The notes under the pieces: generated by a model
Told to the model about the DNA's origin: nothing
Databases searched by the model: none
Seen by the model: the letters and a program-made list of their open reading frames with translations, nothing else
IMG/VR virus record: IMGVR_UViG_3300030430_000934
Span: 1 to 37,216 of that record
Direction: 5' to 3' (one strand)
DNA: 37,216 nucleotides
DNA from: a virus
Shown: positions 1 through 37,216 of the stretch, piece by piece
Position numbering within the stretch: the first letter of the stretch is position 1
Layout: the number at the start of each line of letters is the position of its first letter
Translations under genes and position numbers: made by a program

Positions 1-77
1 TCATGTGCGAATGGATTAGACCCATAGAGTGGTCACGACAGGGTTGCTTCTGTCAGGTTTGTGGGGAGTATGTATGA
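1..77 (+). CDS. C-terminal end of a Cys-rich small protein (possibly partial)
   Basis: The frame starting at base 3 is open from the window edge to a TGA at 75-77. It ends in a cysteine cluster with the pattern C-x-C-x-x-C-G, plus one more Cys near the start, which suggests a zinc knuckle. An ATG at base 3 would give a 24-residue peptide, but the gene may equally begin upstream of the window. The stop overlaps the next start in an ATGA (74-77), the coupling used throughout this window, and this is the main reason to believe the frame. Function unknown. Confidence 0.4.
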   Translation, partial: MCEWIRPIEWSRQGCFCQVCGEYV

Positions 78-355
78 AGCAGTGGCTGATTAGAAAGTTG
101 ATTGCCTTCATGGGTAACACATATGTTTGGTTGGACAAGAAGTTGGTTCATCCTGATGGGCCAGTTCTCGGTTTGGAGATAGATGATGACTTTGCTAAGA
201 TGAGCAGGTATGAGTTGTGTTGTCATATAGAGGATAAGTTTGGTTTAGAAAGAGATTCTTTTTGGAAGTTGGAGTCAACACAGAAGATTAGGTTCTGTTG
301 TCAAACTGCTAGGAACATTCTAACCCCCAAGAAAGGTAGAAAGAAGAAATCTTGA
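74..355 (+). CDS. Hypothetical protein, 93 aa
   Basis: The ATG at 74 is preferred over the GTG at 29 because GGGGAG lies just upstream and the start overlaps the preceding TGA. The protein opens with a basic, hydrophobic stretch (MKQWLIRKLIAFMG). The middle is mixed and the C-terminus is strongly basic (KKGRKKKS). Four cysteines occur, two as adjacent pairs (CC near residues 50 and 75). I do not recognise a family. It lacks the MSW tag of the genes that follow, so it may belong to a different functional group. Confidence 0.6.
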   Translation: MKQWLIRKLIAFMGNTYVWLDKKLVHPDGPVLGLEIDDDFAKMSRYELCCHIEDKFGLERDSFWKLESTQKIRFCCQTARNILTPKKGRKKKS

Positions 356-381
356 TAGAACGACACTATCTCGGACGTAGC

Positions 382-636
382 ATGTCGTGGTCAGATGTGT
401 TGAGAAAAAGAGAACTGAAAGATGGTGACATTACAATTAGCCATGAAGAGTGTAAAGACATGGAAAAGAAAATCCTAGCAGAGGTGAAAAAAGAAGGAGG
501 GGCTTTAGGTATGAAGAACCTGAAAGACATCAGCACTCCTAAGAAACTCAAGATGGTTTTGGAGGACATGAAGGAAAGAGGAACAATTCATGAACACGCC
601 AATGGTGATTTCTACACTCATGAACCAAAGAAGTGA
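382..636 (+). CDS. MSW-tagged small protein, winged-helix-like
   Basis: The ATG at 382 is chosen over a TTG at 352 because it places the recurring tag MSWSDVLRKRE at the N-terminus. About 84 residues. After the tag, the pattern suggests a small winged-helix fold: a helix around EKKILAEVKKEGG, a second helix beginning STPKKLKMVLEDM, then a short hairpin-like segment (TIHEHANGDFYTHE). This would fit DNA binding, but it is read by eye only. It is followed closely by another tagged gene. Confidence 0.7.
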   Translation: MSWSDVLRKRELKDGDITISHEECKDMEKKILAEVKKEGGALGMKNLKDISTPKKLKMVLEDMKERGTIHEHANGDFYTHEPKK

Positions 637-641
637 TTGAG

Positions 642-1163
642 ATGAGTTGGCAAGATATCCTGAAAGATATGCATGTTCCAGTCGGGACCGATGCTGAAGA
701 GGAACTTGAGAGAGATGCTCTAAGAAGAGATATTGAAGCGGAGCGTTCGGACTACGATATAAGGATTGATTTCAAAAAGGTTGAAGAAAAGTTGAGGGAG
801 TTAAGAGACATAACTATTCCACAGGATAGGCGAATGTTGGAATTTGTAACTCGTCAAGGATTCAAACATCCAACACTTACTATTGGAAAACTAAACTCTC
901 TTATAAGGAAGATTTATCAGGCCGAGAGAGAACTTGAAAAGGTAAAGAAAGAGGCTAAGGAGTATGCTGATGAGAATCCAAACTACGGCCCTGATGACGT
1001 ATTATTGAATGAGGTATTTGAAGACTCAGATTCAGAATACGCTACTGAAGCGGGTTTCCAAATGCTGATGAACAATCAGTTTGATGGTGAAAATCTTGGT
1101 TTTGGAAGAGGAATAGCAAGAGATGTTAGAGAGTATCAACAATTATTTTTACGAGGAAAGTGA
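642..1163 (+). CDS. MSW-tagged protein, 173 aa, acidic and helical
   Basis: It starts at ATG 642, five bases after the previous stop, with GTGAT just upstream. A GTG at 633 is possible but would put three residues before the tag MSWQDILKDMH. The first 17 bases are the same as at the start of the gene at 14168. The body is highly charged and predicted helical (long Lys/Glu runs around residues 85-110), with an acidic centre and a Gly/Arg-rich end. No known domain is recognised. The tag and location suggest a virion-associated or head-assembly role. Confidence 0.75.
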   Translation: MSWQDILKDMHVPVGTDAEEELERDALRRDIEAERSDYDIRIDFKKVEEKLRELRDITIPQDRRMLEFVTRQGFKHPTLTIGKLNSLIRKIYQAERELEKVKKEAKEYADENPNYGPDDVLLNEVFEDSDSEYATEAGFQMLMNNQFDGENLGFGRGIARDVREYQQLFLRGK

Positions 1164-1226
1164 TTAACAGGATTTTGGTTTTTTGGAAATGTCTTTAGTC
1201 CAAGGTATGTTGTGGAGGTTCAGGTT

Positions 1227-1418
1227 GTGTCATCACTATACGAATCCTCTTGGTTTAATTTACTGCGAGCAGAGGGCGCAGTTACCGCAACCTCCCCCGC
1301 AACACAGGCACTATTCAACATAAGATTCGGGGGAGGAAGAAAGCGTGGTAAAAAGAAAACCCGTAAGAAAACAGAGTCTCACCGTAGACTTGGGGAACGG
1401 TTGGAAAGGGACACTTAA
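1227..1418 (+). CDS. Small basic protein with SW-tag variant
   Basis: GTG at 1227 is favoured because GGAGGT lies seven bases upstream; a GTG at 1212 would place that ribosome site inside the gene. The 63-residue product carries a variant of the shared tag (ESSWFNLLRAEG) near its start. An Ala/Thr-rich linker follows, then a very basic tail (GGGRKRGKKKTRKK). Its last 74 bases overlap the next gene in another frame, whose GGGAGG ribosome site lies within it. Function unknown; the tail suggests nucleic-acid contact. Confidence 0.5.
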   Translation: MSSLYESSWFNLLRAEGAVTATSPATQALFNIRFGGGRKRGKKKTRKKTESHRRLGERLERDT

Positions 1419-2466
1419 CATCGTTCCGTTTAGCACAATGTACGAGTCTTGGGAAAACGCCGCTAAGAACACGACGCTTCCCGACAAGAGTGGTGCTGAT
1501 AACATCTATCAGTTCATTGAAAATATGGGAACAGTTGGGAGAAAGACAGTCAACAGGAAAGGCGAGTCTAAGACGGTGGGTTCCAAAAGTGGACCTCAGA
1601 AGTACATAAGCATGGCTTTGGAGGCAGATAAGAAAGAGACAATAAGCGATGAGGAGGCAAATGCTGTTAAGGAACTCAAGGATTATCTAGAGGGTGAGAA
1701 TAATTCTAACAGTAAAATAAATCCCGCTAACATTCCATTCAGGACTATATCTGGTTTCGATGATGGTGAGGATGGTGAGGGCAGGGTCACTTCTTACACC
1801 ACAGTCTATGGGGATTACAGAACGAAGAAGTATGTCCAGTACAGAAACAAGTACAAGGGGGATAATTTGGATGAGGCAAAAACAAAGTGGTACTCGTTCA
1901 AGAAAGACGGGAAGGCCAAGCCTCCTGTTTGGCAAGCACTGTTTGGGAAGAAGACCGAGAACGATTTCTTTGAGCATGAAAGTCTTTTGGAGATAGCGCA
2001 GAACTACAAGCAGGAGATGGATACTGAACCGTTCAACACAAGTCCAGAGTTTCCCTTGAGGGTTGAGGGCAATGGAACTGCGAAGATGCTGATGGACAAC
2101 GTTCCAAAGTTCAGAGAGTGGGTGGAGAAGTCTGTCGCCAACACTGCTGAATACAAGAGCAAGGGTGGTAACTACAGAAATGAGAAAGCAATGGGTGCTT
2201 TGCTTAAAACTCCGATATCATTGACCGAAGCAGAGGGAGATAAACTGTTAAGACTCATGAAGAAAAGAGTAAATGTCAATTTGACGAAACTGTATGTCAG
2301 GGTTCCAAAGAGACAGATGCTTTACGCAGCAACCCTTGCTTCCAACTATGATGAAAATTACAAGAAGGTAGAGAAATCTATTGTTTCTAGAAAGACAATT
2401 AGAAAATCACAAGAGAAATCGCCTGTTTCTCTAAGTTGGAAGGAAATGATAAAGGTGAGAAGATGA
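1345..2466 (+). CDS. Hypothetical protein with C-terminal SW motif, 373 aa
   Basis: GTG start with a strong GGGAGG ribosome site 7-16 bases upstream. The N-terminus is basic, then alternating hydrophobic residues suggest beta strands (SLTVDLGNGWKGTLNIV). A motif resembling the shared tag occurs at residues 34-41 (ESWENAAK), and another forms the extreme C-terminus (LSWKEMIKVRR, residues 363-373). Having the tag at the end is the reverse of the small proteins around it, as in the protease and the gene at 17582. The middle contains an acidic Gly/Asp-rich stretch and many Lys/Tyr. No enzyme motif is recognised. The stop overlaps the next ATG (ATGA at 2463). Confidence 0.75.
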   Translation: MVKRKPVRKQSLTVDLGNGWKGTLNIVPFSTMYESWENAAKNTTLPDKSGADNIYQFIENMGTVGRKTVNRKGESKTVGSKSGPQKYISMALEADKKETISDEEANAVKELKDYLEGENNSNSKINPANIPFRTISGFDDGEDGEGRVTSYTTVYGDYRTKKYVQYRNKYKGDNLDEAKTKWYSFKKDGKAKPPVWQALFGKKTENDFFEHESLLEIAQNYKQEMDTEPFNTSPEFPLRVEGNGTAKMLMDNVPKFREWVEKSVANTAEYKSKGGNYRNEKAMGALLKTPISLTEAEGDKLLRLMKKRVNVNLTKLYVRVPKRQMLYAATLASNYDENYKKVEKSIVSRKTIRKSQEKSPVSLSWKEMIKVRR

Positions 2467-2555
2467 AGTGTAGAGGAATCATAAAAGTAGATGCAGAGAA
2501 CATGGCAGTTGGCACTTGTTGCCCGTACTGTTTCGGAGATTGTTGGAGTGAGTAG
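2463..2555 (+). CDS. Cysteine-rich mini-protein, 30 aa
   Basis: ATG overlaps the previous stop (ATGA), and its own TAG ends one base before the next gene's ATG, so it is tightly coupled on both sides. The 30 residues end in a compact cysteine cluster (CCPYCFGDCWSE) with another Cys at position 3, consistent with a zinc knuckle. It resembles the Cys-rich peptide end at 1-77 in position and composition. The coupling argues for translation; the function is unknown. Confidence 0.5.
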   Translation: MKCRGIIKVDAENMAVGTCCPYCFGDCWSE

Positions 2556-2556
2556 G

Positions 2557-2847
2557 ATGGATTGGAAAAATGCAATAAGAAAGCAAGATAAATTTACAGA
2601 GGCGACTATTGAAGAATTCGACTTGCAACCCGATGCGTTCAGTCCTCGTAGGCAAGCCTCGATAAATAAATTGAGAACAGCACATTTTGATTTGCTCGAT
2701 TTGATAAATAACTTAGAAGAGTACACATCTCCCGAAGATTTGCAAGAAAATGAAAAAATGTTGAAAGATATCACAACTAAGGAAATAGAGTTGTTAACTA
2801 GAGCATTGAAAGATACAAGTGATTTATTGGAGTTAAAAGTGAAATGA
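2557..2847 (+). CDS. Tagged small helical protein (MDW variant)
   Basis: ATG 2557 is chosen over the longer start at 2491 because it follows the stop of the Cys-rich mini-gene by one base and begins with the tag variant MDWKNAIRKQDK. The 96-residue product is almost entirely charged helix (NKLRTAHFDLLDLINNLEEY and a Lys/Glu-rich C-terminal half), consistent with a coiled coil. No family recognised. Confidence 0.65.
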   Translation: MDWKNAIRKQDKFTEATIEEFDLQPDAFSPRRQASINKLRTAHFDLLDLINNLEEYTSPEDLQENEKMLKDITTKEIELLTRALKDTSDLLELKVK

Positions 2848-2862
2848 TATTAGGTGAGTAAG

Positions 2863-3216
2863 ATGAGTTGGGAAAACACGTTAAAGAAAAAACTAGAACT
2901 GAATGAAGAAGAAATGACGATAGGGTTTGGGAGAGATAAGAGAAGATTTACTCCTGAAGAATTGAAAGAGAGAGCGCAGAAATTGTTAGATAAGTATGAG
3001 AAAATTGAAGGAGCGGGGTTGTATGGTTTCATAGAGCCAAGTCCGTTTGTTTTCAGTAAAGAGTATGGAGAAATCGATAAATTATTACAGAGAATTGTAG
3101 AAAGATTAGAGGATGCTAGTGGTCTTACCGCAGAGATGGAAGAGGAAGATAGACAAAGAATGTCACATCCTGATTACAATCCCGACTTTCAATCAAATGA
3201 GCCTTATTTTTATTAA
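2863..3216 (+). CDS. MSW-tagged protein, 117 aa
   Basis: It starts at ATG 2863 with AGGTGAG immediately upstream; the in-frame GTG at 2854 lies within that ribosome site. The N-terminus is MSWENTLKKKLELNEEE. The rest is a charged helical region (FTPEELKERAQKLLDKYEK) and an acidic C-terminal third. No domain is recognised. Confidence 0.7.
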   Translation: MSWENTLKKKLELNEEEMTIGFGRDKRRFTPEELKERAQKLLDKYEKIEGAGLYGFIEPSPFVFSKEYGEIDKLLQRIVERLEDASGLTAEMEEEDRQRMSHPDYNPDFQSNEPYFY

Positions 3217-3233
3217 CAAAGGAAGATGAAAAC

Positions 3234-3890
3234 ATGATTACGAGAAAGCGTTGTCCTCTTTGTATGCATGAGGATAGGAGTCAACTTGAGGCTGATTTGG
3301 AAGCCATGAGTTACACAGCAGACGCTTTGGACCGACAGATGAACTGGAAGAGTGGCACATCAGCAAGACATCAGAGAAACCACATGGGAGGATATGTTGA
3401 TTCGGAGAATCCTAGTTGCAAATTATGCGTCTATGAGAATAGGGCCGAGATGGAGCGCAGGTTGTATGAGGGTGAGATATCACCATTGGCCGCATCTAGA
3501 ATTCTAGATTGCACAGAGGAACAAGTCATTCGACATGTGAAAAAGCATCTCAAGCCAATCGTTCAGAAGTCTGCTGCAAACATGATTGCCAAGCAGGAGG
3601 TTGACGAGATTGAAACGCTAAGTGCGAACATCACTAGATTGGAGCAGAAAATCGACACGCTGTTCAGTGAAGATTCCACTGACCCCAAGTACATTGACTC
3701 ATTGACTAAACTGGCTAAGGAGGTTCGTGAGTCACTACGATACCTGCTAGAGTTCAAGGGCAAACTGGTGCATAAGAGGCAAGACACAATCATCGTTCAT
3801 CAGATGCAAGTCATCAAGGAGGTTCTAGCGCAGAATCATCCTGATGTTTGGTTGGATGTCAGAAAACAAATGGAGGAGAAGTTACAATGA
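3234..3890 (+). CDS. Tandem zinc-finger DNA-binding protein, candidate small terminase subunit
   Basis: The protein contains two copies of a C-x-x-C ... H-x-x-x-H unit. The first uses C7, C10, H46 and H50; the second uses C62, C65, H101 and H105. The second unit includes a helix-turn-helix-like stretch (ASRILDCTEEQVIRHVKKHL). The C-terminal half is a long helix that could form oligomers, ending in a region (QVIKEVLAQNHPDVWLDVRK) of a kind seen in phage packaging proteins. From established knowledge, proteins of this type often recognise viral DNA; a small terminase role is my inference, supported by location upstream of the large terminase. It could instead be a transcription regulator. It lacks the MSW tag. 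The stop overlaps the next ATG. Confidence 0.7.
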   Translation: MITRKRCPLCMHEDRSQLEADLEAMSYTADALDRQMNWKSGTSARHQRNHMGGYVDSENPSCKLCVYENRAEMERRLYEGEISPLAASRILDCTEEQVIRHVKKHLKPIVQKSAANMIAKQEVDEIETLSANITRLEQKIDTLFSEDSTDPKYIDSLTKLAKEVRESLRYLLEFKGKLVHKRQDTIIVHQMQVIKEVLAQNHPDVWLDVRKQMEEKLQ

Positions 3891-4192
3891 GTTGGAAAGA
3901 AATAGTAAAAATGAAAAATAAATATGGAGAGACTGTACGCCAAAGTGAGAAAAAATATTTGTTTAAAATTCTAGAAGAATTTTTGGATGAAGAAAGGGAT
4001 TTAGTTGGTTCAATGGGAGTGGCATTTCAAGTTGCTATCAGAATGGACAAATACTTTGATGACAATAGCGAGGTTGTTAATCAAGCAAATAAATTGAAAG
4101 AGGCAATTGATTTGGCTGAACAAGAGGCCTACAAATTACAAGCACTATTAAAGAATAAATATGTAGGTGAAGGTAATCTATTGGAAGAATAA
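3887..4192 (+). CDS. MSW-tagged small helical protein, 101 aa
   Basis: Starts at ATG 3887, overlapping the zinc-finger gene's stop by four bases, with GGAGGAG upstream. A start at 3848 would lie well inside the previous gene. N-terminus MSWKEIVKMKNKYG. The remainder is helical and charged, with an Asn/Lys/Glu-rich second half. No recognised domain; likely a coiled-coil or accessory virion protein. Confidence 0.75.
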   Translation: MSWKEIVKMKNKYGETVRQSEKKYLFKILEEFLDEERDLVGSMGVAFQVAIRMDKYFDDNSEVVNQANKLKEAIDLAEQEAYKLQALLKNKYVGEGNLLEE

Positions 4193-4205
4193 TTGAGGAA
4201 TTGCA

Positions 4206-4505
4206 ATGAGTTGGCAAACTATTCTTAAAGAAGAAGAACTAGAAGTTTTTTGGGATTCAAAGGATGGAAAGGCATACGCAGAAGTTTTCTATGAGCAAGG
4301 TTATTGGGGAATTATGTGGTTTCATCATGATGGAGAAAAAAGAAAGGGGTTGGGAGAAAAATACCTAAGAGAACTGGTTGAACACTTGCTTTCAATAAAG
4401 GATGCAGAAATAGAGGCTGATGGAACTTTACCCGATGTAGATGGATTTTGGGATAAAATGAGAGAGAAAAATATTATTGATTCAATTAGAAGAAGAGGAC
4501 AGTAG
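4206..4505 (+). CDS. MSW-tagged GNAT-like small protein
   Basis: 99 residues beginning MSWQTILKEEEL. After the tag, the arrangement resembles a short GNAT acetyltransferase core: a strand (GKAYAEVFYEQGYWGIMWF), then a turn and helix with an acetyl-CoA-loop-like pattern (K-R-K-G-L-G-E-K-Y, residues 45-53), then a late segment (GFWDKMREKNI) like the FWEK-type end of GNAT proteins. It is far shorter than a usual GNAT enzyme (about 140-160 aa), so activity is doubtful. The resemblance is by eye. Confidence 0.6.
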   Translation: MSWQTILKEEELEVFWDSKDGKAYAEVFYEQGYWGIMWFHHDGEKRKGLGEKYLRELVEHLLSIKDAEIEADGTLPDVDGFWDKMREKNIIDSIRRRGQ

Positions 4506-4516
4506 AGGAAATTACA

Positions 4517-6118
4517 ATGAGTTGGAGAACCATCCTTTCTAAGAAGGAGCATGAAGATGCAATTCCTAACTACATCACTGAGGTCTATGTCAAACTCCCT
4601 GCTGATAATATGAAGAAGAGAATAGCAGAGGCAGTGACTAGGGACGATGAGACTTGGGAGGAGTTCAAGAGAGATTTAGTGGAAGAGGGAACCTCTCAGC
4701 GTGTGTTCATCAAATCTATTGAGTTTGTTAAGAGGCTGTTTAGTCAAGAAATTATAGATGGAGTAGGCTCAGGGCGCAAGAAGAAATACTCTACAAAGGG
4801 ATTCTCTGATTCCCCTGTTAAGGACGATGCTCTTCGTAGGCTTAACGACTTCAAGCCTAGAAGGAGTAACGTCAAAAACACTAGGGAATCCTTGAATGTA
4901 GACTTCAAGAGGTTGATTGATGAGAAGGATATCGATACGCTGTTGACGAAACTACAGAGGACGATAGTAGTCGAGTCGAAACAGCCATTGCTCTATCCCG
5001 AAGGAGAGGAAAAGAAGGATACTAAAACCCCAAGCAGATTTCGTGCGTTCCTGAAGAAGGAGCCTGAGTATGCGAGGAAACTCCTGACAATGAAACTCAA
5101 GGATGACGAGAAGCAAATTCTGATGATAGCGTTCCCAAGAGGTACTCCATATCCAGAGATTAAGGACTTCAGGGAGCCGAACGAAGCAGATGTCTCCAAG
5201 TTCCTTGAGCATCTACTGCAAAACGTCTCAGGAAATGACAAATATCGGTTCATCAATGAGGACAATGCAACCAGTCGTTCTCTGAAAGCACTATTCCCTA
5301 GTGGCACGAAGACATTCCTACCTGCTGTCAGATTCATCGTAGAGAAGGATGCGTTCGACACCTCTGCCTTGAGGAGCAGAAAAAGAGTTGGAACAACAAA
5401 CGTAATGCGAGAGAAGTTGTTCTCTGACATAACAAGCGATAAGGATGTCCCAATAGAAATCAAGACCAAATACGAGGAGTTGAAGGACAAGGTTCCTAGA
5501 GATGTGAGAAATACCAAGGAGTATATTTTCAATCAGATAAAGGCTGACTCAGAACTCGGTCCGATACTAGATAGGTATCTTGAGGAGAGCATCAGTGCAT
5601 TGTTCCTCAACGTGGTTGACAGGATAACCGAGTTACCGGAGGACGAGTACAAGGAGATTCTAGAGATAATAGAGGATGAGGACGTTATTGAGTTCAACAA
5701 GATTCTAGGGACAGAGTTCACAAAGGACCAACTGGAAAAATACATAAAACAAGGTCTTCTTGAACAGGCAAGAAAGCCATTGGAGAATCCATTCAAACAA
5801 GATGAATTCAAGGAAAACGTTTCCAAGGGAAGAATCAGCAAGGTTCTCGATGCCTCTAGTGTGGTCGTTGCATTGGAGAAGATGGCTGATTTGTTTGTTT
5901 CAGGTGAAGACCACTTAGATACCTTTGACTATGTTCAAGGGGATATAGATGAGAGTGAGTTACTGGAAAACGTGGAGAAGGAATACAAGACAATCAGAGA
6001 TGCCTTCTTCGATGAGGTCAAAAAAACTATGGTCAAGACATTGGAAGAAGGAACAAAAATAAACGCCAAGGGAGAGCCGTACCTAAAGTTAGTCGAGTTA
6101 TTAGATGCAAAGGAGTGA
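4517..6118 (+). CDS. Large MSW-tagged protein of unknown function, 533 aa
   Basis: It begins MSWRTILSKKEHED, so the shared tag is not limited to very small proteins. The body is rich in Lys, Glu and Asp, mostly helical, with a basic patch around residues 80-120 (GSGRKKKYSTKG) and very acidic segments near residue 390 (EIIEDEDVIEF). No catalytic motif was recognised. It is followed within a few bases by another large unknown protein; both lie just ahead of the terminase. An internal virion or head protein is possible but inferred only from context. Confidence 0.75.
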   Translation: MSWRTILSKKEHEDAIPNYITEVYVKLPADNMKKRIAEAVTRDDETWEEFKRDLVEEGTSQRVFIKSIEFVKRLFSQEIIDGVGSGRKKKYSTKGFSDSPVKDDALRRLNDFKPRRSNVKNTRESLNVDFKRLIDEKDIDTLLTKLQRTIVVESKQPLLYPEGEEKKDTKTPSRFRAFLKKEPEYARKLLTMKLKDDEKQILMIAFPRGTPYPEIKDFREPNEADVSKFLEHLLQNVSGNDKYRFINEDNATSRSLKALFPSGTKTFLPAVRFIVEKDAFDTSALRSRKRVGTTNVMREKLFSDITSDKDVPIEIKTKYEELKDKVPRDVRNTKEYIFNQIKADSELGPILDRYLEESISALFLNVVDRITELPEDEYKEILEIIEDEDVIEFNKILGTEFTKDQLEKYIKQGLLEQARKPLENPFKQDEFKENVSKGRISKVLDASSVVVALEKMADLFVSGEDHLDTFDYVQGDIDESELLENVEKEYKTIRDAFFDEVKKTMVKTLEEGTKINAKGEPYLKLVELLDAKE

Positions 6119-6122
6119 TACG

Positions 6123-8633
6123 ATGGATGAACAGTTTGCAGTTTTCATGAGGGGTGGATTAGACGCTCTCGCCGATGAGTTTTACAATGGCAACACAAGA
6201 GAGGCTAGAACCGAGGGAGTTAGGAAATTCGTAGACAAGGAACTTCTCTTCAACTTCCTAGAGGCTAACGATGTATCCACCAGAGCGATACCCCTAGACA
6301 AGAGAACCAATTCATCTCCAATCCTACTTAGGGAAGAGGGAGGAAAGGTCGGACTACAACCCTACTTCAGTGCTGGTACGGATTTTCAAAGACAATCAAT
6401 GTTGATTGACATGATTAAGACGAAGTACAATTCGGACTTCTTTGATAGGCTGAAGAAAAGCGTAACCACATCAATGCTCAATCATCTATTGGAAAAGGCA
6501 GTAGTCATAGGAGCCAGTGAACTAACTGCTGGTGCTGGTAAAAGAGTACAACTTACTGGTGCTGAGAAAGACAGGCTCCTCAATAACGCATTGAGTATGT
6601 TTAGGGGGAGGAGGGGAAAGGAGATTGACTATAGAATATTGAACAATCCAATACCTGATTCAGAGATTAGACTTCAACGAGGAAAGTTCTCGTTCAGAGA
6701 AAAGCAGAATGCTTTAGTCACTTTGAAGAACCAACCTAGTGATAGGAAGGAGGCACTAGCACCATACATTGCAATTCTTGAGAGGGATGTTGGAAAGGAA
6801 GAATCTGAGGATTTTGCGCTTACTAGATTGGATGTTTCAAACTTCATTGGCAAGTATGACTTGAAGGGCATGAAAAATCGAGAGGCAATCTACGATTATT
6901 GGGAGACGGTAAATGAGGATTGGAAACCGTTTCAAACTGCATTCGACAATTTTATGGAAAAGGCTAGAAAAACGGTTGAAAGGGATAGCGAACTTCATGA
7001 CATACTGTTTGGTAACAAGGGGATTGGAGCAGTAGAAGTTGAGAAAATGAAATATGTCATACCATATCAAGCAAGTAAGATGAGTAAGATTGCCTCTGAT
7101 GACTTGAGTGTTGTCGCATTGGATGACTTTTTTGATGAGGCAAAGATGTTTCCAAAGGGCAAGGTCAAAGTGATAGAGGAAGCAACATATCGTAGGGTCT
7201 TCGACAGAGAAGGCAAAGACATGGGAATTCAGGGAGAGGCAGCCATAGCAGAGCAAGAGGAGGAGGAGAGAAGACTTAGGGAGGCCGTTGATACTCTAAT
7301 TGAAGCAGATGTGGACCCCATCTATGCTTATCTTGTTGCAAGCAACGCATCAGGATTAATATCCTCACCAACGACAGAGAAAGAATTCAGGAGACTAAGA
7401 AGTAGACTGAAGAAGGAGGCAATACTAATCGGACTTGGTAAGAACGTGAGGAACAAACTAGAGAAGTATCTAGATGACCTGTCATTAGCAACAGTTGTCG
7501 AGGGAAGAAAGGAGTTCTTTTTACCTTACCAAGCAGAATTGCACAACGCAGCAACAACGAAAGAAGAGCCGCCGTCTAACTCTGAGATAGAAAAATTCCT
7601 AGAGGGAATGTCCAGTTTGATATCTGGAACTGGTATCGACAGACCAAGAGGTGCAGCGAGTGCCGCTGTTACGAGAGAGAGTAGAGCAACCTCATCGTTT
7701 GGTGAAGGAGCGACTGCGCCTTTTGGTGGCACTGGTAAAACACAACTAAAGAATCTCAAAGATGCAAAACTAGACTCTCTATTCAATAAACTGCGAAAGG
7801 CGACGAATGACTATTTCATTGTGCCATCTAGAAGCACATTGAAACCATTGGCTAACAGATTTGAGTGGGTAACAGGTCAGACGACTTTCATAATTGCAGG
7901 AGACAGTGTGAAAGACCCATTCATCGAACTACTCAGAAGGGAGGTTGGAGAGGAAGGACAAACTGTGATACTAGACATTGAGCAGATTAGAGACATAAAG
8001 AACTTCTTGAGCAGGATGTCTGGATTACTACTTAGGTCAGATAGGGTAAAGTTAAGACAGCAGATGAAGAACTTCTTCGATGTCATATCTGAGATATACA
8101 ATGGTAAGAGAGAAAAAGACATAGAGGTGGAGTTGGGTAACTTCCTTCATCAGCGTCTTGAGGATAACAATCTAGCCCCTATGAAATTCATAACAAAAAA
8201 CACTGATGAGTTAGCAGAGGATTATGCCCTTGAGAAGATGTATCCCTTTGAGGCAATATACGAGCATCTGATGTTCAAGAGAGAGATATACGCAAGGAGT
8301 CTAGGAAGAGCGGCTGACAATTTGATTAGTGATATAGACGGTTTAGAATCAAAACTAAACATTGCAAAGGCAGATGAGCAATCCATGATTCTACAGGCTC
8401 ATGATGCAATTAGAAAGATGCTGAAGAAACCAGTCTATCACGCTTTCAATGATGTAGACGATTATGATGACATCCAAGGAACGATAGAACTAATGAAGTC
8501 AAACTACAACACAGATATCACCGCAATAGAGATAGAGAGCATAGTATCTGAGTTTGACTCAATGAGTAATCTAAGCAAGAAATATGGAATCTCAACAGAG
8601 GGGGTCTATTTCCTCAAAGCAACATACAGGTGA
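6123..8633 (+). CDS. Very large hypothetical viral protein, 836 aa
   Basis: The ATG at 6123 has GGAGTGAT just upstream and is preferred over the ATG at 6105, which lies in the preceding gene. This is the second-largest gene in the window after the ligase. The sequence is mainly helical and charged. A low-complexity Gly/Ala/Ser/Thr segment around residues 520-550 (GEGATAPFGGTGKTQ) may separate two halves. GGTGKT there resembles a P-loop only superficially, with no hydrophobic strand before it, so I do not call an ATPase. It lacks the MSW tag. Its position before the terminase suggests a structural or ejected protein, but nothing in it proves this. Confidence 0.7.
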   Translation: MDEQFAVFMRGGLDALADEFYNGNTREARTEGVRKFVDKELLFNFLEANDVSTRAIPLDKRTNSSPILLREEGGKVGLQPYFSAGTDFQRQSMLIDMIKTKYNSDFFDRLKKSVTTSMLNHLLEKAVVIGASELTAGAGKRVQLTGAEKDRLLNNALSMFRGRRGKEIDYRILNNPIPDSEIRLQRGKFSFREKQNALVTLKNQPSDRKEALAPYIAILERDVGKEESEDFALTRLDVSNFIGKYDLKGMKNREAIYDYWETVNEDWKPFQTAFDNFMEKARKTVERDSELHDILFGNKGIGAVEVEKMKYVIPYQASKMSKIASDDLSVVALDDFFDEAKMFPKGKVKVIEEATYRRVFDREGKDMGIQGEAAIAEQEEEERRLREAVDTLIEADVDPIYAYLVASNASGLISSPTTEKEFRRLRSRLKKEAILIGLGKNVRNKLEKYLDDLSLATVVEGRKEFFLPYQAELHNAATTKEEPPSNSEIEKFLEGMSSLISGTGIDRPRGAASAAVTRESRATSSFGEGATAPFGGTGKTQLKNLKDAKLDSLFNKLRKATNDYFIVPSRSTLKPLANRFEWVTGQTTFIIAGDSVKDPFIELLRREVGEEGQTVILDIEQIRDIKNFLSRMSGLLLRSDRVKLRQQMKNFFDVISEIYNGKREKDIEVELGNFLHQRLEDNNLAPMKFITKNTDELAEDYALEKMYPFEAIYEHLMFKREIYARSLGRAADNLISDIDGLESKLNIAKADEQSMILQAHDAIRKMLKKPVYHAFNDVDDYDDIQGTIELMKSNYNTDITAIEIESIVSEFDSMSNLSKKYGISTEGVYFLKATYR

Positions 8634-8637
8634 GGAA

Positions 8638-9126
8638 ATGGCTAAAGTTGAATTCAAGGAAGTCAGTAACACACAGGACGCTGCTTTCTTATGGGACAGA
8701 GACAATCCCGATGACAAGTTCTCTAGAAGCGCACCCTCTTGGTACAATGTTGACAAGTGGGTTCTAAGACTAGTAGATGGTGAAGTAGTAGGAATGGCTG
8801 GATACACAGACATGGGAGACTATGCTATCTTTGGTGGCCTGAAAGCAAGGGCGAAGGAAAAGCCCAAGGGTGGTGGAAACTGGAAGGCACTGTTGGACTA
8901 TAGGAAGAATAAGGTTGGTAATAAACCGAAGATAGCAGGGTTTCGTGCAACAAAGATGTCACAGGATAAATGGACTGCAATGAACGAAAGAGCAGGATAC
9001 CAACGTGAGGATATGATGGACATTCCTGAAGAACTAGTAGACAAGTTTCGTCAGCGTTATGGAGATGATTGGGGTATAATGAAGAATGTATCATGGTTCT
9101 TCCCACTAATGAGGGGGCTAATTTGA
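8638..9126 (+). CDS. GNAT-like acetyltransferase-fold protein
   Basis: Start ATG 8638 with GGTGAGG upstream. 162 residues, about the usual GNAT length. The layout is GNAT-like: paired strands (WVLRLVDGEVVGMAGYTDMG), a presumed acetyl-CoA loop and helix (KPKGGGNWKALLDYRK, residues 76-91), a strand (KPKIAGFRA), then a helix and aromatic (KWTAMNERAGYQRED) like the usual FYxxxGF end. The loop has Gly-Gly-Gly rather than the classical Q/R-x-x-G-x-G/A, so substrate and activity are uncertain. It could modify a viral or host protein. The terminase gene follows after 35 bases. Confidence 0.6.
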   Translation: MAKVEFKEVSNTQDAAFLWDRDNPDDKFSRSAPSWYNVDKWVLRLVDGEVVGMAGYTDMGDYAIFGGLKARAKEKPKGGGNWKALLDYRKNKVGNKPKIAGFRATKMSQDKWTAMNERAGYQREDMMDIPEELVDKFRQRYGDDWGIMKNVSWFFPLMRGLI

Positions 9127-9161
9127 TTGAATTGGTTTGACATACTCATCGGAGGCTCGAC

Positions 9162-10598
9162 ATGAGTAACATAGAAAATCTAGATTTTATGTCTTCTATG
9201 GACATGGAGATGTCTAAGACATCCTTTCCATATTTCTTCAAGAATGTACTAGGAATGATGTATCCTGATTATATGCAAGAGTGGTTAGACATAATGGAGA
9301 AAACAGACAGGACAGTTATCGTTTGTAGTCGTGACCACGGAAAGTCAGTCTTCATGCACAGTTGGGTCGTGTGGAACTTAATATTCCAAGAGCCACCATA
9401 TCAGATGCTATACATCTCATCTAACCAAAAGCAGACACTAGTTCACATGAGGGAGATTGACAGATACTTCAATCTACCAGCGTTGAAACAATTCAAGCCT
9501 AGTCGTGGATGGGCAATCGGTAATATTCAACTCACCAACGGTAATGCGATTCTAGAGCGTTCCGTTGGTTCTCAGATTCGTGGTCTTCACCCACAGGAGA
9601 TTATCATTGACGACCCCTTGAAGGAGTTTAGTCTATCAGGAATACAGAGAGTGACCGATTGGTTTTTTGGTGATATGATTCCGACTCTGCATCATACTTC
9701 CAAACTCAGGATGATTGGAACTCCATTTACTTACACTGATATCTTTGCACAACTAGAGGAGAACGAGGCATATACTGTAACAAAGTATCCATGTCTGAAC
9801 GCATTGAACGAACCCCTTTGGCCGGAGCGTTGGGACTATGACGCTCTCATGCAAAGGAAGGCTGAGATAGGTTCTCTGAAGTTTACAAGAGAATACCTGT
9901 GTGTTCCGATTTCAACTGGAACTGCTTTGTTCAATCCTGAGTTCATTGAGAAGTGCAAATCTAGAGATTACATCCTGAAACTCGGAAACAGAAAAGACAA
10001 GGGATACAGATACTATGTCGGTGTTGACCCTGCTATTTCGACTGACGGGGACTACAATGTAATTACAGTTCTAGAAGTAGACGAGAATCAGAACAAAGCA
10101 ATCGTTCATGTCGATAGAGCAAAGAACATAGAGTTCAGGGAAAATATCGAAAAGATTCGTTTGATAGGAAAGGTGTTTGAGCCGGAGGAGATTCTGTTTG
10201 AGACGAATACATTCGCAAAGGCATTCACTCAAGAACTGAAAAATATGACAGACTTGAATATCAGAGACTTCAACACCACTAGGAGAAACAAGCAGGAAAT
10301 TATTCTTAATCTACAGATGAACATAGAAAACGAGAAGATGATATTCCCCTATGGTGACAATGCAAGTAGGAGACTGACTGGCGCACTGATAGAAGAGTTG
10401 TCTATGTTCTCAATAACAGCGTCTGGAAAGTTTGAGGGTGTAGGCGCACATGATGACTTGGTGATGAGTTTAGCACTCGCTAACGCTGCTGCACAAGGAA
10501 CAGGAGCCAAGTTCATTTTGATTGATGACTTGGACATCTTTGATGAACCTACCACCCCTCGTAGGGACTTGTCGGGTATCATGGGGCTAAATTTCTAA
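9162..10598 (+). CDS. terL: Terminase large subunit (packaging ATPase and nuclease)
   Basis: This is the DNA-packaging motor, which cuts concatemeric viral DNA and pumps it through the portal into the procapsid using ATP. The N-terminal ATPase shows a Walker A variant CSRDHGKS (55-62), Walker B EIIIDD (146-151) and a coupling-like segment GTPFT (186-190). The C-terminal RNase H-like nuclease shows a first acidic site in GVDPAIS (D289), a second at FETN (E347) and the final GAHDDLVMSLALA pair (D431, D432). 478 residues is normal for the family. Start ATG 9162 has GGAGG upstream. All key residues are present. The portal follows after one intervening gene. Confidence 0.95.
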   Translation: MSNIENLDFMSSMDMEMSKTSFPYFFKNVLGMMYPDYMQEWLDIMEKTDRTVIVCSRDHGKSVFMHSWVVWNLIFQEPPYQMLYISSNQKQTLVHMREIDRYFNLPALKQFKPSRGWAIGNIQLTNGNAILERSVGSQIRGLHPQEIIIDDPLKEFSLSGIQRVTDWFFGDMIPTLHHTSKLRMIGTPFTYTDIFAQLEENEAYTVTKYPCLNALNEPLWPERWDYDALMQRKAEIGSLKFTREYLCVPISTGTALFNPEFIEKCKSRDYILKLGNRKDKGYRYYVGVDPAISTDGDYNVITVLEVDENQNKAIVHVDRAKNIEFRENIEKIRLIGKVFEPEEILFETNTFAKAFTQELKNMTDLNIRDFNTTRRNKQEIILNLQMNIENEKMIFPYGDNASRRLTGALIEELSMFSITASGKFEGVGAHDDLVMSLALANAAAQGTGAKFILIDDLDIFDEPTTPRRDLSGIMGLNF

Positions 10599-10607
10599 GG
10601 TGATAAA

Positions 10608-12092
10608 ATGAGTGAAAAAGGAGACAAACTCAGGGAACAGGCAGCACTTGCTGAAGAGCAAGCAGAACTCGCTGACCGAGAGGAAGAAATCGGAGAACAG
10701 CAAAAGAGAATTACAGATGACTTGAAACTCTCTTGGCTTCTTGAACAGCCGATATCTGACCATACCGCATTGGAAAAGAAGTTCGCTTCGGAACACAGGC
10801 TGACTCTCTCAGACGCTAGACAGCACATGTCATTTAACTTGAATAAGTACGAGATAGAAGGAAAGGACATACCCTCACTAGTCAAAGAACTGAAAAACCA
10901 TCGTAGGACACTCAAGGGTGAGAGTAAAATCGCCTTTACGAATTCAATTGATAATCTGATAACTTCATACGCATCTCACTTGGATGATAGCATTGAGAAG
11001 ATATATTGGGTCAAGAAATACAAGACAGCACTCAAAGACATGACATGCACTGAGGACAACATCATCAAACTATCAATGGTTTCTGATGAGAGGACTAGAA
11101 GGCAGATAGTTGATTCTCTTTGCAAGTATTGGGAGGCAAGATTAGACAGGAAGGAGATGCCATACAACTCCGATTATGCTAGGTTAACAAAGGAGATGTC
11201 GAGTAGTAAAAAGGAGTTCAAGGACTTATTGAACAAAAGAGTCTCATCCATATTCGACCCCAAGGAACTAATCAAGAAACACATAGTAGAGATGGTATGT
11301 GAGGAGCAGGGAATATCCGCAAGGCAGATTCATGAGAGACTTCCAAATGCTCTCTTCAAAAAATCAAATCCAAAAATGATATCCAAGTTAGCGAAGAGCG
11401 AAAACATCACCTCTGTTGATGGCGCACTATACAAGATGAGTGATGAGATAAAGAAAGATATCTATGCCTATACCGCCGCATTCATTGACTCCGATGGATA
11501 CATTACAATGGATAAGAACTTCAATCCTAGAGTCGGCCTCGTAGCGACTGGTGATAGAGGCAAGGCATTCATGCTAGAAATGCACAAGTCCCTTGGCTGT
11601 GGTAGATTGCATCTAGACCAGAAATCGCCACAGGATACCAAGCCAATCAACAGGTTAAACTTCTATTCCAGAAAGGATGTCAGCACGATACTGACTAAGT
11701 GCCTTCCTTACTTCAAGTTGAAGAAGCAGAATGCCAATATCCTGCTAGAACTACTGAGAATGAAGAAGAGTCACAAGAAAGCCCCTTGGTACAATGCTCG
11801 TAAAGAGGAGTTGTTCAAGTTGATGAAATATGAGAATCACAAGGATGACAAGAACTATGACTTCGCCAAATACAACATTGATATAGACACTGTAGCGAAA
11901 TATCATGACAATAATAAAATGTCAGAGATGGACCGATTAGAATCAATCTTGAAAGAGGACTCTGTGGATGAGGCCATAGATGACTTGGAAGAGATAGCAG
12001 AGGAGTATGATTTAGAAGAACACGAATGGAGTTCTGTGGACGATGCCTCTGATTATTTATTTGAACACAAAGTAATGGACGAGGAGGAATAA
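10608..12092 (+). CDS. Protein with LAGLIDADG-type homing-endonuclease domain, between terminase and portal
   Basis: 494 residues. Residues 1-40 form a Glu/Ala/Gln-rich coiled coil. Residues 218-280 look like a winged-helix segment (KKHIVEMVCEEQGISARQIHERL is one helix pair). Residues 286-400 contain one LAGLIDADG-type motif (YTAAFIDSDGYI, 288-299) followed by the typical strand-rich core (GRLHLDQKS ... RLNFYSRKDV) and a helix ending near LELLRMKKSHKKAPW. Family knowledge: single-motif enzymes act as dimers on DNA. The acidic C-terminal tail is unusual for a homing enzyme. It contains no splice motifs, so it is not an intein. It may be a mobile nuclease gene inserted between terL and portal, or a domesticated DNA-binding protein; I cannot decide. 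Confidence 0.75.
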   Translation: MSEKGDKLREQAALAEEQAELADREEEIGEQQKRITDDLKLSWLLEQPISDHTALEKKFASEHRLTLSDARQHMSFNLNKYEIEGKDIPSLVKELKNHRRTLKGESKIAFTNSIDNLITSYASHLDDSIEKIYWVKKYKTALKDMTCTEDNIIKLSMVSDERTRRQIVDSLCKYWEARLDRKEMPYNSDYARLTKEMSSSKKEFKDLLNKRVSSIFDPKELIKKHIVEMVCEEQGISARQIHERLPNALFKKSNPKMISKLAKSENITSVDGALYKMSDEIKKDIYAYTAAFIDSDGYITMDKNFNPRVGLVATGDRGKAFMLEMHKSLGCGRLHLDQKSPQDTKPINRLNFYSRKDVSTILTKCLPYFKLKKQNANILLELLRMKKSHKKAPWYNARKEELFKLMKYENHKDDKNYDFAKYNIDIDTVAKYHDNNKMSEMDRLESILKEDSVDEAIDDLEEIAEEYDLEEHEWSSVDDASDYLFEHKVMDEEE

Positions 12093-12093
12093 A

Positions 12094-13740
12094 ATGGTAG
12101 AAGAAAGAAGACCCTCGTTGTTCCAACGGTTAACTCGTAGGACAACACCCAAGCCTGAAGACAGAACAATATACAATCCGGGGATACAAGAGAAAGACAC
12201 CTCTTATCTTGTTACTGCTCCGATAATATATCACATAAGTTATCAATCAGTGATAACTAGAACCTGCATAACCCAATTGAAGAATGAGATATTCAGAAGA
12301 GGATACATTTGGGAAGAGAAGTTTACTGCAAGGTGCGGAGACTGTGGAAGAGAACACAAAGAACCAGTAAAACAGTGTGTTGAGTGTGATAGCCTAAACC
12401 TAGTAAAGCCTGACAGAGAGCAACTAAAATACATTCACAAACTTCTAGATGGGTATGTCAACAAAGGCGAGCAACTGTTTATCGATGTACTCAAAGAAAT
12501 GGAAGATGATTTGAACATCATGGATGATGCCTACATGGTCATGGTAAAGGAATACTATGTCGATGGCAACGGCGACATTCGTATGCACCGAATCAAAGAA
12601 GTCTATCGTGGAGACCCTGTTACAATGCATATCTATGCAGACGAATATGGAGAGAGAGGGCATGAAGGATTCACATGTCTAAGCCACAGGAATTTCTTGA
12701 GCAAAGACCCACATGACTCTTGTGAGATGTGCGGTGCAGAATTACATCCTGTTCACTTTGTCAATAGAACAAACGGAAAGGAGCAGTATTTCATTGAGGG
12801 AGAGGTTCTACATTTCAGTAAATACTCACCATCCAGACTCTATGGACGTTCACCAATAATGACTTTATTTAATCACATAACGACACTCATAGCAATGGAA
12901 AACTACGTCAACTCATCATACACTAAAGCGAGAATGCCGAGAGGCGTATTAGCAGTTCAGACTAGAAATGTAGAATCAATGAAGTCGTTTTGGAGAGCCG
13001 TCAAAGAAAAGATGGAGCAAGACCCGCACTTCATTCCAGTTATGGGTATAGAAGGTGAGGGTAAAACAGGAGCAGTAGAGTGGGTCAAATTCATGGACAG
13101 TCTGAAAGAGATGGACTACATACAGGTCAAAGATGACTTAAGAGATAGAATCGCTGCATTCTACGGAGTGAGTAAAATCTTCATGGCTGATAACTCAACG
13201 AGTGGAGGTCTGAACAACGAGGGAATGCAGATACTTGTCACTAATAGGGCAGTTGAAATGGCACAGACAATTTGGAACAACTATGTGTTTCCTTTCATGG
13301 TCAAGGAGTTTGGCATCACAGATTGGGTGCTGAAACTTCCCCCATCAGAAGAAGAGGATGAAATAGCCAAACTAAGGAAGAGAGAGATTGAAGTCAATGT
13401 CGCTGCTTCAATCAAAAACCTTGGCTTTGAGGTTGACATGGATGATGAAGGTAGATTCACCTTCACAAAACCTGAACCAAAACCAGAGGAGCAAGGTGCG
13501 CCACAAGCGGAAGATGAGCAAGTTGAGACTGACCCATACGCAGGAACAGATATCGATGCCAGTCAACTCGGTCAGTTACAAGAACAGGCTCTTATGGGTG
13601 GGAGCAAACCTCAAGAGAATCCACCTGCAACAAGAAACAAACCATCGATGGAGACTGGTCCAGATAAGAGATTCAGTGGATTGCCAGCAGAAGCAGGTAA
13701 TCAAAACGTTGATTCACGGACTGAGAGGAGAGTGGGATAA
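12094..13740 (+). CDS. Portal protein with two inserted zinc-finger-like clusters
   Basis: Portal proteins form the dodecameric ring at one capsid vertex through which DNA passes and to which the tail attaches. The recognisable parts are the N-terminal wing and the middle segment (FSKYSPSRLYGRSPIMTLFN, then helices and the KARMPRGVLAVQ strand), with the late region DRIAAFYGVSKIFM and GMQILVTNRAVEMAQ typical of portals. Unusually, two Cys/His clusters interrupt the N-terminal half: C81, C84, C95, C98, and C195, H198, C210, C213. The C-terminal 90 residues are disordered and Gln/Pro/Glu-rich. GAGGAGG precedes the ATG at 12094. Confidence 0.88.
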   Translation: MVEERRPSLFQRLTRRTTPKPEDRTIYNPGIQEKDTSYLVTAPIIYHISYQSVITRTCITQLKNEIFRRGYIWEEKFTARCGDCGREHKEPVKQCVECDSLNLVKPDREQLKYIHKLLDGYVNKGEQLFIDVLKEMEDDLNIMDDAYMVMVKEYYVDGNGDIRMHRIKEVYRGDPVTMHIYADEYGERGHEGFTCLSHRNFLSKDPHDSCEMCGAELHPVHFVNRTNGKEQYFIEGEVLHFSKYSPSRLYGRSPIMTLFNHITTLIAMENYVNSSYTKARMPRGVLAVQTRNVESMKSFWRAVKEKMEQDPHFIPVMGIEGEGKTGAVEWVKFMDSLKEMDYIQVKDDLRDRIAAFYGVSKIFMADNSTSGGLNNEGMQILVTNRAVEMAQTIWNNYVFPFMVKEFGITDWVLKLPPSEEEDEIAKLRKREIEVNVAASIKNLGFEVDMDDEGRFTFTKPEPKPEEQGAPQAEDEQVETDPYAGTDIDASQLGQLQEQALMGGSKPQENPPATRNKPSMETGPDKRFSGLPAEAGNQNVDSRTERRVG

Positions 13741-13766
13741 TGACAGGATGGGGAGGAGATGGTTTG

Positions 13767-14171
13767 ATGGGTTGGCATATTATTCTAAAAGAACTTGAAT
13801 GTCCTAGAGCAACACAGGATTTGAAGTTGAACACCAAGAATAGAAATGCTGCAATAAAAGCAGAACACATACAATATGGCCCACTTAATGTAGACGAACC
13901 CGGAAGATATTGGGAAGATATTGCAGACTTTTGGAATACATCAGTTGAAGCGGCCAAGGCTTCTAATTGTAGCAATTGCGTAGCATTCGATATATCTCCT
14001 CGGATGGAAGATTGTATGCCATTAGAATTAGATGATGATGGTAGACTAGGATATTGTTGGATGCATCATTTCAAATGCCACTCGGCTAGGTCATGTAGAA
14101 CATGGGCCAAAGGTGGCCCAATAAAAGACGATAAGCGTTCTAAAGAAAATCAAATGAGGGGTAAACAATGA
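13767..14171 (+). CDS. Cys-rich metal-binding protein with tag variant
   Basis: Two starts compete. ATG 13740 overlaps the portal stop (TAATG). ATG 13767 has a stronger GGAGGAGAT site and places the tag variant MGWHIILKELE first; I prefer it (134 aa). The second half has six cysteines (C68, C71, C83, C97, C104, C110 with nearby HH), in the order C-x-x-C ... GYCWMHHFKC ... SCRTW. Similar Cys-rich small proteins are common in marine phages and probably bind zinc or iron-sulfur; the role is not known. Confidence 0.7.
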   Translation: MGWHIILKELECPRATQDLKLNTKNRNAAIKAEHIQYGPLNVDEPGRYWEDIADFWNTSVEAAKASNCSNCVAFDISPRMEDCMPLELDDDGRLGYCWMHHFKCHSARSCRTWAKGGPIKDDKRSKENQMRGKQ

Positions 14172-14377
14172 GTTGGCAAGATATTTTGAAGAAAAAGAAA
14201 AAGAAGAAGTCTACAGTCAATCAGGCTGGTAACTATACCAAACCCGGAATGAGAAAGAGAATGTTTCAGAGAATCAAAGCAGGTGGCAAAGGTGGCGCAC
14301 CCGGTCAGTGGTCTGCGAGAAAAGCACAGATGCTTGCTCAAAGATACAAGAAAGCAGGTGGTGGCTATCGAAACTGA
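14168..14377 (+). CDS. MSW-tagged basic protein with GGKPGQWSARKAQ-type domain
   Basis: 69 residues: MSWQDILKK, a run of lysines, then a domain recurring in phages and large DNA viruses with the core YTKPGMRKRMFQRIKAGG and GAPGQWSARKAQMLAQRYKK and a GGGY end. I recall this as an unnamed conserved domain (possibly DUF5872 or DUF6321), but cannot verify the number. Very basic, suggesting contact with packaged DNA. It overlaps the genes on both sides (ATGA before; the next gene starts inside it). Confidence 0.8.
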   Translation: MSWQDILKKKKKKKSTVNQAGNYTKPGMRKRMFQRIKAGGKGGAPGQWSARKAQMLAQRYKKAGGGYRN

Positions 14378-14696
14378 AAGTTGGGTCTCGATACTAAAGA
14401 GGTCTAACCCAAGAATACCACGAAAGAAAGGACAGAGAAGAAACTCAAAGAAGCACTCAGACTTGTACACAGATGAAAACCCAAAGGGAACGATACACGG
14501 ATTAGGATTCAAAGACGAAGAGACATCAAGAAAATCAGTGGCAAAGATAAGGAGAAGCAATAGAAGTCATGCGCATAAGACACAGGCTGCAATAGCAATG
14601 GAGCAAAGAGCAAGAGAAATGGGCAAGACAAAGGAAGCAGCGATATACAGGAAGTTCATAGAGCAACAAAAGAAAAAGACGGAGGCTAAGAAATGA
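14358..14696 (+). CDS. Basic virion-type protein with SW tag variant
   Basis: The open frame begins at 14283, but that would overlap most of the previous gene. GTG 14358 or 14361 gives about 112 residues with the tag variant ESWVSILKRSNPR at residues 7-19, so I favour it. Next comes a domain I recognise from phage and giant-virus proteins (HSDLYTDENPKGTIHGLGF; then SHAHKTQAAIAMEQRAREMG). Its function is not established. Strongly basic tail. The stop overlaps the next gene's ATG (ATGA at 14693). Confidence 0.7.
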   Translation: MVAIETESWVSILKRSNPRIPRKKGQRRNSKKHSDLYTDENPKGTIHGLGFKDEETSRKSVAKIRRSNRSHAHKTQAAIAMEQRAREMGKTKEAAIYRKFIEQQKKKTEAKK

Positions 14697-14962
14697 GTTG
14701 GTTTGATTTTCTAAAAGCCAAGTCAAAGTCTCAGAGGTCTCTGTCAACTTGGACAGACGAGGAGTGGGGTAGCGCAGAGCAACATCGTGCCAAAGAGAAG
14801 GGAAAGAAAGTACCCTCCAAGACAAAGGGCAGATACATGCCAAAGGCTACTTACAAAAGAACCCCAAAATCAACACTTAGGTATCAAGACGCTAAGAAAA
14901 GAAAAGGACGTAAGAAAGGACAGCAACACGTTCCAACAGGAAGGAAGTTCTCTCAGAAGTGA
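14693..14962 (+). CDS. MSW-tagged basic protein, 89 aa
   Basis: Begins MSWFDFLKAKSKSQR, followed by WTDEEWGSAEQH and a segment typical of a widespread phage family (KGRYMPKATYKRTPKSTLRY ... AKKRKGRKKGQQHVP) ending TGRKFSQK. More than a quarter of residues are Lys or Arg. The domain appears in many marine phage genomes near capsid genes, with no known activity. Likely packaged with DNA or part of head assembly; this is inferred from charge and neighbours. Confidence 0.78.
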   Translation: MSWFDFLKAKSKSQRSLSTWTDEEWGSAEQHRAKEKGKKVPSKTKGRYMPKATYKRTPKSTLRYQDAKKRKGRKKGQQHVPTGRKFSQK

Positions 14963-14967
14963 TTACC

Positions 14968-15390
14968 ATGCCGATTCGTAAAGTCAAGGGAGGATACAAG
15001 TGGGGCAGTAAGGGTAAGGTCTATCGCAATCGCAAGGATGCTGAGAGACAAGCAGCCGCTGCTTATGCTTCAGGCTACAAGAAGTCAATGGATTGGTTTG
15101 ACACACTAAAGAGAGAGAAGCATCCTGCTTTGAAGAGAGCCGGTGTGAGTGGATTCAGCAAGCCAAAGAGAACACCAGACCATCCCACTAAGTCTCATAT
15201 TGTCGTCGTTAAAGACGGTAAGAAAGTCAAGACTATTCGATTCGGTCAACAAGGTGCTGACACAGTAACTGAAAAGAATCCGAAGGGAAAGAGAAAAAAG
15301 AAGCAAGCCTCGTTCAAGGCTCGTCATGCTAAGAACATCAAGCGAGGAAAGACCTCTGCTGCGTATTGGGCTAATAAAGTAAAGTGGTGA
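14968..15390 (+). CDS. Two-module basic phage protein with the tag at the module junction
   Basis: ATG 14968 is preferred over GTG 14959, which lies in the previous stop. Residues 1-38 (MPIRKVKGGYKWGSKGKVY ... AAAAYASGYKK) match a short phage module known from many genomes. Residues 41-48 are MDWFDTLK, the shared tag. Residues 49-140 are a second module (KHPALKRAGVSGFSKPKRTP; KVKTIRFGQQGAD) ending with an ARH ... AAYW ... KVKW motif, common in marine viruses. The tag in mid-protein, exactly where the second module would start on its own, suggests a fusion of two genes. Confidence 0.8.
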   Translation: MPIRKVKGGYKWGSKGKVYRNRKDAERQAAAAYASGYKKSMDWFDTLKREKHPALKRAGVSGFSKPKRTPDHPTKSHIVVVKDGKKVKTIRFGQQGADTVTEKNPKGKRKKKQASFKARHAKNIKRGKTSAAYWANKVKW

Positions 15391-15394
15391 TGAA

Positions 15395-15514
15395 ATGGAT
15401 TGGAAAGACACATTGAGAAAAAAATTGATTGGTGGACAAAAGAAACTTGACAAAGACAAAGATGGAGACATCGATGCGGAAGACTTCAAACAACTAAGGG
15501 AGGAAAAAGAATGA
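15395..15514 (+). CDS. EF-hand mini-protein with tag, 39 aa
   Basis: The short frame from ATG 15395 to TGA 15514 encodes MDWKDTLRKKLIGGQKK followed by a complete EF-hand calcium loop at residues 19-30: Asp at positions 1, 3, 5, 7, 9 and 12 of the loop, Gly at 6 and Ile at 8. The flanking sequence KKL ... FKQLREEKE could supply the two helices. The tag and the ATGA overlap with the next gene (15511) support it as real. Family knowledge: such loops bind Ca2+, also in dockerin-type modules. Calcium is abundant in seawater; the structural meaning here is my inference. Confidence 0.7.
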   Translation: MDWKDTLRKKLIGGQKKLDKDKDGDIDAEDFKQLREEKE

Positions 15515-15735
15515 CAGAAAAAAGTGTAAGAGAGTTGGAAAAGGAACTGAAGAACGCAAGAATAAGAGACAGTGAGGAACATCGAAGAACTGTTACGAAG
15601 AACCGAGACTTTTCTGTTGGTGGTATTGACAAAGACACCACAGTTGAGAAGAAGATACCTGACACCGCAGATGTTCCAGATGCGATTCTTCTGCCAAAGA
15701 GAAGGCAACAGAAAAAGGAAAACATACCTTGGTGA
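15511..15735 (+). CDS. Hypothetical charged protein, 74 aa
   Basis: Starts with ATGA overlap. N-terminal helix rich in Lys/Glu/Arg (VRELEKELKNARIRDSEEHR), then an extended Asp/Thr/Pro region (DKDTTVEKKIPDTADVPD) and a basic end. No MSW tag. A coiled-coil head and disordered tail suggest a small adaptor; no family is recognised. Confidence 0.6.
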   Translation: MTEKSVRELEKELKNARIRDSEEHRRTVTKNRDFSVGGIDKDTTVEKKIPDTADVPDAILLPKRRQQKKENIPW

Positions 15736-15740
15736 TTTAG

Positions 15741-16643
15741 ATGGATGGCACATTCATGGATGTCCTGCGTAAGGAGGGACATACGGAACGTGCTAGAGAA
15801 CAGACGAGGATGAAGGAAGAGTATGATGCTAAACAGGAAAGAGAGCGTGAAAGAAAAAATGCGCAAAGGCAAGGTAGAGTAGACAACGTTCGTAAACTAC
15901 TGATTAGTTATGCTAGAACAGATGACGTTGCCAATAAGGATACTGCTAAGTTTCTAAAAAAGTTCATGGATGACTACGAAAGGCAAATCAACAATCTAAC
16001 TAATTCAATCGAGGATGTTAGAAGAGGAGAGACATTCGACGCATTCAAGCCTGTGGAACTTAGACCTATCTTCAGAAATGTTGAGGAGGTTGATGAGTCG
16101 AGAGCAGAGGTTGCACAGTTGTTGGGGTCAAGAAGAATAGAGACCTTCAGGGAATATGGAGGTAGGGACGCTGATGAACTGATGATGGGTATCTTGGATG
16201 ACATACCCAATCAAGACATGATAGTTGGAAGACTCACAGGAGCAGAATACAGAAACATCAGGGAATCGATGCAGAGCATAAAGGAAGTTCAGAATACAAT
16301 AGGCGGTGTGATAAACGCTGCAATGGAGAATCCAGACAATGTTGACACAGTGTTGAATGCTGTAAAGGAAGCCGCTATAATTCTAGAGGAGATAAGGGAG
16401 ATAGAGGAAGATAAAGAAGTCTCAGAAGATGAGAAAGAAACAATTCTCATGGATTTGGTTTACAAAAGGAGATATGGTCCGGAAACACTAACAAGATTCA
16501 TTTCAGATTCATACAGAAACCTATCGGAAAGAGGTGACGAAGAGGCTAAAGATGCCATGCTAAAGTTGTTGGATTTGATAGAGGATGTTAGAGATTATAC
16601 GTTTACTAGAGAGGGGAGAGAATACGCAATAAACTTAACCTAG
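15741..16643 (+). CDS. Hypothetical helical protein, 300 aa, weak tag
   Basis: N-terminus MDGTFMDVLRKEG keeps the DVLRK part of the tag but lacks the tryptophan; ATG 15756 (MDVLRKEG) is an alternative start. Residues 10-60 are an Arg/Glu-rich coiled coil (KQERERERKNAQRQGR). The remainder is helical and acidic (EDKEVSEDEKETILMDLVYK). No catalytic motif. Coiled coil plus acidic body could suit a scaffold or internal protein, but this is only a guess. Confidence 0.7.
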   Translation: MDGTFMDVLRKEGHTERAREQTRMKEEYDAKQERERERKNAQRQGRVDNVRKLLISYARTDDVANKDTAKFLKKFMDDYERQINNLTNSIEDVRRGETFDAFKPVELRPIFRNVEEVDESRAEVAQLLGSRRIETFREYGGRDADELMMGILDDIPNQDMIVGRLTGAEYRNIRESMQSIKEVQNTIGGVINAAMENPDNVDTVLNAVKEAAIILEEIREIEEDKEVSEDEKETILMDLVYKRRYGPETLTRFISDSYRNLSERGDEEAKDAMLKLLDLIEDVRDYTFTREGREYAINLT

Positions 16644-16664
16644 ATTGTGTAGGGGATAACTAAC

Positions 16665-16994
16665 ATGTCATGGCAGGACGTTCTCAAGGCTTCTGATTTC
16701 TTAGAGAAACTAGAGCCTAAGCAGAAGAAAAAACTGAAGAAACTTCTGCAATCAACACAGCCCAATGAGTACATGGGAACTGAGATGACTAAACTTGAGG
16801 ATGTTCTTTCTACAATGGAGAAGTTAGATATGGTGAAGTCAGACAAGTTGCTTACCAAGAAAGTAAAATCATTCAAAGAGAAGAACCTCGATATACTTGC
16901 TAGTGCTGCTGAACTCCGTAAGGACTATCAGACGCTGTATGACCAAATCAGAGAAGTAGTATATCCAAAGGGAGAGAAGGAGGAGAAAGAATGA
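16665..16994 (+). CDS. MSW-tagged helical protein, 109 aa
   Basis: Begins MSWQDVLKASDFLEKLEP with the serine codon TCA, unlike the AGT of most other copies. The rest is lysine-rich helix (KQKKKLKKLLQST; LLTKKVKSFKEKNLDILASA), probably coiled coil. Overlaps the next gene by ATGA. Function unknown. Confidence 0.75.
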   Translation: MSWQDVLKASDFLEKLEPKQKKKLKKLLQSTQPNEYMGTEMTKLEDVLSTMEKLDMVKSDKLLTKKVKSFKEKNLDILASAAELRKDYQTLYDQIREVVYPKGEKEEKE

Positions 16995-17347
16995 GTTGGT
17001 TTGACACATTGAAGATGCATTGCGGGACAGAGAGAGAAAAGAGTGACGAGATGGATAAAGCACCACCGATAAGGAATCCTAGAGAATCAGAGTTCAAGGA
17101 TAACGCTAATGATGATTTATCGAGGGCTGAGTATGTTGATTTATTCAGAGAGAAGGCAGACCCAATAATTGAGAGACAGGGTAGGCTGAAGATGGATTAT
17201 GCAGATGTCAAACTTACTGACTTGAAAATGACAGGGCAGAAGGCACAAGAAGTGGCAAGGGAACTATATGGTGACATGGGCTACAACGCAATATTCGCAG
17301 ACGATAGTGTACTTACATTCAAACTAAAAGGAGAAGGAAAGGTATGA
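16991..17347 (+). CDS. MSW-tagged protein, 118 aa
   Basis: MSWFDTLKMHCGTERE start, overlapping the previous stop by four bases. The N-terminal half is charged and probably disordered. The C-terminal 50 residues look like a small alpha/beta fold (MDYADVKLTDL, KAQEVARELYGDMGYNAIF, DSVLTFKLKG), similar in outline to a ferredoxin-like or RNA-binding hairpin, without a recognised family. Confidence 0.72.
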   Translation: MSWFDTLKMHCGTEREKSDEMDKAPPIRNPRESEFKDNANDDLSRAEYVDLFREKADPIIERQGRLKMDYADVKLTDLKMTGQKAQEVARELYGDMGYNAIFADDSVLTFKLKGEGKV

Positions 17348-17376
17348 GTCTTCCAATGCTAGGTGATTTAGAATGA
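17344..17376 (+). CDS. Possible 10-residue coupling peptide
   Basis: ATG 17344 overlaps the previous stop (ATGA), and the frame MSLPMLGDLE ends in a TGA overlapping the next gene's ATG at 17373. It contains the next gene's GGTGAT ribosome site. It may serve only to carry ribosomes across the 25-base gap, or be coincidental. Confidence 0.2.
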   Translation: MSLPMLGDLE

Positions 17377-17585
17377 GTTGGCAAAATACACTAAAGAAAA
17401 ATTTCATTGCAAATGAAAGAGAACATATGCGAAGAAGACAACCTAAGTCAGATGAGATGGCAAGAGTTACAACGACAGCCTCTACCGGACAAGACAAAGA
17501 AGCGGCCAAGAGGACTGAGGATAAAGAAGCAGAACTGCTGGCTATGATACGAGAGCGAAACAAAAAAGCGAGGGAAAGCAGATGA
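17373..17585 (+). CDS. MSW-tagged small charged protein, 70 aa
   Basis: Begins MSWQNTLKKNFIANERE, with AGGTGAT upstream at 17361-17367. The rest is Arg/Lys/Glu-rich and probably disordered or a single helix (EDKEAELLAMIRERNKKARE). Its stop overlaps the next start (ATGA at 17582). Confidence 0.7.
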   Translation: MSWQNTLKKNFIANEREHMRRRQPKSDEMARVTTTASTGQDKEAAKRTEDKEAELLAMIRERNKKARESR

Positions 17586-17812
17586 GTAAGAAAGAAGAGA
17601 AAAATGAAATGTTACTACTAATGAAAGAACTTGTAAATAAGGTGAATGCCTTGGAGCAAGCGGTATACAACAAAGACAACATACTGATGAAGTCAGGATT
17701 TGTCGTGCGTGAGACTCCGACCCCATCCATAGATACTTCAGGCGGTACTGTCCCATCTGGTGGAGACATGAGTTGGGAAGAGATACGCAAGATTGCAGAG
17801 AAGATAGGGTGA
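17582..17812 (+). CDS. Small coiled-coil protein with C-terminal MSW motif
   Basis: 76 residues. Residues 5-30 form a coiled coil (KNEMLLLMKELVNKVNALEQ). A Thr/Ser/Gly/Pro linker follows (TPTPSIDTSGGTVPSGG). Residues 63-76 are MSWEEIRKIAEKIG: the shared tag at the extreme C-terminus instead of the N-terminus. The layout of oligomerising helix, flexible linker and tag suits a scaffold or adaptor that presents the tag. Inference only. Confidence 0.7.
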   Translation: MSKKEEKNEMLLLMKELVNKVNALEQAVYNKDNILMKSGFVVRETPTPSIDTSGGTVPSGGDMSWEEIRKIAEKIG

Positions 17813-17821
17813 GTGATTTAC

Positions 17822-18046
17822 ATGCCGGAAAAAGTAACGAGAGAAGAGAAGATAGTTGAATTAGCGATAAAAAAAGCAAAGGAGATTCTACAAGAAGCAC
17901 AGAATGGTGGCATAGTAGAGTTGGAAGAGGATGCTCTTGGTGAAGAGGTCAAAGTGAAAAGACCAGCAAAGAATCCACCAGAGGTAAAATTACCAAAACT
18001 AAACAATACGCATACTAGTGAAGAGGATAGAGTCAACGAAGGTTAG
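17822..18046 (+). CDS. Hypothetical small acidic protein, 74 aa
   Basis: ATG 17822 follows a GGTGAGTGAT site; the GTG at 17813 is part of that site. N-terminal helix (VTREEKIVELAIKKAKEILQ), then a disordered Pro/Lys/Glu tail. No tag and no known family. The last small gene before the ligase. Confidence 0.6.
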   Translation: MPEKVTREEKIVELAIKKAKEILQEAQNGGIVELEEDALGEEVKVKRPAKNPPEVKLPKLNNTHTSEEDRVNEG

Positions 18047-18056
18047 ATGATGACGA

Positions 18057-20642
18057 ATGAAAACCTCCGGCGTAGCGTTTGAAAAAGAGACAAGTGCCTT
18101 CACAAAGCGAGTCTTAGATTTCTTTGAGAGAGTACGCTATGCCTATCTTTCCGCTAGGGAAAACCCAAAGGAGTATGGGAAGAAGTGGAAGGAGACAGTC
18201 AAAAGCATAAGAGAGGAATATGACGGACTAGGTGACTTTGCTACAGAATTAAAGGACTCAATAAGCGAGAAGGAACTGTTTGATGATAAGGTCTTCAATG
18301 CTGAATCACTTCTTGCTAAGAGAGTCTATGAAGACATAAAGAGCATGAGGTTCGATTCAGATAACGTAGTTGACCCATTCTCAAAGCAACTAGGGAAGGA
18401 CGTACTGACCACTCTTTTGAAAGACGACTCGTTGTTTGTAGCGTTCATTCACTTTGCTCTAAGAAGCCACAACAACGCTTTACCGAAGAAAGCATGGGAG
18501 GAAAACAAACTCACTCCCGATGAGATAACTCAAGGAGCAATGGGTTTGGATTTGAAACCGAAGGACATTCCTCTTTACATCATAGAGCATTATGGAGATG
18601 ATGAGGACTCAACGAGAGTCAATGCAAAGTTCAAGAGGGCATACGGACTTTTGAAAAAGGTGTACGAGTCTCAATACTCAGATGAGCAATGGGATTCATT
18701 GGAGGACTTGGACATTGCTAAGTCGGATGAAAGTAAGAGCGAGGAAGAGAAGGAGGACATTGATTTCCTAATTCCTAACAAACCAATGTATAGGATATTT
18801 GACTTAGAGGACATGGAGCAGATAAAGGGACTCAGTGGTGAGTTCGTTGTTCAAGAGAAATACGACGGCATGAGAATACAGATTCACAAGTTCAACAATG
18901 ACATTAAGATATACTCTTACAACAAGAAGGATATCACAGACAAGTGCAAGAAGCAAGTAGAGAAGATGGAGAAGAAAGCATTTGGCGACTGCATCTTGGA
19001 TGCGGAACTCATTTTATTCAAGGACAATGAGCCTCTGCACAGAGCAGATACCATTACTCATGTGTTCAAGAAAGAACTAGAAGGCGGGGAACTGAGAGCG
19101 CATGTCTTTGATATCATGAAGCATGAGGGGAAGGATTTGACAGATGAGCCGTTGAGGGAGAGAATAAACATACTTCTCTATCAATTCGCACAACACTCTT
19201 CTGACTCTCTAGCCTTTCCATCAAAGCAGGATACTAGGATAGCAGACTCAATGAAAGAAGTAGGTGAGTATGCTGAGAAGATTATGGAGATGCCAGCAGC
19301 AGAGGGAGTTGTAATCAAGGACATTGAATCAACATACTACATAGGGAACAGAAAGAACCCCAAGTGGATTAAGTGGAAAAAGTTCGTTGACTTGGATGTG
19401 ATTGTCCTAGACAGTAAAAAAACAGCATCAGGTCTCTATTCGTATACGATGGGTATCGGTCCACTGACCGGAGAGGAAACCAGAGAAAACAAGACAGTGG
19501 AGTATGATGATAAGTCATACCTTCCAGTTGGCAAGGCTCTTAACACAAAGATAGAGGTGGATGTTGGGTCCATAATACGAGTCAAGGTAGATGAGGTTGG
19601 CAAGGCAAAGAAGGGATACAGTCTGTACTCTGCAAAAGTGATAGAACTACCTGAAGTAGACGAACCTGATAAACTCGTCACATTAGAGAAACTATCTACG
19701 AAAACAAAGAAGTCAATAACAGCAGGAACCTTCCCCATCTTCAATCCAAAAGACCTAGTAAGTCCATTGAGTGTAGTTGCTGAGTTGCAGAGGGATGATA
19801 AGAAGAAGGACAAGATAAAGAAATACACCGTAACGGATTTCGTGCATGGAGAAGCAGAGATAATCTGTAAGCACGATATCGAGGGCTTTACGGTCTATGG
19901 TTTCTCAGGTGATACGTTGATGCAGAAAAACGCCATCGTTCAGATGGACAGTCTAAAAGACCAATTAGGCAAATTGATGAAAACTAGAAAGTCGAAACTA
20001 CGAATCGCAATAAGAGACATATTATCAGATTACGGAAGACCAATGGACTTTGATGATATTGAAGAAGAGGTAAAGGAAAAGCACGAAGATGCCTATGATG
20101 AGATATTCGATTCTAAGCCTAGACAACTGTTACAATGGATGAAGAACCAAGACTCCTACATATTCATCTCACCAAGAAGGTTTGATGTTTCTCCTGAGTC
20201 AATAGAGAAGGACGAAGAAGAGGACAAACTAACTGGTGCTTTTGAAGTTCGTCAACGTGATGATGGCAATCTAGATTTCATTATAGAGACAGACAAAAAA
20301 AGAATGGCTTGGTTGATTGACTTAGATAAACCAGAAGACATCTTTGACTTGTTCGGCAAATCTGGTAAGTTCCCTGCTATAGTAGCAGAAAAGATAGACA
20401 GTAACAAGTTAATCGATAAAGGAGAGTTGGTGTTTGGCGTACAGAAAGATGGATACCATGAGTATAGAATGGAAGGAGAGAAGTTCCAAACTAGAATTCA
20501 TTTCAGGGTAGTGCCAGTAAATGAGAAGAATACTTGGTTAGTTTTCACTGGTAAGAAACAGGAGATGTTAGACCCCGAATCTGATGAGGGATTAATAGAT
20601 ATTACAAAGGATAAGTATCGTAATCTGTCATTGCCTGAGTAA
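18057..20642 (+). CDS. ATP-dependent DNA ligase with long C-terminal extension
   Basis: Seals nicks in DNA through an enzyme-AMP intermediate. Nucleotidyltransferase motifs are in order: motif I QEKYDGMR with K268 as the AMP-accepting lysine, motif III LDAELILF (314-321), IIIa HVFDIM (349-354), IV EGVVIKD (416-422) and V KWIKWKKF (436-443). An OB-fold region follows to about 535. Residues 1-240 are helical but do not clearly match the usual ligase DNA-binding domain. Residues 540-861 are extra: a winged-helix-like stretch (LRIAIRDILSDYGRPMDFDD) and a beta-rich end (GYHEYRMEGEKFQTRIHFRV). The total of 861 aa is much longer than typical archaeal ligases (about 560-600). Location inside the head module, not a replication cluster, is notable. 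Confidence 0.92.
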   Translation: MKTSGVAFEKETSAFTKRVLDFFERVRYAYLSARENPKEYGKKWKETVKSIREEYDGLGDFATELKDSISEKELFDDKVFNAESLLAKRVYEDIKSMRFDSDNVVDPFSKQLGKDVLTTLLKDDSLFVAFIHFALRSHNNALPKKAWEENKLTPDEITQGAMGLDLKPKDIPLYIIEHYGDDEDSTRVNAKFKRAYGLLKKVYESQYSDEQWDSLEDLDIAKSDESKSEEEKEDIDFLIPNKPMYRIFDLEDMEQIKGLSGEFVVQEKYDGMRIQIHKFNNDIKIYSYNKKDITDKCKKQVEKMEKKAFGDCILDAELILFKDNEPLHRADTITHVFKKELEGGELRAHVFDIMKHEGKDLTDEPLRERINILLYQFAQHSSDSLAFPSKQDTRIADSMKEVGEYAEKIMEMPAAEGVVIKDIESTYYIGNRKNPKWIKWKKFVDLDVIVLDSKKTASGLYSYTMGIGPLTGEETRENKTVEYDDKSYLPVGKALNTKIEVDVGSIIRVKVDEVGKAKKGYSLYSAKVIELPEVDEPDKLVTLEKLSTKTKKSITAGTFPIFNPKDLVSPLSVVAELQRDDKKKDKIKKYTVTDFVHGEAEIICKHDIEGFTVYGFSGDTLMQKNAIVQMDSLKDQLGKLMKTRKSKLRIAIRDILSDYGRPMDFDDIEEEVKEKHEDAYDEIFDSKPRQLLQWMKNQDSYIFISPRRFDVSPESIEKDEEEDKLTGAFEVRQRDDGNLDFIIETDKKRMAWLIDLDKPEDIFDLFGKSGKFPAIVAEKIDSNKLIDKGELVFGVQKDGYHEYRMEGEKFQTRIHFRVVPVNEKNTWLVFTGKKQEMLDPESDEGLIDITKDKYRNLSLPE

Positions 20643-20648
20643 CGTTGA

Positions 20649-20657
20649 TTTAATATA
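20649..20657 (+). promoter_or_regulatory. Possible archaeal TATA box for the protease-capsid operon
   Basis: TTTAATATA sits in the 37-base gap after the ligase, centred about 27 bases before the protease GTG at 20680. Archaeal transcription starts roughly 25 bases after the box, so the transcript would begin at or next to the start codon (leaderless). No ribosome site precedes the GTG, which fits. Confidence 0.4.
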
Positions 20658-20679
20658 GAAAGAGTTTATTCTCTTGTGA

Positions 20680-21939
20680 GTGTTTGCTCAACAGGAGGTT
20701 CTAATTAAACAAGAAGAGACCAGTGGTTTCTCCATACTAAAATCAGATGAATTAGTAATTGGAGGCTATGCGTCAATAGAAGTCGTAGATAAACAAAATG
20801 ACTTGATTACCCTTGAAGCACTGAAGAAAGCGGTCTCCGAATTCATGAGCGAAAAATCATACAGAAATGTAATGTCAAACCATTCAAATGTCCAAGTCGG
20901 GGAGGTAATAGAAAAGTATCGAGACAACAACGGCGTCCTACACAAGACTGGTGTTGACAATGTTGGGTTCTATGTCGTTATCAAAATGAGAGATGATATC
21001 GAAAAGGCTAAGGAAATAGCGAGAGGAATTAGAAAAGGAACATTACGGTCTTTCAGCATAGGTGGACAAGCAATATCAAAGAAACAGAAAAATTCGGAGG
21101 AATACGGGGAATACAACGAGATTGACAACTTGGAGTTGCATGAAGTTACCATATGTGAAAAAGGAATAAACCCCGAAGCAAAATTCGACATATTAAAACA
21201 CGAAAATGGAGGTGATAATTTGTCAGAAAAACTGGAAAAAGCGTTGGCGGAACTGAACACTCTTCTCAAAGAAGTGCGTGAGGTTACTGGCGACGAAGTA
21301 ACAAAAGAAATGGATGAAAAAGGAATGCATGAAAAAGGAATGCACGAAGATGAAAAAATGATGAACGAAAAGGGAATGCATGAGAAGATGGATGACGACG
21401 ACGACGAGAAAATGATGTACGACAAAGAAGAAGTTGACAGCATGGACCACGAAGCCAAGGCTCTTGATGAGGACTCAACAAGAGACTACGAGGCTGGCGA
21501 GAACGTTGTAGTAAACGGTAGACCAGTCGCTGCACCAAAAGAACTAGGCCCAATAAGCAAAGGACTAGAGGCAGCAGACTTCTCAACTCTCGACCTATCT
21601 GCTGAGAACGTAGAGAAAGCCTATGCTCAATTCAGAGCAGAGCAATTGGAAAAGTTGGCATACGACAACCTATCTAAGCAATTTGAGGCACGTTTCTCAG
21701 AAGAGATGGACATGAAAAAGTCCCTAGCAGAGAAGGCTGAGTACGATGCTCAGACTGAGGTTTCTGCTCTCAAAGAAGAGTTTGCAGAACTACGCAAGGC
21801 TTTGTCCGAGAAGGACGACAATATTCGCAAGGCTGCGGAAGTTGCTATGGAACTTCCCGAAGGTTTCCCAACCACTGCTGAAGCAGTAGCAGAAATGTCG
21901 TGGGGAGAACTGCACAATCTTGCAAGGAGAGTGAACTGA
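20680..21939 (+). CDS. Prohead maturation protease (XkdF/S78-like) with scaffold-like C-terminal part
   Basis: Cleaves scaffold and capsid precursors during head maturation. Residues 1-175 are the protease: candidate catalytic His in SNHSNVQVGEV (H68), Ser in LRSFSIGG (S126), and the closing segment LELHEVTICEKGINPEA (151-167), all typical of XkdF-like and HK97-type proteases. From residue 181 the sequence becomes an acidic coiled coil with Met/His/Glu repeats, and ends in MSWGELHNLARRVN (406-419), the shared tag at the C-terminus. GTG at 20680 is the first possible start because a TGA lies just before it. A scaffold product probably starts inside the gene. Confidence 0.88.
   Translation: MFAQQEVLIKQEETSGFSILKSDELVIGGYASIEVVDKQNDLITLEALKKAVSEFMSEKSYRNVMSNHSNVQVGEVIEKYRDNNGVLHKTGVDNVGFYVVIKMRDDIEKAKEIARGIRKGTLRSFSIGGQAISKKQKNSEEYGEYNEIDNLELHEVTICEKGINPEAKFDILKHENGGDNLSEKLEKALAELNTLLKEVREVTGDEVTKEMDEKGMHEKGMHEDEKMMNEKGMHEKMDDDDDEKMMYDKEEVDSMDHEAKALDEDSTRDYEAGENVVVNGRPVAAPKELGPISKGLEAADFSTLDLSAENVEKAYAQFRAEQLEKLAYDNLSKQFEARFSEEMDMKKSLAEKAEYDAQTEVSALKEEFAELRKALSEKDDNIRKAAEVAMELPEGFPTTAEAVAEMSWGELHNLARRVN
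21208..21216 (+). promoter_or_regulatory. Perfect internal ribosome-binding site GGAGGTGAT
   Basis: A full match to the complement of the 16S rRNA 3' end lies inside the protease gene, three bases before an in-frame TTG at 21220. Sites this strong elsewhere in the window mark gene starts. Confidence 0.7.
21220..21939 (+). CDS. Nested scaffolding protein from an internal in-frame start
   Basis: An in-frame TTG at codon 181 of the protease, directly behind the internal ribosome site, would give a 239-residue protein made of only the non-protease part: a coiled coil (SEKLEKALAELNTLLKEVRE), an acidic Met/His repeat, further helices (AQFRAEQLEKLAYDNLSKQF; LKEEFAELRKALSEKDDN) and the C-terminal tag. 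This is the same arrangement as lambda C/Nu3, where the scaffold is the C-terminal part of the protease gene. The scaffold would be made in excess and share its tail with the protease. The start is inferred from sequence, not proven. Confidence 0.65.
   Translation: MSEKLEKALAELNTLLKEVREVTGDEVTKEMDEKGMHEKGMHEDEKMMNEKGMHEKMDDDDDEKMMYDKEEVDSMDHEAKALDEDSTRDYEAGENVVVNGRPVAAPKELGPISKGLEAADFSTLDLSAENVEKAYAQFRAEQLEKLAYDNLSKQFEARFSEEMDMKKSLAEKAEYDAQTEVSALKEEFAELRKALSEKDDNIRKAAEVAMELPEGFPTTAEAVAEMSWGELHNLARRVN
21310..21432 (+). repeat. Met/His/Glu/Lys tandem repeat in the scaffold region
   Basis: Encodes residues 211-251 of the protease gene, made of imperfect units such as MDEKGMHEKGMHEDEK, MMNEKGMHEK and DEKMMYDKEE with a run of five Asp. 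Directly repeated GAAAAAGGAATGCA-like DNA units are visible. The repeats could bind metal or act as a flexible acidic spacer. Confidence 0.7.
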
Positions 21940-23301
21940 ATGAGTGGATACATTAACACATTGAAAGACTTAGAAGCAGCCACCTACGGGTACGCTGGCG
22001 CACAGGGCAATTCGTTGCTCAAGGCTGCTGGTGTTGTTGGTGGTTTTGGAACGCCCCATGATGCAGCAAGTAACCCGTTTACTGCTGCTAGTGGACTAGG
22101 AGACCTATACAACGTCCTTTACGGACAGAAAGTTTGGTCTATGCTAAACAGAGAGGTCAATCCTCTCGCTATTCTGTCAAAGAGACCATACACATCCAGT
22201 GGATGGAGGGTTCTAAAGAGCCGACCAGAGGGTGGTTCAGGTTCTGCTTTCGGAATAGGAACAGGAAACCAAGGTTCCGCTACCCCTGCCGCAGACAAGA
22301 TTGGTGGAGTTGGTGAGAACGCAACACTAGGAACTGGAAACGATATTCCCGCACTCGCTCCTGAGTACGAGAAACTGTACATCAGTCCAAAGACTGTTGC
22401 ACATCTGTTTGAGTTCTCTGAACTCGGTATGGAACTATCTGCCATCGATGATGGTGTTGGTGACATCAGGGCCATCGTTCGTGAGGACATGGGTAAGCAC
22501 CACGCAGAGACACAGAGCAAGATGCTAGTAATGCCTCTTGAGAGGTACGATGATGGAACCGCATCTAACATAGAGAGAAACTACACATCTCTCATGAAGA
22601 TTGTTTCATCTGCTGGTGAGATTGCCGCTATGTACAACGCAAACCTATTGGACACTGGTGCTAACAACGGTGGAGATGCCGCAGTTGTTGCAGACGTAGT
22701 AAGACTATTCGGTACTTCCCGAACTGTATCTATATCCAGCAACAGTGCAACTGGAACTGCTTCTTTCCTAGACGCAGAAGTTGACTTTGGTAGCGGATAC
22801 GCTGCTGGTGATGCTAGGGTTCTAACTCTAACGATGCTGAACTCAATGATACGCAGAATCAGGCAGAACGGCGGAAACCCAAAGGTTATCCTAACTGGAT
22901 ATGACACACTACAGCACATCGCTGACCTGTTGCAGAGCCAAGAGAGGTTCATGGACAGGAGAGAAGTCATACCAACCTTCAACGGAGTTAGGGGAGTCAA
23001 GGGTCAGGAAGTTGGATTCAGAGTTGCAACATACTATGACATACCAATTATCCCAACCAAAGACATGCCTTCTACTGGAAGCAACACAACCAACGAACTA
23101 AGCGACATACTGTTCTTGGACACTGACCACCTATGGCTATCTGTGATGAAGCCTACTCAATACTTTGAGGATGGTATCACTAGCGGAAACCCATTCGGTG
23201 TTGGCAAACTTGGGAACCAAGGAATGTACCGAACAATGGGAGAGACCGGTTGTTCGTTCTTCAAGGGACAAGGAAAGATAACCAACATCAAGAGTGCGTG
23301 A
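21940..23301 (+). CDS. Major capsid protein, HK97 fold
   Basis: Forms the icosahedral shell. 453 residues, placed directly behind the protease/scaffold gene with no gap. Features of the fold include a Gly/Ala-rich N-terminal arm, a strand region (GWRVLKSRPEGGSGSAFG), an E-loop-like stretch (ATLGTGNDIPALAPEYEKLY), the long spine-helix segment (ETQSKMLVMPLERYDDGT) and an A-domain end with NGGNPKVILTGYDTLQHIAD and a late FFKGQGKITN strand. The beginning, MSGYINTLKDLE, resembles the MSW tag with Trp replaced by Gly, possibly a trace of the same signal; the arm may be cut by the protease. Confidence 0.9.
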   Translation: MSGYINTLKDLEAATYGYAGAQGNSLLKAAGVVGGFGTPHDAASNPFTAASGLGDLYNVLYGQKVWSMLNREVNPLAILSKRPYTSSGWRVLKSRPEGGSGSAFGIGTGNQGSATPAADKIGGVGENATLGTGNDIPALAPEYEKLYISPKTVAHLFEFSELGMELSAIDDGVGDIRAIVREDMGKHHAETQSKMLVMPLERYDDGTASNIERNYTSLMKIVSSAGEIAAMYNANLLDTGANNGGDAAVVADVVRLFGTSRTVSISSNSATGTASFLDAEVDFGSGYAAGDARVLTLTMLNSMIRRIRQNGGNPKVILTGYDTLQHIADLLQSQERFMDRREVIPTFNGVRGVKGQEVGFRVATYYDIPIIPTKDMPSTGSNTTNELSDILFLDTDHLWLSVMKPTQYFEDGITSGNPFGVGKLGNQGMYRTMGETGCSFFKGQGKITNIKSA

Positions 23302-23312
23302 GGTGATTACTA

Positions 23313-23675
23313 GTGGCACACACAGTAACACTACTTGCAGACCACAAAGGAGTTGCTGCTCCTAGAGTTGTAGGCGATGAGTATGTCGTAGATGCTGTCG
23401 TAGATATCACATCTTACACCGCAAACGGAGAGCAGATTAGCGCATCTTCGTTAGGACTAAGCACAATCACTTGTGTCCTAGTCTCAGGCATATCGGTAGA
23501 TACAATTAGTGGTGGTTACGCTGTTTCCATGATTACACCTGAAGTCCTTTCAGGCGCAGCGAATGGTGGAAAGTATGCGGCTAATTCTAACACTGAGTTC
23601 CAGATACACGCACCTGCTGCGTCTAACACGGACAACATCGGTGAAATTAGAATTAGAGCCTATGGATTAATCTGA
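23313..23675 (+). CDS. Small capsid-associated protein (possible decoration protein)
   Basis: GTG start at 23313 with AGGTGAT five bases upstream. 120 residues, rich in Val, Ser, Thr, Ala and Gly, with alternating hydrophobic residues suggesting an all-beta fold (EYVVDAVVDITSYTANGEQI; STITCVLVSGISVDTISGGY). Position right after the major capsid protein fits a minor or decoration protein. Name assigned by position and composition only. Confidence 0.7.
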   Translation: MAHTVTLLADHKGVAAPRVVGDEYVVDAVVDITSYTANGEQISASSLGLSTITCVLVSGISVDTISGGYAVSMITPEVLSGAANGGKYAANSNTEFQIHAPAASNTDNIGEIRIRAYGLI

Positions 23676-23705
23676 AATAACACAACGATTAAGTGATGAC
23701 GTAAA

Positions 23706-23743
23706 GTAGTAGCCTCTGCCCGTAATAGGGCAGGGGTTACTAC
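23706..23743 (+). promoter_or_regulatory. Long perfect stem-loop between capsid genes
   Basis: Sixteen pairs (14 Watson-Crick, 2 G-U) join GTAGTAGCCTCTGCCC (23706-23721) and GGGCAGGGGTTACTAC (23728-23743) around a six-base loop (GTAATA). It is followed by an A-run, not a T-run, so it is not a standard intrinsic terminator on the + strand. It may protect the 3' end of capsid mRNA, mark an RNA-processing site, or weaken read-through to the next genes. Confidence 0.7.
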
Positions 23744-23767
23744 CAACAAAAAAAATAAGGTGTTATT

Positions 23768-24271
23768 ATGGCAAAAGTAAAGTTAGCAAAACACAGAGCA
23801 ACTGGTCCTCTCAACCTAAGAAGGGGTGGGGAAGTATATGCTCTTACGGCATTAGAAGAAACGAATGTCCCACTATCTATAGCAGTGGGAATGTTAGGAG
23901 ATGAAGCACTCGTCGTAGAGTTTGATTCCTCCGACAAAAAAGATGTTCTTGATTTGAATGAGTATCTATTAGAGATACTAAAAAGAGAATTCAACATAGA
24001 AGGAGAAGCGAAGGATGTTCAATCAACTATGTTTCCCGAAACATCGATAATCAACAAAGTGAAACAGACCATTGCTCCAACACCACCAGTGGTAGAGGAG
24101 CCAGTGGTTGAAGAAGAAACTGTTGAGGAAGAGGTTGTTGAACAACCACAAGAAGACCTATCGAAACTAACTGTTAAACAACTAAAAGCAAGACTAGAGG
24201 AGAAAGGGCTATCAACAGACGGACTAAAGGCAGACTTAGTAGCGAGACTATCTAGTGCAGGTGATGAGTAG
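23768..24271 (+). CDS. SAP-domain protein, probable virion DNA-binding protein
   Basis: 167 residues. Residues 1-80 look like a compact beta/alpha domain (LRRGGEVYALTALEETNVPL). Residues 103-129 are a Pro/Val/Glu linker. Residues 131-163 match a SAP domain (LSKLTVKQLKARLEEKGLST, then DGLKADLVARL), a two-helix DNA-binding fold. Family knowledge: SAP binds DNA, mostly without strong sequence choice. A virion protein linking the shell to DNA is my inference. Its stop overlaps the next GTG. Confidence 0.8.
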   Translation: MAKVKLAKHRATGPLNLRRGGEVYALTALEETNVPLSIAVGMLGDEALVVEFDSSDKKDVLDLNEYLLEILKREFNIEGEAKDVQSTMFPETSIINKVKQTIAPTPPVVEEPVVEEETVEEEVVEQPQEDLSKLTVKQLKARLEEKGLSTDGLKADLVARLSSAGDE

Positions 24272-24564
24272 TGCCGGAAGCATGTAACAGCAGCGGGGTT
24301 CTAAGCACTTCCACAGTTGTCTCAAAAAGCAGAGTTAGAATAACTAGCCTTCACGTTACATCAACAGATAACGCTTTATTTACACTCAAAGTGTTTGATA
24401 GTGATAGTTCAAGCACATCAGGAAAGAAAGAGGTAGCAAGAATCGTAGTACATGCAGGAGGAACCGCAGAGACTATGGAGCAGTATATGGGAGGAGTAAT
24501 CTGCAACAATGGTATCTATGCTGAACTAACTGGAACGGGAACCGCCTCCATCAATTACGCATGA
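24271..24564 (+). CDS. Small beta-rich structural protein, 97 aa
   Basis: GTG start overlapping the previous TAG (TAGTG). Ser/Thr/Val-rich with alternating hydrophobics (VVSKSRVRITSLHVTSTDNA; LFTLKVFDSDSS; EVARIVVHAGGTAE) and a Gly/Thr C-terminus. It resembles small beta-sandwich head proteins found after phage capsid genes, which often serve as spikes or decoration. No signal peptide. Confidence 0.6.
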   Translation: MPEACNSSGVLSTSTVVSKSRVRITSLHVTSTDNALFTLKVFDSDSSSTSGKKEVARIVVHAGGTAETMEQYMGGVICNNGIYAELTGTGTASINYA

Positions 24565-24573
24565 GGTGAGTAG

Positions 24574-25005
24574 ATGCCGAGCATAGATACAGATACTAGA
24601 CTTGTAATGACTATCCTATTCGTTGGTGCTATTAGCGGAGTAAACATATTCTTCTATGCCAATGTAAAGGACATGCTACTCTTCAGTGAATACATTCACG
24701 CTGCCCTCTTCGGGGTCATGACTGTAGGGGGGATTATGGTTATGAAAGCATTATTCGATTTGATACTGAATGATTTTATCGAAGATTTCCTACTACAAAG
24801 ACAAATTGGGTCATATTGGAACCGAAAGGCGAGAGATGAAGAGAACAGAAAGAGAGTCAGAGAGTCTCTTAGAAACTTCTCTCAACAGTTTGGATTACAG
24901 CAAGGGCAGATGGTTTATGGAGAGAACAATGCACCAACCATGCCCATGCCTGTTGAACAACCACAAACTGTTAGTCCTACCTTCTTAACGGGTTTCAATG
25001 AGTGA
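24574..25005 (+). CDS. Two-segment membrane protein, 143 aa
   Basis: Two hydrophobic segments at residues 9-29 (LVMTILFVGAISGVNIFFYA) and 40-64 (HAALFGVMTVGGIMVMKALF), then an acidic/aromatic amphipathic helix, a basic helix (RKARDEENRKRVRE) and a Gln/Pro/Met-rich tail. A membrane protein inside a head-tail gene cluster is unusual. Together with the next small membrane protein and the GTPase, it suggests a membrane-associated step such as release, but this is inferred from neighbours. Confidence 0.75.
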   Translation: MPSIDTDTRLVMTILFVGAISGVNIFFYANVKDMLLFSEYIHAALFGVMTVGGIMVMKALFDLILNDFIEDFLLQRQIGSYWNRKARDEENRKRVRESLRNFSQQFGLQQGQMVYGENNAPTMPMPVEQPQTVSPTFLTGFNE

Positions 25006-25010
25006 TTCAA

Positions 25011-25232
25011 ATGGTAAGCGAAATCCTTTTTGGGATGGATGAAACTACCTTAGCGTATGATTTACAGAGGGCGCATTCAGCAGACATTTGGTTTCTGAGG
25101 GCAAGGTTTTGGCTTTGGGGAACCTTCGCCTCAATCGCTAGTTTCCTAGTAGGCCACGCAATTTCTTTGTTTGGCTTCAACCTCTATCAAGGTGCTTGGC
25201 ATTTGATAACATCACTTTGGGCTGGACATTAG
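25011..25232 (+). CDS. Small single-pass membrane protein, 73 aa
   Basis: ATG 25011 with GTGAT just upstream; GTG 25002 is part of that site and lies in the preceding gene. Residues 32-56 (RFWLWGTFASIASFLVGHAI onward) form one transmembrane segment, with a second partly hydrophobic, Trp-rich end. Sits between another membrane protein and the GTPase. A holin-like role is possible by size, but nothing specific supports it. Confidence 0.65.
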   Translation: MVSEILFGMDETTLAYDLQRAHSADIWFLRARFWLWGTFASIASFLVGHAISLFGFNLYQGAWHLITSLWAGH

Positions 25233-25286
25233 ATTCTCAATAATTTTAATGTTGTTAGACATCCGACTCACTGACGAGGTGATAGC

Positions 25287-25958
25287 ATGTCGGTGATGGC
25301 AGGATTTGCAATACTCATTGTAGAAGCAATGAATAAGATGTACAATCGACTTCATGCAATCAACTTCGGAATATACGGTGCTAGTCAAGCAGGAAAAACC
25401 ACTCTGCAAAAGCAGTTGATGACTAGAGGGGAAGTTCCCGAAATACAGAAGCGAACTGTTGGCAGACATAGAGCAACTAGAAAGTTCGTAAAACTAGACG
25501 GCGATGCCCACACAATAAAGACCGCAGACATAGGTGGTCAAACAGTGTATTGGGAAGAATGGATAAAGGACATGAGAAGTCGGCATGTAAAATACATCAT
25601 CTTCATGTTGGATGATAGGCACTTGAACAAGCACTATGACATAGAACAACAACTGTGCTGGACATTCCTAGTGGACTCAATATGCAGTCCGACTTGGGAG
25701 ATGGGAGGAAGAAAGAGAAAGAAGAAAGAGCATGACTATCCACTTGCAGTTGGGCTGTGGGCAAACAAGTACGACCTTTGGAAAGACAGATACCCGCATA
25801 CAGGAAAAATTGAGGAGCATCCAATATTTGAGTCATTCAAACCGGGCCTACAGAAACTGAACGATGTCGGTATTCCTTGCTTCAAATATATCGTAAGTGC
25901 TAAATCAGATTCAGAGATGGTGTATCGAGGAATCTTAACAATGATAAAAGACTACTAG
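25287..25958 (+). CDS. Arf/SRβ-like small GTPase
   Basis: All GTP-binding boxes are present in order: G1 GASQAGKT (31-38), a switch-I Thr (T57 in KRTVG), G3 DIGGQ (81-85), G4 NKYD (160-163) and G5 SAKS (204-207). The GASQAGKTT / DIGGQ pair is typical of the Arf and SR-beta branch. The first 20 residues form a hydrophobic, amphipathic helix (MAGFAILIVEAMNKMYNRL), a possible membrane anchor. A basic loop (GRKRKKK, 141-147) interrupts the fold near the G4 box. 223 residues is slightly longer than a minimal Ras-fold protein. The two preceding genes encode membrane proteins, suggesting a membrane-linked function. GAGGTGAT precedes the start. Confidence 0.85.
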   Translation: MSVMAGFAILIVEAMNKMYNRLHAINFGIYGASQAGKTTLQKQLMTRGEVPEIQKRTVGRHRATRKFVKLDGDAHTIKTADIGGQTVYWEEWIKDMRSRHVKYIIFMLDDRHLNKHYDIEQQLCWTFLVDSICSPTWEMGGRKRKKKEHDYPLAVGLWANKYDLWKDRYPHTGKIEEHPIFESFKPGLQKLNDVGIPCFKYIVSAKSDSEMVYRGILTMIKDY

Positions 25959-25972
25959 TGCGTCACAATGGG

Positions 25973-25994
25973 TAGACCATACACGGTAGGTCTA
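25973..25994 (+). repeat. Short inverted repeat in a 55-base gap
   Basis: TAGACC and GGTCTA form a six-base stem with a ten-base loop, between the GTPase stop and the next GAGGT ribosome site. It could be a small RNA hairpin or an operator half-site pair, or chance. Confidence 0.3.
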
Positions 25995-26013
25995 ATCCAT
26001 CGAGGTAAATACA

Positions 26014-26706
26014 ATGACGATGCAAGGAGGATTTCAGCCACCGAGCCTTATCGGTGCAACAAACGCAACAGTGAATACAGGGATAAATCCCTTTCTAGAC
26101 CGCTTGACTGCGGCTAGGGCCGCTGGCCCTGTAATGGCTTATGAGTTTAAGTCGTTAAAGCCAAAGAAGCAACTGAAGGAGATAATCAAGGTTCTAAAAC
26201 CTGAGAGGAAGAGATTCTTGAAAATACCCTTTGGCTACAAATACAACATAAAAGATAGGTGCGTGGTTTGTGGAACACAGAAGTTCTGGACAGCAGATGA
26301 CCACAGGAGACCTCCTTTGCCATTACATAAGGTGAGAAAAGGATATCCAATGCGTGGGACGTTTTGTGAAAAACATGCAGCGATACACATGCAGTATGAA
26401 ATGCTAGAGCAGCAGGTTCTAGCGGAAGAACACGGACTATCATTCAGTGCGTATATTCCATCTGCTAAGAGTTTGAATCCAGTCAACCTAGTAAAGTCAG
26501 GACCACTCACAACATTGAGGCAAGAGGATATCAACTCTCTATCATCTGTTGGATGGAAAATAATACCACCAACCAATGAATCATCAAGTAAGGAAGAGCA
26601 ACTATATTCTTTAATGGTACAAACTGAAGGGATGGCAGAAAGAGTCAAGGCTTTATTGACCGATGGTGTCGTAGTGACAACACCGGAGCAGGAGGGTGAG
26701 GCATAA
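26014..26706 (+). CDS. Zinc-binding hypothetical protein, 230 aa
   Basis: GAGGT precedes the ATG. The central part has C83, C86, H97, then C118, H121, H125 (CVVCGTQKFW ... GTFCEKHAAIH), consistent with a zinc site. The segment before is highly basic (LKPKKQLKEIIKVLKPERKR). The C-terminal third is mixed helical and acidic. An N-terminal Ala/Thr/Pro-rich stretch may be flexible. Nucleic-acid binding is plausible; family unknown. The stop overlaps the next ATG (TAATG). Confidence 0.7.
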   Translation: MTMQGGFQPPSLIGATNATVNTGINPFLDRLTAARAAGPVMAYEFKSLKPKKQLKEIIKVLKPERKRFLKIPFGYKYNIKDRCVVCGTQKFWTADDHRRPPLPLHKVRKGYPMRGTFCEKHAAIHMQYEMLEQQVLAEEHGLSFSAYIPSAKSLNPVNLVKSGPLTTLRQEDINSLSSVGWKIIPPTNESSSKEEQLYSLMVQTEGMAERVKALLTDGVVVTTPEQEGEA

Positions 26707-27404
26707 TGGGAATTTTTGGAACGAGTAACAGTACACTAGCGACGCAAATAAACACAATGGGACAATCTAATTTTAAGATGACAAACAATCTCTTGACACT
26801 ACAAGAGAACCATGTAGAGGAGTTCTTTCAGTATCATGGGGAACCATTTCTACAGGCACTTGACAAATTGATAGAGGACATTGTTGAGAGAGTTGTTAGT
26901 GACCTACTAACCAAGTTGAAGTTTGTCTCTAATACTAACGGTGACTTGGAAATACACTCTGATTCCTTGGTGCAATACAACTCTATCACTCAAGAGAACA
27001 TTGACCTAGATATCGTCAACTTACTCTCTACGGCTGTAAACTCAGAAGTAATCATGCAGAGAAGAATGGCTAAACAGCAATACCTTGAGTCTCAAGGATT
27101 TGCAAGTTCAACTGGAACAACTACTGCACCGCAAGTGGGACAGATGAATCCACAGGGAATGAACCCTGCGAACATACAAGGTGGGAACATGGCAACTAAC
27201 ATGAACAATACAATGATGCAACAGCAGATGGCAATGAACAACGGTACTGGCTATCCAGTCCCACCTGCTGGATATGATATGAATAACAATGCGTATTGGA
27301 TTGACCCTGCTACTGGTCAACCTACTTACACGCCACCACAAAGCGGTCTAGGTTTGACTAGTGCTATTCAGAAGGGTGTTGCGTGGGCAAAGTGGTTGGC
27401 TTAG
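26706..27404 (+). CDS. Met/Asn/Gln-rich structural-type protein, 232 aa
   Basis: Residues 1-120 are helical and may form a coiled coil (NLLTLQENHVEEFFQYHGEP; LDKLIEDIVERVVSDLLTKL). From about 140 the sequence is low-complexity Met/Asn/Gln/Gly (PQGMNPANIQGGNMATNMNN), then Pro/Tyr-rich, ending in a short hydrophobic helix (SAIQKGVAWAKWLA). Low-complexity tails of this kind occur in virion proteins. No family is recognised. Confidence 0.65.
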   Translation: MGIFGTSNSTLATQINTMGQSNFKMTNNLLTLQENHVEEFFQYHGEPFLQALDKLIEDIVERVVSDLLTKLKFVSNTNGDLEIHSDSLVQYNSITQENIDLDIVNLLSTAVNSEVIMQRRMAKQQYLESQGFASSTGTTTAPQVGQMNPQGMNPANIQGGNMATNMNNTMMQQQMAMNNGTGYPVPPAGYDMNNNAYWIDPATGQPTYTPPQSGLGLTSAIQKGVAWAKWLA

Positions 27405-27418
27405 GTTGGGTTGTATGA

Positions 27419-28696
27419 ATGAGTGTCGATGTTACTATCAATAGAGATATTATTAGAAGCATGGATGTTCTTGAAAGATATACATTAACTGAAGCAGAGG
27501 TCAAAGCACTCACATCTACTAATGTAAAGGGAAGAACGGATACTGCTAGATTCGTTACTAAGTACATCCTGCCATATCTATTCTATAGGAATCGTCAGTC
27601 TTTTCAGCAAACTTCTGATGCAACTGACGCTAGGAAGAATCTGATAGCACTCATAAACGCAGAGGATGAAGCATTTGATTCAGATGAAGAATTCAAGTCA
27701 TATCAAAAATACCTAAAGACAATCGTGCAAAAGATAGGAGATATGGAAGTAATACCAGTAATGGAGCATTTGAATAAAGCAAAGATACTCCGTAACCCAA
27801 TTGAAGTTCTCAGTCCCGAAACGGAGAGGACTACTAAACCGAAAACATATGATAGGCTAGAGGATGGCAATTTCAAATTTCAAGACTTGAGAGGTAAGAG
27901 AGGTAAATTGACTGGTGATAAGTTATCAAGTAAGGAAAATGTAAATTTGATACAGGCTATTATGGGGTCAACTCCATACAAGAACAAGGCTCATCTAAAT
28001 GTAGCAGATAAAGATGTATTCGCTTTTGAAAATGACAAAATAACAATTGATACGAAGCAGTATTTCACGAATGCTTTGGATTCGATAGGTTATGATTGGG
28101 AGGATGGTTTCTTACAGTATGACACTGAGGAGCAGAGAATGCTTGAACTACAAGCAAAAATCAGTCGAAAGATGCCTAACCCTAGAACAGTAAACGCCGG
28201 AAATAAGATAATAGTGCCAACGGATTTGTTTGGTGGTGAGGATGAGATTGAGTATCCCACTACAACAAACTCAGACGCAGTTGCTAGACAAATCGAGGAA
28301 TCACTGAAAAAGATACTAGATGCTGAGACATACAAGAAAAACAACAAGTATGAAGACGATTTCTTGGATATTATAGAAGACACGCTTTCTTCATACAATA
28401 CTAACTCTGGTAGAAGGCTAGATGTTTTCAAACTAGAAATCAGAATTGTTCTACCTACTTCGGCACAGATAAAAGAAGCAGTGAACAAGATAAAGTCATC
28501 AGACAAAGTTAGTGCAGATACAGAGGTAGGTGATTTGTCTCCTAACTTGTTTCCAACGGTAATACCCACAGAAACATATGGGATACAGAAAGAGTCAGAG
28601 AGAAAACTATTGTCAGACATTTCTGATAGGGAGTTCAATATAATTGAAAACATAGATACATCGTACCAGTATCTGAAGAACAAGACAGGAGCGTGA
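27419..28696 (+). CDS. Hypothetical protein before the neck genes, 425 aa
   Basis: Starts at ATG 27419. Mixed alpha/beta composition with Lys/Asp/Glu-rich surfaces; no enzymatic motif. Position between the accessory module and the head-tail connector suggests a head-completion or neck role, but the sequence alone does not show it. The gene at 28701 begins four bases after its stop. Confidence 0.65.
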   Translation: MSVDVTINRDIIRSMDVLERYTLTEAEVKALTSTNVKGRTDTARFVTKYILPYLFYRNRQSFQQTSDATDARKNLIALINAEDEAFDSDEEFKSYQKYLKTIVQKIGDMEVIPVMEHLNKAKILRNPIEVLSPETERTTKPKTYDRLEDGNFKFQDLRGKRGKLTGDKLSSKENVNLIQAIMGSTPYKNKAHLNVADKDVFAFENDKITIDTKQYFTNALDSIGYDWEDGFLQYDTEEQRMLELQAKISRKMPNPRTVNAGNKIIVPTDLFGGEDEIEYPTTTNSDAVARQIEESLKKILDAETYKKNNKYEDDFLDIIEDTLSSYNTNSGRRLDVFKLEIRIVLPTSAQIKEAVNKIKSSDKVSADTEVGDLSPNLFPTVIPTETYGIQKESERKLLSDISDREFNIIENIDTSYQYLKNKTGA

Positions 28697-28700
28697 TGAT

Positions 28701-29777
28701 ATGCCGAAACTATCCTCCCCTAGTGACTTTACCAACATTAATGTAGACTATTCGCAAGGTAGAGGATTCTACACTACGCACACTGATGTCTCACAGTTAT
28801 TGCAAATAGCAGCGTTCAGTTCATCTACAACACCTTCAATCGCTGAAGTTGGTAGTCTAATTAAGAGAGCAGAGGAGAGAGTCGATGATATAGTCGGTCA
28901 CTCCTATCGTCCTGTAATTTACAAGAATGAGTTTCATGGTTTTGAGGCGTTTCATCAGGGTGCTTACCCAATCAACCGATTCAAGGACTATGTTGGATTT
29001 GTGCAACTAGATAGAAACAATGTTCAGAAGATAGTAAGGCTAGAGGTATGGCAGGGGAACGAATACAAGGACTTAGCCTCTGCTACTGCTACAGTTAAGA
29101 TGCCAGCAAATCCAATATCAGGGACTTTTACTATCACTCTTGGTGTAGGGCCATATACGTTTGTCCTTACTAAGGGAACCGATTTCTTTGACAACTATGG
29201 CCCAAAGACAACAGCCAGCCAAGTAACAGATGCAATCAATGAGGTCTTCCCACATAAGACTGCCAAGTTTACTGGTGAGACAAGTGCTAAATCCGTGACA
29301 GCATCTGAAAGCAGTTCAATCAACATATCTGATTTCTTCTACGCAACGACAGATAGCGAAGCAGGAGACACAGTAATCATATCCTCGTTACTATTGAGTG
29401 ATGACGGCTCTGCTTGTACTATAGCATCAAACAAAGCATCGGTGACTTCGTTCACAGACAACCAAGACCAAAGAAGACTAGGTGATTATTGGACAATAGA
29501 CAAAGACGGTAAAATCTTCTTCTTGAAGAACTACCCATTCCTACATGCTCACTCAGTTCGTGTGACATATGTAAGTGGTGAGTCAAGAGTTCCAGCCACG
29601 GTTCATGACGCAACTACCAAACTGGTTGCTGCTGAAGTTATCAGACATGATGACAACTCCATACTGATTGCTGAGACAGGTTCTAACATCGACCTAAAGA
29701 CCAAGCACGACATATTGCTTGAAGAGGCAAATAAGATATTGAATGGGAAGAAGGACATCATACATTTCATAGGGTGA
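28701..29777 (+). CDS. Head-tail connector (adaptor) protein with inserted beta domain
   Basis: Adaptor proteins bind below the portal and seal the head. The ends fit the family: an N-terminal helical core (GSLIKRAEERVDDIVGHSYR) and a C-terminal core (VRVTYVSGESRVPATVHDAT, then KLVAAEVIRHDD). Between them, about residues 125-260 form a Ser/Thr-rich beta insert (GTFTITLGVGPYTFVLTKG; KTTASQVTDAINEVFP). Usual adaptors are about 100-200 aa, so the insert explains the 358 aa. The insert pattern recurs in the last gene of the window. Confidence 0.72.
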   Translation: MPKLSSPSDFTNINVDYSQGRGFYTTHTDVSQLLQIAAFSSSTTPSIAEVGSLIKRAEERVDDIVGHSYRPVIYKNEFHGFEAFHQGAYPINRFKDYVGFVQLDRNNVQKIVRLEVWQGNEYKDLASATATVKMPANPISGTFTITLGVGPYTFVLTKGTDFFDNYGPKTTASQVTDAINEVFPHKTAKFTGETSAKSVTASESSSINISDFFYATTDSEAGDTVIISSLLLSDDGSACTIASNKASVTSFTDNQDQRRLGDYWTIDKDGKIFFLKNYPFLHAHSVRVTYVSGESRVPATVHDATTKLVAAEVIRHDDNSILIAETGSNIDLKTKHDILLEEANKILNGKKDIIHFIG

Positions 29778-29781
29778 TTAC

Positions 29782-29979
29782 TTGTCGTTGTTGAGAAAGA
29801 GATTCCTACAGATTCTTGAGATGGAAAGAGAGAGGAATGAGGCTCTAAAGGAAATGAAGGATTCGATTGGCTTTGATATCAGTTTCTCTGATGACATGAT
29901 TTTTCAAAACGCCTTAGACACCTTCACTAAGGAGTATACTAAGGAACTCAGGGAGAGTGTCTTGTCATGGATGAGGTAA
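29782..29979 (+). CDS. Small hypothetical neck protein, 65 aa
   Basis: TTG start with GGGTGAT just upstream; no ATG is near the beginning. Helical and charged (RKRFLQILEMERERNEALKE). Overlaps the next gene by 13 bases. Lies between the connector and tail terminator, where head-closure proteins are usual, but it is shorter than known ones. Confidence 0.55.
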   Translation: MSLLRKRFLQILEMERERNEALKEMKDSIGFDISFSDDMIFQNALDTFTKEYTKELRESVLSWMR

Positions 29980-30494
29980 CGCTGATAATCAGATTACTAT
30001 CTGATAATTGGACCTCATCTGCCTCTGCATTAGTATCAGCGGGAACAATAACAGCGAGCCATAACGCAACACCAAAATTCATCGATATACGTTCAATAGA
30101 ACCACAAGAGGGAAGACGGGTGGACATCGACTCAGAATCCGTTATCATAGTGTATGAGGACAGTTCCAATACCTCGTATCCAACAATAGATTATTCTGTT
30201 AGAAACGAGGACTTCACTTTCACGCTACATTTGCGTGTTTTGCACAGACGAGACATGACCAGTAACACGTTTTCTAGGGATAGATTAGAGGCACTATACA
30301 AGGTAGTAAGATACATCTTGGAAAATAATGCTTTTAGGCCAACTGTCTATGCAACACCCGCCGATACCAGTTCGGCAGTCGAGGCAGATGCAGATTTAGT
30401 AAGGCTAACATCAAGAAACGAAGCAAATGATAGAGGGAAAAGATTATTGGGATACAAGATAGGAGTAGAACTAAAGAGATTCGCTAGGGCGTAG
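29967..30494 (+). CDS. Probable tail terminator/completion protein
   Basis: 175 residues. The layout (short N-terminal helix VTLIIRLLSDNW, strands around PKFIDIRSIEP and SVIIVYEDSSN, a central strand FTFTLHLRVLHRRDM, helix RDRLEALYKVVRYILEN, last strand KRLLGYKIGVELKRF) matches tail-terminator proteins that cap the tail tube. It lies just before the tail tube gene, the usual order. Called from layout and order, not from a specific motif. Confidence 0.65.
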   Translation: MDEVTLIIRLLSDNWTSSASALVSAGTITASHNATPKFIDIRSIEPQEGRRVDIDSESVIIVYEDSSNTSYPTIDYSVRNEDFTFTLHLRVLHRRDMTSNTFSRDRLEALYKVVRYILENNAFRPTVYATPADTSSAVEADADLVRLTSRNEANDRGKRLLGYKIGVELKRFARA

Positions 30495-30510
30495 GGTTGG
30501 AGAGAAAAAA

Positions 30511-32091
30511 ATGAGTAATGAAGTATTCGTAGGAGCAAATGCACAAGTAGGGTTATGTCCGGAAATGGACATGTATTTTGATAACAAAACGATAAGCGGT
30601 AGTCAGGTATTCACCGCAACTGCTGGTTCTGATTACAAGTTGGTCTCAGGTTTGTATGTAGGATGCATGGCTAAAGTAGTCAACAGTGGGACAACAACCT
30701 ATCACGCTGTTCTAGCGAATGACGAAACTACCGTAACACTAGACACAGATGCACCGGCAGCAAGCGGTTGCAATATCACGATACTAGGTTTCGGTGCGCC
30801 AGTCGCTGGACCCGTAAAGACAGGTAGCACCGTAGTAGGTGGCATTCTCTCTGACAGTTGGCTAGGACTAGTGAACACATTTACTCCGCCAAACGTAGAG
30901 GTTGAGATGAAGCAACTTAATCTCGCTGCTGCTGGTGGTAGAAACTTTGACTATCAGTACAAAGGCTCAGAGACTGTCAGTGGCGGTTCTCTAGACCTAT
31001 CATTGAACAACGGCTCTTGGTTGTATTACACACTAGGAGAAATGACATTCACCTCTGCACAATCAGATGTCGCAGCAACATCAAGTAACACTCACAATGG
31101 AATACTAACTAGAGAGGCATCTGAGGACATTGTTCGTGGCATAGAGGGCAACACATATCCAGATGTAGATGATGGAGCGGGCAATGCTAGGACTCTAAAC
31201 GCATTCAACCTACTAGACACTGCATCTCCGTTTGTATATACGTTCACTGAGGCAGATAGTGACGTACTACCTTCATTCGCTCTTGATGTAGTTTATGGAA
31301 AAAGAGGTAGAACAGGAAGCACCCAACTAGATAGCAATAACCCTAATACGAATATGTACTCAAGAATATTTACAGGGTGTCAAGTAAATACAATGACATT
31401 GAACTTTGAAGAGGGGCAAGAACTCAAGACAACACTAGACCTAGTAAGTAGGAGAGCGTTCGACACTCCAAACGGATACATACCAATGAGAGGGCAAAGC
31501 ATCTTGAAGGCCATAACAAACGACTCTAGCGATGTTGGTAATGATGGTAGTGAGTACGCAGACAGCGGTTTCGTCAACTACAGCACAAATGCAAAACCAT
31601 ACTCAGGTTCAAGCCTAGCAGACAACTATCCGTTCCTATTCTCAGACGGTGCTATCAAACTATTCGGACAAGTAGTTGGCAAGGTCAAGACTGGCTCAGT
31701 GACAATCAACAACAACCTCACTCCACAGAGATTCATTGGAAACTACAACAGACAGATTGCTTCTGCTCATATACCGGGACAGAGAACCTATGAGATATCG
31801 CTAACTATGTTGATTAGCGACACCAAACTTTGGGACCAACTGAGAATAGACAGCGAATCAGGAGAAGAGGGAACAAGCGGGGAACTATCACTTACCTTTG
31901 AGAAGGATACTGGTGAGAAGATATTCTTGAAGTTTGAAGACTATCTAATCAACTCCGTCACAGTTCCTTTCCCTGAAGACAAGGGGCCAATCGATGTAGA
32001 GGTACAGGCTAATGCTAGAACCCTATCAAGTGCTACTTACACTGGTAAGTGGGCTATCTATTCCGTAGGCGGTAGGGCAAGTAGTGAGTAG
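30511..32091 (+). CDS. Major tail (tube) protein
   Basis: 526 residues, Gly/Ser/Thr/Asn-rich with many beta strands. The C-terminal part (QRTYEISLTMLISDTKLWDQ; GELSLTFEKDTGEKIFLKFE; SVTVPFPEDKGPIDVEVQAN) is typical of tail-tube proteins, ending in a strand pair. It is placed immediately before the tail chaperone frameshift genes, the standard order. It is longer than most tube proteins (200-400 aa); the N-terminal 100 residues (VFTATAGSDYKLVSGLYVG; TTYHAVLANDETTVTLDTD) look like an added surface domain. Confidence 0.82.
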   Translation: MSNEVFVGANAQVGLCPEMDMYFDNKTISGSQVFTATAGSDYKLVSGLYVGCMAKVVNSGTTTYHAVLANDETTVTLDTDAPAASGCNITILGFGAPVAGPVKTGSTVVGGILSDSWLGLVNTFTPPNVEVEMKQLNLAAAGGRNFDYQYKGSETVSGGSLDLSLNNGSWLYYTLGEMTFTSAQSDVAATSSNTHNGILTREASEDIVRGIEGNTYPDVDDGAGNARTLNAFNLLDTASPFVYTFTEADSDVLPSFALDVVYGKRGRTGSTQLDSNNPNTNMYSRIFTGCQVNTMTLNFEEGQELKTTLDLVSRRAFDTPNGYIPMRGQSILKAITNDSSDVGNDGSEYADSGFVNYSTNAKPYSGSSLADNYPFLFSDGAIKLFGQVVGKVKTGSVTINNNLTPQRFIGNYNRQIASAHIPGQRTYEISLTMLISDTKLWDQLRIDSESGEEGTSGELSLTFEKDTGEKIFLKFEDYLINSVTVPFPEDKGPIDVEVQANARTLSSATYTGKWAIYSVGGRASSE

Positions 32092-32132
32092 GAGGCGTGA
32101 CCAAGTAGGGAACGCTATCCGATTTTTATTCC

Positions 32133-32163
32133 ACCAACACGTTTGTTTGTTGGTTTTGTTTGT
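32133..32163 (+). terminator. Hairpin plus T-rich tract after the tail tube gene
   Basis: ACCAACA (32133-32139) pairs with TGTTGGT (32148-32154) around an eight-base loop, followed by TTTGTTTGT. It lies in the 86-base gap after the highly expressed tube gene and could reduce downstream transcription. Archaeal termination relies mainly on T-runs, which also fits. Confidence 0.5.
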
Positions 32164-32177
32164 AGGTGGAAAGAAAA

Positions 32178-32546
32178 ATGACAGAAAGAAAAATTGTAAG
32201 TGATAAGAACATGCTGTTCGCTGCAACAGCAACTGAATGCCATCAGATTAGGGTCAATCCTGAATCTGAAGAATACCTGAATGTGTGGATAAAGCAACCC
32301 ACATGGCTCCAAGTCGAGCAAGCGTTGTCAAGTGTTATGGACATGAACGCAGAGGGTCAGACTATGGGTATCAATCTGAACAAGATGTACAGATACATGG
32401 TCGAGAACTTTGTAGAGAAGACTGAGCCACACCTAACGGTGACAGACCTAATTAGACTAAACCCATATGTTGGCGCACAACTGAAAGAAATCCTCCCTAA
32501 TCCATTCATGGATGTCATGGGGGATGATATGGGAAACGAAAACTAG
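32178..32546 (+). CDS. Tail assembly chaperone G-like protein
   Basis: ATG 32178 with AGGTGGA seven bases upstream. 122 residues, with a compact beta/alpha head (QIRVNPESEEYLNVWIKQP) and helices (TWLQVEQALSSVMDMN; MYRYMVENFV). It lies between the tail tube and tape measure genes, exactly where tail chaperones (lambda gpG type) are found, and carries a slippery sequence near its end. It would coat the tape measure protein before tube assembly. Confidence 0.8.
   Translation: MTERKIVSDKNMLFAATATECHQIRVNPESEEYLNVWIKQPTWLQVEQALSSVMDMNAEGQTMGINLNKMYRYMVENFVEKTEPHLTVTDLIRLNPYVGAQLKEILPNPFMDVMGDDMGNEN
32531..32537 (+). promoter_or_regulatory. Programmed -1 frameshift site, G GGA AAC
   Basis: The heptamer GGGAAAC lies in the exact X-XXY-YYZ register of the chaperone frame, three codons before its stop (TAG at 32544). 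The -1 frame is open from 32528 through to 32743. This is the lambda G/GT arrangement, where the related GGGAAAG is used. No downstream RNA structure was evident by eye. Confidence 0.8.
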
Positions 32547-32743
32547 TCCGAAGAGCGTTGAAAGGAGGAGCAGTAGATAACGAGGTGGGAATGAAGATTA
32601 TGCTCTACACCTACTGTTCTGCCTTCTCAGTCAATCCGATGGATGCTTATGACACACCAGCCAAACTAATCAAAGAGATGCTAGAAATACATGGAGAAGT
32701 AAAGAAACTGGAATCGGAGGCAATGGAAAAGGCAAAGGGATGA
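32537..32743 (+). CDS. Tail chaperone T-part, translated as a G-T frameshift fusion
   Basis: This frame has no convincing own start: the TTG at 32558 has no ribosome site before it. Slipping back one base after the codon at 32535-32537 joins the first 120 residues of the G-like protein to 68 residues of this frame, giving a product of 188 residues. The T part is helical (GMKIMLYTYCSAFSVNPMDA; LIKEMLEIHGEVKKLESEA). In lambda and relatives, the rare GT form recruits the tail tube protein to the chaperone-tape measure complex. The tape measure gene begins three bases after its stop. Confidence 0.75.
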   Translation, partial: RKLVRRALKGGAVDNEVGMKIMLYTYCSAFSVNPMDAYDTPAKLIKEMLEIHGEVKKLESEAMEKAKG

Positions 32744-32746
32744 TAG

Positions 32747-34732
32747 ATGGCAGATGACGAGTTAGAGAAAATCGTTGAGAGTTTCAAAGAGATTGACCGA
32801 TTCCTCATCAAAGGCGCATCGGATATGCGCACATTGCAAGCATCGATAAGCACAACTAACGCTATTCTAGAATCAAAGGGATGGGAGATATTCTCTCGTT
32901 TCATCTCAGGAACTGGTCTTTGGAGAATACAGAACCGAGTGAAGGCTAGTATTCAACTCATCAATTCTGCAATGAGTGCAGAGGATAGGAGAAGGGCGAA
33001 AGAGGCAAAGAGACTCAAGGTTCTTGCTGACATAGGCAGGATGGAGATGAATGCTCAAAAACTCGGAGAGGACACTGCTAAGATTTTGGCAGCATCAGGA
33101 GCAGACCAAGATAAGTTGGTTGAAGCACTGAAAGAAAAGTCAGACACCTTCTCTGCCTTAATGGTCGATAATAACGACAATGCGGTAAAGGCAGTTGCGG
33201 CATTGAATAAGATGATGAAAGAGCAGTTGATTAGAGTAGATAAACTAAAAAATGCACAAGGCGGTTTGCTCGCTACTCTAATAAAGCAAAGTGCCACATA
33301 CAAGGTGATACAAGGCTTTCAAAATGTAGCAGACGATACAAATAATTTCAGACTTGGCAAACGAAAGAGTACAAAGGAAATAGAAGCATTGAAAGCCGAA
33401 ATAGAGCGAATGAAAGATGCCGCAGATTTTAATGTTGAGACTGTTATTGACAGAGGCAAAACCAAAATGGGTGCAACTAACATTAGAGCGACGATGAAGG
33501 ATACCGGCAAAACCAAGCAGTTAAACAAGGAACAACTAGACGTATTAGAAAAAATCAATGACAAATTAGCCGAACTGAACGAGACAGAAGAAAAACAAAT
33601 TACACTTGCAACGTTTACAACAGGTTTTTTATCAACATTGAAAGCACCTTTCGCTAATATAGTGACGCTTGTAGAAAGAATCTCTAAGGGAATCAAAAAA
33701 ATAGTGTCATTTTTTCTTAAACTGATGACTACCTTCTTTGTGTTGTTATTGTCGATAATGCTACTAAGAAAGATATTTATTGAATTCAAAGACGATTTCA
33801 TTACTGCATTTGATGCTATGAAAGAGGTTTTCATGATTGGATTCACTCTCATTCATAGTGGACTAGGAGATGTGTTTACCGGAGTAAAGGGAATGATTAC
33901 GGCCTTTACTACTATGGATTTCATGGGAATAGCAGAGTCCTTCGGTATCGTTCTATTGGGAATAGCGAAGATAGCAGTTGGACTGTTCACAGCAACGCTA
34001 GGCGTCATTATCTCTGGTGCGGTTGCATTCATTTCCTCCTTGTTCAGCAAGGGGTTCGCTACAGCAGATACTGCATTGGGAAAGGTAATCGCTGGTATAG
34101 CAAATGTTCTCAGTGGCGTCACTAGAATTACTGGAACTATCGTTTTAATTGCTGGATTAATTGGACTTGTAACTGTTGGTCTTACTGCGCTTCCAGTTCT
34201 CCTAGCGGGAGTATTCATACTAGGTTTGAGTAAATTCATCTTTGGTCCACTCAGAGATAACGCTGATAAAGTAGCAGATTTCCTAATAGGCATATCTCGT
34301 ACAGTTCGTACAATCGTCTTCTTTATGACGTTGATAAAGGACAAAATACCGTCCTTATCCGACATAGCAAGTGCAATCAAAGGCGTACTAAAGCCTGAGT
34401 CATTCGATAAGGCTGCAAAGGGGTTGAATAAGGCTGCCAAGTCAATCTCAGGTATGCTTGGTTTCTCACAAGGAGGCGTGGTTCCGAGAACCGGTGTTCA
34501 CATGGTAGGTGAACGAGGACCAGAACTAGTTAGATTACCTCAAGGCTCAAGGGTATTCAAAAATTCAGATACAATGTCCATGATGGGTGGTGGTGTCACT
34601 AATAACATAACAGTGCAAGTTAGTGGAAGGGTCGGTGCTTCTGATGCAGAGATAAGAGACATAGCGAACAAGGTCGCTAGGGAGATAAACACTAGAATCA
34701 ACAGGACTACAACATCGGTGGTGAAATTCTAA
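32747..34732 (+). CDS. Tape measure protein
   Basis: Sets the length of the tail and is ejected during infection. 661 residues. Residues 1-310 are helical and charged. Three hydrophobic stretches lie at 317-340, 399-430 and 463-498, as in many tape measures that cross the host membrane. Residues 587-604 show the conserved tape-measure motif (VGERGPELVRLPQGSRVF). By the usual 0.15 nm per residue, the tail would be roughly 100 nm; this is an estimate. Its stop overlaps the next ATG (TAATG). Confidence 0.92.
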   Translation: MADDELEKIVESFKEIDRFLIKGASDMRTLQASISTTNAILESKGWEIFSRFISGTGLWRIQNRVKASIQLINSAMSAEDRRRAKEAKRLKVLADIGRMEMNAQKLGEDTAKILAASGADQDKLVEALKEKSDTFSALMVDNNDNAVKAVAALNKMMKEQLIRVDKLKNAQGGLLATLIKQSATYKVIQGFQNVADDTNNFRLGKRKSTKEIEALKAEIERMKDAADFNVETVIDRGKTKMGATNIRATMKDTGKTKQLNKEQLDVLEKINDKLAELNETEEKQITLATFTTGFLSTLKAPFANIVTLVERISKGIKKIVSFFLKLMTTFFVLLLSIMLLRKIFIEFKDDFITAFDAMKEVFMIGFTLIHSGLGDVFTGVKGMITAFTTMDFMGIAESFGIVLLGIAKIAVGLFTATLGVIISGAVAFISSLFSKGFATADTALGKVIAGIANVLSGVTRITGTIVLIAGLIGLVTVGLTALPVLLAGVFILGLSKFIFGPLRDNADKVADFLIGISRTVRTIVFFMTLIKDKIPSLSDIASAIKGVLKPESFDKAAKGLNKAAKSISGMLGFSQGGVVPRTGVHMVGERGPELVRLPQGSRVFKNSDTMSMMGGGVTNNITVQVSGRVGASDAEIRDIANKVAREINTRINRTTTSVVKF

Positions 34733-35478
34733 TGGCAGCAACGGCAGACTTCAAGGTATTTCTAGAACTACAGAGGAGAAACGAATTGAATGCAGGAAGA
34801 GCAAGAGCAGTCAATAGAATACCACTATTCGTGACTGAGGTGGACATATCAACTGCAAAGACCGTTCCCACTGTTCCAGTGCCATTCATCGCTATGGCTA
34901 AGGGATTCTCAGAGACTTTTGCATTTGACATGGGCATTGCTACTAAGACTGTGAGTTTGACAGGTGTGCTTCTCAATCAAACGATATCGAAAGACTCACT
35001 AGAGAACGATTCAAGTGCGAAGGAAGTGGTAATGACTCCGTTTGAACTGGCACAGTTGATTCACTCATATGTGGATAGTAGCCAAGCACAAGACGACCAG
35101 TTCATCAATAAACTGATTATACTCATACCAAGCAGGGTTGATACTAATCTGAACTATCACACTGCTAGTAGCGAGGACGATGATATGTCAGTCCTACCGC
35201 TGATACCCTTTACCTTTCAAAACAGAAGATATGATGAGAGATTCAAGAGAATCATCAACGATAAGGCAGAGAGTGAGATAGGAGTTGAGAATTTAGTACA
35301 GGAGACACCTGTGGAGTTCTTCACTGACGTATCTAATATTGATGAACTACCCGGTATGCTTGGTTTCATTCGTTCTTTCAATACCGGCCTATCAGGAGAG
35401 CAACCCAATACGGTCAACTTCACTCTTGAGTTTGAGATAGCAACAGTTCTAGCAGAGAATCCAATAAACAATCTATAG
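34732..35478 (+). CDS. Tail-tip/distal tail-type protein, 248 aa
   Basis: Starts in TAATG overlap with the tape measure gene. Beta-rich core (RIPLFVTEVDISTAKTVPTV; SETFAFDMGIATKTVSLTGV) with strands near the end (NTVNFTLEFEIATVLAENP). Genes directly after the tape measure usually encode distal tail or hub components. No peptidase motif was seen. Assigned by position. Confidence 0.6.
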   Translation: MAATADFKVFLELQRRNELNAGRARAVNRIPLFVTEVDISTAKTVPTVPVPFIAMAKGFSETFAFDMGIATKTVSLTGVLLNQTISKDSLENDSSAKEVVMTPFELAQLIHSYVDSSQAQDDQFINKLIILIPSRVDTNLNYHTASSEDDDMSVLPLIPFTFQNRRYDERFKRIINDKAESEIGVENLVQETPVEFFTDVSNIDELPGMLGFIRSFNTGLSGEQPNTVNFTLEFEIATVLAENPINNL

Positions 35479-35486
35479 GTGAAGGA

Positions 35487-37216
35487 ATGACTACAGCGCA
35501 TGTTGGTGAGAAAAGAGCATTGGTCTTTCCTGTCATGTGTGACGCTCATCTAAAGATAGAGTTCGATGATACAAACACATCAACCAAGAAGGGAAACCTA
35601 TGGAGGCACAGTGGTCCATTTACAGTTGAGGCAGTCATAACTCCCTATGATGTGAATGGCCTTGGACATCGAACCTCCGGTCAAGGAAGACTAGATAGCA
35701 TCAAGACACCACCTAGTCCTAACCTCTCGCTAGACGACCATGCAGATACCACATCCTCCTATCAGAGCGTCAGTTACTTTGGCTCAGGAAGAGACACCCA
35801 CAAGATGATGCTCTTTCACAATCAATACTTCAAGTTCTTTCTACAGAATACGACATCCTCTAACTTCAACCAACCAGCAGAGTACAAGTTAGTGTGCGAG
35901 ATAACTGATTCAACAGATACCAGCAACGTAGTTAATCACACTATATCCAGTCAGCCTGTCTTTGTATCAACCAGTAGTCTTGAGGCATACTATGATGCTA
36001 CTGCCCTCTACAATGGAATAATTAGCAACAAAGCACAAGTATCTACTGGTGCGACTGCTTCTCTACCAACCGCAACAGCGACCATATCAGGTAACTTGGC
36101 TAGTTTCACTAATACTGCACAGGTACTAGGCACTGCGACTATCACTGTGAATAATCAACCTACCACTAGCAATGGCTCCCTAGATACATCCGGCAATGCT
36201 GCTGCACAAGCAACAGGCAGTGTCATTACCGATACCGTATCTAAATCCACACTAGGAACATATGATGCAACAAAGAGACTAACCATTCCATCTACTAGTG
36301 GTCTTTCTCTGAACTTCCACTTCTTCGACCATAGCGCAGATGATGGTTCAGGAACCAATACAGATGTTGCTTACAACGGAAGACCCATCAAAGGCTCAAG
36401 TAGTGTTTTTGACCAAGATGGAGTGGCTAGTGGCTACACAGCAGATGTAGATATCGCTGTCATAAGTAGTACGAATACATCAGCAGGTTTTACCGCTGCA
36501 TTGAATGCTGCTATAAATTTCAACAATAACTCAAGTAAGCACTCAGGAAATTTCGATATAGACTCTACTATAGATGGTAGTAATACAAGCAAGGTCAATT
36601 TACAGGCTGATACTGTTGGAACTGTGTATAATCAAAGCATAGTAAAGGGAAGCGCACATACAATGACTGTATCAGGATTCTCAGGTGGTCTGAATGCTAC
36701 GAATGGTAGTAGTATCAATGAGTTCATCACTATATCTTTGGGTAACTCAGATGGTAGTAGTCTAGTAACCAAGAAGTTCAAGTTCTTCCCCTCCTCACAA
36801 ATCTTGAGTGGCTCTACTGTTAGTCACTCCACAGGGGATGTCACCACTAGTGCTGCCAATGGACAGACTGCTAACGGAACAGATGTGGTGAAGGTTGTTG
36901 TTGGGGGGAATGCCACAGCATCTGCAAACGCACTAGCAACTGCAATCAACCATAACAACGGGTTCGGCTCAGGAACAGCATCACACAATGGGAGTGGAGT
37001 TGTAACTATTACCTCACCAAATACTCATGCGTCCAACAATCAAACAAACCAAGCACTAGCAATAGAGTCTGAATACACATCTGATAACATTGTCTCCTTC
37101 AGTGCGAACCCCTTTGACAACTTTGTAGCGGAAAGCACCCCTACCGCCTTCATCAGCATCACAGATAGTTCTAACACCACTAAAAGATACAAACCAAGCA
37201 AAGGAGATAATGGAGA
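35487..37216 (+). CDS. Large Ser/Thr/Asn-rich tail protein, 3' end outside the window
   Basis: ATG 35487 has GGTGAAGG upstream, and the frame stays open to the window end (at least 576 residues). The start (MTTAHVGEKRALVFPVMCDA) is compact. From about residue 150 it is very rich in Ser, Thr, Asn and Gly, with beta-type stretches. At least two related units occur, each an Ala-Leu-Asn/Thr-Ala-Ile helix followed by strands (FTAALNAAINFNNN; ANALATAINHNNGF), a pattern seen in repeated tail and adhesion domains. Probably a tail fibre or tip protein for host contact. Partial. Confidence 0.75.
   Translation, partial: MTTAHVGEKRALVFPVMCDAHLKIEFDDTNTSTKKGNLWRHSGPFTVEAVITPYDVNGLGHRTSGQGRLDSIKTPPSPNLSLDDHADTTSSYQSVSYFGSGRDTHKMMLFHNQYFKFFLQNTTSSNFNQPAEYKLVCEITDSTDTSNVVNHTISSQPVFVSTSSLEAYYDATALYNGIISNKAQVSTGATASLPTATATISGNLASFTNTAQVLGTATITVNNQPTTSNGSLDTSGNAAAQATGSVITDTVSKSTLGTYDATKRLTIPSTSGLSLNFHFFDHSADDGSGTNTDVAYNGRPIKGSSSVFDQDGVASGYTADVDIAVISSTNTSAGFTAALNAAINFNNNSSKHSGNFDIDSTIDGSNTSKVNLQADTVGTVYNQSIVKGSAHTMTVSGFSGGLNATNGSSINEFITISLGNSDGSSLVTKKFKFFPSSQILSGSTVSHSTGDVTTSAANGQTANGTDVVKVVVGGNATASANALATAINHNNGFGSGTASHNGSGVVTITSPNTHASNNQTNQALAIESEYTSDNIVSFSANPFDNFVAESTPTAFISITDSSNTTKRYKPSKGDNG

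Follow-up and report, generated by a model that had tools for sequence, protein, structure and literature searches.

A conserved small GTPase encoded within the structural module of magrovirus-like tailed viruses

The use of small GTPases to switch membrane processes is a hallmark of eukaryotic cells, and only recently have archaeal small GTPases been linked to vesicle formation. The window analysed here, a 37 kb virus fragment of 37,216 nucleotides, encodes within its structural module a small GTPase that belongs, among the relatives sampled, to the core genes of magrovirus-like tailed viruses. None of the relatives examined lacks the gene, and its conservation is nearly that of the packaging motor, which suggests a virus-owned, membrane-linked GTP switch for the building or release of particles. 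Our preferred reading, to which we assign a probability of about 0.4, is that of a late, membrane-anchored GTP switch, which would be partnered with the neighbouring membrane proteins, would serve assembly or egress, and would be functionally like the haloarchaeal GTPase ArvA. A GTPase belonging to the core morphogenesis module of widespread ocean viruses, and conserved above the major capsid protein (MCP), offers a handle on the assembly of tailed archaeal viruses and their exit at the archaeal membrane; it could also provide a virus-borne minimal system for studying GTP-driven membrane remodelling.

The GTPase and its family

The features on which the argument depends are the following, those within the GTPase being given by residue number.

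21940–23301, + strand: MCP, nearest named relatives HCTV-1/HVTV-1 (Druskaviridae)
24574–25005, + strand: two-pass membrane protein (TM24574), 143 aa, with a charged helix and a conserved C-terminal PxFL motif (from hydropathy and the gene order of relatives)
25002–25232, + strand: small membrane-associated protein (TM25002), 76 aa, directly upstream of the GTPase, N-terminal half strongly conserved (AYDLQRAHSADIWFLRARF)
25287–25958, + strand: small Ras-superfamily GTPase, 223 aa (from the ORF, Pfam, homologue alignment, AlphaFold2 and Foldseek)
residues 3–22: predicted N-terminal hydrophobic/amphipathic helix
residues 31–38: G1, GASQAGKT
T57: G2
residues 81–85: G3, DIGGQ
residues ~139–148: basic insert
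residues 160–163: G4, NKYD
residues 204–206: G5, SAK
26014–26706, + strand: Cys/His protein directly downstream of the GTPase, 230 aa, C-x2-C ... C-x2-H, possible zinc site
26706–27404, + strand: conserved protein with MGxFGTSN N-terminus, fifth gene of the cassette (from synteny)
28701–29777, + strand: head-tail adaptor-like protein, phrog_17057 match, corresponds in gene order to HCTV-1 gene 117
30511–32091, + strand: tail tube protein, PF18906

The GTPase reading frame is far from a chance one, since relatives are encoded in 245 IMG/VR stretches and the G-box residues do not vary. The first-pass annotation had described all five G boxes as intact, and so they are: in 94 of 94 distinct homologues G31, G36-K37-T38-T39, T57, D81-G83-G84, N160-K161-D163 and S204-A205-K206 are invariant. 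Position 85, the catalytic glutamine of DIGGQ, is Gln in 43 homologues and Glu in 51. From these motifs we infer GTP binding and hydrolysis, and with Glu at position 85 in half of the family the hydrolysis may be unusual. The start is correctly placed, because ATG, GTG or TTG occupies that position in 93 of the 94 homologues. One contig (L244, 10930–10975) has a gene short of some 50 codons, including the P-loop, which is probably an assembly fault given that its near-identical twin, L243, is intact.

The AlphaFold2 model (pLDDT 69, pTM 0.71, with low confidence in the P-loop helix and switch I) shows the Ras-type order of strands and helices together with the N-terminal helix (3–22), and, taken with Foldseek, it indicates a six-stranded Ras-type fold and not an unrelated P-loop fold. 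Combined with the G boxes, this supports the original description of a genuine small GTPase. The further label 'Arf-like' is not established. Foldseek returned 659 matches at E<=0.001, with overall TM-scores of only ~0.5–0.6; among PDB entries the Ras-like domains of G-alpha proteins lead (E 2.6e-7), and Arl8B (4.7e-6) and Arl13B stand below them. The Pfam scores of the window protein are split between Roc (23 bits), MMR_HSR1 (21), SRPRB (17.7), Arf (17.6) and G-alpha (16.6), each under its curated cut-off; for Arf (PF00025) the gathering cut-off is 22.3 bits, and this family is above cut-off in none of the 22 virus records, the window included. The family matched by most of the homologues is MMR_HSR1, that of the ribosome-assembly GTPases. 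In a profile comparison with four reference sequences, HRas and G-alpha stripped of its helical domain scored above Arf1. Since profile, HMM and fold comparisons thus disagree, we rejected filing the protein as Arf, Ras or G-alpha and assign it to no single branch: from sequence and predicted structure we regard it as a divergent Ras-superfamily member, at the Arf/G-alpha/Ras-like end.

The virus, the cassette and its constraint

The MCP of the window is nearest to those of HCTV-1/HVTV-1 (Druskaviridae) and of methanogen viruses. The contigs carrying the same GTPase gene extend to 95–103 kb; among the large ones (84–103 kb) most have PolB in two pieces, and in the one large relative inspected PolB is split and accompanied by genes for an RFC-like ATPase and an ATP-dependent ligase. 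The same features, namely split PolB, clamp loader, ATP ligase, a genome of 90–100 kb and an MCP related to that of Druskaviridae, characterise the Magrovirales (Magrovirales/Aoguangviridae), viruses associated with marine Poseidoniales (PMC10768690); the relatives thus display the size, the split PolB, the archaeal replisome and the MCP of this order, the window itself being only a 37 kb fragment. As no named magrovirus in the phage collection was matched, we word the assignment as 'magrovirus-like'. The hosts of these abundant ocean viruses are probably archaea. No GTPase is mentioned in the accounts of Magrovirales/Aoguangviridae that were examined, and our literature searches, whose coverage did not extend to Philosof et al. 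2017 and Zhou et al. 2023 (where it may be annotated), found no small GTPase described in magroviruses or Poseidoniales viruses. Within that literature, the earlier statement that no function had been described for such a viral GTPase stands.

Close relatives of the GTPase were absent from the phage, plasmid and GTDB genome collections, save for one misbinned viral contig. This contig (L082), from a Maricaulis MAG in GTDB, carries the same viral gene order and is likely a viral contamination of the bin; a cellular source of the gene was rejected on this ground.

The gene had been placed inside a virus structural operon, and its position between the MCP and decoration genes and the adaptor and tail genes confirms this. 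In every relative covering the region the order is constant: MCP, decoration/SAP, TM24574, TM25002, GTPase, Cys/His protein, 26706, adaptor and tail, so that the synteny with the upstream membrane genes holds throughout. The GTPase is present in 58/58 and 49/49 MCP-bearing loci whose downstream sequence exceeds 2.6 kb; these sets overlap and are both samples of best-ranked matches, so that magroviruses further removed may differ. In HCTV-1 the genes follow the same order but the GTPase cassette is missing, one small single-TM protein lying between the decoration and adaptor genes. Gene 117 of HCTV-1, of the same length as the GTPase gene (672 bp) and in a similar position, was considered as a counterpart and discarded, its translation having no G boxes; it is the adaptor.

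The GTPase is under extreme purifying selection and is conserved in the manner of a core gene. Its mean column identity is 81%, vs 73% for the MCP. Between two relatives of ~100 kb the GTPase (74.4%) is second to TerL (84.1%) and ahead of portal (74.2%) and MCP (68.4%), in a ranking that sets aside one 78% entry, an ORF antisense to PolB. Pairwise dN/dS of the GTPase lies between 0.00 and 0.04 (8 pairs) and is the lowest among the compared genes in 7/8. Because synteny is fixed, the gene is universal in the sample and its dN/dS is the lowest or second lowest, we rejected its reading as an auxiliary metabolic or host-takeover gene. The cassette was also considered as a defence system: a PADLOC scan gave a single weak match, LmuA on 26706, which we dismissed as chance.

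Several other features of the window deserve mention in their own right. A SAP-domain protein (PF02037, 23768–24271) lies between the decoration genes and the cassette, an unusual spot for a DNA-binding domain. Directly ahead of the protease gene, within the structural module, 18057–20642 encodes an 861 aa protein that to the eye resembles an ATP-dependent DNA ligase; relatives conserve it, and the replication module of one relative holds another ligase apart from it. Inspection by eye of the ORF at 10608–12092, between the terminase and portal genes, suggests a fusion of a LAGLIDADG-type homing endonuclease with other sequence. Finally, 17 proteins encoded upstream of the prohead protease (352–17812) share a short motif, (M)SWxx[IL]LK, in most cases N-terminal (for example those at 633, 2854, 4206, 4517, 14168, 14693, 16665, 16991 and 17373), vs a mean of 0.5 and at most 5 in shuffled proteins. 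The internal head proteins of phage T4 carry a capsid-targeting tag, and by analogy the motif could be such a tag for internal head proteins.

A possible membrane-linked switch

A membrane link of the GTPase is plausible from its sequence and model. Residues 1–12 are strongly hydrophobic (H 0.8) and those from ~10 to 22 are amphipathic (muH 0.6 around 11–22), and within this conserved helix G6, F7 and E13 are invariant in the 94 homologues. The first-pass annotation had proposed that the N-terminus could act as a membrane helix; the predicted helix does look membrane-seeking, but the first 40 residues fall short of the TM threshold in most homologues, and the stretch being short and weak, a monotopic or switchable anchor is likelier than a TM helix. 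Of the two membrane proteins that the same annotation had seen adjoining the GTPase, TM24574 is clearly two-pass (by hydropathy 78 of its 98 homologues are two-pass and the remainder one-pass; 85/98 end in a PxFL-type C-terminus), while TM25002 is borderline in the window virus, where no 19-residue stretch exceeds 1.6, though 56/78 of its homologues are over the TM threshold. The downstream Cys/His protein gave a poor structure model (pLDDT 50). No Pfam family was matched among the cassette proteins beside the GTPase, so it is synteny that argues for their partnership with it.

In the mechanism that we propose, the GTPase would be made late, together with the virion proteins, and in one nucleotide state its N-terminal helix would enter the inner leaflet of the host membrane. 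TM24574 and TM25002 would serve it there as receptors or adaptors, the Cys/His protein and/or 26706 would regulate it or act as its effectors, and the GTP/GDP cycle would time a membrane-linked step, either head completion or assembly, or egress. We know of no tailed archaeal virus that has a membrane or buds, and this counts against the proposal. A stronger version, in which tailed archaeal viruses possess a complete small-GTPase membrane machine for assembly or release, Arf/ArvA-like and a core function of the virion module, with a switch, two receptors or adaptors, a Cys/His regulator and an effector, we think unlikely; if true, such a dedicated machine would give a clue to the way in which tailed viruses of archaea exit their hosts.

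The data that point to a late switch can also be read otherwise. Encoded within the structural module, from MCP and decoration to adaptor and tail, and resembling TerL and portal in its conservation, the GTPase might be a component of the virion, residing with the two membrane proteins at the neck or head vertex and opening or remodelling the host membrane for genome delivery. We regard this role in entry as unlikely: switch GTPases require cytosolic GTP and regulators, no homologue of the GTPase is known as a part of a virion, and the protein is without the MSWxxxLK motif common to 17 other proteins here, which tells against encapsidation if that motif is a tag for it. Equally doubtful is a soluble switch in assembly, where the GTPase would depend on GTP to act as a chaperone or checkpoint when heads are completed or joined to tails, and where the N-terminal helix would dock on a viral protein and not on lipid. 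Cellular GTPases play such a role in ribosome assembly, and the prevalence of MMR_HSR1 matches in the family (the window protein being below cut-off), the location of the gene upstream of the adaptor gene and a hydrophobic stretch too short for a TM helix all favour it; yet two membrane proteins are always encoded beside the GTPase, and no tailed virus is known to us to use a GTPase in this way.

A further possibility is that the protein is directed at the host, mimicking or disturbing a host small GTPase, for example in vesiculation or trafficking, and so remodelling the host or blocking a vesicle-based defence. Vesicle-forming small GTPases do exist in archaea (PMC10927574), and among the Ras/Rab-like GTPases of giant eukaryotic viruses is one with a proposed part in making the virion membrane (PMC4569851). 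Nevertheless, the fixed place in the virion module and the universal presence are unlike those of accessory host-takeover genes, and we consider a decoy or regulator of this kind rather improbable.

Comparison with known systems

With the Arf/Arl family (PF00025) the viral protein shares the D-x-GGQ switch II, a predicted, partly amphipathic N-terminal helix and the predicted Ras-type fold, Arl8B and Arl13B being among its fold matches. It differs in scoring under the Pfam cut-off and in its version of the Arf W-D-x-G-G-Q motif, of which D-x-GG is kept, the Trp before the Asp is replaced by Ala or Ser, and the last position is Gln or, in half of the family, Glu. Its residue 2 is Ser, so that the usually N-myristoylated Gly2 of Arf is missing. 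The Ras-like domain of G-alpha (PF00503) provides the best Foldseek matches and has in common the GGQ and, as a local likeness, D-x-I-C-x3-W after alpha-3 (DSICNNKW in G-alpha), but the viral protein, with 223 aa and ~20 residues from the P-loop to T57 of switch I, is devoid of the helical domain insert, and its Pfam match is confined to the P-loop region and far under cut-off.

Virus-encoded small GTPases are already known from giant viruses (PMC4569851), the mimivirus Rab being one example, and all matches of the model at E<=0.001 in the viral structure library BFVD are from giant viruses of eukaryotes. These, however, belong to an unrelated virus realm, lie outside any conserved virion cassette of tailed viruses and show only ~9–19% identity.

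The closest functional parallel would be the haloarchaeal ArvA/OapA (Mills et al. 2024, PMC10927574), a small GTPase with an N-terminal amphipathic helix. Without this GTPase Haloferax no longer forms vesicles that carry RNA, and a Zn-ribbon protein proposed as a GAP is encoded in its operon. The cassette neighbours gave no Pfam match to ArvB (DUF2073) or ArvC (DUF2072), and hence the viral protein may work like ArvA and is not counted as a member of that system; it is moreover encoded within a virus structural module. The likeness consists in a small GTPase with a membrane-seeking helix before beta-1, an archaeal setting, an unclear assignment by Pfam to either MMR_HSR1 or Arf, and the gene of a Cys/His (zinc-type) protein nearby.
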